Below, in pieces: positions 1 through 64,000 of a DNA stretch of 64,000 nt; position 1 is the stretch's first letter; every line of letters starts with the position of its first letter. The notes below the pieces were generated by a model. That model worked only from the letters and a program-made list of their open reading frames with translations, made no database searches and was not told the origin of the DNA. The translations under genes and the position numbers were made by a program. This stretch comes from Neoarius graeffei (taxonomy: Eukaryota > Chordata > Actinopteri > Siluriformes > Ariidae), in the NCBI RefSeq assembly GCF_027579695.1, contig NC_083575.1, positions 33,426,382 to 33,490,381 on the forward strand, read 5' to 3'.

Positions 1-580
1 TGACTCGCTGCCAGAGTGGTAGGAGTCTCAGGAGTTGAACTGAACTGAGAACTGATTGAATTATTATTTTTGGATTGAATTGAACACTTGAACTCACATT
101 TGGACTTGAACTTGAATTGAAAGTGTTATACTTTTATTTTCATATTGAGTTTATATTTGTGAATGTGATTTGAAATGATTGTGGTCCACTTTGATTTGAC
201 TGTGTAATTGAAGGCATTCTCTTACCAGAAAAAAGAGTTAACTCGGGAAGAAAAATAGGAATTCTAAAATAGGTGCAACCTAGGAAAAAGAGACTGGTCT
301 AACTAACTTAGATTAGCTATACTAAAATAAACTAGGTGAACTAAAGAACAAAAAGAAAGAGTGAAATACCTTTTCATTTATTGTACTTACCTCAATATTG
401 GGAACCTGCAGGGTATTTTTGTTTTGTGTACTGTATTTTATATGTGTGTTTTGCATTCAGTAAATTGCCGGCCTTTTGTATTTAAAGCAACGGTCTCTGG
501 TGTAATTATTTTTGCTCCCCACTCCTTAGAACCTAGAACTGGTCCAGTGGTGCAGTAAGTGGTGTGATACCAGTACTACA
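1..580 (+). repeat. 5' LTR, 3' portion only
   Basis: This stretch is near-identical to 8559-9143 and ends in ACA, like the other LTR. The main differences are a 5-bp insertion in the right copy near 8645 and scattered transitions, several at CpG sites. A TATA-like GTATTTAAAG lies near 479 but no promoter was tested. Confidence 0.92.
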
Positions 581-584
581 AACG

Positions 585-602
585 TGGTGAGCCAGCCAGG
601 AG
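585..602 (+). other. Possible tRNA primer binding site
   Basis: A TGG trinucleotide starts four bases after the LTR end and is followed by a GC-rich stretch, as expected where a tRNA 3' CCA end pairs to prime minus-strand DNA. I could not assign the tRNA. Confidence 0.35.
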
Positions 603-664
603 TGGTTTCAAGCATTTAAAACTAGAAACCAGAGACCGTATAACATTATCGTTAAAGACTCAAC

Positions 665-2639
665 ATGGATGTTATTCAAATGAGTAGTGTAAAAATCCCT
701 AACTCTGTCATAGTTAGTGGTATAGCCGGTACAGAAACTGATGAAGAACTATATGACTTCCTGAAACAATATGGTTCCATTCAAAGGGTAATTCCAGTAG
801 ATTTCGCTGAGCCAGCATCAGGCAAACAGGTTATTGTAGAGTATGTGTATGGTACAGCTATACAGTCTCTCTTACCTTCATTGCCACACAAACTTAACAG
901 TAAGTCTAAGACTGATGTCACCTACCACATCAGAGTTTTAGCCAGTGTCTACATACCTGTAGCTAGTAAAACAGCTACACAGACTTACCTTTCAGAGTTA
1001 AAGGACATTGCGAAACAGACTGGCAAAGACTTTGCAGCTGTCCTCAGAGAAAAGCTCTCCGTCATCAGTGAGATAGTCAATGTAGATCACTCAGAGACCC
1101 AAAATGAAGATACAGAGCAGAACTCACCTGATACCTTAGAGCAACGTGACCCTGAAAATGCTGCACAGGTAAGCCCCCTGCATAGTATGGCCCTGGAGCA
1201 GCATGTTCAACATCATTGGTCTCCACCACCGACACCATCTAGAGAAAAGACACAGCCTGCTCTGAAACTTTCTGATGTCAATCCACCTGACATACAAAAG
1301 GTAATAGTCGAGCACATAGTAAGAAATGAAGATTCTGCTCTGCAAGTGCACACTTCCTTGAGACTCAGACCCTTCTCTGGGCAGTCCCCCTGTCCCAACA
1401 ATGAAGTGGATTATGAGACATGGTGTTCCAATGTGGAACTCCTTCTTAAAGACACCACACAGTCTGATCTTTACAAGTCACGAAAGCTTCTTGAAAGTCT
1501 CTTATCACCTGCTATTGATATTGTGAAGCACCTGACACCTGAATCTCCCCTTAATGCAGGGGTGTCAAACCTGATCCATAAAGGGCCTTGTGGCTGCAGG
1601 TTTTCATTCCAGCCATGCAGCAGCACACCTGACTTGGCTCATTCAATCAACTGAACTGTCTTCACACAGTCAAATACTTGCAGCCACACCCACCCTTGAT
1701 TAAAGGGTGGGTGTGTCAGTTGATTGAATAAGCCAAATCAGGGTGCTGCTGCATGGCTGGAATGAAAACCTGCAGCCACACGGCCCTTTATGGATCAGGT
1801 TTGACACCCCTGCCTTAATGTGTACTTAGAGATCTTGGACTCCGCTTTCGGCACCGTCGAGGACGGAGATGACCTTTTCGCAAAGTATCTCAACACAATG
1901 CAAGATAATGGTGAGAAACCCTCAGCTTATCTTCAACGGCTGCAGGTGATGCTGAACACCACCCTCAGGAGGGGAGATGTAACTGCAAGTGACCTTGACC
2001 GGCACCTTCTCAGACAGTTTGTCAGAGGCTGCTGGGATAACATCTTGATAGCTGAATTCCAACTAGAACAAAAGAAACAGAATCCACCTACCTTTGCTGA
2101 ATTTCTCCTGTTACTCCGCACAGCAGAAATAAGCATTCTTCCAAAGCATCCTGCATGAAACAACACTTCAATGTTTCAAAGCCAAGAGTGTCTTCTCATT
2201 ATCAAGGTATTTATGTGCAGAGTGAAGAAGACTGCAACTCATCTCAGCCAGCTCTCGATCACAGGTCTGAAATCCAATACCTAAAGAAACAAATAGCTGA
2301 TCTACAGTCACAGCTCACACATATCATACAGAAAGACAGTAGAAAGGCTAAATCAGCTGCCAGACCAGTAGCTCCCCAAAAAGCTAACACACATTCCCCA
2401 GCTATCACTCCAACATTTCAAAGGCTGCAGCCTACAGCCAACATGTAAACAACAACAACACAAGCAATAGACCAAGGCCCTGGTATTGCTTTAGATGTGG
2501 AGAGGATGGACACATCAAGTCTCATTGTGAAAGTGAGCCGAACCCATCTCTTGTAGCTGAGAAGAGGAAGCAGCTAAGAGAAAAGCAGTTAACATGGGAC
2601 ATTGAAAATGGTGCTTCAAAGCCTGATCCTTTAAACTAG
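665..2639 (+). pseudogene. gag: Gypsy gag, PNMA/ZCCHC-like, broken
   Basis: Gag would form the capsid and bind RNA. The start at 665 opens a reading frame whose N-terminus resembles the RRM-like PNMA N-domain (VIVSGIAG..EELYDFL). A capsid-like part follows (PFSGQSP..DYETWCSNVELLL), and a CCHC knuckle (C-X2-C-X4-H-X4-C) lies at 2487-2528. These parts sit in three frames: 665-2158 (interrupted by a MITE at 1557-1812), 2155-2448, and 2449-2639. The copy therefore carries at least two frameshifts besides the insertion. The MITE plus one target duplicate is 264 bp, a multiple of three, so it does not shift the frame but brings in a stop at 1652-1654. The stop at 2637-2639 may be the natural gag end. 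The homology to PNMA and ZCCHC12-type proteins is by recognition, not search. Confidence 0.8.
1557..1812. mobile_element. hAT-type MITE inserted in gag
   Basis: A 256-bp element begins CAGGGGTGTC and ends GACACCCCTG. Its terminal inverted repeats continue for roughly 80 bp on each side (CAAACCTGATCCATAAAGGG and onwards), and an inner pair of CCACACCCACCC/GGGTGGGTGTG sequences adds further fold-back. It is flanked by an exact 8-bp duplicate, CCTTAATG, at 1549-1556 and 1813-1820. An 8-bp duplication with CAGGGG termini is typical of hAT transposons. No transposase is encoded, so it was mobilised in trans. Confidence 0.9.
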
Positions 2640-2653
2640 ACCCAGTTCCGGTT

Positions 2654-3238
2654 GTGGGACAAACGGGGACTGGACCACAGACAAAGTGTCCCAAAAAGAA
2701 GCCGCACAGAGCCCGTGTGTGCTCTCACACACAAAAACAATCAGTGACCCTGCCAAAAGGTCTGATTGGAGCCAAGTGCACCACACAAGTGACCATAGGT
2801 AACAAAGACTGCAGTTGCTTGTTGGATACAGGCTCTCAAGTAACGATGATACCCAATTCCTTCTATCTAGAGAACCTGCCTCACTTACCTGTCAATTCCT
2901 TGAATGACCTGCTTGAAGTGGAAGGGGCCAATGGTCAAAGCGTACCTTACCTTGGCTATGTTTAGGCCACCATCAGATTCCCAAAGAGTTTGCTCAGAGC
3001 AGACATTGAGGTACCCACACTGGTTTTGGTTGTACCTGACATGCGCTCCACTTTGTCATCAGTGCTTATAGGTACAAATACTTTGGATGTTCTTTATGAA
3101 AAGTATGCAGACATTGCACCTCAGAACTATGAGTCTTTTCCTTATGGCTACAAAGTCATCTTAAAGACTCTTGAAATCAGGAAAAGACAGTCCGTTGATT
3201 CCAGTCTGGGAGAGGTGAGGCTTCATAGGAGACTTTGA
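2654..3238 (+). pseudogene. pol: Gypsy pol: aspartic protease region
   Basis: The retroviral-type aspartic protease would cleave the Gag-Pol polyprotein. The active-site motif LLDTGSQVT lies near 2818-2845, after the flap-leading TTQVTIGNKDC segment. The same frame is interrupted by a TAG at 2963-2965 and continues at once with sequence that fits the C-terminal half of the domain (PTLVLVVPDMRS). Downstream, the reading frame shifts before the RT part starting at 3246. The region is non-functional as it stands. Confidence 0.8.
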
Positions 3239-3245
3239 GACCATT

Positions 3246-3896
3246 GTGGCTGGACAGACCAAGGTCCTTGAAGGATCAGTAAGCTGCAGGATACATGATG
3301 TTGGAAAGTGGGTGATGGTAGAGTCACCAAAGTCAGCTTCCCTGCCAGGTGGCATCCTGGTGACAGATAGCCTGGTAAGTCTACCACCAAAGCTACCATG
3401 CTGCATACCAGTCGTGCTCAAGAACGAGTCACACCATGACATCACCCTGTCTCCAAAGGCTGTGATAGCAGAGATACATGCTGTCAAGAGTGTTCAACCT
3501 GTCAAGACCCCTGACTCAGATTCCCCCACAAAACCTGACCAAAGACCAAATCTCAACTTTGACTTCACTGACTCTCCTGTACCCAATGAGTGGAAAGAGA
3601 GGATAACAGAGAAATTGAGTTCCATGCCGGAGGTGTTTGCACTGCACAAACTTGATTTTGGTCGCACTGACAAAATAAACCACCACATAACCCTTAGTAA
3701 CAAGATGCCATTCAAACATAGGCCAAGACCTATACACCCCCAGGACATAGAGGCTGTGCGTACCCATCTCCAGCAACTCCTTGATGCAGAAGTCATCCGT
3801 GAATCGGAGTCGCCTTTCTCCTCGCCGATTGTAGTCATCAGAAAAAAGAATGGCGACGTCAGGCTCTGCATAGACTACAGAAAACTGAACACTCAA
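3246..3896 (+). pseudogene. pol: Gypsy pol: RT fingers, cut by LINE
   Basis: This is the N-terminal part of reverse transcriptase. Typical Ty3/Gypsy motifs are visible: HHITLSNKMPFKHRPRPI, the VIRESESPFSSPIVVIRKK block, and the DVRLCIDYRKLN box with its conserved DYR-LN core ending near 3890. The domain is then cut by the LINE insertion at 3897. The apparent continuation of the open frame to 4019 is LINE sequence, not Gypsy. Confidence 0.85.
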
Positions 3897-5609
3897 ATCA
3901 AATCAAATCAAATTTATTTGTATAGTGCTTTTAACAATAAACATTGTCGCAAAGCAGCTTTACAGAATTTGAATGACTTAAAACATGAGCTAATTTTATC
4001 CCTAATCTATCCCCAATGAGCAAGCCTGTGGCGACGGTGGCAAGGAAAAACTCCCTCAGACGACATGAGGAAGAAACCTCGAGAGGAACCAGACTCAAAA
4101 GGGAACCCATCCTCATTTGGGTAACAACAGACAGCCTGACTATAATATTAACAGTTTTAACAGGTATAAACCTCAACTGTCCTCATGGGGCCGTCCTTCA
4201 CAGGAGCGGTGCGATAAAACTCTGACCAGACACAGGGCACCAGGATGGATCAAGCAGGTCCGAGGGGCAGAAGAGGCCAGCATCTCAATCCCAGGATCAA
4301 CATGTAACTCAGAGGGACAGATTGGGGGGAAGAGAGAGAGAAAGAAAACACAGGTTGTTAGGTATGCCCTAAAAATGACAAGTATTAAATCTGTGTGGTA
4401 GGCTCACAGAGACTAGAGTCTTTACATCAGGCATAACACACAACAATGGCATGTTAATATGGTAAAAAATATCATGACCCTGCTCTGGCTGGATGCTTGA
4501 TTGGGTGATGGGAGCACACTCCTCAGCAATGATGAGATGCAGATGGGACCCTTAGGGCTGGCCAAGACAATTCAGTTACATTTCACCGGGTCTGGGACAT
4601 GCGACAGAATGTCTGATGGCCGATTCCCTGCAGGCTACGATAGCCAGTCGAGGTCTCCACCCTCTCCACCAAAAGATTTCCTGTTGACTCCATGTAACTC
4701 AGAGGGACAGATTTGGGGTGGGGGGAGGGAAAGAAAACACAGGTTGTTAGGTATGCCCAATGTCACCTGAATAAGTAGGAGCAGTATACATATTGCACCG
4801 AGTACAAGCAGGGACTCCGGCAACTAACTATGACAGCATAACTAAAAGGAGAGAGCCAGAAGGTAACACAGGCATGAGGGAGCCCCGGGACATAAAGCAG
4901 CCAGCCATTACACCGTCAACAAACTCGAGTGAGCAAGCGAGTGGGGACTGACAGCATCCATACATCCCAGTTTACCAAAACACTCTATGTCTGAGGACCC
5001 TCCAGATCTACTCCTTTACCTCATAAACACCATTAACAAAAGGCTTGACTAAACAGATATGTTTTCAGCCTAGACTTAAATGCTGAGACTGTGTCTGATT
5101 CCTGAATATTACTTGGAAGGCTGTTCCATAACTGTGGGGCTTTGTAAGAAAAGGCTCTGCCCCCTGATGTAGCCTTCACTATACGAGGTACCAGCAGATA
5201 ACCTGCACCTTTTGATCTAAGTAGGCATGGCGGGTCATAGAGGAGCAGAAGTTCACTCAGGTACTGTGGTGTGAGACCATTTAGTGCTTTAAAGGTCAAT
5301 AGTAGTATTTTATAATCAATACGAAATTTGATTGGGAGCCAATGCAGTGTGGATAAGACAGGCGTGATGTGGTCATATTTTCTAGTTCTAGTAAGGACTC
5401 TTGCTGCTGCATTTTGAACTAACTGGATCTTGTTTATGCACTTATTGGAACATCCAGACAGTAAGGCATTACAATAATCCAACCTGGAGGTAACGAAAGC
5501 ATGGACTAGTTTTTCTGCATCATGCAATGACATTAAATTTCTTATCTTTGCAATATTTCTGAGATGAAAGAAAGCTATCCGGGTGATGTTATCAATGTGA
5601 GTTTCAACT
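3897..5609 (-). mobile_element. 5'-truncated CR1/L2-type LINE in Gypsy RT
   Basis: A 1,713-bp insertion is flanked by CACTCAA at 3890-3896 and 5610-5616. Read on the minus strand it contains the C-terminal end of a LINE reverse transcriptase, then about 1.1 kb of 3' UTR, and it ends in short TTTGA-type tandem repeats (3897-3915), a tail style of CR1/L2/Rex1 LINEs. The stretch at 3930-4130, with its GGCAAGGAAAAACTCCC motif, is a very common fish LINE 3' segment. Inside the UTR a block of about 70 bp is present twice (about 4301-4370 and 4690-4760). The 5' truncation is the usual result of incomplete reverse transcription. Confidence 0.88.
5033..5533 (-). pseudogene. LINE ORF2 C-terminal fragment
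   Basis: A 166-codon open stretch shows the thumb/C-terminal region of a CR1/L2/Rex1-type reverse transcriptase: SRLDYCNALLSG, LVQNAAARVLTRT, HITPVLSTLHWLPI, DYKILLLTFKALNGL, and LWNSLPSNIQ near the end. The endonuclease, the palm domain and its catalytic box are missing because the element is 5'-truncated, so the fragment cannot be active. The stop at the low-coordinate end is probably the natural ORF end. Clade placement among CR1, L2 and Rex1 is uncertain. Confidence 0.8.
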
Positions 5610-6777
5610 CACTCAACAGTAAAAGATATATGAATATGAATGCCTTAACTAATCTGGAAGAGTCCTTCTCAGCGTTGACCAGGTCCCGGTGGTTCTCAAA
5701 TTAGGCTTCTATCAAATAGAGATGGACGAAGCAGACAAACACAAAACTGCATTCATCTGCCCACTAGGATTCTTTGAGTTCAACAGGATGCCTCAGGGGA
5801 TAACTAACGCCCCTAGCACGTTCCAGAGGCTTATGGAGCATTGTATGGGAGAGGTGAACTTGAAGCAAGCCCTAGTCTTTCTTGATGGCCTCATCGTCTT
5901 CTCCTCAACACTGGAGGAACACGAGGAAAGGTTGATGCGCGTGCTCAACCAATTGAAAGAGTTTGGTTTGAAACTGTCGCCAGGGAAATGTAAGTTCTTC
6001 CAAACCTCTGTAAAGTACCTTGGCCACATCATTTTTGTAAAAGGCATCGAAACCGATCCTGACAAAGTAGCAGCATTAAAAACCTGGCCAAAACCAAACA
6101 ACTTGAAAGAACTAAGAACCTTCCTGGGTTTCTGTGGTTATTACCATCGGTTTGTAAAAGACTACTCAAAGATTGTGAAGCCACTCAATGAGCTCACTGC
6201 TGGCTATCCGCTGCTGAGAAAGCACACTAAAACCACAGTGAACCCTGAGAAGTACTTCAACCCAAAGGACACCTTTGGTGACAGATGGATGCCTGCTTGC
6301 CAGGCAGCATTCGACACCATAATCGAAAGACTGACAACTGCACCCATCCTCGGGTTCGCTGACCCCAAGCTCCCCTACATTTTGCATACAGATGCGAGCA
6401 CCTTGGGCCTCGGTGCTGCCCTCTACCAGGAGCAACAGGGACAGAAACAAGTTGTTGCTTATGCAAGTCGAGGTCTGTCGAAATGTGAGTCCAGGTATCC
6501 TGCACACAAATTAGAATTCCTTGCCCTTAAGTGGGCAGTAACAGAGAAATTCCAGGATTACCTGTACGGGAACACATTCCTTGCTGTCACCGATAGCAAC
6601 CCATTAACATACATTCTTACCTCTGCTAAGCTCGACGCCACGAGCTACAGATGGTTGGCTGCTGTGTCAAAGTTTGATTTCCAGCTATAGTACAGAGCCG
6701 GTAAGCAAAATCAAGATGCGGACGGGCTGTCCAGGCATCCTCACAGCAGAGTACCTGATGACACATCATCAAAAGAG
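5610..6777 (+). pseudogene. pol: Gypsy pol: RT palm/thumb and RNase H
   Basis: The RT resumes after the LINE with LEESFSALT. It suffers a small deletion or frameshift around 5689-5700, then reads GFYQIEMDEADKHKTAFICP, NRMPQGITNAPSTFQRLM and the catalytic loop. The loop is FLDG (codon GGC at 5887-5889) where Gypsy elements have two adjacent aspartates, so one metal-binding residue is lost. RNase H follows: LHTDAS with its Asp at 6391-6393, KLEFLALKWAV and VTDSNPLTY. A TAG at 6688-6690 lies directly after FDFQL, before the YRAGKQNQDADGLSR motif that ends the RNase H region. Confidence 0.88.
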
Positions 6778-7137
6778 TTGGAGAGAATACGACAATTCAC
6801 AAAAAGACACTTGTTGGAGGCTGATTATGCACACCTGAATGAAAACACCATCAAAGCTATCTGTGAGAAGCACTTGGTCCACCAAGTGATCAACAATCAC
6901 TCTGGGGAGACATCACCCAACACCACCTTGGTTGTGTCACTTGCCCATCATCCGAAAGCTCTCCCACAAAGCTTTGAAGAGGAGGATCAGCTTGGTGGCT
7001 TACCTGTCGTCCCTTCGTTAGCACCAGCTGAAATAAGAGACAAGCAAAATGCTAATCCCTGCATCCATGAAGTCCTCAGGCAAGTGGAGTCGGGAGAGAA
7101 ACCCCCACCATCCTTGAGGAACCTTCCAAAGAGTTGA
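6778..7137 (+). pseudogene. pol: Gypsy pol: linker before lost integrase
   Basis: This is the segment that follows RNase H in Gypsy polyproteins and normally leads into the integrase zinc-binding domain. It keeps a motif of the type EIRDKQNANPCIHEVLRQVESG (split here to avoid a long string: EIRDKQNANPC then IHEVLRQ). Right where the HHCC zinc finger and the DDE integrase core should follow, the frame meets a TGA at 7135-7137 and the sequence jumps to the polyprotein tail. An internal deletion of most or all of the integrase is the simplest reading. Confidence 0.7.
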
Positions 7138-7595
7138 CTGCTGTTGAGCAAGATCCTTCAGATGTAGCCAAAGCTTTCCCCAAGGATTCTCCAGTAGGGA
7201 CTTGTGACCTGAACTTACCTGAATCCAGAGAGAAAGACTTACCTGATCCTGCAGACTATGACTTACCTAATCCTGAAGAGAGCAACTCAACTGCTGGACA
7301 GGAAACTGGAAGCCTACCTGAGGAAAACCTGGATAATGCCCATCCTTCTACTCAACCTGCTCAGGAGGGAAAAGACAACACAAGTGTTATGGACCAAACT
7401 GACATCCAGACGGAAAGCAACTGTTTGAGAAGACCCATCAGAGACAGAAAGGCACTTAAAAGACTGACTTATCTAGAGCTAGGAAACCCATTGGTAACAA
7501 TAGTTCAGTCTTTATTTCAAACCTTGAGTGATGTGTTTACAGACTCCCTTGAAGAACCTAGCTTTCCAAAAACCCCTAGAGTTATGACAGTATAG
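7134..7595 (+). pseudogene. pol: Gypsy pol: C-terminal tail
   Basis: A hydrophilic open stretch of 153 codons is rich in Pro, Glu, Asp and Ser, with a repeated DLP motif. It ends in RRPIRDRKALKRLTYLELG, the basic sequence typical of the polyprotein tail after integrase in fish Gypsy elements. It stops at 7593-7595, shortly before the polypurine tract. The assigned start is nominal, since the region was part of a larger polyprotein before the integrase deletion. Confidence 0.6.
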
Positions 7596-7625
7596 ATTCA
7601 AAATGCACAGGGACGTGCATTTGGT

Positions 7626-7638
7626 AAAGAGGGGAGGA
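7626..7638 (+). other. Polypurine tract
   Basis: A pure purine run (AAAGAGGGGAGGA) ends directly at the TGTAAC start of the 3' LTR. This is the expected primer site for plus-strand DNA synthesis. Confidence 0.85.
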
Positions 7639-9143
7639 TGTAACCCATGTTAAAATATGACATAAATAAGAATAAATAGTTTAAAAGCTGCATAAATAAG
7701 TTTAAAAGTTAAAAGTGATCCATTTAATGTAAATTAATTCATCAGAGTTAATTAAAATGTTAATACAACAATAATTTTAATGTTTAAGACTAAAAGTATG
7801 CTGACAGAAAATTCATGTCGCTGCCCCTTTAAGGGACTTGTGGCGCTAGACGCAGCACCTCAGTGACACGAGACCTGAGGGAGAGAGCAGAGGAGAAATC
7901 GGAGAAAACAAGCAGTGATTAATAAGCAGAAAAAGGAGTGAAAAGTTGATTTTGAGGTTGAAAAACATAACTTACCTAGTCGGGAACTGACGGGGATTTT
8001 ATGAGAGTTAAGTCACACCAGTTTGGGTGAGTTTTGTGTTTATTTTCTTGCATATTTACCGTGTTGTACTTTTTTTCTTTCTCCGGCGAAGAGCTAAAGA
8101 GCTAACGCTAAAAAACAGAGCTGTTTACAAGGAAATGCTCCATCATAAACTGTTTACCAGTTAATATTTTGGGTTATGAAGACTGTGAATGTTATAAAAC
8201 TGACTTTAAGCTGTGTAAACGAAAGGTGTGTGCAGTAGTTATTGTGGGAGACGGAGCCGTGAGTTAAAAGAGACCGCTCCGCTGCTATTTTGAGATGAAA
8301 AAGCACCGTAGCAGTAATGTTACAACTCGGAGACTGAAAGATTTATTTGTGTGATTTGAGGATTTAAAAAGAGATTTGTGTTTATGACCTGTTACACAGG
8401 TCAGGATTTTTTGCTTGGTTTGAAGTTCAGTCGGAGCAAGAATTGGTCTGCAGTGTGCGGGCGTGCACATGCACAGGCGGGATTCAAGATGGCGAGCCAA
8501 ATCCAGACTTTCAACTCATCTTCTCCATCGCATTAGTGAAGGGATCTTCCGCATATGGTGACTCGCTGCCAGAATGGTAGGAGTCTCAGGAGTTGAACTG
8601 AACTGAGAACTGATTTAATTATTATTTTTGGATTGAATTGAACGTAACACTTGAACTCACATTTGGACTTGAACTTGAATTGAAAGTGTTATACTTTTAT
8701 TTTCATATTGAGTTTATATTTGTGAATGTGATTTGAAATGATTGTGGTCCACTTTGATTTGATTGTGTAATTGAAGGTATTCTCTTACCAGAAAAAGAGA
8801 GTTAACTCAGGAAGAAAAATAGGAATTCTAAAATAGGTGCAACCTAGGAAAAAGAGACTGGTCTAACTAACTTAGATTAGCTTTACTAAAATAAACTAGG
8901 TGAACTAAAGGACAAAAAGAAAGAGTGAAATACCTTTTCATTTATTGTACTTACCTCAATATTGGGAACCTGCAGGGTATTTTTGTTTTGTGTACTGTAT
9001 TTTATATGTGTTTTTGTATTCAGTAAATTGCCAGCCTTTTGTATTTAAAGCAATGGTATCTGGTCTAATTATTTTTGCTCCCCACTCCTTAGAACCTAGA
9101 ACTGGTCCAGTGGCACAGTAAGTGGTGTGATACCGGTGTTACA
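7639..9143 (+). repeat. 3' LTR, complete, 1505 bp
   Basis: The LTR starts TGTAAC right after the polypurine tract and ends GTTACA, so its ends are perfect 6-bp inverted repeats. Its last 585 bp match positions 1-580. The 5-bp target duplicate would be GTTGC at 9144-9148, but the left partner is outside the window. Confidence 0.92.
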
Positions 9144-9589
9144 GTTGCTTCTCTTTTGAGTCTTCTTCTATGGCTCGGTCTTGCTGTTAGGTTTACCTGG
9201 GATTGAACATGGATCTCCTGCATAGCAGGCAGGAGCTCTACCCCATGCCACAATGTGGTGAGATAGGACTCAGATGCAGAGACAGAGACAAGGTTATTCG
9301 GATCAAGGGCAAAAAACAAAGTCCATGATAGGCAGGCAAGGATCAACAACCAGATTACATACAAGAGAAAACTCTGAGCATAATCTCAGGAACAGGCTTC
9401 ATCAGTGGGTTTGCACAGTGTGTCAACTCAAGACTGAACAAAGAATGCAGGAAAACAGGGGTCTTAAACAAGCACATAAACAAAACTCAAGTGAAAGCAA
9501 TACATCAATAATGAGACAACATTTGACTGACACCAAACAAAGACACTGAGCGCCCCCACATAGCAAAAAAAGGAATCTCTCTCTATATC
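9144..9589 (-). repeat. Unassigned repeat-like tract with tRNA-like segment
   Basis: No gene is seen. On the minus strand, 9253 down to 9193 has a tRNA-like look: an A-box-like GGTAGAGC, a perfect 5-bp anticodon-like stem (CCTGC/GCAGG) with a 7-base loop, and a B-box-like GTTCAATCC. The T and acceptor stems do not pair, so this is at best a tRNA-derived SINE or LINE head, not a gene. The rest resembles fish dispersed-repeat 3' sequence, but I cannot name the family. Confidence 0.3.
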
Positions 9590-10648
9590 AGATGGCTCAT
9601 AAATGAGCTGCTATGGTCTTTTTGAAAGCACACCCCTCTGCAATCTTCTGCCATCCTTGATGCCTCTGCCAGGCTTTTTTGTGTCCACCTAGTGATGTCT
9701 TGTTGCCATGTTTGTGGGGGTCTGCCTCTTCATCTCTTTCCAGATGCTTTTCCTTGGATGATGACTTTCTCTAGTCCTTCATGTCAGATGGCATGGCTGA
9801 AAAACCTCATCTTTCTTTTCGCAATTTGTTCTCGGCACATCATCTTGGTATTCAACGTTTCTAGAACCCAAACATTGGTTCGATGCTCTCTCCCTGAGGT
9901 TCTAAGCAAGCGCCTGTATGCCCACATCTCAACTGCATCTACCTTCTTCTCAATTTGCTTGGTCATGATTTGCATCCATAGGTGGTAATAGCAAATGTGG
10001 TTGATCTGATAATTTTGAGCTTTAAGTTGTTACTGATAGCTTGGCTCTTCCAGGTGGTACATATGCTTTGAATTTTATTCTTCGCAATGGTGAGCCTTCT
10101 AATTACTTCCTACTTAAACTTTACCTCAGTGTTAATAGTTGAGCCCAGGTAAACAAATTCTTCTATTTCTTCGAAGAAAGCTCCTTCTAAGTTGATGTTG
10201 GTTCTGCCATCTCTGTTTCGATCAATTACCATTATCTTAGTCTTTATGGTGTTTAAGAGAAGGCCTTTCTCTTCACTAACTTTTTTTGATTTTCTTTATA
10301 AGCCCCAGAAGATCTTCTTTGGAGGTGCAGATTAGTGTAGTGTCATCTGCAAATCGCAATTTATTTATTCTTCTTCCTCCGATCGTGATGCCTGCCTCTG
10401 AGCTCTCTAGTGCTTTCCTCATGATGTCTTCAGCGTAGATGTTGTACAGCATAGGTGATACAATGCAACCTTGCCTAACACCTCTTCCAATGGTAAACCA
10501 CTTGCTTTCTCCACGTCATCCTCACCATTGCTTCTTGATTGTTGTATAATACTTGTAGCAGGTGGATTATGTGGTGAGGGAATCCCATTAGGATCAAATC
10601 ACTCCAAAGATGGTTGTGGTTCACACAGTTGAATGCTTTCGCATAATC
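9590..10648 (-). pseudogene. RTE-like LINE, C-terminal RT part
   Basis: Read on the minus strand the region encodes LINE reverse transcriptase pieces: the catalytic FADDTT box near 10339-10353 followed by LICTSKEDLLGL, then TKIMVIDRNR, EFVYLGSTINTE and, near the end, AKRKMRFFSHAI. These are typical of RTE-type endonuclease/reverse transcriptases. Stops and frame changes are frequent. It is the 3' half of one element whose other half lies beyond the Tc1 insertion at 12265-12950. The 3' boundary near 9590 is approximate. Confidence 0.75.
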
Positions 10649-10650
10649 TA

Positions 10651-12262
10651 CAATGGTGCTTGAAGGTTTGTGAACCCTTTAGAATTTTCTATATTTCTGC
10701 AAAAATATGGCCTAAAACATAATCAGATTTTCACACAAGTCCTAAAAGCAGATAAAGAGAACCCAGTCAAACAAATGAGACAAAAATATTATACTTGGTC
10801 ATTTATTTATTGAGGAAAATGATCCAATATTACATATCTGTGAGTGGCAAAAGTATGTGAACCTCTAGGATTAGCAGTTAATTTGAAGGTGAAATTAGAG
10901 TCGGGTGTTTTCAGTCAATGGGATGACAATCAGGTGTGAGTGGGCACCCTGTTTTATTTAAAGAACAGGGATCTATCAAAGTCTGATCTTCACAACACAT
11001 GTTTGTGGAAGTGTATCATGGCATGAACAAAGGAGATTTCTGAGGACCTCAGAAAAAGTGTTGTTGATGCTCATCAGGCTGGAAAAGGTTACAAAACCAT
11101 CTCTAAAGAGTTTGGACTCCACCAATCCACAGTCAGACAGATTGTGTACAAATGGAGGAAATTCAAGACCATTGTTAACCTCCCCAGGAGTGTTTGACCA
11201 ACAAAGATCACTCCAAGAGCAAGGCATGTAATAGTCGGCAAGGTCACAAAGGACCCCAGGGTAACTTCTAAGCAACTGAAGGCCTCTCTCACATTGGCTA
11301 ATGTTAATGTTCATGAGTCCACCATCAGGAGAACACTGAACAACAATGGTGTGCATGGCAGGGGGATGCAAGGAGAAAGCCACTGCTCTCCAAAAAGAAC
11401 ATTGCTGCTCGTCTGCAGTTTGCTAAAGATCACGTGGACAAGACAGAAGGCTATTGGAAAAATGTTTTGTGGATGGATGAGACATAAATAGAACTTTTTG
11501 ATTTAAATGAGAAGCATTATGTTTGGAGAAAGGAAAAAACAGCATTCCAGCATAAGAACCTTATCCCATCTGTGAAACATTGTGGTGGTAGTATCATGGT
11601 TTGGGCCTGTTTTGCTGCATCTGGGCCAGAGCGGCTTGCCATCATTGATGGAACAATGAATTCTGAATTATACCAGCAAATTCGAAAGGAAAATGTCAGG
11701 ACACCTGTCCATGAACTGAACCTCAAGAGAAGGTGGGTCATGCAGCAAGACAATGACCCTAAGCATACAAGCTGTTCTACCAAAGAATGGTTAAAGAAGA
11801 ATAAAGTTAATGTTTTGGAATGGCCAAGTCAATGTCCTGACCTTAAACCAATCGAAATGTTGTGGAAGGACCTGAAGCAAGCAGTTCATGTGAGGAAACC
11901 CACCAAAATCCCAGAGTTGAAGCTGCTCTGTATGGATGAATGGGCTAAAATTCCTCCAAGCCAGTGTGCAGGACTGATCAACAGTTACCGGAAATGTCTA
12001 GTTGCAGTTATTGCTGCACAAGGGGGTCACACCAGATACTGAAAGCAAAGGTTCACATACTTTTGCCATTCACAGATATGTAATATTGGATCATTTTCTT
12101 CAATAAATAAATGACCAAGTATAAGATTTTTGTCTCCTTTGTTTAACTGGGGTCTCTTTATCTACTTTTAGGATGTGTGTGAAAATCTGATGATGTTTTA
12201 GGTCATATTTATGCAGAAATATTGAATATTCTAAAGGCTTCACAAACTTTCAAGCACCACTG
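10651..12262 (+). mobile_element. Tc1-like transposon family A, copy 1
   Basis: The 1,612-bp element starts CAATGGTGCTTGAAGG and ends CAAGCACCACTG. It has long terminal inverted repeats of about 200 bp (with GTGGCAAAAGTATGTGAACC in the left one) and is flanked by TA at 10649-10650 and 12263-12264, the standard Tc1/mariner target. It interrupts the RTE-like LINE exactly at a TA: reading across the site rejoins the LINE motif FIDYAKAFNCVNHNHLW. Two more copies of the family lie at 59029-61017 and 62483-64000. Confidence 0.95.
11018..12042 (+). pseudogene. Tc1 transposase (DD34E), inactive, copy 1
   Basis: The transposase would cut and paste the element. The ATG at 11018 is followed at once by a TGA at 11024-11026 (an Arg CGA codon decayed). 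A second CGA-to-TGA lies at 11195-11197, a 2-base frameshift near 11362, and a TAA at 11485-11487 after WMDET. The C-terminal half from 11572 to the stop at 12040-12042 is open and keeps the catalytic part: QQDNDPKHTS and KPIEMLWKDL, with 34 residues between the second Asp and the Glu. The N-terminal helix-turn-helix (GYKTISKEFGLHQSTVRQ-type) is recognisable. Of the three family-A copies here, this alone keeps the catalytic Glu. Confidence 0.9.
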
Positions 12263-12264
12263 TA

Positions 12265-12950
12265 TGAAACACTTGTATAGTGGTATGTTGTTTTCTTTAC
12301 ATTTTTCCATGATGATTCTGATGTTGACAATTTGCTCTCGTGTACCTCTTTCTTTGATGAATCCTGCTTGTTTTTCACTTATTGCTTGGGCATATTTCTT
12401 GTATATTTGGGTTGTAATGATCTTCAGCATGACCATGCTTGCATGTGTAATGAGATTGATGGTTCTGTGGTTGGAACACTCTTTGAGATTACCTTTCTTG
12501 GGCAATGGTATAAAAATGCCTCTACACCAATCCTTGGGCCATTCTCTACTTTTCCATATCTTCTTGCAAAGTTTCCAGATGAGTGTTGTTCTGATTTCTT
12601 CTGTTGCATTTCAAATCTCTGTCGGTATTTGATCTATTCCTGGTGATTTTCCATTTGACAAGTTTTTCAGTACATGTTCGACTTCTGCTTTGGTAGGTGG
12701 TGGTTCTTCTTTCTCTGTCTAGGTGTGGTTCTGGTGATGGGGATGGTTCTATGTAAAGCCTTGTACAATACTCAGCCCAGTGTTTCTGGATGGCCTCAGT
12801 CTCTTTAAGTGTTATACCTTTGCTGTCATTGATGACATTTGATCTTGCTCTCCACCTCCCAGTTATTTCCTTGAATAACTTGAATACCTTTTTTAGTTTT
12901 CCTTTTTCTCATTCCAGATCTTCACATTTGTTTTCCCAGAACTCTCGCAT
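12265..12950 (-). pseudogene. RTE-like LINE, N-terminal RT part
   Basis: This is the minus-strand partner of 9590-10648, separated by the Tc1 copy. Motifs in order are PKKGNLKECSNHRTINLI, KQAGFIKERGTREQIVNIR and IIMEKCKENNIPLYKCFI. The last leads into RT motif A, which continues across the Tc1 insertion. Further upstream (higher coordinates) the sequence is more decayed and abuts the Rex3-like element. Clade assignment to RTE rests on these motifs and is by recognition. Confidence 0.75.
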
Positions 12951-14190
12951 CCCCTCCTAGAACTGCCACCTTATTGTGGTGGAGGGGTTCGTGTGCTTGA
13001 ATGATCCTAGGAGCTATGTTGTAGGGGGCATTAGGCCCCTGTTAGGGTCTCCCAAGGCAGACAGGTCCTAGGTGACAGGCCAGACCAAGAGCAGTTCACC
13101 AAAACCCTTATGGAGAATAATCAATCAAGGACCATGATGTCGCCCAGTATGGTGCAGCTCGGGCCCCACCCTGGAGCCAGGCCCGGGGTTGGGGCTCATA
13201 TGCGAGCACTTGGTGGCCGGGCCTTTGCCCATGGGGCCCGGCCGGGCTCAGCCCAAAGCGGTGACGTGGGCCCGACCTCCTGTGGGTACACCACCCACAG
13301 AGGTAGCCGTAGGGGGCCGGTGCAGTATGGATTGGGTGGCAGTCAAAGGCAGGGGCCTCGACGACCTGATCCCCGAACACAGCGGCTAGCTGTTGGGACA
13401 TGGAATGTCACTTCGCTGGGGGGGAAAGAGCCTGAGTTTGTGCGGGAGGTTGAGAGGTACCGGCTAGAGATAGTCGGGCTCACCTCCATGCACAGCTTGG
13501 GCTCTGGAACCCAGCTCCTTGAGAGGGGCTGGACTCTCCACTTTTCTGGAGTCAGCCATGATGAGCAGCGGCGGGCTGGTGTGGGCTTGCTTATAGCTCC
13601 CCAGCTCAGCCGCCATGTGTTGGAGTTTACCCCAGTGAACGAGAGGGTCGCCTCTCTGCACCTTAGGATTGGGGAGAGGGCTCTTGCTGTTGTTTGTGCC
13701 TATGGGCCGAATAGCAGTATAGAGTATCTGGCCTTCTTGGAGTCCTTGGGAGAGGTACTGAGAGGTGCTCAGACTGGGGACTCCATTGTTCTACTGGGGG
13801 ACTTCAATGCTCACGTGGACGATGACAGTGACACCTGGAGGGGCGTGGTTGGGAGGAACGGCCTCACCGATCTGAACCCGAGTGGTGTTTTGTTATTGGA
13901 CTTCTGTGCTAGTCACGGTTTGTCCATAACGAACACCATGTTCGAGCATAGGGGTGTCCATAAGTGCATGTGGCACCAGGACACCTTAGGTCGGAGGTCG
14001 ATGATCGACTTTGTTGTCGTTTCATCGGATCTCCGGTCCTATGTCTTGGACACTCGGGTGAAGAGAGGGGCTGAGCTGTCAACTGATCACCACCTGGTGG
14101 TGAGTTGGATCTGCTGGCAGAGGAGGAAGCCAGACAGACCTGGCAGGCCCAAACGTATGGTGAGGGCCTGCTGAGAACGTTTTGTAGCTC
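12951..14190 (+). mobile_element. Rex3-like LINE, 5' part only
   Basis: A GC-rich LINE 5' end starts near CCCCTCCTAGAACTGCCACC, a usual start of fish Rex3-type elements, and runs through the endonuclease. The reverse transcriptase is absent: the sequence stops matching around 14190. Loss of the 3' end is unusual for a LINE, which normally loses its 5' end, so a later deletion or rearrangement is likely. Base composition is much richer in G+C than the flanks. Confidence 0.82.
13110..14174 (+). pseudogene. Rex3-like LINE apurinic endonuclease domain
   Basis: A 354-codon open frame carries an APE-type endonuclease that nicks target DNA for LINE insertion. Motifs are [11 protein letters not shown] (about residues 93-103), [34 protein letters not shown] and the C-terminal [10 protein letters not shown] with its Asp-His pair. 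The domain looks almost intact, but the ORF stops at TGA 14172-14174 in VRAC, where related elements read on into the RT. ATG 13110 is chosen as the first start in the open frame; the real LINE start may differ. Confidence 0.8.
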
Positions 14191-14334
14191 AGAACAAATC
14201 ACCCAACACAAATCCATCCATTATTTGCCACCTTCATCTTTTTTAGCAATCATAATTCTCATTTTATTGTGGAATTGCATATCTAGTTTGACATAAAAAT
14301 TGCAAAATTTATTTTGCAAAAATTATACAAAAAA

Positions 14335-14347
14335 GTGTGTGTGTGTG

Positions 14348-14382
<35 letters not shown>
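14335..14382. repeat. (GT)n(GA)n microsatellite
   Basis: A GT run (14335-14348) is followed by 16 GA units. Confidence 0.97.
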
Positions 14383-14385
<3 letters not shown>

Positions 14386-14830
14386 GCCTCACTGAAGCCA
14401 CTATGTCATTTCTGGAATGAGTCTTGAGCAAACAGCTTCACGGTGAGTAGCAGCTCGGTAATTGGAGATTCCCAAAATGATTAAAATTAATTTTTAAGCC
14501 TCCTCTCTCATCTGCATAGCCACAGGAGAACCCTGGTGCCATGAGGGACTGCAAGTTTGTGTTGCTGATAAAGGATGGGTCACTATATAACTCCTCCTTT
14601 CTCCTTTTCTTCCCTCTCTTTTCTTTGATGCTTGAAAGAGAGGAGTGAGACCAGGCTGGCCATTTTACCCCAGGGTGGCAGCAGGGTCAAAGGTCACTTG
14701 TAATAGCTTTCCTGTGAACCTGCAGAAGTGCAAAGGCACTGGGTGCCAGTCCAATCCACTCCACTCTCAGTTCTTCAGCCCAATGAAAAAACAATAACCC
14801 AGGCTGGCCTGCATGAGAGTGTCATTCATT
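14383..14830. other. Non-coding unique block
   Basis: No gene is seen. The sequence is of mixed composition without repeat features and contains a perfect DR1 motif (14684-14696). It could be a conserved non-coding element, but this needs alignment to other fish. Confidence 0.4.
14684..14696 (+). promoter_or_regulatory. DR1 nuclear-receptor motif
   Basis: GGGTCA-A-AGGTCA is a direct repeat of two RGKTCA half-sites spaced by one base, the type bound by RXR, HNF4 and COUP-TF dimers. Only the motif is seen; use in vivo is inferred. Confidence 0.4.
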
Positions 14831-14833
14831 GTG

Positions 14834-14892
<59 letters not shown>
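14831..14892. repeat. (GT)n microsatellite
   Basis: About 31 GT units with one C interruption near 14840. Confidence 0.97.
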
Positions 14893-14894
<2 letters not shown>

Positions 14895-14916
14895 ACCATG
14901 CATTTTTATCAATTTA

Positions 14917-15871
14917 CAACCCCCATTCCAAAAAAGGTGGGATGCTCTGTAAAACATTAATAAAACCAGAATGTAATGATTTGCAAATCCTTTTTTACCT
15001 AAATAGACAAGATGTTTAATGTTCACACTGATAAACTTTATTGTTTTTTGTCAATACACACTCATTCTGAACTTGATGCCTGCAACACATTCCAAAAAAG
15101 TTGGCACAGGGGGATGTTTACCACTGTGTTACATCAATTTTTCTTTTAACAACACTCAGTAAGTGTTTGGGAACTGAGGACACTGATTGTTGAAGTTCTG
15201 AACATGAAATTCCTTCCCATTCTTGCTTGATGTACACCACACATTTTCAGTGGGAGGCAGGAAGCCCCATGAAGTAATGTCCTTTATACAGTCATGTCAG
15301 TTTTTAATGCAGTGTCAGTTGAGGGATCAAAAGTCACAGGAATTCAGTGTTGTTTTTTGGAATTGCCCCCTATATGCAGAGATTTCTCTGGATTCTCTGA
15401 ATAGTTTGATGATATTATGGATTGTCAGTGGTGAAATCCCTAAATTCCTTCAAACCGTACATTGGAAAAAGTTGTTCTTAAATTGTTGGACTATATTCCC
15501 ATGCAATTTTCACAAAGTGGTGATCTTCACCCTATCCTTGCGTGTGAACAATCGAGTATTTTGGGATATTTCTTTTACCTATTAAATTGTTTACCTGTGG
15601 AATGTTCCAAACAGGATTTTTTTTTTTTTAAACATTATACAACTTCTCCAGTCTTTTGCTGCTCCTGTCCCAAATTTTGGAACAGATGTTTGTTGCAGAC
15701 ATCAGAATAAGTGTATATTTACAAAAGACAAAGTTTATCAGATTTAACATTAAATATTTTGTCTTTGCATTGTATTCAATTGAATATAGTGTGGAAAGGA
15801 TTTGCAAATCATTGAATTCTGTTTTTATTTACATTTTACCCAGTCTCCCAACTTTTGTGGAATTGGGATTG
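14917..15871. mobile_element. DNA transposon, TA-flanked, CAACCCC termini
   Basis: A 955-bp element starts CAACCCCCATTCCAAAAAAG and ends GGAATTGGGATTG, flanked by TA on both sides. Subterminal sequences also mirror each other: GATTTGCAAATCC near 14980 and GATTTGCAAATC near 15800. The second inner repeat, CAACACATTCCAAAAAAG (near 15085), has a mirrored partner near 15665. No coherent transposase is visible; a minus-strand relic is possible. The termini resemble those of the element at 41131-42672, so both may belong to related Tc1/mariner-type families. Confidence 0.75.
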
Positions 15872-15873
15872 TA

Positions 15874-17340
15874 TTATGTATACAATTCTCAGAAATCTTT
15901 CTTACTTGCATGTGTCACTCTATACATTATAATGGTTTATACTTGATTATAATTCATTTTTGTTCACAAACGTTTTCTGACTAAATCAAGTATAGGAACA
16001 CTTATGTCAAGAACAAAACATGACTGGATATGCTGTTATAGGAAAATAATCAGTGACAGGTGGTTTGGTGTGGCCCTAGGCAAAGCAAAATTAAAATTAC
16101 CACCCTGAAGTTGAATAATATCCAATAATGGCACATCCAAACATATTTTATTCCTCTTATACCTTGGCAATTTGTCAACAATTACAATGTTTATTAATTA
16201 AATAATTACATACTTTTTTTTATTTATCACTACATTTAATGTTGCGGAACATCCTCAAGTTCCTGTTATCATTTACTCCCTCATTTATTCGCTCGCCAGT
16301 TTCTCTTTTTCTGTCTTGAGATAATAAAACAAAAAATACATCTTGTCATGTTACAGAGACACCAGAAAAGAAAAACAAAGTCTTTCATGCTGAAAATTCT
16401 CTTGTAGCAGAAAACTTACTGAACATTATAAAGCTCCGACAGCTAGACGCCTTCCATAAATGTTAAACAAACATTTCATTGATGGTTTTTTAACCCATTC
16501 ATTATTTGACTTAGATTATTTGATGCATACACCATACAAGTCCCTGTGAAAAATATGTTACCATAAAAACAATAAAAAGCATAAAACAAGTGCATTAATA
16601 TCAATCCAATTTGAATTAAAGCCAGCATTATTGTCAGAGCCATGTTGTTAAATAAAAATTACAAAACAATTTGACTAATCTTCTGACCAAACAAGTTTGA
16701 GGTCTCAACTGTGCTATGGTATAAAGTATAAAATATAGCTTTTAGTTCAGTACCTGATGCAGATAACAGAACAGATGCAGAGCTTCTTGTAATTAATCAA
16801 TCATTGCATGATTTACACTGTTAAATCTCTATGGTTTCTTGTGATTTGGTAGATGGTGGTGTGCAAGGCAGTTGTCAGAGTACAACAGTGTGGGGTGTGT
16901 GTGTGTTGCCACATGCGGATGTATGAGCTGTCACAGAGTGGGGTTGTGGTGTGTTGTGACCGTTGCTGGGCCTGTCAGCTGCAGAAGCAGCAATTCCTCC
17001 AACTCTCTGAGCAGACAACAAGCTCATGACCCAGCCTGAGAAATGGCCTCCCAGCTCTATCTCACACATCCACCATAATTTATTCCACGGAAAGTTCTGC
17101 TGAAAAAAAATTGATAGCAGTTTTCACCTGAGAATTGTCCTGGATGGGAGACATATTGTTTAATATGCATACACTACAGGGAAGTAATGAGAAATCTATT
17201 GCTCTGTTCCTAATTTATGACTAATTATTTTATTATTATTAGCTGTTATATAAACTTTAAAGTTGAAATCTTTAATTCTTTTGTAGAGCTGAAAATGATA
17301 CATGTTCTATAAGCTGTCAATTAAAATATATAGAGGATAT
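15874..17340. other. Non-coding, AT-rich
   Basis: Nothing gene-like is seen. Apart from short poly-T/A runs the sequence is unique within the window. Confidence 0.6.
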
Positions 17341-17815
17341 TACATGGTGGTGTAAAGATAAAGTTTATCTTCAAGTAGTGAATATATGCAAGAGTGAGCG
17401 AAGCAAATGAAGAATGTTATTTATATTATATGGACATATCCGCAAAAAATATGCAAATTAACCAAAAGAATTTTAATTTTGAACCAGTTCACCATTTTGA
17501 CAACGTGTCTCCAGTCAGTGGGAAAACACTGGGAGTGATGTCATCGGAGTGAAATATAGGAAAACATGTCACTCAGATCTGTGATGTATTTTGTATGAAA
17601 AATGCAAGTTTTTCAACACAAGAAGATAAACTTCATATCTTCAAGTCAACATGTGATTTTCTTTTTATTATATAGACACCTTTGCAAACAAAAAGTATGC
17701 AAATTGATCAAAATGATTGAGGAGGATATTGGGAAATATGTTACTCAATGTGCTGGATGTAGTTTGTATGAAAAATACAAGTGGCATATTTCCTAGTAAA
17801 ACACTCATGTCTATG
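17341..17815 (+). repeat. Dispersed repeat, copy 1
   Basis: The same sequence occurs inverted at about 56800-57800. Shared landmarks include TTTATATTATATGGACATAT, AATTTTAATTTTGAACC, GGGAGTGATGTCA and AGTAAAACACTCATGTC. Within the copy a motif around AAGATAAACTTCATATCTTCAAG recurs, so the family has internal repetition. It may be a non-autonomous DNA element; the ends are not sharply defined. Confidence 0.75.
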
Positions 17816-17850
17816 AAATAAATACTATAATATATTCATATTATAATATA

Positions 17851-18385
17851 CAATACCGTGCAAACATCTTAGGTACATGTAAAGAAATGCTGTAGACCAA
17901 AAATGGCTTAAAAATAACTAAATGAACTGTTTCAACATTTTTTATATTTTTTACTATAAACAGCAGTAAGCCATAATAAATGAAACAAAGTCAATATTCA
18001 TTGTGAGACTATCCTTTGCTTTAAAAAAAATAGTCTCATGTACAATTAATGCAGTTTTATAAGGAGCTGTAGGTTTTACTGAGCATCTTGCAGAACCAGC
18101 TACAGTTCTTCTGGACACTTTGGACTGTCACATTTGCTTCTTAATTTTGCAGCAAAAGCCAATAGCCTTCATTATGTTTTCTTTTTTAATCTGAAAAGCA
18201 GTCTCTTATATAATGTGTTGCTCAGATACAAACTTTTTTTCTGTAACTTTTAATTTTGTGCTGGAAAATGAATGTTTGGAACTATAAAATGTTTTTTGTA
18301 CTGACTCAATGTAGGTCATAAAATAGAAATCTATAACAAAGTTTGTCTGAAAAAATAGGGAGCCTAATACTTTTGCACAATACTG
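17851..18385. mobile_element. Tc1/mariner-type MITE, 535 bp
   Basis: The element starts CAATACCGTGCAAACATCTTAGG and ends CTAATACTTTTGCACAATACTG. These are imperfect inverted repeats flanked by TA (17849-17850 and 18386-18387). No transposase is present. A 158-codon open frame overlapping its right end is chance. Confidence 0.8.
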
Positions 18386-18387
18386 TA

Positions 18388-21300
18388 TATCATTTTCTGC
18401 TACCATGTGCCAGGATGTGTGAAATTCAGAGACACACAATGGCAGTAGCTTCAATGCGTCATTCTACATATAAAACAGAAGGCAATGCTGCATGTGCAGT
18501 GTCAGTAAATGATAGAAAATACCACCATGGAAAGGTAAGAAGCATTTTGTGGAACTGGGTTCAGAGCAGGCACAGAGGAGCACAGGGGAAAGCGATCTAT
18601 TCAGTGCTGTTTTATTTCACCGAGCAGACAATGGCTGCAGCTTGGATGTGCATACCTTCTGTCTCCCAGACAGGAGCAGACTTGAACTCTGAATGTGACA
18701 CCAGGCCTTCTGGAAAAAAAAGGGAAAATGTACATCTACAATTACATATAAATCCTTTAAACTCTGCTTTAGGTTCAGGGACACTGAGTACATTAAGATC
18801 TACTAATACCTCTTTTTGACCTACTTAACATAGTTATAAGTGGCTTATTTGTAAAGTTTAGTTAATGCGTTATTGCACAGTCCAAGTGTTTTATGGATTA
18901 TTTTAATATATCTTAGTGCGTATAGGATATTTGTAAAAGACTTAAACTTCTGAAAATCAGGTTTAAATGAAGATTTAACCTTCTGAAAATAAGACCTATT
19001 TATGGTCTCCTATAGCTATAGAATATACTCATTTCCCTGAAAAATAGCAAGTAGATATATTTTAAAAAACACACACATCTGAATAAAATATGCCATACTC
19101 ATAAGACAGCCTTCTTTTGCTTTTAATTACATAATTTTGGAAATTATGAAACCAATCACAAAACCAATAAGATTTAACAGTTTAAAAGGTACAAGTTCAT
19201 GGCCTGTGCCTAACACAATCTAAGCAATTACTTTTCAACTGTCATTCTCTTTTCCAAACTCCCTTCCCAATTCAACAGAGATCAATAATTTCACCAATTA
19301 TCTGAATACCAATCATTAAAGTTACCTAGACTTTTAAAAAGATGTATTAGTGGATCTTTTTAAAATCTCTGAATAACTAAGATCCTGCATAATGCGAAAT
19401 GTAATGAAAACAGTTCTGTGTGGCTTCATTTATACTGCTATATTATATGTTTTGGCTTCTAATTTATGTTTATTTAATTTATCTGTGTTTCTAATCAAAC
19501 CTAAAAAGTATAGTCTTCTATGACACATTCTTTCTAAATGAGCGCACAACATATCATCCAGTGAGCTGATGGTTGTGCTTCTGTAGGGGGCAGCAGGAGT
19601 CCGGTCTCATTACTAACAGCAGCTCTCAGAGGAGATGCTCTATAAGCATTTGTGTACTCATGGCATCCTGAACACTGAATATTCAGGGAGAAGGACTATA
19701 AAATAGCAGCCCCATTTACTGTCTTCTTGTTACTGGGGAAAAGGTTGTAAGGTTGATGTCCAAAAGAGTGATGGTACAAGACAGGAGTGAGGTGTTTGAT
19801 TCCATGATACAACATATGTTTTAATCTTTAATCTTACAATTAAGCTATTTTATATTTCACTTAAAAATCCTTACCAATGAAAAGGTGATATGTCAGTAAA
19901 TACATCAGTGTTTTAAAAAAGTAATATTTCATATTTTTTGTACAAGATAACTGATAAAAAAAGAATAGAACTGAAATATTTGTTATTTTGAAATAAATAA
20001 ATACACTAGGTGTTGTTTATTTTAAATATTCATAAAACATTTAGTTAAAAAAGTAAAGAAAAATAATGGAAGTCAATATGTGGAATTCATAATGGAACAA
20101 AAGCTATAGTTTTACAAAATTAAATCATTGCTGAATCATCAAATCATTTCAGCTGACGACGTTCTCGCAGATTATATTTATTTTGAGAATTACCCATTTT
20201 TCTAAGGATACATTTGGCAATGGTACAAAGTAAAGCCTACAATCAGACTGGACTTGAAAAAAATACCATGTCTTAGGTTGTGCAAGCTGCCGAAAACTCT
20301 GTGAGTACATTATTAATTGTGACAAAATGGTTTTCATCTATTCAATCCAGCGCATGTGCCCTTGAGAAAACTCTGTTTTGAGTTTTTTGCATAACAGATA
20401 AACATGTAAACAAAACAAAAGTGCCAGTGGCAGGCTGAAAATCCTTTGGAAATTCCTTGTGGATGGAAAAATAGATTGTGATTTCAGCACAATAAATTTC
20501 TTGCCCAACAAATACAGATATATATACTAGGTAGTATGATCTATGTAGGAAAACAGTGTAACTCAATAGCTTCTGGTTTATCTGAAATCCAAAGAAACCA
20601 GAGACTGGTTTTGTTTGCAAACTCACATGTCATTCCAGGCATGAGTGATTTCTCTGTTAAAAGAGGACAAGTAAAACAGTGTTTGAATGAAGAGTAGACC
20701 ATGATCTGTGGTCTGAGTGAGAGAGTCTGTTGTGTGTGTAGTAATGGCAGTGTGTTGGGACAGCAGGATCTGCTCAGGGAGATTTATCGCTTAAGGTCTT
20801 TGCTTGTATATTTACAGTCTCATGACCTGAATACAGCACCCATGTTAAAGAGAAGGGTTTCAGTTCTCCACATACACTTGCACAAGGCATATATTCTCTA
20901 GTTACAACTTGCAATTGAAAACAAAATGTTTCAGAATATCACAATAATGTCAAATACTGATTAATCCTTAACCTTTAAGCTATTTAGGATCTATTTTTAG
21001 TATGAATTCAGCTAAATTGGCTTCTGCAGCCAAAACAGAAGCAAAGACAACTCCATGCCTTAAGGAAGGCTTTTCAAACATTAATGAACAATGCCTATAG
21101 GGTCAAATATGAAGTTCACTTTGAAACTGTGGCTATACCAAACAAAGAAATTTGTTCAGAGATCCAGTTAAATGCCATGTTACACCTTTCTTTCTGAATG
21201 ATAGTGTGTGTGGATGTTCTATTAAATGGACTTCTCTTGTAAAGCCCTGCAACCCTAGCCCACCACCCAAGAAAGAGAATGATGAGATGAAGTAAGCATT

Positions 21301-22100
21301 AAATAAAACAACAGATGCCTGTTTATTTATCTAGCCCTGAGGCCAAGCTTGACTGGTGAGTGAATCAACATCAGGGCCATTTTCACCAGAGCAAATGGCG
21401 CATGTCATGGGTGGAGCAAACAAGAATATGGCTAAGAGGGTTTTAATCAAGAGACAATGCTGGACCTTTTACCCGAACCCTCTTTCCATTCACGCAGGGC
21501 TTATGACTATGCACTTTGCATGTAAAAGGCTTGGAGTGAGATTTTTTTTACAGTGTGTGTGAGTATCTATGGGTGTGTAAAAAAAAAAAAAGAGAGAGAG
21601 AGAGACTCTCTCTGCTCACCAATCATGCAGCTGCATTCATGGATCTCCCCACTTTCTACTCATCTCTCTGGTCCTGATGGAGTTCCAACAGAGGCCTCTG
21701 TGAATGGCTTTTCACTCATCGGGAAAAAAAAAAGCATGTCTGCAGTCACACACACACCCTTCACTGAGAGGAACCACTGTGTTTTATGAACTTTTTTTTT
21801 TTTTAATTCATCTCTCAACTTAACCAAGTTTGGTCAGAGGTCGTTATGTTTTAAGTAACCCCCGCCTGCCGCCTGACCCCCAATTCCAACTCTCCAACCA
21901 AAATCAGCATTATTCTTTCTTTGGAATTTAATGGACTGTTTGATGTGAAACAGTGTGTTTGCTTTTTGGTTGGTTTAGATTTTTCTCATTCATTGTGAGT
22001 TGGTGGTATAGAGGTTTGGTCATGGAGATGTTTAACACCTCTGTACTATTCACCACCTCCTTGTGTTTCATATCTAGCCTGCAGAAGTTTAAAAAAAGAA
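18388..22100. other. Non-coding unique region
   Basis: No gene is supported. Less AT-rich blocks at about 19550-19740 and 21340-21540 have the look of conserved non-coding sequence. A poly-A/(AG)n tract lies at 21580-21606. Confidence 0.5.
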
Positions 22101-22740
22101 CATAGCTCTGCCTCTTAGCACACAGACACTGCCCACTGCCAAATGAGCATCCAGTTTTGGATCTCGACTCCCCTGCAATGTTACTTCTGACCCCCAGTTC
22201 AACTTTGACCTGTGACCTGCTGAGGTATCCGTCATGACAGGAGGCCGATTAACAACAAAATGGTGCCTGATTCCAGGACAGCGATGAAAAAAAAAAAGAA
22301 AGCCAAGACGCAAACTATACAGAGAAGAGGACTTCATACCATATCTCCATTCTCTTTCTCCCATCTGACGTTTTTGTTCTGGCATTGAGTAAAATGTTGC
22401 CCTTCTTACGCCCGCGCATCTTCTTTTCTTCAATTTTTCTCCCCTGACAGCACGTAGCGCGAGAGAAGCATGGAATTATGATAGCTCGTCGGAAGGTGTC
22501 GTTAATGACCTGAAGGGCTTCTCAGCCAGGGACTAATGAGATGTAAATATGATGCACAAGCCAAAAATAAGGAATGTGGGTCGCAGCGACTGATTGACAG
22601 AGAGAAGCCCCGCCCACTGCCATCAGTGCCCCCCCCAACGACGGCAACAAAAATGAGTGTCTCCTCCAGCAACCACCGGCAGAACTCGCTAAGCGGCTAT
22701 TGTTCTCTTCTACCCACTGGGAATTGTGTTTAACTAGGCA
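22101..22740. promoter_or_regulatory. Candidate regulatory block with DR1 and PBX-MEIS sites
   Basis: The block is richer in G+C than its flanks. It has a perfect DR1 on the minus strand (AGGTCA-C-AGGTCA, 22206-22218) and, 370 bp on, the exact decamer TGATTGACAG at 22591-22600, the known preferred site of PBX-MEIS/PREP dimers. It lies about 21 kb downstream of meis1, so feedback by MEIS on its own locus is a testable idea. Conservation could not be checked here. Confidence 0.4.
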
Positions 22741-23385
22741 CATCTACCTGAAGTTAAGTCTCCTAATGTGTTATTTTTTATTGGCTTCCAAAATGGGAAA
22801 ATAACATAAAATAACAGAAACGTCAATGCTGCTTTTAATCAGCTATTGTTATGATGCTATAAAAATAAAAGATAATTTTGTGTATGCATAAGCCTTATAC
22901 TTCCCACAGAATTTACCGAGATTTTATTGCATAAAACTATGTAAAATAGCATTTACAATACCTCGGTAAGAGTAATGCCTGCTGTTATTCGTTATGGTGT
23001 CAGAGGCAATATTATTTAAACACGAATAACCTTGACTAAGCTAAAAGTAAATAAAAGAAAATGAAAGTAGAGTTTATTTTATTTTTTTTAAAAAAGCTAT
23101 AATAAAATTGTAATTAGCTATTTAAGTCAGTGTCTTTTTGTTGTTTGTTTCCTTAGCAGATTACAGTGAAAGAATAGCATTAGAGGCTATTTAAAATAGA
23201 ATTTGCAAAACTGATAGCCTACATAATATGGATTTAAAACAAGGATACAGTTTGTTATTGGTTAGACATATAAACTAATGAGGAAAATACACATTTAAAT
23301 TATAAACTCATTATTGGGTCTGACCCTAAAAATAGTCATTCAGTTGAAACTATTCGTATCCAATTAATTCTGCTCAGTGGGGGGG

Positions 23386-23386
<1 letters not shown>
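22741..23386. other. Non-coding, AT-rich
   Basis: No gene or mobile element is recognised. Confidence 0.6.

Positions 23387-23444
<58 letters not shown>
23387..23444. repeat. (AT)n microsatellite
   Basis: Uninterrupted AT run of about 29 units. Confidence 0.97.
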
Positions 23445-23446
<2 letters not shown>

Positions 23447-23642
23447 TTGCTGTTGTTTTTCCCATTACTGTAATTTCGCGCAAACTTGCACATTTTAAAT
23501 TTTGATGTAACTTTCGAGATTTGCACTGTCAATATTTCTCTTCAGTTAGTTGTCTGGTCGCTCCTTAATGAACAAAAAGCGAGAAAACAAAAAAATATAT
23601 ATAGGCTATATTCTCTGAACTTAGCTTTACAATTCCGCTGTA

Positions 23643-23692
<50 letters not shown>
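23643..23692. repeat. (GT)n(GA)n microsatellite
   Basis: GT run followed by GA run. Confidence 0.97.
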
Positions 23693-23694
<2 letters not shown>

Positions 23695-23744
23695 TCGCCT
23701 CATTGTTATCATGTATAATTCCACTTTTTTTTGGGGGGGGGGAT

Positions 23745-24010
23745 TCGGCTGTGGGTAACAATGCGCGCGCCGCGGATAGGCGGATCGGGAGCTCGTGCAG
23801 TTCACGCTGAAAGCCGGGAGTCCGTCCCAGCCTGCAGGGTTCGGAGTACAAGAAAGAAGGGGGAGGGGGAAATCCGCTTTTAGTGACGAAATTAGAGTGG
23901 CACCTGATGATGTCGACTGTGATACGTGTTAATTGCTCCGCAGCTCTCTTAATGAAGGATTTTCAGATTGCGGTGCGGCTGCGGGGTAGACAGAGCGCTG
24001 TTTGGATGAC
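23745..24010. promoter_or_regulatory. CpG-dense block
   Basis: CpG dinucleotides cluster here (for example GCGCGCGCCGCGG at 23763 and GGTGCGGCTGCGGGG near 23970), in contrast to the CpG-poor flanks. It could be a small CpG island, an enhancer or a promoter of an unseen non-coding transcript. No open frame with recognisable protein was found. Confidence 0.35.
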
Positions 24011-24414
24011 TGCTCTGAAACACACTCCACACAAGTCGCCCATTAGTTTGTATAACCCGATATCGATATGTTAAGCATGAACAAATTATATGCACAAAAA
24101 TTATATGTATTCATTTATTATTCAGTTAATTCTGTGCTTTTGGAAATAGTTCAAGGCTTTATCAGTTTAGATGCTTATGCCCCTTTGAGCGTGAATTAAA
24201 TAAGAAACAGTCTATATAAAGTTTTAAAATAGAGTTATATTAATTTATTAACGTATTGATTTGGATTAATTGAGTTGATCTAATTTCCATGAAACGTGCT
24301 AACTCTGTCAGTATTTCTATTAACTGTGAAAAAGCATTTAAATATATTTCTCATCTTGTTTGGTTTATTGCTGTATTTATATCGATTTTCTTTCTGACGT
24401 CAGGTCGTTTTTTC

Positions 24415-24460
<46 letters not shown>

Positions 24461-24839
24461 AGCGACATTTTTTTTTTTCTGCTGCAATGGCTATCAGAAA
24501 TGGTTGACGATATCCAGACTTGATTTCAACATAACCTATTATAAAAGCTTCATATTCAGATATCAACCATTCAGAAAATACATATACATGCTTTATTTTA
24601 TATCCCATATTATGTTATTTGTAAATTTGCAAGGTTTTTTTTTTTTTTTAGTCTGTTTATTCACATTTCTCCATCTGTTCTGGTATGCAGTACAGTCTGT
24701 TTTCAAGCATGGATTCTTCTGTCCAGATCTTGCTTCTTTTTTTAAGAGTAGTCACATGCATAGCATTGGACTTGTCTTTCTGCAAATTACTTGTTACCTA
24801 CTGGCATCTATTTATATTAGGCTTGGAATATAAAGCTTT
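24011..24839. other. Non-coding, AT-rich, with (CT)n
   Basis: A (CT)n microsatellite lies at 24419-24455 and poly-T tracts follow. No gene is supported. Confidence 0.6.
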
Positions 24840-25060
24840 GTTATTGCGCTGCCTCAGGTGAATTGTTTATGACACGGCTAATGGGAGTAATTGTTATTGT
24901 TGAAATTGCCTGTCAAGAGAGTGACAGCGGAGATTCTGTCGCTCTTTTCTCTCTGATCGGCCTCCTCCGCCGTGTAATGAGCAGCGCCGCCGCTCCATAA
25001 TGCGCCTGTCAATGCTACATGCAGCGCTACTCGTATCTCATTGATGACGCCCAAAAAACA
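24840..25060. promoter_or_regulatory. Candidate enhancer with clustered MEIS core sites
   Basis: Three MEIS core hexamers (TGACAG or its complement) lie within 102 bp: 24910-24915, 24922-24927 and 25006-25011. The block is non-repetitive and of balanced composition between AT-rich and microsatellite DNA. Regulatory use is inferred only. Confidence 0.35.
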
Positions 25061-25087
25061 TCGACAGGAGTTGCGACAAGGTGAGGT

Positions 25088-25090
<3 letters not shown>

Positions 25091-25179
<89 letters not shown>

Positions 25180-25180
25180 G
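25091..25180. repeat. (AG)n(TG)n(AG)n compound microsatellite
   Basis: An AG run, a TG run of about 19 units and a second AG run form a mirror-like arrangement. A shorter GT run lies at 25220-25238. Confidence 0.97.
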
Positions 25181-25238
25181 TAGATTCGTTACTGGGTGTG
25201 CTCTCCATGTGAGCATTGTTTGTGTGTGTGTGTGTGTG

Positions 25239-26759
25239 TGGGGGTCCTCTGTTCAGACTGCGGTAAAAATGATTTTTTTAAAATGTATTCAAATTAAAAA
25301 AAACATAATTACAAATTCTTCACGCATGTATTTCCAACGCTTTAGTTCTTTTGCAAAGTTCCGATTGTCTCGGGTGAATGGGTGGGTCAGCGGTCGTTAA
25401 TGAGCGTATGCATTTTGCGTGAGCGCCTGTCCAAACAAGAGGACTTAGGGTTTTTTTTTAAATATCACATCATGTACTATAACTGTAGCTATCAAGCTGC
25501 AGGGTCGGTATGAATCCTTTCAAAATCTCAGAATGACAATGTCGGAGTGTAAAGGACAAGCACCGTGTCCAGTCTGAGGAATCTGCCCGATCCAAGAGAC
25601 TAGAACAGCATTCTTGTTTTAACGTGGGCAGCTGAGTTCCCCTATTGCTCTTTACGCAGAAGCAAAATAAGCGTGTATTTAATATCTTGTCGATTTGAAC
25701 ACAGCGTGGTTTTCTATTGATTTGTACGGTTTTTTGGCCTAAATAAACTTACTCGATAAGCTGACCATAAAAAAAATATAAGCTACTATGATTCAGAAGC
25801 AATATCAGATTTTAAAGCTCAATGAAAAATGGTGATATTAAATGGCTTGTAGGCATTACATTAAAGATAGGCGTGACACACAGCCTGTGTAAGATGAAAA
25901 TCAGACTAAACTACATTTGAATGCAATTACGATAGTCTGAGTTATAATTCTAGCAGTGTGCAGATTGGCATTCCATTAGCGAAGGACGAATAATTATAGT
26001 TGCCTGATAGCACCTCTGTGAGTTGTATGATTATGATCATACTCCATTTTTAATCTTTCGGTTAAACCTTTAGTCTATGTGCTCTGTGGTCTTATTTGCA
26101 CAGCAGCCGGCGGAGGATATTGTAGGTACACAGAGCAGGACAAAGACAGCATCCCCTCCCTTTAGTCGTATCAATCAATTTTATTCAAATAATACCATTA
26201 GCTGTATATTCATTTATCATGGATGAAAAAGTAGATACCATTAATTACCGTTTCCAGCATGCTGCAAACTTGATTATGGTGATTTGAATATAAAACAAAA
26301 CTACACAGATGGGTGGACATTAGGAAGGAGAGGCTCATTTGAATAGGTTAACAGACATTAATAGCAAAGATGATTTATTTTTCTGGCCTGCGCTTTAATG
26401 ATATTGTTATTCCATGGAGTTATGTGCATCCTCATGAGCCCCGTACGGCAAAAATAAACGCTCATGCACATTAGGCTTTTTGATATCCAGGCAGTGAAAT
26501 GATTTGTAAAATTATTATTGCACCTTCCATTTTATATGCCATGCACTTCTAGATTTCAGAGATAAAAAGTAATTGATTTTACCTGTGGGCCATTAACCTT
26601 TAAAGGTACTGTAAGTGGAACTGTTAAATAAAATATAATAAAATATGAAGGGGGAAACAGTTAGTCTGTTTAATTGCTTTAAGTAGAGACTGTTATATGT
26701 TGATGAAGGCAGTGGTCTAATTTAATTTTCTGTTAAAAATAAATAAATAAAACTCTGTA

Positions 26760-26762
<3 letters not shown>
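25239..26762. other. Non-coding, conserved-looking in part
   Basis: No gene is supported. The part at about 26080-26560 is unique, with homeodomain-like TTAATTA/ATTA cores and a forkhead-like AAATAAACG, and resembles a developmental non-coding element. Confidence 0.4.

Positions 26763-26832
<70 letters not shown>
26763..26832. repeat. (TA)n microsatellite
   Basis: Uninterrupted run of about 35 TA units. Confidence 0.97.
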
Positions 26833-26834
<2 letters not shown>

Positions 26835-27147
26835 AACAAATCAGCCATTGACTCATTAAGCACTGTTCCTGTTTCAGCATCTGATTAAAACTTAACATTT
26901 TTAAAGTTCTTTCATTTTCTTTTCTTGTGAGGATATTGTGCCTTCTTATTTATGAAATCACATAAGAGGGAAGCTATGCTCTTAGAGGCAAGAGAGAGCC
27001 GATCTTCTGATGTGGCTACTCATCTTCACATTGTCAGGCATGAAAACATACACATACAGTACATACATGCTCCCCATATTCACCTTATGCTCAAGCCCAT
27101 TGTATGTTTACTGTCCCCTTACTGCCCCCTCCCTTTCTTTCTCTCTC

Positions 27148-27151
<4 letters not shown>

Positions 27152-27211
<60 letters not shown>
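27152..27211. repeat. (AC)n microsatellite
   Basis: About 30 AC units after a CT-rich tract. Confidence 0.97.
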
Positions 27212-27212
<1 letters not shown>

Positions 27213-27898
27213 CTACAGGCATTAACCTGTGGAACAAGGCCTTTATATATGAAAGTGCTTCTACTGCCATGTTTCAATATATTAGATAATATATCCTAAA
27301 ATTACTTTTTGGCCTCACTATTACAGCTTTCCCTTTTAATAAATGTGGGCAGTGTGGCGATAGAGGTTTGGGGTGATCTTTAACCGTATGGTCATTTTCT
27401 TGGTGTTGTCAGTCTGAAAGGAGGGGGAATGCTTGCCCAGAGAGAGATCCCCAGGTGCTCCCGATGAATCGTTGCTCTCAGAAACACTTGTTTCATGATA
27501 TCATAAAGCTGCAATAGATATACAAATGAACAACTCGTGCCTTTCATTGACCCCTGCACAGAAAATCATGAGCAACAATAGGTTTAGTGAGAGAGGAATA
27601 GAAGCTGAAAGGGAAGGCGGGGGTAGTGACAATGTTGGCAAGCCCTGTGTGGGAGCAGGTGCCAGCAGAGAGGATAATAAACACGATACACACAACAAGA
27701 TGGCTACTCACTCTAGCTAAAGTCTTTTGGCCATGGTTAGGTCATCGGCCTCAAAATTCCACATCAAATTAATGAGCTTTTTTTTCTTTGCCTTCTAATT
27801 TTCTGCTCTCCTTTCTTATCCATTTCCTTTCTGTCTTTCATAACCCTGCTTTCCTTCCCTCTCACCCTGCTGTCTTTTTTCTGCTCCTGACCTGCACC
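27212..27898. other. Non-coding
   Basis: No gene recognised; partly CT-rich near the right end. Confidence 0.6.
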
Positions 27899-27934
27899 TC
27901 TCTCTCTCTTTCTCTCACGCACGCACGCACGCGT

Positions 27935-27970
<36 letters not shown>
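27899..27970. repeat. (CT)n(ACGC)n(AC)n compound microsatellite
   Basis: CT run, short ACGC run, then an AC run to 27970. Confidence 0.95.
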
Positions 27971-27974
<4 letters not shown>

Positions 27975-30547
27975 CAGGATCTTAATCAGCACCAGATGGA
28001 CATGGTGTCGAAATTGTCCAAAAGGCTCAGAGAACGCAGGGAGCTGTCAGGCCTGTGGAGAGAGTGGAATTCTTCAGCAATAAAACTGGGATTTATTGCC
28101 TCTCTAGACCCTGCTCTGATAAAATGTTCCTTTTCTGATAGAGGGAGGCCACTGTCCATTACACTCACCCAACTCCACTACCAACCTAACAACAAGCTGC
28201 TGTCAGAGACCGAAAGCCTTCATGTCCCCTACTGAGCCAAATGAACCTGCTAAAATAGCCGCTTTCCACAATAGGCTGGGTAATTGAAACCAGAATGTGG
28301 AGGATTTGATAAATAGCTTGACCCTGAAGGAATGCTCAAGTCATAAATTTTAAGTGCATTTTGGTTGTGTGTTTTGGGTAAATGTATGTCTGGGCATGTG
28401 TCTTGGTGTGTACATACATGTTCATATGTGTGTGCAGGTCTATGTTTTTATTATTTGTAATAATGGATATTTTTCGTTTCGGAGCAGGCACCGATGTATA
28501 CTAAAACCTTTGTGGGTTTAAAGCACATTTCCAGCTTAAGATCAAATGCATGATAAATATTGTGAGCTTATGTAGTTTTTTCTCATACTAGCTGGTTTAC
28601 ATTAAAGTGTGTTACAGGGCAGACCAAGCTCCAAAAGATGTAGCTGAGGATGTGCCACTTATATCCAAAAAAAATAGGTAATAGCATCTGCAAATAAAAA
28701 TTTATGTTAAAAATTGTCACAAATGCCAAGTAAAAAAAGACATTCTAAAACATGTTTGTATGTTTGCACATGAATGAAGTGGAACTATTGATGTGTGTCA
28801 GCCATGTAATATAAACATTAAAAACTAAGATTATTCACAACTTTTTGTGTCATATTTTTAATTTGATTCAACACAAATTATTCATCATTCAATTTTTGTG
28901 ATTAAAACTTATTTCAAGTTTGAGATTGTGGAATCATGAACATGTGGTACAACATAGAATTAGGTTTATATGATTCTGGCATGTGGCTGTAGACTGGGTC
29001 TAGCACTGTGTAAACAGACCCAAATACTCAATTTATGATGCTTGTCCCAGCTAAACCAGGGGTCTGTATATTTTTAGCAGCATAATTATTTTTGCAGCTT
29101 TTCAGAGTACGTCTTGTGTTGTTCTAAGAGCTGAAGCACATATAGACGTGCTGGGTGTGGTTTACTCTGTGATCCTTAACAAAGTCTTAATTGTGTTTTT
29201 GTTTTTGTTGTCCCTCTGTGACTTTCTTTAGGGTATTATATTATACAGTCACGCTAAAAGAACCTTGCCACACATGAGAGACTACCACAGGGTTTCTGAC
29301 TTGCTGACAGTTACCTGTGCAGCCTTCTGGTGCATGACTCTATTATGAGCCAGACACATAAATATTTCCTATTTTCCAGAATAGCTTTTAATTTTACAAG
29401 TTTTATGGCTCTAATATTAAGTGCATGTGTTTTACAAGACATTGTGTCCTCTGAGTCAACCCCCTGCCCCCATCTCCCCCTCACCCCCCATCAACACCAC
29501 CACCCAAAAACATACAAGAGTTGCAAGGTTTTTTGTTTTTTTTTTTACCTTGGGGAAGGGGGGATTTGTGGGCCCCTTTCAGACACACTCCTCCGCATCC
29601 TATTACCTCATGGCCTCCCTTTTTGAAGAACAACAGCTCAGTGAGTTGGGGTCCAGAAGCAGGTACCGGTAACTCCCTGTGTCTCCCTGCTGGCATGTTG
29701 ACATAAGAGTCCAAAAACCTTCATCTTCATGACATATTTCTATGCAATCAGTATTCCATGTATAGAGCAAATTCACTGTTAATATGTTCTGAAATCGAAA
29801 ATAAAATGGCTTGATGCAGTGTACATGCATTCAGTCTGCCTTGGATTGATGTTTGAAGTTTTCCCTTGGCAGATCCATAAGTTATGACAAACTTTACATA
29901 CCTGCCTCACTCGGAATTTATAACTGTGAAATGGAGTTTTGAATGAATGAGGGAAGTGGGCTTTGTGCATGTGTATATGTCTGTTTATGTATGTGTGGAT
30001 GCATGCAGGGAGAGGAGAGGACTCAAGATATGAGCCAATCCAATAATACGCCACGTCCTCTCCCCCAGGGACAAATTGATGTGAAGTGCTGTCTGTCAAG
30101 ATTAAGTGTCTATTTGCTTTCTGTTCACATGTGGCTACAGCACAAAACAGTTAGGGTCATCTCACCTCTTTGACAACACATCTTGCCCATGTAAAAAAAA
30201 AGAACGAGTGGAAAGCACACTTTAATCTGGGTGCCTCATCTGAGCAAACTCTTCCTTGGTTATTAAAGACATGGCTGAATTAAGGCTTTGCTGGTCATCT
30301 TTACAAGGACACTATCAAAGGGCCAGTTCCAGAAGCTTTGTTTTCTTGGCTAAGGCTTCGTTTTCCCTAATCCACTGCACTGAACTATGATCTTTTCCTT
30401 CTCTCCTTTCCCCTCCTTTGCTCCAAACCTCAGATTGTGTTCTCAATGCACCCCTATATATTGCAAGCCTTGATTATGATATTGTGGTACCATGGCCATC
30501 ATCATTTCTAGGATGTTGGTGTCTAAGAATAAATAAGCAGAGAAAAT
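27971..30547. other. Non-coding unique region
   Basis: No gene or mobile element is recognised. Short C-rich (29460-29510) and T-rich tracts are present. Confidence 0.55.
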
Positions 30548-30558
30548 TGCATGATTAT

Positions 30559-30925
30559 CTCATCTCATTATCTCTAGCCGCTTTATCCTTCTACAGGGTC
30601 GCAGGCAAGCTGGAGCCTATCCCAGCTGACTACAGGCGAAAGGCGGGGTACACCCTGGACAAGTCGCCAGGTCATCACAGGGCTGACACATAGACACAGA
30701 CAACCATTCACACTCACATCTACGGTCAATTTAGAGTCACCAGTTAACCTAACCTGCATGTCTTTGGACTGTGGGGGAAACCGGAGCACCCGGAGGAAAC
30801 CCACGCGGACACGGGGAGAACATGCAAACTCCACACAGAAAGGCCCTCACCGGCCCCGGGGCTCGAACCCAGGACCTTCTTGCTGTGAGGCGACAGCGCT
30901 AACCACTACACCACCGTGCCGCCCC
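30559..30925 (-). mobile_element. tRNA-headed SINE, (ATGAG)n tail
   Basis: A full SINE of 367 bp is flanked by an exact 11-bp duplicate TGCATGATTAT (30548-30558 and 30926-30936). On the minus strand it starts with a tRNA-like head (GGCACGGTGGTGTAGTGG A box and GGTTCGAGCCC B box), then a body with GTTTCCTCCGGGTGCTCCGG, and ends in ATGAG-type tandem repeats. Such a tail suggests mobilisation by a CR1/L2-type LINE. Other copies: 46664, 57072, 58138 and 60450. Confidence 0.93.
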
Positions 30926-30936
30926 TGCATGATTAT

Positions 30937-31850
30937 TCAAAAAAATATTTAGCATTCAGAAATCAGTCATTGTAGCAAATTTATTTGACAAGACTTATTG
31001 TTTGCAAATTACTATCAGAACTACTGAACCTTTGAACAAGGAGTACAAAAATCATTTATAATTTTAATTGAAAAGGATTTCACAAGATAAATATAAGGTA
31101 ATTGAGCTATGCATGATGAGAGAACATGTATTATTGATCTGCAACTTGGTCAAAAGACAAATAAACAATAAACAGTACATGTATTATTTACAGAAATACA
31201 AACAACAGCTCGCACATACATCACCAGTATTTTTAAACATGCCATAAATCTGGCCTTCTGAATAGGCCTGGTGTGTCTTATGGTTGCCATGTCCATAATA
31301 CCATATAACATAAGCACATTGTAGTTGATTGGTAGACATAAATATTGATGGTGTCTCAGACACAGTTTAGCACCCAGCTACAATTCATCTATAAATTGAC
31401 CTGCTGCTGTATGAGAGAAAAAAGTCAAGGCCTGTCATTCCGGGAGCAGCACAGCCTCGAGCAGAACAAGTCAATACAACTGACCAATGAAGACAGACAT
31501 GGTCTCTGCTTTGGTGTATATCTTGTCACCCCAAATTTATTAACCTAAGTAATAAAAAAAATAAATACCAAATAAGTTAGTAAACATAAACAGGAGATAA
31601 GAAACATCATTATGAGAAGTAAATGCTACTCTAAGTAACAGTATAATCTTATTTCTGAAGACTATCCACTTAATTATGTAGGATTAAAATAAGTGGGAAA
31701 AAAATACTGTCAGAGATAAATGGTTTCTTGAGAAATTTGGGGTTTGAGATATATTCTGTCTGTATATTTGTCTGTTATTGTTATGTGTGTTTTGTGATTT
31801 ATGTGAATTTGCTGCTGCAACACTGCAATTTCCCATTGGGGATTAATAAA

Positions 31851-31882
<32 letters not shown>

Positions 31883-33628
31883 CCCTTAGGTAAAGGGTAG
31901 GGGAAATTAGACCACAAAGAATGTGAATTGTTTGCAGTTTTTATCTTCCTGTTATTGCAGCTTATTTAGAGGGCAAAATGATTGAATCACACATTATATA
32001 TTATATATTATATATGGTATTGGGCCTATACATAGAGCACATGATTCATAAATAATGAACATATTGCACATATCAACATACCTACATCTGCCCAATCCTT
32101 TGAGGTCCACTCAAGCATTAAAACATAGTAAATTAAACTATCATTCTTGTGCTTTAGCCATAATGGGGTACTAACAGTGGCCCTCCAAACCTGGACCACT
32201 GCTAGCTGATTGTGTTTCATGTGGAATGGAAAAGGGGCATTTGGCTGAATTATCAAATAGACATGTTTCCTTTATACCTTAGTGGACAGTAATAGTTAGA
32301 GGGTACAGAAAGAGAGGTGGCACAACTTTGAATGGCCTCAACTATTTGCCTACTCTGTTTCAAGCTCTTTCAAACATCATGAATTGTGATGATTTTTGTA
32401 GCCCAGGATTTGTGTAGGGAAAAGGTTATTAATACAGTCTTCACCTGTAGGCAGATAAATCAAGATTGACTGAATGTGATAAAAAAAAGGGTTCATGTAC
32501 AAATGTGGGTATTAAAGACTTTAATTAATTCAAGGCCTCTCTTGAGGTTCATGTAAGACACCAGTGGGGCCTGTCTGGTAAAAATAAATCCCAAATTTTG
32601 TGTTCAGCAAAGCTGTGCACAGAAATTGTGAGTTTGAGATGTATTAAAGAGTTAGAGAAATTAGATCAGACAATTTGGGAGTTTGGTTTTGCTTTTTATT
32701 GTCTGTCGGCAAGGCTGTTTTATAGTGTGAAATAATTTGTATAATTTTATGCCAAGTAAACCATGTCATCAGAATTCATTTGAATGGAGGAAAGGACAAA
32801 TAATAGTATTGAATATAAACAGATTTAATATTCAAAAGTAAAAGCAATATTAAAAACCGAAGGGACCATGTTGGGCACAAGCACTGTCCAGCACAGCAGT
32901 GTTTATATGTCTTCCTAGAAAGCATGTCCCAATGTGAGAGAGCTGGCTAGAGAAAACAAACATTTTGTCAATTTGTAACTTTCTAATGAAAAGTGCTGAA
33001 TGGTAAGCTCTGCACTAATTTAGTTTAATGGGAAAATATCTCAGCTGAGCTCTCTTACATGTGATCTGAATATAAAATCTGAAGGTAGTTGCCAGTGTTA
33101 CTGGTAGATTCCACTGCTTCTTCTAAATTGTAAGTGGATCAAGACTTGTTGGATAATTATTTCTAATTAAACAAATAAATAACAGTGTGTCTGAATGAAA
33201 AAAAGATATGTTATATTTTACAAATGCCAGATGTGGTTCTTTTATTTCAGTACATCATGATAATAATGACCTAATATCAGATACTGAAAAAATAAAATAA
33301 AATAAAAAATAATAAAAAAAAGCCAGAGGTACCGCATCTGAAGCAGGCATCTCTTTAGAAAAACAGCACGAACTACTCACAAACTTCATGAAAATACTTC
33401 ACGTGTTAATTATTTCCGTTGACTGAAAGTTCGAAACAAAATAAGCTATAAAAAAGTAGCCTATAATTTCTGCGACTATTTTGGTGCGTTTACGTTGGGA
33501 AACGCTAATAAGCAACGGTAAACAACAACAAAGACAGAAATAAAGTCACTTGATTAACAAGTTTCCAGTTGGGGTGTGAAACCGAAAACGCGGCTCGGGA
33601 ACGTGACAAGGCGAGAGCGCGTCGCCCT

Positions 33629-33629
<1 letters not shown>
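30937..33629. other. Non-coding, with LINE-tail-like piece
   Basis: No gene is seen. About 31740-31881 resembles a common fish LINE 3' end (AATTTCCCATTGGGGATTAA then AATAAAAT and a (CT)n tract). A TATATTA-type tandem lies near 31995-32016. Confidence 0.45.

Positions 33630-33679
<50 letters not shown>
33630..33679. repeat. (AC)n microsatellite
   Basis: About 25 CA units, abutting the dispersed repeat on its right. Confidence 0.97.
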
Positions 33680-33682
<3 letters not shown>

Positions 33683-33960
33683 TTTGTCTCACTATCCTTG
33701 TGAGCACCTTCCATTGACATTTATTAATGCAGTTAATTAATGCTATGCCTGCACCTAAACCTAACCCTAATCTTAACCTCAGTAATGAATAGGAAACTTG
33801 TTTTTTGTTAACAACAACAACAACAACAACAACAACAAATTCCTTGTGGGGACCCAATGTCTCCACAAGGTCGAAATTGTCAGATTTTACTGTCCTTGTG
33901 GGGACATTTTGTCCTCATTAGTATATAAACACACGCACGCACACACACGTGCGGTATAAC
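33680..33960. repeat. Dispersed fish repeat with hairpin motif
   Basis: The tract carries CCTAAACCTAACCCTAATC, a degenerate telomere-like stretch, a (CAA)n run at 33811-33838, and an inverted pair CCTTGTGGGGAC/GTCTCCACAAGG (33842-33870) followed by another CCTTGTGGGGACA. This combination next to CA microsatellites is familiar from many fish genomic sequences; the family is not named here. Confidence 0.55.
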
Positions 33961-34379
33961 GTTCTTACTCGTCTCTTTGTTCTGAATTAAGGGACCGAAA
34001 GACGTGACCCTGTCAACAGTTAAGAATGTTGATATTGTCATGCAGTGAGAGAGTGGAGACCTGCGCGCTGAGGTTAGGAAATGAGCTGTGCTACCAATCT
34101 ATATTCAAACTATTCACAGGCAAGACTAACATTTTTGCCAAGTACGAAATGGGTTATGAACGTATTGTATTGTATTCTACTGTATTGTAACTATTACTAA
34201 TTCAATTAGCTAGTTAATTATTTCATTATAAAGATTTTGCTTTCATTTAAACAGCCAGGATGGACGTGAGTATCTTGCACCGATGAGCGAATTTGCAGAT
34301 GAGCCATGTCTTCGGTGGAAAATTAATCTATTCGGTCACCTAAGGAAAAAAAAACTGGGGCACTTGTACTGTATATCAA

Positions 34380-34410
<31 letters not shown>

Positions 34411-35354
34411 GGTCATCTCGCTCTCTCGCGGCGGGTAAAGCAGCTTCGGATGTCACCGTGCTGAGATCCGATCCACTCGTACCCTTTAATGAGCACCTGC
34501 TCTCCATGATAATGCCAGCCAAAAAACGCACTCACCATCTCTCTCCCATTCTTTCATACAACATGAAGTATTGTGTTTCGGTGGGACAATAACCCCTCAT
34601 GTTCTCGCCCGCTTTGATCAGAGAAAACATCATATGCACGATTGTTATCTGGGGGGCAAAGGAAAGCTCAACGCGTAGCAGGACTTCCAATGCAGCCAGT
34701 GTCCAGGGTGTGCGTCTGTTAGGCTATGTTACTCATCTTGCCCGTGGATGCTCGGCGCGCGCGCACACACACACACGCACACAGAATCCAGAAGGGTGCG
34801 GAATCAGACGCGTTGTAATATTTTTAAATCAGTTGAAATTCGCTACAAAGTAAACCCAAAAGTGTATTACTTTTGGAATTTATTTATTTATTTATTTATT
34901 TATTTATTTCATGATAATATTCCACAATTTAAAAAGGAGATGAATAAAATCAAAATTATCTAAAGTGGGGAAAATAAAAATCGCCACAGGGGATGTTTAA
35001 AGCGCTCGTCAATCTGATTAAGTCTCTGAGTTCGAGGCACACATCAGGGCTTACTAAATTTTATTCACTATAAATTATCAGTTAAATAAATTAGCAAGTC
35101 AAGGCGGCGTTGAAATGGTGCTACTGCAAACTAAACACGCTTGGCTATACATTACATGTCGCTGTGTAGTTAGAACAGTAGGTGAAAAGGTCGTGACCCT
35201 TTAAGGTAAATATGTGAGTTGCAAGCTGAGACAAGACAGACAGCCCGAATTCCGCGCGCATAGCAGCGCAGCGATAACCCTGTGACCCACAACCACGTGA
35301 CCGCTCGTCTTTAATTTACGCCTACGGGCTCGCGTTGCAACCGACAACCAAGGA
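33961..35354. other. Non-coding with simple repeats
   Basis: A (CT)n run lies at 34381-34407 and (TTTA)n at 34879-34909. A moderately CpG-rich block lies around 35240-35345. No gene is supported. Confidence 0.5.
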
Positions 35355-35395
35355 TCAATAAATAAATAAACAAATAAACAAACAAACAAACAAAC

Positions 35396-35474
<79 letters not shown>

Positions 35475-35475
35475 T
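35355..35475. repeat. (AAAT/AAAC)n then (GATA)n microsatellite
   Basis: AAAT/AAAC-type units (35355-35395) are followed by about 20 uninterrupted GATA units. Confidence 0.97.
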
Positions 35476-36303
35476 TCTGGCTACTAAATAAGATTAATAT
35501 ACATCACATCAGGTATCCTCCATAATGTGCTTTATTATATTTATATTAATCAGATGCAACTCACTCAACGATTATGAGATTAGAGTTTAATGTATTTTGT
35601 ATACGCTATAACTGCATCTCAGTTCAATAAATATAACTGATATTATTTCTCAAACAACTCATATGGACTTGTAAATGTCTTATTATTATTATTTTTTTTT
35701 ACATGTAAATTACTGATTTTAAAAAAGAAAACAAGCAAACAAACAAAAAAAAAAACAAGAAAAACTTTAAAGAATATATCCGACCCTGACAGGATCATGT
35801 GAATTGGCCACCATACCAGCTTCAGTGGCATACATTCTGCAGGTCTCTGGAACTCTATTGGAGGGATGAACACCACTCTTTCAATAGATATTCCTTCAGT
35901 TGGTGTTTTGATGACATTGCTGTAAAATCTAACGCCTATGGAATAACTTTGTATTGATCTGCAGCGACTTCATTCCCAGCAGAATAACAAGTTACAGCTC
36001 CAGTTTTTTTATTTTCCTTTATCACCTGTATGTACGAAGTACCAACAGTTGGCCCAGTGCGAGCAGTTTAGTGATTTGTTTTCTGATTTAGAATTGCATT
36101 TACAGGTGTGCTCAGCGACCACAAAGAGGATAAGCTACTTTAGCAGATACCAAAAAGCCCAAATACGCAACCTCACCAGGGTTACTTATCACAGTATGTC
36201 TGCACATAAACAGGGTTATTTCTTCTAAATCTGTGTTATTTCCATACGTGATAGGACTACGTGTGCATTCTTTCACCGACCTACTCTCTCTGTCTGTGTG
36301 TCT

Positions 36304-36334
<31 letters not shown>

Positions 36335-36840
36335 AGGGTACACGCCACAGCTGTCTGGCAGTTTTTAGGCTTAGCGTCACTTCTTTGCCAAAGCGCCGTC
36401 TGTGCTGATTATAGCAAAGAAATGCGAGTAATTTTACAGAACTCGAAAAAGATTAAACAAAGCAAGCACGACCAAATAAGCATAATATCTCGTCAAGGCC
36501 CGATTACCCCAAAGCACTTTAAAGTTAGAAACATTTTAACTGATAAACAGCATGCTCGCTTTACAATTTAAAGGTTTATTTGTGCTCAAATGTTTATGAC
36601 AAATATTCATCTATGATAAGTTACAGTTTTTCTTCACTGTAGGCCTCGTCGGAGTCGAAATCATTATTATTCTTTACTTTACAAGACGTTTTGATCCAAA
36701 ATGTAGCCTAACTTTTATTTAGAGATATATTCTGTTGTATATCTATCAATAATGAGTGTTAGATATTACAAACGTCTAAAAAGAATATAAGTTTAGCAAA
36801 CGATGGTGACCGAATAAAATGGTATTAAACGGAGAAACAG
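35476..36840. other. Non-coding
   Basis: A (GT)n run lies at 36309-36334. No gene or transposon is recognised. Confidence 0.55.
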
Positions 36841-37080
36841 TAATGGGGCGACTCCTGACCCCCGGATGCAGCGCCATGGTATCATTGATTACCGGCCTTA
36901 TGAGATAATGCAATTACAAACATCAATAAGGAGCTGCGAGGAGAATCATTAAGTGGTGACAGTGATAAATGGCAGCACAGAAAATTGCTCGCTCCTCTCC
37001 TCTGGGGGCTTGGTGAGCAGGGCGCATGACATCCAAAATACCCTGAATGTGGCAGTAATTCAGGGACTCTCAACCTCACT
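36841..37080. promoter_or_regulatory. Conserved-looking non-coding block
   Basis: A unique block is dense in homeodomain-type cores: ATTGATTAC, CAATTACAAACATCAATAAG and AATCATTAAG, then a TGACAG MEIS core at 36957-36962 next to TGATAAAT. This resembles developmental enhancers in gene deserts. The call is by appearance only. Confidence 0.35.
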
Positions 37081-38245
37081 TGTGGGACCTCACTGTCCTA
37101 GACAGTTTGACGTTTTCCCGACGCCTGACACACCTGATCCAGTTCCTGAAGGACTTGAGTATGAGCTGACCGACTGGATGAGGTGTGCCGAGCGTAGGGA
37201 AAACCTCAAACTTTGGCAGGCGGTGATATTCCCATGTGAAATTTGTCCCAAATCATCATCTATCTTAAACAATACTCGTAAGGGTAATGTGTTGAAGTAA
37301 TATAGAACATATTATGTTAGTGTTAATGTTCAGGTAGCCTACATATGGAACAAAGTAAGACATATACATGTCATATCCAAATGAAAAGTATTTTTCCACT
37401 CAAAACTATTTTTAAATGTAAGTTAGTAGGCTATTTCCTTTAGCTCATGCATAGCTGAAGATACCCCATGTCAGCTAAAAAAATAAAAACTATATCTTCG
37501 TAAAGTGTCCGATGTTTCATAATAAACTACCAGAAGTCATCCTGTGTCAGTAGTGGTGTACATTTATATTAATAGCAATATTTAATATTAAGTACTGAAT
37601 TTCGTGGTTTGGGACGTCAATTTCGGATGCACCACTAGATAAATGTCATTTAACAAGAGTAATATTTGTGTACGTACATTTAGTAAACTATTAAAACAAT
37701 TCATAAAAATATTTAGCTTGCACGGATGACATTTTTGACAAGCTTGAGTTAATCGCTTAAAATGTCTTGCAATTTAAGTGCAAATTCATTAATTTAACAC
37801 GTTTGCGATGGAGACAATTATTTAATACAGAAAAAATAGCAAAAATAAGCTTGATCAGTATTGGGATAAAAGTCATTTTTAGGACTAATTTAACTGACTT
37901 AGTAGTTCTAATAAGTTTGTGTTAAACCCAAGTACCAGTTACACAGTGTCAACATTTTACAAATATGGTGCTTTTCCCCATCAAACTGAACAGAACTGAA
38001 CTGGATGTTTCATAAATTGGCACAGCTGAACTGCTCACTTCAGTTTCACTGCTAAATTGGTGTTTGTGCCATAGCACACAGTAATATAGATGGAGCCCTA
38101 AACATTTGCCCCAGTAAACATATGCAGTTACTTTGTCCACAATTAAGACTTCATAAATATCTCTCTGCAATTATTATAGGCTAGATGTCAGATAAATGAA
38201 AGTGCATGTGCCTGTTTGTTATTTTATCCACAATATGAAGTGTAT
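37081..38245. other. Non-coding, AT-rich
   Basis: No gene is supported. Confidence 0.55.
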
Positions 38246-38285
38246 ATTTGTTTAATTATAAAGTTACACTGAGTTATACCTTAAT

Positions 38286-38330
<45 letters not shown>

Positions 38331-38464
38331 ATTGTTTGTTTAATTTTAAAGTTACACTGAGTTATACCTTAATGTAGTAGTAGTAGTAATAGTAGTAGCA
38401 GTAGTAGTAGTAGTAGTAGTAATTGTTTGTTTAATTTTAAAGTTACACTGAGTTATACCTTAAT

Positions 38465-38506
<42 letters not shown>

Positions 38507-38572
38507 ATTGTTTGTTTAATTTTAAAGTTACACTGAGTTATACCTTAATGTAGTAGTAGTAATAGTAGTAGC

Positions 38573-38609
<37 letters not shown>

Positions 38610-38691
38610 ACTACTACTGCTACTACTACTACTACTACATTAAGGTATAACTCAGTGTAACTTTAAAATTAAACAAACAACAACAACAACA

Positions 38692-38726
<35 letters not shown>

Positions 38727-39035
38727 ATTAAGGTATAACTCAGTGTAACTTTATAATTAAACAAATAGCTACTACTACTGCTACTGCTATTACTATTACT
38801 TCGTAATAATAATTACTTAGTAATAACTACTACTATTACTATTAAAGTAATAACTACTACTACTACTACTACATTAAGGTATAACTCAGTGTAACTTTAA
38901 AATTAAACAAATAACAACTACTACTACTACTACTACTACTACATTAATGTATAACTCAGTGTAACTTTATAATTAAACAAATAACTACTACTACTGCTAG
39001 TACTATTACTTAGTAATAATAATTACTTAGTAATA

Positions 39036-39073
<38 letters not shown>

Positions 39074-39080
39074 ATTATAT
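38246..39080. repeat. Large TAG/CTA palindrome of 45-bp units
   Basis: A unit TTTAATTWTAAAGTTACACT followed by GAGTTATACCTTAATG occurs four times in forward orientation (about 38246, 38331, 38421, 38507), each followed by a (TAG)n array. Then, past a centre near 38609, it occurs four times inverted (about 38637, 38725, 38870, 38941), separated by (CTA)n arrays. The outermost units (38246 and 38941) share the same TTTAATTATAAAG variant, which supports one large inverted duplication. The DNA could fold into a long hairpin or cruciform. Confidence 0.92.
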
Positions 39081-39588
39081 TAAGTACTGTACTAGTAGTA
39101 GCAGTAATAGCTAATGCTCGACAGTGAGCAACAACTGGTTCATTTTAAAAGTCTGTCTGGGGTTTCGTTTATTGCAGGTCATTTACTAACAGGTTCAAAG
39201 TGTCCGCAAACACGAGCTTCATTTCTTTTCATTGTTGGAATATGTGAAAGCATTGCAAATTTATAGAGTAAATATACATCACCTGTGTATTATCGTAATC
39301 TATCTTCGACAGCGCTGATATTGCACGCATGGCCACGACTACATTCATACATGGGGTGTAAAAAGTTGAGACCACATGTAACTAGCTGTAGCCTATTGCA
39401 AACTAATTTTTCTGTCGCATAAAATAGGCCCCAAAATATGCACTATTATGGGTACAGTCACTCGAATACTGAACATTTTGGTTAATTATGATACACTGTA
39501 TTCTTTTATGTAAAGGAATTTTGGTTGCAAAAATTATCAAACTTCAAATTCTATTCTAATTATCAAAATTCACTGACACCCCCTCTCC

Positions 39589-39646
<58 letters not shown>

Positions 39647-41039
39647 GAGAGAAAGAGGCATTAATAATTTAGGCTAGCTTTTGTTGCATTAAATGGGCTA
39701 AGTGTGTCCCCCTAAAGGACAATTTCCTAGCTCCCCTAAAGAGGGCAGTCAAACATGGGCTTTATCTCTCTCGTCTCCGCAACAGCCAATGGCGAACAGC
39801 TCAGGAATTCGGAGCCGAGCAGCTCTACACTGCTGTAATTAAAAACGCCCACTGGATTCTATGCACAAATACCTTTTAACGAGTAAAAACGCCGGACAGT
39901 GGCTAAAATTCGGCAGAAGCAGTGCAGACTCAACAGTCACTGTTCGGTGTTCACAGAGAAACGAATTAATGTCTTGATTCAGTCAGAGTGTTCGGTTTAA
40001 AACAATCCCTTCACTGGTTGTAGCCTCCGCAGGACATTTTGTTTCTGTAATCTTTTCACTTTGCTTTGGTTTAATGTTAAACACGACTCTGACAAACTTT
40101 ATTTTGGGGAACTGAAATGGCTATAATGTATCCGGGTATCCGGAGGGGAAACAGAGCCGCTGTTACAGAGGCATTGAACATGTGCAATAAGGCGTGAGGG
40201 AGGAACTAATCTTCCTATTTAAGTGTTTGTGGCAAATTTATCTAAATTAATTTTAATGCTAAACGAGGGATAATTCCTCCTTTATACCTCCACCTTAGAG
40301 TTATTCACTCATCCACTGACCCCCTGGCCTCTTCACAAGTGAATTCCAGCATATGACTTGACGCTACGCATTTGTCTAAATTATCCAGTGGACGATGAAG
40401 CACAGACCCGCCATTTAAGATCAGCTTCTCATGCAATCGTTTAGAAAAGCTGCTAGTAGGAATAATGATGTACATCACTTCAAATAGACAAAAATTCCTA
40501 CTTTAACTAACATTGGAACTTGGTCAGCAAAAATCAGGAGTTGCAAAATGCCAGGAATGCCAAGAAAGGATGCAAATTTGTCGACTATCCAAGAAAAAAA
40601 GCACCTATCTAATTAGATATTAAAGGGGAAAAAATACAAACATCTAGCTACATATAGTATATGCTAATAATAGCCCATATGGTCACTTATGTGTCTTTTG
40701 GTGATTGCTAAAATGATTGTATTAGCTTAAATCCAAAGCTTAGCTTATTGCAATGTTAAAACTGACGTTAGCTCTGTCAATTCTAAGCAAAATAGGCAGT
40801 TTTCAGTCATAATTTTGTTTTTCCTGATTATAATATTAACAGAATAAATACTATATACTGTATAATGATACAGGCCAAATAACCACACATGTATTCCATG
40901 TTATCTACTTTCCCCAAGTCTTTGTACAGAAAAATTTATTAACTTACAATTTACACAATGCAATACTCCAAACATGGGACCGGGATATTAAACTGCTGTC
41001 CCAATCAAAGTATGATTCTATATCTAATGGAGATTCACT
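39081..41039. other. Non-coding with GT microsatellite
   Basis: A (GT)n run lies at 39592-39642. The block 39770-40160 is unique, with a CCAAT box (39785) and moderate CpG content, but no recognisable coding exon. A 26-codon open frame near 40118 is too short to support. Confidence 0.45.
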
Positions 41040-41111
<72 letters not shown>

Positions 41112-41126
41112 AAGAGAGAGAGAGAG
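41040..41126. repeat. (AC)n(AG)n microsatellite
   Basis: About 29 AC units followed by AG units with one A interruption. Confidence 0.97.
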
Positions 41127-41130
41127 TAAA

Positions 41131-42672
41131 TTCAACTATTACCCCAAATCAGAAAAAAGTTGGGACATTATGGAAAATGCAAAAAGTAGTGATTTCTAAA
41201 TTTACACTGACTTGTAATTCATTGCAGACAGTATGATCCCAAGATATTTCATGTTTTGTCTGGTCAACTTCATTTCATTTGTTCATATACATCCATTCCT
41301 GCATTTCAGGCCTGCAACACATTCCAAAAAAAAAGTTGGGACAGGGCAGTGAAGGCTAGTAATGAGGTAAAACAATTAGATAATGGTGTAAGTTGAAACA
41401 GGTGATGTCAACAGGTAACTGTAATCATGATTTGGTCCAAAATTAGTATCCAGGAAAGGCCTCGTCTCTGAAGAGCCACAATAGGCCTAGAATCTCCAGT
41501 TTGTCAACAAATGCATGAGGAAATTAATGAAATATTTAAAAACAATGTTCCTCAAAGAAAGATAGGACAGGATTTGGATATTTCACCCTCTACGGTGCAT
41601 AATATCATGAAACAACTCAAGGAACACGGATGAATTTTGGTGCGTAAAGGGCAAGGGCACAAGCCTAAGCTGAACGCCTGTGATCGCCAATCCTTCAGAC
41701 ATCACTGCATCAAGAACCATCATTTGTCTATAGCTCATATAACCACATGGGCTCAGGATTACTTTTGCAAACCTTTGTCAAGCACGACAATACAGAGTTA
41801 CATCCACAAATGCCAAATGTTCCCAAATCCACAAATATTAAAACTTTACTGTGCAAAAAGGAAGCCTTATGTTAACTGTGTCCAGAAGCACTGTCGACTT
41901 CTCTGGGCTCAGAAGCATCTGGGATGTACCATCATACAGTGGAAACGTGTATTGTGGTCAGACAACTCAGTATTCCAGGTCATGTGCTCCAGACCAAAGA
42001 CAAAAAAGGACCATCCAGACTGTCCAAAAGTCAAGGTCTATCATGGTACAGGGTTGTATCAGTGTCCTCGGCAAAGATAACTTACACTTCTGTGATGGCA
42101 TTAATGCAGAAAAATACATTGAGATTTTGGAGCAACATATGCTGCCTTCAAAACGACATCTTTTCCACGGATATTTCAACAAGACAATGCAAAACCACAT
42201 TCTGCACACATTACAAAGGCATGGCTGTAGACGGAGAGGGTGTCTGTCCCCTCTGTCCACAACAGAGAATGTGTGGTGAATTTTGAAACAAAAAATATAA
42301 TAACCATGACCCTTTACTTTTGCACACCTTAAGACCTGTTTGCAGGAAGAATGGGACAAAATAACATCTGAAACACTTAATTACTTGGTGTCTTCAGTCC
42401 CTAAACATCTTTTAAAGTGTTGTGAAAAGGAATGCCAACATTACAAAGTGGTAAATGCTTTATCGTCCCAACTTTAAAAAAAAAATAAATGTGTTGCAAG
42501 AATCAAAATTTAAATAAATGTTCATTTTGAAAAAAAAATCATGAGGTTAAACAAAATAAAGTGTTGTTCTATTGTTCTGAGTGCAATAGAGGTCAAAGAT
42601 TATTTACAAATCATTGTTTTCAATTTTAATTTCAACATACTATCCCAACATTTTCTGATTTGAGGTCATATT
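41131..42672 (+). mobile_element. Tc1/mariner-type DNA transposon, decayed
   Basis: The left end has CCCCAAATCAGAAAAAAGTT and the right end has CCCAACATTTTCTGATTTGAGG, an inverted pair. Inner repeats with ACACATTCCAAAAAAAAAG and GTCCCAACTTT mirror each other further in. Between them is a degenerate plus-strand transposase. I would place it in the Tc1/mariner superfamily (a group called ISRm11-like in repeat catalogues), with moderate certainty. The exact target duplicate is unclear because both ends are mutated. Confidence 0.8.
41455..42460 (+). pseudogene. Transposase relic (DDE_3 type)
   Basis: An N-terminal DNA-binding part is recognisable (VPQRKIGQDLDISPSTVHNI). It is followed by HHCIKNHHLSIAHITTWAQD, KHCRLLWAQKHLG, and the first catalytic region RVLWSDNSVFQV, where the Asp is kept. 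A TGA lies at 41631-41633 before the open stretch 41637-42080. Part of the middle is deleted after VFQV, and the second catalytic region (FNKTMQNHILHTLQRHG) is out of frame with loss of sequence. Near the end, SPLSTTENVW stands where a PIENVW motif is expected, so the catalytic Glu context remains in part. Function is lost. Confidence 0.75.
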
Positions 42673-43331
42673 TAAAGGAATTGTCCAGTGTTGCTCAACC
42701 TAATCTCTGAATACAATTATTTTGAAAGGCTAAGGGCAGTTGCTGGGGCAGTCAAACATTTAAACATGAATATCGTAATATGAATTCTTTTGTCAAAAGT
42801 ATTTGTAAATTTAGCTTAAAACATTATAATTTGCCTTCTCAAAAAAGGAGTTGTTTTTTTCCCAAATGGAAGAATTTGTGTTTACCATTAGCTAAAAGTA
42901 CAGAAGTGCTTCAGTCAGTTGACTTGATTGCACATAAAGTATAAACAATCAGAATTGCTTTTTACTGTATTGCTAAGTCATGTCCTATCTATATCCATAA
43001 GATCATTCCTTCCACCTATTAAACCTGGTAAAGTGAATTTCCAGTCAATAGGTTTAAAGCTTTTTGAGCACATGAAAATGTGTCAAAATTATTGACTGAC
43101 AATTATGCATATGTCACAGATGTGGTAGATATAGATTAGGTTTGAAAACATTGGAGTATTCCTTCAAGCTAATTCAGTTTGTTTCTTTGCATCATCAGGA
43201 TTTTTGATTATGCTTCAAAGTAAGGGGACTTGCTGGAGCTTTTTTTCAGAGTCTAGCTCTGTCTTTGTAAAACTACCCTCTCTCAGCAGAAGAAAAGGCC
43301 CTGGTAAATAATCAATGCAACCAATTATTGA
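42673..43331. other. Non-coding, downstream of meis1
   Basis: No gene is recognised. Confidence 0.5.
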
Positions 43332-43337
43332 TTTATT
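43332..43337 (-). promoter_or_regulatory. Candidate poly(A) signal of meis1
   Basis: AATAAA on the minus strand, about 500 bp after the end of the terminal-exon coding remnant. Other signals further on are possible. Confidence 0.35.
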
Positions 43338-43830
43338 CACATACTTATTTTCAATGCAGGTGATTTAAGGAGGAGGTCAAAAGTTCATGGAGATGGCACA
43401 CACAGTGTGGAAAGAAAAAAGTTCACATCCTTTAAAAAAAAAAAAAACTATTAGAAACAACATAATATGCCGAACATTGCCATTGCATTTACAATACTTA
43501 ACTCTCAGTTCTTGCATGAGTCCAAATGTAATATTACAACAGTATACAGACTCTTCTCCTCCCTCTCCTTTAGGAGCTGATATAGTAATAATTTCAGACT
43601 TTCTCTTTGTCTCAGTTTGATTCTTTGCAAAAGGGCACATTTGTCCCATGGTGTGCAAATGCTGGCATCTTTCTCACATCCAGTCTACACCTAAGAAGGA
43701 ACTCTTCAATTTATGCAGCAAACCAGCAAGTAATATTTGCTGGGTGAACCCCATAAGCAAACCAATCGCAGATCCCTGTCCTGATCACAGCTCTTTTTGA
43801 GGATCCATGTTTTGTAGCAACTTTTTGTAA
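43338..43830 (-). other. meis1: meis1 3' untranslated region (part)
   Basis: The sequence follows the terminal meis1 exon on the minus strand without a splice signal. If the cassette exon at 49763-49856 is included, the whole terminal exon is also 3' UTR, because the stop is already used upstream. A DR2 motif lies at 43374-43387. The true transcript end is unknown. Confidence 0.55.
43374..43387 (+). promoter_or_regulatory. DR2 nuclear-receptor motif
   Basis: AGGTCA-AA-AGTTCA is two RGKTCA half-sites spaced by two bases, a class bound by RAR/RXR. It lies in the meis1 3' UTR region. Confidence 0.4.
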
Positions 43831-44105
43831 CTACTGTACATGGATGTCCAAGACTTGTCTGCCCATGGTGGGATCTCCTGGGGGAAATGTAGAGGGGCTG
43901 GAGGTTAACATGGGCATGGCAGGGTGGGCTGGTCCTCCAAGCATCAACATCGCTGAGTGCTGGGGATGTCCAGGAATGCAGGAACACATCAGAGGCCCAG
44001 GCCGCAGCTGGTGGGGGAGCTGTGGGCTGCCGCAGGCAGGCTGGCACATGCCCATGGCCATTGGACTGCTATGAGGCAGGTAGACCCCTGGCATGCCCTG
44101 CAATC
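43831..44105 (-). pseudogene. meis1: meis1 terminal exon, degenerate long C-terminus
   Basis: Read in the ancestral frame the exon encodes 90 residues that align end to end with the long C-terminus of MEIS1: LQGMPG at the start, CIPGHPQHSAMLMLGGPAHP in the middle, GDPTM and QVLDIHVQ at the end, stop TAG 43831-43833. Many residues differ, including Tyr-to-Cys and His-to-Leu changes in usually stable positions, while the three exons upstream are near-perfect. The expected acceptor AG directly before GATTGCAG reads AT (CCCCCACAT). The next AG, after GATTGCAG, would start the exon at 44097 and shift the frame to a stop within nine codons. The exon probably survives as 3' UTR of the short isoform. 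Confidence 0.75.
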
Positions 44106-45185
44106 ATGTGGGGGGAAGAACATAAGAACTGCTTCGAAAAACTCAGTTTCAAACATACTGATACTCTCGCACACCAACATATTTACACATTTATATCAAA
44201 AACATAGGCTTCAAAATAATGACAAATTCATTATATCATTTTATCTAAGTAGCTATCTAGCAATAAAAGCTATAATAAGCAGCCCAAAGAATAAAATTAC
44301 TCTCTAGATTTTGGCATCTCAATAATGAATTCATTATTGTATAATGGGTCATCATCAGAATAGTACAATGTAAACTCTTATGTGTTATCTTCAGACACAA
44401 ACGACATCCTTGTCAATAACTGCTGGCAGCCGGTGATTTTGCCACTTATAAATGCTCCGTTGCTGACTACTCGCAGTGGGTTTTTTTTTTCAAAAAAATT
44501 AAACTTTTCCTTGTATTTTTATGACATGCTTTGTTTTTTTATTCACTAAGAAAAGCAATCTTTTTAGATGGTAAGAATCGTGTTTGTGCTATGACTACGA
44601 CCATTGTTTACTAGTATTTATGTCAGTACTACGCATGTGTTATCTTGCCGAGTTACATGTACACTTCATAAAAGTGAAGTCTGTTGATCTGCGTATTTTG
44701 TTGGCAATAAAAATCACATGGTTTTATTGACTGAGAGCTTTATTAACATTAATGAAGTACAAAGTTAACAGATAAATAAAAAGTAACAATAGGAGAGAAC
44801 TTATTCCACAGCGGTCCCATAATCGAGGTATTGAGGTGTTGTTATACAGGTAAAATTCTCTGAAAAACGAATGCAACTGCACGTTAGGCTTACAACAGCC
44901 AATATTTTGAAGAGGCAAGTGAAGAATACTGACTTCTTTAACAAATCTCATGTTGCAAAAAGATCCAAAATGCAAGGTAATTAGCACCGGACAAATATTG
45001 CAGTGACTGCTAATAACATATGACAAATTATGCACAAATTATGTCTTTATGATTTTCTCCGGATCCAGGACAAATTTTTGAGTGATAATAGGCAAACAAG
45101 CAATGCTTGGGCCCACAAGTATAATATAGGATGTCATATCGCTGTTTGTTGAACTTGGATGGCTGTGAGAATGAGGATAAAATAT

Positions 45186-45330
45186 ATGAGGAAGATTACA
45201 GTAGTGATTGTGATGTTGACTTTGAAGGCTTTTGAACATTACAGATTGTAATTGTAAGAAGATTACAGTACAGTACTACTGAATAGTGATAGTGGTTGTA
45301 AAATTGACTTTGAAAGATTTGGAACATTAT
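45186..45330. repeat. Imperfect tandem duplication, about 72 bp
   Basis: GAAGATTACAGTA, a GTGAT-rich middle, TTGACTTTGAA and GAACATTA occur in the same order twice, at about 45186-45240 and 45258-45328. Confidence 0.7.
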
Positions 45331-46663
45331 GTAAATATTTCAATCTAGCTGAAAAATATTTTAGACTGACTGAAAACTTCAATATACTTCAACAAACTTT
45401 TCTCGAAAAGTGCAATTTGTATTAGCTTTTGTTTGGATGAATAGAATTACAGCTGAAAAGAAGTTTCAGTAACATTTTGTATAGTGGTATAAATACTTAA
45501 ATGTATAAATCATTCAGAATAATATACACTGACTCGAGTTTTAACTCACTTCCTCATTTAACATATTTTGTCTCTTCTGTTCTGATAGTTAAAGTTTACT
45601 AAATATTTCAGTTTCACAAGATCTCTTTATTTTCTTTGTTGTTCTTCTAATCTTAAAGCAGCTCTTCATAGGTTTGCCATTTTCCTATTGAAGCGGAGGT
45701 CCCTGCAGAATATAGTCTGAAGATAGTCTAGACCTTCACAACAATAATGTAATATTCAAGAATTTACTTCATATAAGTTGACCCATGATTGACCTATAAA
45801 ACTTGAAGATCAGAGAGGCTTTACTTTTATTTTCATTAATTTTATATTTTTCACATATTACCCACCTAAATCATGAAATCAAGAAGAACATTTTATTTAC
45901 TCTGAGATGCAAAATGTTGCATAATGGTCTGGATCACTCACAATGCACGATTTTACATCTATATTTTAAAAATTTTCCAGGGGAGGACCCCCAGAACCCC
46001 CACCTTTTTTCATACTGCGGTGGCAGTATCTGCTTACATTTTGGGTCCGCCTACTACTCTTTTCCAAATGCCCCCTCCTCCAAATATTATTGACAGAGTT
46101 GAAATGAGCCCCATAGAATCAGAGAATTCATCAGTTGGTGTGCATCTGTCTCTAGGAACTAGCTCACTGGACATAGCACATCACTCACGGACCTGTCCTG
46201 AGCACAGTATTCATCCAGCCTGGCCACAATCACATTAATACAGGTCTAGTGAACGAGAAAGCTGCCTTTCATAAAGTTCAACGAAAAGGATGACATGTAT
46301 CATCTTGTGTTCATGTTAAAAAAGAATACATGGGCTAAATTCACATAATTATACTCCATGTGGGATAGACCTATATATCAAGTGCCTACATGTTACATGT
46401 ATTTTATTTGAATATCTGCTTGAAAGGCACAAGGTATTATTTCTGCAGGAATATATATCAGTGAGAGCATTTTATAAATAGTGCGGCACATTACAATTAT
46501 GTGTTCTTACTTAGAATTAGTGTGAAGATTTCCTGAGACTACTGAGCATGTGAGTAGAGAAAAAAAAACCAGGTTCCTCAGGTTTCTTTCACTGAAAGAG
46601 TTCATAGCACTGACAAATGAACTAAAATATGCCATGCATTTATGCTTTGCAGCACTTCCACTT

Positions 46664-47029
46664 CTCATCTCATCTCATAATCTGTAGCCGCTTTATCCTG
46701 TTCTACAGGGTCGCAGGCAAGCTGGAGCCTATCCCAGCTGACTACGGGCAAAAGGCGGGGTACACCCTGGACAAGTCGCCAGGTCATCACAGGGCTGACA
46801 CATAGACACAGACAACCATTCATATTCATGGTCAATTTAGAGTCACCAGTTAACCTAACCTGCATGTCTTTGGACTGTGGGGGAAACCGGAGCACCCGGA
46901 GGAAACCCACGCGGACACGGGGAGAACATGCAAACTCCGCACAGAAAGGCCCTCGCCGGCCACGGGGCTCAAACCCAGACCTTCTTGCTGTGAGGCAACA
47001 GCGCTAACCACTACACCACCGTGCCGCCC
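46664..47029 (-). mobile_element. tRNA-headed SINE in meis1 intron
   Basis: Same family as 30559-30925. It is flanked by an exact 11-bp duplicate CACTTCCACTT (46653-46663 and 47030-47040). It is complete from tRNA head to ATGAG tail and lies in the sense orientation of meis1. Confidence 0.93.
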
Positions 47030-47353
47030 CACTTCCACTTATCTCTCTTTAAACATATCAAGCAAAGGTCTGTTATTTAAATTGAAACTCAATTTGAGAA
47101 ATCATGCTATTGTACTCAAATTAAAGAGGAAAAGTGAAAAATGACAATGAGAGTCACATGAAAGGATTTACCTGGATGTGTGCAAGTGTGCCACTAGCAT
47201 AAAAGGCCACTGGCCCCTTAGCAGCTTTGCAAAACCCACAGGAGCTTGCTGATCATTTCATTAACCAGCAACTGCTCAGTTAACAGCTTTTGGATGACCA
47301 CGTGTTTGCCCTAATTTCTAAATGTGTATGTTAGACAGTGCTATTTCTGCTCA

Positions 47354-47367
47354 TGACCCGATGACCT
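47354..47367 (-). promoter_or_regulatory. DR2 nuclear-receptor motif in meis1 intron
   Basis: On the minus strand AGGTCA-TC-GGGTCA, two strict RGKTCA half-sites spaced by two bases. This spacing is one of those used by retinoic acid receptors. Confidence 0.42.
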
Positions 47368-48670
47368 GAGCTCTTTTGTGGTCATCAGTCATATTTGATT
47401 CCAATCTTCGAACATGTTATTTTGATAAATAACATTGTGGATGGAACACTTCCAGACCCATGCTGGAAGGGTTACAATTAGCATTTTTTCCCTCTTAATA
47501 AGCCATTCAATGCATTAAGTGGGTTGTTGTTGCATTTTCTGGACGACAACAGAGATGAATCAACATAGGATCTTGTGACCATTTAAGAACCAAATCCCCA
47601 AAGACCATGTTTTTATGAAATGAAAGTTCAGACTCAGGGTCAGGGGTTCTTGACCTTATAGAAGGTTAACAAACTTCTTCTAAATAATTAGGAGGAATGA
47701 AATTGAAGACAAAAGGATTACCTGCAGAGACAAAGTTTCTGGAGAAGCTCACCAAAGCATACCAGCAGCATTTGGGTTTGAAAAAGGGCGCTTAACATTT
47801 TTGTCTATATGTATAAAAAAATAATGCTTTCTTTCACTGATCACTTGAAAATATAATATCCAAATTTGGGAGTCTTGAAAATAGAATTTCAGATTTGGGA
47901 AAACCATAAGTAATTATGTTGAAGGACAATAAAAGTAGGTTTACGGGGGAATGGACAAAAACAGCCATGTGCATTTCAATCAAACACCCCCCCCCTTCTG
48001 CTTGAGTACACAGGATCTAAACTGACAGGTGCATTGTTTCCAAGACCCATAAGCTCTGTAATCGACATGGGTAGAAAGAATAATGCTCTCGCTAAGATGG
48101 GTTAATTGGCTTTGATTTTAAGTAATGTTGCAATGTGACTGCTAGGAACACCTTAATTTCAGGTCTTGGGGCTCCCTGGCAAATAACTGCTTAATCTTGC
48201 CTTAAGGAAAAACCCCGAACTAATGAAAATTGCTTATAAAATATAATGAACCCATTGTCTCTTAATCAAATAAGATAACGTTTTTTTCTGTAATAACCTA
48301 TTAATTTAATTGGTCATGAAGTATAAAACACATCACTTACATTTAATTGACCTAGAAACTAAAGTAACAATATTTAAATTAGATAAGCTAGGAAATTTCA
48401 GTGATAAAGCCATAAAGACCAGCCATTCTCAACCACAGTGACATATTTCTCTCTCTCTCCCTCTCTCTCTCTCATTCACCCTCTCTCCCTTTAACCTATC
48501 TCATCTGAGATTCCACACATGGCCCAATTACAGAATTCAGCAAGCAAATTGAGGCTGTTTAAAGCAGGTTGCTCACCGGTCTTCTGGGAACTATGGCAGC
48601 TGCTGAAATGCCAGAATTTGGATATGAGGATACACTCTCCCTGTTTAGACACACATAATGTCTGCCTGCT

Positions 48671-48677
<7 letters not shown>

Positions 48678-48759
<82 letters not shown>
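48678..48759. repeat. (CT)n(AC)n microsatellite
   Basis: CT run of about 18 units followed by about 22 AC units. Confidence 0.97.
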
Positions 48760-48760
<1 letters not shown>

Positions 48761-49762
48761 ATAACAAGCCAAGATGGATGGGAGGCTTTAAATAGCAAGG
48801 GTTGCATTATCATAATATTTCTCTTGGTTCAGAACAGTATAGTGTAAGAAGTAGGAATTTTTTTTTTTGACAACAGAAGCATTCTGTGCATGACTGCATT
48901 AATGGTCTTTATTTTTGCATACTGAATAAGTCAAATCCATTTGTCACAGTGCTTGTGATGGCATATTTAATTTGGATATAGTCAATTAGGCTGGGATAAG
49001 CTTCATACCCTGCTGAGCACACCTCCATTTTGCACTCCTTCACTTCCTCTCCCTTTGCCATAAGTAATCCTATTAGGGCAGCCAGACAGGAAAATGGTAG
49101 ACCAGGTCAGGATTGATGGAAACACCTCCACCTTAAAAAAAAGTCTCACACTAAGAGCAGATTCTTAATTTTGAAAAGCCTGACTGTGGGCATGGGGCAC
49201 AAGAGTAACTGAAGGTGTACCAGTTAGCGTATTATTGGAACTCATACATCAGCCACATAGAGACAGATTTATGGCACATTGGGGTGTGCACGTTTCTCTT
49301 GCTGCACTATTGCTGCCTGCCTACATTTTGCCAATCAGTCTGTTGCTATGGTAACATCCCGCTAGCACCCAGTACCCCCCCATCCAAAACCTCAACCTCA
49401 ATCCCCCAATCCTCAACTCACCATACAAGTTTCCTTCCCTCTCCTACACTCGCTCACTCCTACCCTTTGCCCCTAGACACTCATTTTTCCTGCTGATGTG
49501 ATTCTATGCACCATTTAGTCATCTGACCAGTAAAATATGCAGGAGTGTTAGACAAGAAAGCCCAGTTATACCGCATCTGGTCTTAAAATTGCAAGTTTTT
49601 TTTAAATTAAATAACAGAAACATTTGTATCATTAGTAATGAAGCAGGTTAGTGATGCTTTGTCTCCCTTTTGATAAACTCATACATGAACCACCAATACA
49701 AAATGGAAAAAAGAAGAATAGTTAGAGCTGGAGAAATATTAAGGCCCTGTTTTTGTACTTAC

Positions 49763-50390
<628 letters not shown>

Positions 50391-50480
50391 CAGGTGGTCT
50401 GATTCCCATGTGCTGCTGGCCGTCCATCACAAAGCCTCCCATGGGCTGACCATCTGGGTTGTAGGGGGCTCCTTGACTTA
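50391..50480 (-). CDS. meis1: meis1 exon after the homeodomain
   Basis: A 90-bp exon with acceptor CTCCCACAG and donor G|GTAAG. It completes a split Val codon and reads [15 protein letters not shown] then [15 protein letters not shown], ending in the first base of a Gly codon. This sequence is almost identical to vertebrate MEIS1; MEIS2 differs with SPEGQPMGSFVLDGQ. Exon length and both phases fit the vertebrate gene. The segment lies C-terminal to the homeodomain, in the region linked to transcriptional activation. Whether this is the meis1a or meis1b paralogue cannot be decided here. Confidence 0.95.
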
Positions 50481-51333
50481 CTGTGGGAGAATGAGGGAGG
50501 GCACAGGACAGTGGTCAATTAGTGCTTTTAATTAAGTTTCCATTACTGAGAGTACATCATCTGCAAACAGATAGACAGGTTAATACTTAGCTCATTTTAA
50601 CTTCCTCATTATCTTATATGATAATTAGTCATGAATGCATATCAAATCAGACTTAAATAGTAAAAGGACAGCTGATATTTAGTAAATGCTAGAGAAACTG
50701 AGAAGGTACCTTTTTGTTTTAACTGTGAGCTATGACAGGTATATGCTGTTTGGAAGGGAATGGAAGAAGCGAGACTTTTCATCAAAAACAATAGCTCAAC
50801 CTTAGTGAATGCCTTTGAACTTTCTTGAGTCCCCTAATGCAACTCTGCCCTCTGAACCCCATTACAGCTCATAAACTTTAAAGCAGTCCACAACATGCCA
50901 TGCACCAGGGAGACTACTCATTGCAAAGAGGAATGAGGAAAAGCTGGGAGGCCAAACAAATTCACAAAAAAACTTTTATATAATTCTCCTCATTTAATTT
51001 CACTTGTTTAGATTTTTTTTTTCTTCTGTTTAACTCAAACCAGTTGTTGACTGGACAAGAGCCATGGTATTTTAGAATCTGACATCAGTCACTGTTACAG
51101 TTTCAGTACTATAATCGATAATGTCTATTTACTTTGCTTCTCTTTTAAGGATGGTATAAGGGCCCTGAGTCAGCATGATTAGTCTTTTGAGTTAATTGAA
51201 TAGATTTTAGTGGTCAATCACTCCTGACATCCAGGCTGGCTGGTGTATTTACAGAGAGGCAAGCCTTTTTGTACACTGATGGAAGAGGACTTTCGCCTGT
51301 GTGATTTGCACACAGTTACTAGAGGGGACTTGC
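50481..51333 (-). other. meis1 intron with GC donor
   Basis: An 853-bp intron. Its donor reads GCAAGT (51333-51328) after exonic GAGCAG, so it belongs to the minor GC-AG class; the acceptor is a normal CCCACAG. No repeats or genes are seen inside. Confidence 0.88.
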
Positions 51334-51392
51334 CTGCTCGGTTGGACTGGTCGATCATTGGCTGGACTATTCTCCTTCGTGCATTAATGAAC
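51334..51392 (-). CDS. meis1: meis1 last homeodomain exon
   Basis: A 59-bp exon, entered through the acceptor CTTTTCCAG. It supplies the last base of the Trp codon and reads FINARRRIVQPMIDQSNRA, the end of homeodomain recognition helix 3 (WFINARRR, with the DNA-contacting Asn51 and Arg53) and the stretch after it. It ends one base into a Val codon, matching the phase of the 90-bp exon. The preceding homeobox exons are not in the window, so the upstream intron is longer than 12.6 kb. The product binds TGACAG-type sites with PBX and HOX proteins. Confidence 0.96.
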
Positions 51393-52141
51393 CTGGAAAA
51401 GACAAAAATAATAAAATGGCTCAGAGTTAGTTTTTCTTGCAAAAGGAATAGCATCACTGCTATAGTGCAAAGTGTGCAGTAAGATCAGCAAATTTAGCTT
51501 GTGCCCATGATGCTCACAAACACACTGTCAGAGGCCCAGCCTAAAACAGACCAGACCTGCCCAGGCAGCTAATGGGGGAGGTAAAGAAGGAGGGATTATT
51601 TTCTTCCTTTTCCCTTAAGACCTCAAGTGGGAGGGAAGGGAGTGTCACAGCGAAATCACCACCAACATAGAAATGTATACTGAACTCACAAAGCTTAACA
51701 GCTTGTACAAACTTGCACGGCTTCAACCTACACTACCTCAAGCAAATACAGCTAAGCCAACAAATGGCACTTTGCTCTTTCTCTTTGCATGCTTGGGAGA
51801 CATGTCATGGTGTTTTTAGCCCTCATTTCTGTTACTGTGTTCCACTCTATAGTGGAAGTGGTTCATATGTTCAGTGGTTCAAAGATTTTTTTTTTTTTTA
51901 ACAGACTTGGCAAGTGTCACAGGAGTAAATATACAAGTGTGGGTGGAAAATGTCCTGGTACAATAATGTCAAAAGCAGACATACATATCAAAGGACAGTC
52001 ATAGTGGAAAATAAATGTATTTATTTAAAGGTATAAATTGGTTTATTTAAAGGTATTTGGAGTGTTTCTGTTAGTGTGAAAATTTTTCAACCAAAAATGC
52101 TCTTCTCACTTTGTACCCAGCTCAGCCTAAACCTTCTCTGC

Positions 52142-52164
52142 TGACCCTGTGACCTCAGTGACCT
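52142..52164 (-). promoter_or_regulatory. DR2/DR3 nuclear-receptor half-site cluster
   Basis: Three half-sites on the minus strand, AGGTCA-CTG-AGGTCA-CA-GGGTCA: a DR3 directly joined to a DR2. DR2 fits retinoic acid receptors, and DR3 fits vitamin D receptor type dimers. It lies about 750 bp upstream of the last homeodomain exon. Confidence 0.45.
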
Positions 52165-52963
52165 CTGGGAGAGCAAGCTCAGGGATTCTGACTTGATTTA
52201 TGACCCCCTGCTGTTACCACAGTTGGACACTTCCATTTCATCCTTTGAGGGGGGAATTAGTAGATTTTAAAAGAAACAATAGCCAGTCCACTCTTTTCAG
52301 GAGGATGAAGAGTACAGGGGAAAGGGGGGAAAGAAAGAGCAAAAAGAATTTTGCAGACAAAGGGCAATTCATGTGCTTATCTGCTAATATTCTGTAATTA
52401 GAAAACATTTGGTTTTAAAATCCTGCTCTAGCATCCATGACTTATGAGTTGTCTTATATTTACAGTTATTACCAGTATCACTCTCCCAGATCAAACATCA
52501 ACCTACAAAATTGTACAGCCTATGAAAAAGAGAACAGGAAAGGAATGTAGCAACATGGCAATACACCATCAAATGAGGGAACGTCTGGAGTTTTATCACC
52601 AACAGTGTGGGGAGCAAGGGGAGTCTTGGCCTAGGCATTCCATTTATTGCCTTCTCCTCTCTGCCTCCATCTCTAGCTCCAGGGTCAGCTGCAGGTCACA
52701 CTTGGCTATCTGCTGAGCTCTGCCCTTCATGCTTTTCCTGTCTCTCCCACTCTCACTCTATTTTCTCCCTCACTCTTTATTTTTTTCAAAGTGAGGAATC
52801 AAACTTTATCAAACTGAGGAAACCACTTGACTTATGTTATTCTTTTAACTAGATGTCTTTTTCTAAAGGTATCTTAAGCTTCGTCTCCTAGACCTCACCA
52901 TATCTAGGGCCAGATGCACCAGAAGACTGGAACAAAGGACAAGTGCTACACAATACCAGGCAG

Positions 52964-52973
52964 GGGAGGGAGG

Positions 52974-53018
<45 letters not shown>
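52964..53018. repeat. (GGGA)n(AG)n microsatellite
   Basis: Short GGGA repeats followed by about 20 AG units. Confidence 0.97.
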
Positions 53019-53019
<1 letters not shown>

Positions 53020-54771
53020 TTGAGGGCAGGAATGAGTAGGGAGTGATGGGGGAGCTGTAGAAGCTGTGAGGAAAAAGCATGAATGGTCATGCTTTGCCCT
53101 GTGCACCAAGCAGACAGTTAAAGAAGTTGCTGAAAAGAGGGCTAAGAGAGAAAGCCAGTGCAGTGGAGCTTGGCTAAAGCCAGCTTCCCCTTGATTATGA
53201 GTAAAAAGTTCACTTTTGCGCAAACCAGCCACACTATAGGGCTGCATTTACAGCCTGTTCAGTTTCAGCTTGCCATCATCACACAATGAAAGCAGCTATT
53301 CAACCCAGCCATGGACAATGGGGGCCTATTTTGGAATAAAACGCCACCAGTGGTACCTCTGAAGTCAGGTGAAATGAGTAGAGGGCAAAAGGAAAACAAA
53401 GAGCTTAGAAAAATGACCGAAAAATAGCCACTTATGAGTCAAATGAAGCACAAAAGAAGGCCTTTTTCTCCCCATCACCTCTGGTCCCATTTCTCCAAAA
53501 GTGTGTGTTTGTTCATACTTTTTTGGAGCCTCTTCCACAGAGAGAGTGGAAGTGATTGCTGTCTCGTCTGCAGGGGCACTTATAATATCCCATCCTCATT
53601 ACAAATGCCCAGGTGTAGCCCAATCGGCACATGAAATGGCCAATTAAAACCAAGAAATTGTCTTTTTCATCAGCTGCCTTTGTTGCGTGACCAATTAGGG
53701 GAAAGATCCAGATTGGAGATACAAAAGGTTACATCACAGCGTGTCTATCTAAATGCATATGAAGTCGTCCATTTTCTTCAGCAAGGCTTCTTCAGCCTGC
53801 TCCTCTCTCCCCTCTCCAAATCTAACCTGAGCAAGGTGGCAGTATGTGCACAACCACAGACAGCCAAATTCACTCAAAAAATCACGTCAACCAACTCAAC
53901 TATGTTTACATGTATATTAAAATTCCACACAAGGGCACACTGGTTATGCCGGAGAAGAGGAATGGTGACTCTTCCGTACCTCCGTTATCACAGCAAAAAC
54001 CTGGACACAAACAAATGAAAGTGGGTACAAGTTTGCATATGGAATGTAATTATCATCAGGTTGATGTTTTATTGACACAAGGATGGATATGTTCTAAATA
54101 GACCATATTATGAATTAACTGGCAGATGATCTTATACACACTGAACAGTGTATTCTACCCATTCCTCCTTGCTTCACACCCACACACCCCTCCCCCACAT
54201 CATACCTCTCCAATGAAGCCAACTTTATTATCTGAACCAGAGATCCATTTACTTAAGCAATTAGTTACATTAGTCTTCAGTCACATGCTAGCATGCCCAG
54301 AGGTGCAAAAGAGCATTACTCCTTTCATTCTCACTGAAAGAATTCAATCATAGAATTCATCTGCCCCCCCATGCCAAACAGGGGTCAATCACTCATTCTG
54401 GCCTGTGTTTAAATAAACCCGTCCAACTGTTTGCTGTACAGATTTCATATACACTCCTGACACTCCACTCTCTCTCTTTAGCCCCTTTTACACAGCCTGT
54501 TCAAGGCAGGAATCTTACACCTTTATTCCTCATTCCGTCCGAATGAGGAATGGGGGTCCGTGTTGTTCTGCTTCTGAGCCTTAACGGTTGGTAGCAACAG
54601 AGTTGGAATTGATGTCTGGGTAAAAGGAAAAGCCGGCATAGCGGGACTTGGGGTGTGATGTTTTTGACATTGACATTCTTCTTTCTGAGCCCAGCATGAA
54701 TTAAAATGTCTACATCTACAGTGTCTAAGGTCTGTGTGCCTTTCTGCTCAAATTGCTTCCTACTTTTCTTC

Positions 54772-55051
54772 TTCTTCCTCCTTGTCCAGCACTACTGCCA
54801 GGTCGGGGTCCATGTGGACCCTACTGATCCACATGTCATATGAATTGGAGTGTGGTTTTACGCCGGATGCCTTTCCTGCCACAATCCTCCCACTTCTGGG
54901 TTTGGGAAACAACCATTCACACACACACACATTCACACCTATGGACAATTTAGAATAGACAATTAGCCTAACTGCATGTCTTTGGACTGTGGGAGGAAAC
55001 CGGAGCACCCGGAGGAAACCCACGCAGACATGGGGAGAACATGCAAACTCC
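54772..55051 (-). mobile_element. Second SINE-type element, truncated
   Basis: A 280-bp insertion is flanked by a 17-bp duplicate, GCTTCCTACTTTTCTTC (54755-54771 and 55052-55068). Part of its body (GTTTCCTCCGGGTGCTCCGG and CAAAGACATGCA) is shared with the tRNA-headed SINE. It lacks the tRNA head and has a different 3' part (GGAAAGGCATCCGGCGTAAA) ending in a GGAGGAAGAA-like tail. It looks like a 5'-truncated copy of a related LINE-mobilised family. Confidence 0.85.
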
Positions 55052-56799
55052 GCTTCCTACTTTTCTTCACTTTCTCCTATTTCTGATCAGAATCAGAAAT
55101 ATTTTAATAATCCCAAGGGGAAATGGAGTAATTATGTGAAAGGGGAGAGCACAAATGCATTCCCCCACTGTCAGAAATTATACAGTTGAGATTCCTGAAT
55201 TTGAGGAATTCGAAAAGGTCAGCCCAGCTCAAGTACAATGGCTGAGCCTCGCTTTGGGCAAACCACCTTCTTGATCATAGTATTGCCTCTGCCAGGTAAG
55301 TAAGATATGATAATAAGATCACACAAATATGTGGCTCAACTAAAGGACTCAAACATGTTTTATATACTGAGGCTATAACTTCCCTTTAACATGAAGCATT
55401 TAACGGAAGTGATTACATGTTGCATATGATGCTCAGCAACTTTGCTTGTGTTTGAAGAGTGGTATAAGTGCACATGACTAACAAAAGCACCTCAACACTG
55501 TTCACCCAATGTTGTTTTGAAAGCAACGCCAGTATGCTCTGAGTATTCATATTTCCAACATGTAGATATGTTACTATAGACACAGACGCTTTGTTGTGAC
55601 ACATCACACCTCTGGTTGCGGAACGTTGACTCGCAATGTAAAAACACACTGGCATGGCTTCCTGCCGGCTTTATTTGGTTCAGTGTAAATCACTAAAGCC
55701 AGAATATTGAGGTATCTTCTTTACGTCAATATTATGGAATATCTGTGTAAAAAGGGTTTTTCTCTCCCTCGCTTGTTCACTCTCACCTATTCTTGTGTCT
55801 CAGCACATACCCTGTACATACAACAACATACATTCAGACACAGGCATGTTTTATTTCACAAAGACTTTAAACAGACTAGAATGTTAAGAAACACACCTTG
55901 AAAACAAGGAAATGAAACCTGAGGAGCATCATACATAGTCCTTCACAGCAACCATGTTACAACATGCACACACCTTCCATCACTACAGCAAATTGTATAG
56001 GAGTTACTTCTTTGTTCTGCATTGTGCTATGACATGAACTTTATCCCTTTTTACTAAGGTATCTGCTTGCCATTCTACTGATGTGTTAAAATGAGCTGCG
56101 CTAAATTTCTTTAGCTCGATCAAATACCTGCTGTTACACTGAAAAACAAGAAAACCTGTGACACAGTCATATATCATGTCCATTTTTTACTTCACTCCCC
56201 AGAATGAATTTCATAAGCTCTTGCAAATTACTTGCCCATGGAAGCAACTTTCTGACTGAAGAGCCTGGCTCCACTACACATTAGGGAACACCATCTAGCT
56301 CAGCCCTAACTCCTACAAACAATACAGGGATTACCTGGCTCTGCTCTGCAGCAGGTCTCCCCTGTCCAAAGAAAACAGTGGTGATGTAGAAGGGGCTTTC
56401 AGGGAAGGGGTCGGCCTAATCCTCCAGCGCCCAAGTGGCTAGGTTGCTATTACTCCACCAACTACCCCCTCTCTTCCCTCTATGTACAGGCTGCACTGTC
56501 CCAACTTCTCACCAAACAGAGTTAAAACCTTTCCATTAACAGAGCTGTGAAGTTGGCTTTTATGGCAAAAGAGCTGTTGCCTAGGGCCCCTGGGACTCAC
56601 TTTATAAAAACATGGCTGGTCAGGGAGATTGAAAGAGAGAATGAGAAGGTGAGAGATGGAGAGAGACGCATAGACAAACTGATGGTGTGGTTGAAGAGTG
56701 TCGTCAGGAATGCTTAGCTTTCATTTCAGTAGCAGGCTCATAGATCCCTATTTAGTGACCAAATACTGATGAATGCAACTGTGACAACTGTAAAAATAT

Positions 56800-57800
56800 T
56801 ACATGGATGAGTGTTTTACTGGGACTCCCCACTCATACTTTTCATACAAACTACATCTGGAACATTGAGAACAGCAACCAACATATTTCTCTATATGTCA
56901 CTCGTGAGGAAACCGATTAAATGTTTTGATACATTTTGGTCCTTTTTGTTTGTGAATGTGTCCATATAATAAAAAGAAAATCACACACTGGCTTGAAGAT
57001 ATGAACTTTATCTTCTTGTATTGAAAAACCTGCATTTTTCAAATGAAATACATCCCAGACCTGAGTGACATCCATCCATTATCTGTAACTGCTTATCCTC
57101 TTCAGGGTCGCAGGCAAGCTGGAGCTTATCCCAGCTGACTATGGGCGAGAGGCAGGGTACACCCTAGACAAGTCGCCAGGTCATTGCAGGGCAAACACAT
57201 AGAGACAAACAACCATTCACACATATGATCAATTTAGAACCACCAACTAGGCTAAACTGCATGTCTTTGGACTGCGGGGGAAACCGGAGCACCCAGAGGA
57301 AACCCATGCAGACATGGGGAGAACACGCAAACACCACACAGAAAGGCCCTTGTCGGCCACTGGGCTCAAACCCAGGACCTTCTTACTGTGAGGCAACAGT
57401 GCTAACCACTACACCACCGTGCCACCTCCTGAGTGACATATTTCCTGATATTTCATTCCAGTGACATCACTCCCACTGTTTTCCTGCTGACTAGACATGG
57501 GTTGCCAAAATGGCAAATCGGTTCAAAATTAAAATTATTTTGATTAACTTGCATATTTTTTGTGGATATGTCTATATAATATAAAGAACATTACACAGTG
57601 GCATGAAGATATGAAGTTTATTTTCAAGGGGTGAACATATTTTACAAGTGGGCATAGCGAACAAGTGATATATTTTTCAACATGAGAATATAAACTTCAT
57701 ATCTTCAAGCCAACATGTGATGTTCTTTTTATTTTTGGATTTTTTAAAAAATACAAGTGGCGTATTTTCCAGTAAAACACTCATGTCCATATAATATATA
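56800..57800 (-). repeat. Dispersed repeat, copy 2, split by SINE
   Basis: This is an inverted copy of the sequence at 17341-17815, interrupted by the SINE at 57072-57428. Matching landmarks run through both halves. A further partial duplicate (57641-57800) repeats the AACTTCATATCTTCAAG and AGTAAAACACTCATGTCC motifs, so the family has internal tandem structure. Confidence 0.78.
57072..57428 (-). mobile_element. tRNA-headed SINE, older copy
   Basis: Flanked by an 11-bp duplicate CTGAGTGACAT (57061-57071 and 57429-57439). It is more diverged than the other copies and its tail reads ATCCATT instead of ATGAG repeats. It splits dispersed repeat copy 2. Confidence 0.9.
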
Positions 57801-58137
57801 TTTGTCACAGTTGGATTTATCAGTCTAAAGTCCTTCCAATGCCATGCAGTCAGGTGCATTGGGCAGCGCCAATCTCCATAGCTCTCAGCCTCTCACCTAT
57901 ACAACTAGGGTTACAGTGGGGGGCTTGTCCTCTGGTAATCGCAAGAGTTTGACTCCCCACTCACATCTGTATTGCAGCATGCTTTGCCAGTCAGCAGTAG
58001 GTACCATTTATAATAGTCTTTGGTATGACATGACCATGAGTAGAACTCACAATCTCCCGATCAAGAGAGGGACACACTAACCACTAGGCCAACTCGTCAT
58101 TCATCAGTGTTAGGTCATTAAATATCCAGAATGAATT

Positions 58138-58510
58138 CATCTCATCTCATCATCTCTAGCTGCTTTATCCTTCTACAGGGTCGCAGGCAAGCTGGAGCCT
58201 ATCCAGCTGACTACGGGTGAAAGGCAGGGTACACCCTGGACAAGTTGCCAGGTCATCACAGGGCTGACACATAGACACAGAAAACCATTCACACTCACAT
58301 TCACACCTATGGTCAATTTAGAGTCACCAGTTAACCTAACCTGCATGTCTTTGGACTGTGGGGGAAACCGGAGCACCCGGAGGAAACCCACGCGGACACG
58401 GGGAGAACATGCAAACTCCACACAGAAAGGCCCTCACTGGCCACGGGGCTCGAACCCAGACCTTCTTGCTGTGAGGCGACAGTGCTAACCACTACACCAC
58501 CGTGCCGCCC
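58138..58510 (-). mobile_element. tRNA-headed SINE
   Basis: Complete copy flanked by an exact 12-bp duplicate CCAGAATGAATT (58126-58137 and 58511-58522), with (ATGAG)n tail at the low-coordinate end. Confidence 0.93.
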
Positions 58511-58957
58511 CCAGAATGAATTACCCCAAAAATTATACAATCATTCCTGTGCAACCTCATTGCTTGCAACCACTTTTTAGTGATATAGCACTTGTGGACT
58601 TAAGTAAGAACTACTAGCCAATCGTGGTGCAGCAGGTGGGATTTGTCAGAATATAAGTGGGTGAAAAATAAGGCAAATAAGGAATGTCCATGGAGTGCAG
58701 TGTACTCAGTGCAGTAATATAAAAGGCAAAAGCTAAACTACTCTGTTTTCTCAGAGAAACATTTGGCACAAAAATGTTATAGACACCAGACACATGTCTC
58801 GGCACTCAACAAGAGCAAATATTAAAATAACATAAGCTAGCTAATGTGACTGAACATTAGCTAGCAGTGGATCAAAGAGACTGAACTATTTGCTTATATG
58901 TTATATGTTGAGAAAAGTCTACAATTTCCATGGGATGTATTTATTTTTTTCACATTT

Positions 58958-58972
58958 TATATATATATATAT

Positions 58973-59028
<56 letters not shown>
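58958..59028. repeat. (AT)n(AC)n microsatellite
   Basis: AT run with one interruption, then about 18 AC units directly abutting Tc1 copy 2. Confidence 0.97.
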
Positions 59029-59032
<4 letters not shown>

Positions 59033-59395
59033 GGTGTTTGAAAGTTTCTGAACCCTTTAGAATTTTCTATATTTGTGCATAAATATGACCTAAAATGTCA
59101 TCAGATTTTTACACAAATCCTAAAAGTAGATAAAGAGAACCCAGTTAAACAAATGAGACAAAAATATTATACTTGGTCATTTATTTATTGAGGAAAATGA
59201 TCCAATATTACATATCTGTGAGTGGCAAAAGTATGTGAACCTCTAGGATTAGCAGTTAATTTGAAGATGAAATTAGAGTCAGGTATTTTCAATCATTGGG
59301 AAAAGAATCAGGTGTGAGTGGGCACCCTGTTTTATTTAAAGAACAGGGATCTAACAAAGTCTGATCTTCACAACACATGTTTGTGGAAGTGTATC

Positions 59396-60407
59396 ATGGC
59401 ACGAGATTTCTGAGGATATCAGAAAAAGCATTGTTGATGCTCATCAGGCTGGAAAAGGTTACAAAACCATCTCTAAAGAGTTTGGACTCCACCAGTCCAC
59501 AGTCAGACAGATTGTGTACAAATGGAGGAAATTCAAGACCATTATTACCCTCCCCTGGAGTGGTCGATCAACAAATATCACTCCAAGAGCAAGGTGTGTA
59601 ATAGTCCGCGAGGTCACAAAGGACCCCAGGGTAATTTCTAAGCAACTGAAGGCCTCTCTCACATTGGCTAATGTTAATGTTCATGAGTCCACCATCAGGA
59701 GAACACTGAACAACAATGGTGTGCATGGCAGGGTTGCAAGGGTTGCTACTGCTCTCCAAAAACAACATTGCTGCTCATCTGCAGTTTGCTAAGGATCACG
59801 TGGACAAGCCAGAAGGCTATTTGAAAAATGTTTTGTGGATAGATGACACAAAAATAAAACTTTTTGGTGTAAATGAGAAGCATCATGTTTGGAGAAAGGA
59901 AAACACTGCATTCCAGCATAAAAACCTTATCCCATCTGTGAAACATGGTGGTGGTAGTATCATGGTTTGGGCCTGTTTTGCTGCTTCTGGGCCAGGACGG
60001 CTTGCCATCATTGATGGAACAATGAAGTCTGAATTATAGCAGCGAATTATAAACGAAAATATCAGGACATCTGTCCATGAACTGAATTTCAAGAGAAGGT
60101 GGGTTATGCAGCAAGATAACGACCCGAAGCACACAAGTCATTCTACCAAATAATGGTTAAAGAAGAATAAAGTTAATGTTTTGGAATGGCCAAGTCAAAG
60201 TCCTGACCTTAATCCAATCAAAATGTTGTGGAAGGACCTGAAGCGAGCAGTTCATTTGAGGAAACCCACCAACATCCCAGAGTTGAAGCTGTTCTGTATG
60301 GTTGAATGGACTAAAATTCCTTCAACCGGTGTGCAGGACTGATCAACAGTTACCGGAAATGTTTAGTTGCAGTTATTGCTGCACAAGGTGGTCACACCAG
60401 ATACTGA
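59396..60407 (+). pseudogene. Tc1 transposase, inactive, copy 2
   Basis: The ATG at 59396 is followed by a 7-base deletion after codon 3 relative to copy 3, so the frame is lost at once. The DNA-binding region (FGLHQSTVRQIVYKWRKF) and the catalytic parts are readable in pieces: WIDDTKIKLFGV, SIMVWACFAASGPGRL, then TAG right after MKSEL (60037-60039). A TAA follows before [12 protein letters not shown], and the third catalytic position is Lys (NPIKMLW) instead of Glu. The last three lesions are shared with copy 3. The end at 60405-60407 corresponds to the family's natural stop. Confidence 0.9.
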
Positions 60408-60449
60408 AAGCAAAGGTTCACATACTTTTGCAGCTCACAGATATGTAAT

Positions 60450-60828
60450 CTCATCTCATCTCATTATCTCTAGCCACTTTATCCTGTTCTACAGGGTCGC
60501 AGGCAAGCTGGAGCCTATCCCAGCTGACTACGGGCGAAAGGCAGGGTACACCCTGGACAAGTCGCCAGGTCATCACAGGGCTAACACATAGACACAGACA
60601 ACCATTCACACTCATATTCACACCTACGGTCAATTTAGAGTCACCAATTAACCTAAGCTGCATGTCTTTGGACTGTGGGGGAAACCGGAGCACCCGGAGG
60701 AAACCCATGCGGACACGGGGAGAATATGCAAACTCTGCACAGAAAAGCCCTCGCCGGCCACGGGGCTCGAACTCGGACCTTCTTGCTGTGAGGTGACAGC
60801 GCTAACCACTACACCACCGTGCCGCCCC
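60450..60828 (-). mobile_element. tRNA-headed SINE inside Tc1 copy 2
   Basis: Flanked by AGATATGTAAT (60439-60449) and AGATATATAAT (60829-60839), an 11-bp duplicate with one mismatch. It sits in the right terminal repeat of the Tc1 copy, so it is the younger insertion. Confidence 0.92.
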
Positions 60829-61015
60829 AGATATATAATATTGGATCATTTTCCTCAATAAATAAATGACCAAGTATAAGATTTTTGTCTCATTTGTTTA
60901 ACTGGGTTCTCTTTATCTACTTTTAGGACTTGTGTGAAAATCTGATGATGTTTTAGGTCATATTTATGCAGACATATAGAAAATTCTAAAGGGTTCGCAA
61001 ACTTTCAAGCACCAC

Positions 61016-61017
<2 letters not shown>

Positions 61018-61110
<93 letters not shown>
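61018..61110. repeat. (TG)n(TA)n(TG)n microsatellite
   Basis: TG run, TA run of about 30 units (61033-61092), then a second TG run; a mirrored partner of 58958-59028. Confidence 0.97.
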
Positions 61111-61198
61111 ATAATGTGAAAAAATAAATACATCCCATGGAAATTGTAGACTTTTCTCAACATATAACATACAAGCAAATAGTTCAGTCTCTTTGATC

Positions 61199-62480
61199 CA
61201 GTGCCTACAGAAAAAAGGTATTATACTCCAACAAATGGCACATAAAATTGACATTTTCTCATCACGTTCATAATTTAAAAATTTTAAAATGTCAGTCAAA
61301 AAAAGTAAGGACGCAGTGGAAAAAGTACGTACATCCGTACATTGATCATACTTTCAAGTCCATAAAATTATAATCAAGTGCTCCAGATTAGGTGCCATTG
61401 ATTAGAACCTCTTGCAGGTGGAACCTATCTTATTTAAACCTGCCATCTACAATCAGTCTTTTCTTTGCTATTGAATTGTGTGGAGTCATCATGCCAAGCT
61501 ATAAAGAACTCTCTAAGGGCCTCAAACAAAAGGTTGTGTATGCCTATTAATCTGACAATTAATTTAAAAAGATTTCTAAATTACTAGAAATAAGTCATTC
61601 CACTATAAGGAAAATCATCTATAAGTGGTATAGATTTCAAAACAACTGTCAATTTGTCCAGGATTGGCCACCCCAGCAAATTCAGTGCAAGAGCAGACTT
61701 TTTGATGCTAAAAGAAGTCTCCAAGAACCCCAAAATTGCATCACTGGATCTGCAGGTAACTCTTGCAACTGTTTGTGTGAAAGTGCACATATCTACAATC
61801 AGAAAGACATTGGAAAATTTGATCTGCATGGGAGGCGTGCCAGGAAAAAGCCCTTGCTGTCCAAAAGGAACGTGAAAGCAAGACTACAGTTTGCCAATGA
61901 ACATATAGGCAAAGACCAGGCCCTTTGGAATAACGTGCTCTGGACAGATGAATCGAAGGTAGAGTTGTCTGGCCAAAGTAAGAGTACACATGTGGCACAG
62001 ACCAAAGACGGCTTTTCAAGAAAAGAACCTCATACCAAACGTGAAGCATGGTGGTGGAAATCTTATGATTTGGCGTTGCTTCACTGCCTCAGGGACTGGG
62101 AAACTGGCATTCATTGATTCAACTATGAATTCTGAATCATATCAAAAAGTGCTTGAAGATAATGTGAGTCCATCTGTTCAAAAGTTGAAGTTGAACCAGA
62201 GGTGGACCTTTCAACAAGATAATGATCCGAAGCACACTAGCAAATCCACCAAAGAATGGCTCAAAAAAAGAAATAGAGGGTTATGGAATGGACTAGACAA
62301 AGCCCAGATTTGAACCTCATTGAAATGTTGTGGGGAGAATTGAAAAGGGCAGTATTTGCAAGAAAACCCTCAAACCCTCATCTTGCAACTGAAAGAATTT
62401 TGCATGGAAGAGTGGTCAAAAATTTTAGCAAGCCAATGTCAGAGACTGATGGACAATTATGCAAAATGCCTACAAGAAGT
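61199..62480 (+). mobile_element. Tc1-like transposon family B, right end missing
   Basis: A second Tc1 family starts CAGTGCCTACAG at 61199 and carries a decayed transposase. It is interrupted on the right by Tc1 family A copy 3, inserted at a TA (62481-62482); its remaining end would lie beyond the window. The left end lacks a neighbouring TA because a MITE seems to have inserted there. Confidence 0.82.
61491..62480 (+). pseudogene. Tc1 family B transposase relic
   Basis: The start at 61491 opens MPSYKELSKGLKQKVVYAY, followed at once by a TAA. The helix-turn-helix (ISKLLEISHSTIRKIIYKW) is recognisable. Frame changes follow, then KKPLLSKRNVKARLQFANEH, LWTDESKVELSG with the first catalytic Asp, and, in another frame, FQQDNDPKHTSKSTKEWLKK. 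A frameshift and a TGA (PDL region, near 62311) precede LIEMLWGELKRAV, where the catalytic Glu is kept. The protein is clearly not functional. It differs from family A throughout. Confidence 0.88.
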
Positions 62481-62482
62481 TA

Positions 62483-64000
62483 CAGTGGTGCTTGAAAGTT
62501 TGTGAACCCTTTAAAATTTTCTATATTTCTGAATAAATATGACTGAAAACATCATCAGATTTTCACACAAGTCCTAAAAGTAGATAAAGAGAACCCAGTT
62601 AAACAAATGAGACAAAAATATTGTACTTGGTCATTTATTTATTGAGGAAAATGATCCAATATTACATATCTGTGAGTGGCAAAAGTATGTGAACCTTTAC
62701 TTTCGATATCTGATGTGACCCCCTTGTACAGCAATAACTGTTGATCAGTCCTGCACACCGGCTTGGAGGAATTTTATCCCATTCCTACATACAGAACAGC
62801 TTCAACTCTGGGATGTTGGTGGGTTTCCTCACATGAACTGCTCGCTTCAGGTCCTTCCACAACATTTTGATTGGGTTAAGGTCAGGACTTTGACTTGGCC
62901 ATTCCAAAACATTAACTTTATTCTTCTTTAACCATTATTTGGCAGAATGACTTGTGTGCTTAGGGTCGTTCTCTTGCTGCATGACCAACTTTCTCTTGAG
63001 ATTCAGTTCATGGACAGATGTCCTGATATTTTCCTTTATAATTCGCTGCTATAATTCAGACTTCATTGTTCCATCAATGATGGCAAGCCGTCCTGGCCCA
63101 GAAGCAGCAAAACAGGCCCAAACCATGATACTACCACCACCATGTTTCACAGATGGCATAAGGTTCTTATGCTGGAATGCAGTGTTTTCCTTTCTCCAAA
63201 CATAACGCTTCTCATTTACACCAAAAAGTTCTATTTTTGTCTCATCCATCCACAAAACATTTTTCAAATAGCCTTCTGGCTTGTCCACATGATCTTTAGC
63301 AAACTGCAGATGAGCAGCAATGTTCTTTTTGAGAGCAGTGGCTTTCTCCTTGCAACCCTGCCATGCACACCATTGTTGTTCAGTGTTCTCCTGATGGTGG
63401 ATTCATGAACATTAACATTAGCAAATGTTGCTTAGAAGTTACCCTGGGGTCCTTTGTGACCTCGCCGACTATTACATGCCTTGCTCTTGGAGTGATCTCT
63501 GTTGGTCGACCACTCATGGGGAGGGTAACAATGGTCTTGAATTTCCTCCATTTGTACACAATCTGTCTGACTGTGGATTGGTGGAGTCCAAACTCTTTAA
63601 AGATGGTTTTGTAACCTTTTCCAGCCCGATGAGCATCAACAACGCTTTTTCTGAGGTCCTCAGAAATCTCCTTTGTTCGTGCCATGATATATTTCCACAA
63701 ACATGTGTTGTGAAGATCAGACTTTGATAGATCCCTGTTCTTTAAATAAAACAGGGTGCCCACTCACACCTGATTGTCATCCCATTGATTGAAAATACCT
63801 GACTCTAATTTCACCTTCAAATTAACTGCTAATCCTAGAGGTTCACATACTTTTGCCACTCACAGATATGTAATATTGGATCATTTTCCTCAATAAATAA
63901 ATGACCAAGTATAATATTTTTGTCTCATTTGTTTAACTGGGTTCTCTTTATCTACTTTTAGGACTTGTGTGAAAATCTGATGATGTTTTAGGTCATATTT
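62483..64000 (-). mobile_element. Tc1-like transposon family A, copy 3 (runs off)
   Basis: It starts CAGTGGTGCTTGAAAG after TA at 62481-62482 and lies in opposite transposase orientation to copies 1 and 2. The right terminal repeat is cut by the window end; about 80 more bases would be expected. It interrupts Tc1 family B. Confidence 0.95.
62702..63685 (-). pseudogene. Tc1 transposase, inactive, copy 3
   Basis: The start codon at 63685-63683 begins MARTKEISEDLRKSVVDAHR, the best-kept N-terminus of the three copies, with the helix-turn-helix FGLHQSTVRQIVYKWRKF. After SKQ a 16-base deletion shifts the frame (near 63431). The catalytic part then reads WMDETKIELFGVNEKRYVW and HGGGSIMVWACFAASGPGR, ending at TAG after MKSEL. 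Beyond it are the TAA before [12 protein letters not shown] and the NPIKMLW change at the catalytic Glu, all shared with copy 2. A further deletion of roughly 25 bases lies near the C-terminus. Confidence 0.9.

Follow-up and report, generated by a model that had tools for sequence, protein, structure and literature searches.

The window, a stretch of 64,000 nucleotides of Neoarius graeffei DNA, carries on its minus strand the last exons (3' end) of the teleost meis1b gene. The matching locus in the 2.34 Gb N. graeffei assembly, C7:33426382-33490381, is identical to the window letter for letter, and the earlier meis1b exons lie upstream on the same contig.

The 3' end of meis1b

The gene was assigned to meis1b on the basis of its 3' homeodomain exon, an exon B of the Meis1b type and orthology to named Meis1b proteins. 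Among the best 120 of 765 protein matches, the closest was Meis1b of Clarias gariepinus (P0001, 85% over the 139 residues given), followed by a Pangasianodon hypophthalmus protein (P0002, 83%). The type of exon B in the window differs from those on C18 (meis1a), C11 (meis2a), C3 (meis2b) and C24 (meis3). Downstream of exon B lie two alternative ends: a cassette exon with its own stop codon, whose short end is also seen in many vertebrate Meis1 proteins, and a terminal exon encoding the long tail (Table 1).

Table 1. Parts of the meis1b 3' end, in window positions
Feature	Position	Strand	Details
meis1b exon, 3' end of the homeodomain	51334..51392	-	59 nt; FINARRRIVQPMIDQSNRA; then GC donor AACCGAGCAG/gcaagt
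Exon B, upstream of the alternative ends	50391..50480	-	90 nt; last base G; ends CACCTG/gtaaga; protein matches
Cassette exon	49763..49856	-	Own stop 49800-49798; donor GTAAGT; short isoform, intact
Putatively lost acceptor, AT replacing AG	44106..44107	-	Directly before the long-tail exon
Long-tail exon	43831..44105	-	Homologous start 44105; open frame of 90 codons and TAG at 43833-43831 (LQGMPG...DIHVQ*)
AG at +8, exon start 44097	44098..44099	-	Not in frame, GHARGLPAS*; expected to be the acceptor chiefly used for the terminal exon
AG at +18, exon start 44087	44088..44089	-	In frame, GVYLPHSS...; weak acceptor score
Candidate poly(A) signal	43332..43337	-	First AATAAA/ATTAAA downstream of the terminal exon stop

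Two further coding stretches were noticed next to these exons. The bases behind the GC donor of the homeodomain exon (CAG/gcaagt; 51218-51333, minus strand) encode GKSPLVTVCKSHRRKSSS, which resembles an insert, GKSPIVTVFKSRRRK, that Meis1 models of gar, shark and mammals contain, and the GKSPLVTVCKSHRRKSSS stretch is probably a conserved alternative extension. In the cassette exon, a second AG (49791-49790) shortly after the stop opens a 27-nt stretch (49763-49791, minus strand) encoding VNQSQSSGE, which ends one base into a codon, a phase in which the stop would be avoided and the tail exon could be joined. Its counterpart in the Pangasianodon gene model P0002 reads VNQSQSSGG.

The remainder of the window contains several repeats. 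Judging from their translations, the pieces at 656-7595 (plus strand; zinc knuckle, DTG protease and reverse transcriptase) presumably belong to a Ty3/gypsy-like retrotransposon, the polymerase frame of which is broken between about 4019 and 5653, and fragments on both strands at 10976-12042, 59355-60039, 61563-62313 and 63049-63763 were taken, also from translations, to encode Tc1/mariner-like transposases. A short repeated element occurs in related copies at 30583-30846, 46665-47003, 54760-55056, 57168-57464, 58173-58433 and 60451-60801. On the minus strand they translate as RVRVGFLRVLRFPPQSKDMQVRLTGDSKLT or a close variant (for the copy at 57168, the other reading was seen); one copy lies inside the intron between the cassette and the tail exon.

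The acceptor of the long-tail exon and its alternatives

The terminal exon was confirmed as the homologue of the long MEIS1 C-terminus: joined at the homologous start, its frame encodes a tail with the DIHxQ end. By homology, the exon opens with GATTGCAGGGCATGCCAGGGG. The letters at the junction read ...TTCTTCCCCCCACAT/GATTGCAGGGCATGCCAG/GGGTCTAC..., and direct reading bore out the preliminary description in that AT stands where the acceptor AG is expected. Canonical AG acceptors precede the corresponding exons of meis2a (TGTTGCAG/GTCTGCAGGGCATGCCAGGGG) and meis3 (CTCTGCAG/GGCTTCAGGGAATG) in the same genome. Rare non-AG introns exist, and splicing of the terminal exon through the AT of an unusual intron type was considered, but the intron opens with GTAAGA, a donor of the ordinary U2 type, and a good AG is available eight bases further on, so that a non-AG or U12-type acceptor was rejected as highly improbable. 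Rescue through an upstream acceptor was rejected as well. A TGA codon stands directly ahead of the first TTG of the tail and closes the tail frame to any acceptor further upstream; the six AGs within 60 bases on that side all fail to reach this frame.

The AG eight bases in gives GHARGLPAS and then a stop, as had been claimed; the same survey had overlooked a second AG, 18 bases in, which is in frame (GVYLPHSS...DIHVQ*). Use of the +18 AG would join the junction glycine to 84 tail residues with the frame kept. Both inner CAGs occur in meis2a also and hence are probably old exon sequence rather than new splice sites. The candidates were scored with a simple and rough 3' splice-site matrix. It gave 2.2 bits for the AT site, 9.9 for the +8 AG and 1.4 for the +18 AG, compared with 10.1, 11.5 and 12.2 bits for three real acceptors of the window (the cassette, homeodomain exon and exon B, respectively). 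In the preceding intron, only 2 of 377 AGs reached the score of the +8 site, and 87 of 377 equalled or exceeded that of the +18 site. The +8 AG is thus expected to dominate, its score being near those of real acceptors and far above the AT and +18 sites.

The presence of the in-frame AG means that loss of the long isoform could be partial. The long isoform might even survive as a shortened protein, minus LQGMPG and with 84 tail residues after the junction glycine, given that the AG at 44089-44088 is in frame with 50391, that both downstream AGs are CAG and that no stop interrupts the frame before its normal end. This reading seems unlikely to us. The site scores 1.4 bits, has no pyrimidine tract of its own and faces a far stronger out-of-frame AG ten bases upstream. 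The residues that would be lost are well conserved: across 15 sequences M and P never vary, and L and Q hardly do. Nor do the tail changes in this lineage spare residues that are commonly conserved, although the results on that point are mixed (see below).

We consider it likely that meis1b of this catfish lineage lost its normal long-tail isoform through the change at the terminal-exon acceptor, and the gene probably makes the short form only. The spliceosome would now use the AG eight bases in. When the cassette is included, the normal short protein would be made with the terminal exon as 3' UTR; when it is skipped, the +8 AG would yield a short protein ending GHARGLPAS. The in-frame +18 AG may yield traces of a long protein minus six residues. 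The first of these products agrees with the preliminary description, in which the cassette exon was intact, with a GTAAGT donor after its stop, and the terminal exon could serve as 3' UTR. Under the rule for nonsense-mediated decay, the stop-to-junction distance that matters is 50-55 nt; the 35 nt between the cassette stop and the junction fall under it, so the cassette isoform should escape decay. Most likely, then, the intact cassette isoform now uses the terminal exon as its 3' UTR, and of the long isoform at most a trace remains. No protein ending HARG... was found in the last 60 residues of 262 proteins (best 120 of 600 matches, with near-identical proteins clustered), a weak point against this explanation.

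Divergence of the tail and its distribution

The tail frame, open over 90 codons and with no indel relative to Clarias, counts against the loss. A neutral frame with as many changes would remain free of stops with a probability of 0.69, and the open frame was rejected as evidence of use. It may be a leftover and is no proof that the tail is used. The radical substitutions reported in the preliminary description were found, but the tail is fast-evolving in other catfishes too. Outside the tail, three differences from Clarias were counted, at residues 55, 57 and 61 of P0001 (tblastn pieces from residue 4, splice-junction mismatches ignored), none of them in the homeodomain exon or exon B of the window. 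Within the tail, seven sites were changed only in the window, six only in Clarias and four only in Pangasianodon, and two differed in all three. After polarization by hand with Astyanax and Pygocentrus, leaving out two sites shared by two catfishes, nine lineage-specific changes fell to the window lineage, seven to Clarias and three to Pangasianodon. Clarias, the gene model of which still reads the exon, changes almost as fast as the window lineage, which also counts against the loss.

Attempts to find relaxed constraint gave mixed results. The mean conservation of changed columns was 0.85 for the window, 0.90 for Clarias and 0.81 for Pangasianodon (0.85 for all columns), so that the window was not set apart and this measure was rejected as a sign of relaxation. 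In a second measure, chosen after the first, the residues lost in the window lineage had a mean frequency of 0.77 in 64 other Meis1 tails vs. 0.43 for Clarias and Pangasianodon pooled (one-sided Mann–Whitney p 0.027; all-column mean 0.63). Counts of conserved sites at a cut of 0.85 (6 of 9 vs. 3 of 10) did not differ significantly (Fisher p 0.18). The tail data would fit relaxed constraint without proving it.

These changes also bear on the possibility that the AT reflects a wrong base or a private allele, with AG and the long isoform kept in the species as a whole. It concerns a single base in one assembly, of which the window is itself a stretch and so gives no second reading, and the exon frame is otherwise intact. 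Against this stand the lack of any N in the window and the radical changes in the same lineage: these affect tail residues that are common in other Meis1 tails, and an isolated error would not account for them. We judge an error or allele improbable, slightly more so than a shortened isoform made through the +18 AG, and loss of the normal long-tail isoform remains the best reading of the DNA.

The gene models of the two other catfishes indicate the state before the change. The Clarias model P0001 joins IRPPG/LQGMPG. The Pangasianodon model P0002 has an extra 27-nt piece before LQGMPG, its codon phase fits a two-base start ahead of TTG, and it probably represents a variant that skips the cassette stop. 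Since both models imply the usual acceptor, the AT looks derived; as far as two gene models can tell, catfishes seem originally to have had the usual acceptor. Clarias gariepinus and Pangasianodon hypophthalmus share with N. graeffei the orthologous gene, the same tail and a three-residue deletion in it relative to Astyanax and Pygocentrus; unlike in N. graeffei, the tail exon is joined in frame in their models, directly in Clarias and behind the 27-nt piece in Pangasianodon. Other otocephalan Meis1b models, including these two catfishes, still read the long-tail exon, which argues for a late, lineage-specific change of the acceptor and not for one that followed directly on the teleost duplication.

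The Meis1 long end is present from sharks to mammals, including gar, birds and many fishes, as seen from protein matches. Among the best 120 of 765 matches, 14 were teleost proteins of the Meis1 type with a long tail, complete or degenerate. We take them to come from catfishes, characiforms, cyprinoids, clupeiforms, elopomorphs and osteoglossomorphs, the last two counted as Meis1-type only. None of the 14 was from a euteleost, and the euteleost long tails among the same best 120 of 765 matches had a Meis2-type exon B. One of the Meis1-type proteins, P0077 of Scleropages formosus, has a strongly degenerate long tail, perhaps another independent decay.

The cassette-type short-end exon was found in 52 of the best 120 of 718 matches, 25 of them from named euteleosts by our own count. 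In 24 of these 25, the protein ends GQWHYM, and Pleuronectes P0195 runs into HLQGQPGDGVSHRG. Apparent remnants of the tail, picked by eye, were seen in the models of Salvelinus (LQGMPGNDLSDDG...), Kryptolebias (ELQGNHVSHRG...), Centroberyx affinis (ELQGLPGDYLSHRGPLSMGTG...) and Champsocephalus (GQPGDHLSRRG); other euteleost models run into unrelated sequence. Compared with six chosen tails, the Centroberyx match was strong (1e-8), and the best E values of the others ranged from 0.002 to 0.07. The five euteleost Meis1b models (Salvelinus, Kryptolebias, Centroberyx affinis, Pleuronectes and Champsocephalus), all gene predictions, look like they carry decayed copies of the same exon, and the short end is found in other euteleost models. 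Beyond about 11 to 30 residues their resemblance to the tail dwindles, with traces further on in Centroberyx, whereas the N. graeffei frame runs open to the normal end. As the proteins were clustered at 90% identity, the absence of euteleost Meis1 long tails should be read as an indication and not as a count of losses.

Paralogues and known systems

A tree of pieced-together proteins, in which Clarias Meis1b stood for the window gene, placed C18 with Meis1a, C3 with Meis2b, C11 with Meis2a and C24 with Meis3. Both meis2a and meis3 keep the long-tail exon with normal acceptors. The cassette exon is present in meis1a and meis2b, but no long-tail exon came up in the 16.8 kb that follow it in meis1a or in the 27.5 kb that follow it in meis2b; these flank searches were run with and without a low-complexity filter (L037, L038 and L041) or with the filter (L042 and L043). 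A whole-genome search with the window tail gave matches below E 0.01 on C7 and C11 only and missed the diverged meis3 tail, which marks its limited reach.

By these searches, meis1b appears to be the last meis1 copy with a long-tail exon found in this genome. Because none was found beside meis1a, this is not the case of one paralogue dropping what its sister keeps. The acceptor change came long after the teleost duplication. The preliminary description had suggested a paralogue-specific loss of one isoform following that duplication; the loss itself stands as the best reading, and both the timing and the paralogue logic call for revision.

Altogether, these observations raised a broader hypothesis, for and against which we see the chances as about even. 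On this view, teleosts could repeatedly do without the Meis1 long tail that shark, gar, bird and mammal proteins carry, with meis2a still retaining a long tail. The tail would be absent from meis1a, present in a decayed state in euteleost meis1b and dropped in a separate event by a catfish that is left with no Meis1 long isoform. In this catfish the acceptor would have fallen before the frame, possibly giving GHARGLPAS as a third short end. If true, the natural, repeated loss offers a ready-made test of the function of the long end, and also of whether the long form of Meis2 could stand in for that of Meis1. It would also capture a stage of isoform loss, acceptor first and frame later, which annotation can miss because the open frame looks usable.

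Searching by title and the beginning of the abstract, with subscription journals thinly covered, we found no report of a fish that has lost the Meis1 long isoform, and passages of PMC8544432 held nothing bearing on it. In mouse and human, according to PMC3157405, the Meis1a (short) and Meis1b (long) proteins differ by splicing out of exon 12, and the two forms may differ in the subsets of genes that they activate. The mouse isoform Meis1b and the fish gene meis1b are different things. Mammalian MEIS1 and N. graeffei meis1b have the same exon order, the same short end and a homologous long end; unlike in MEIS1, the long-tail exon of N. graeffei is preceded by AT, and its long end has diverged and is probably unused.

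The kind of event is already known from the fish mitf duplicates, for which differential degeneration of alternative exons after duplication was described (Altschmied 2002, as cited in PMC1890551 and PMC5306129). There, as here, a copy of a duplicated transcription-factor gene loses an alternative exon. In N. graeffei, duplicates without an alternative exon kept in relatives were likewise found (no tail for meis1a and meis2b, a tail in meis2a), and complementary retention by the sister copy was not seen, no tail exon having been found for meis1a. Unlike in mitf, the search found no tail exon beside the sister meis1a either, and it is the last meis1 copy that goes, much later than the duplication.
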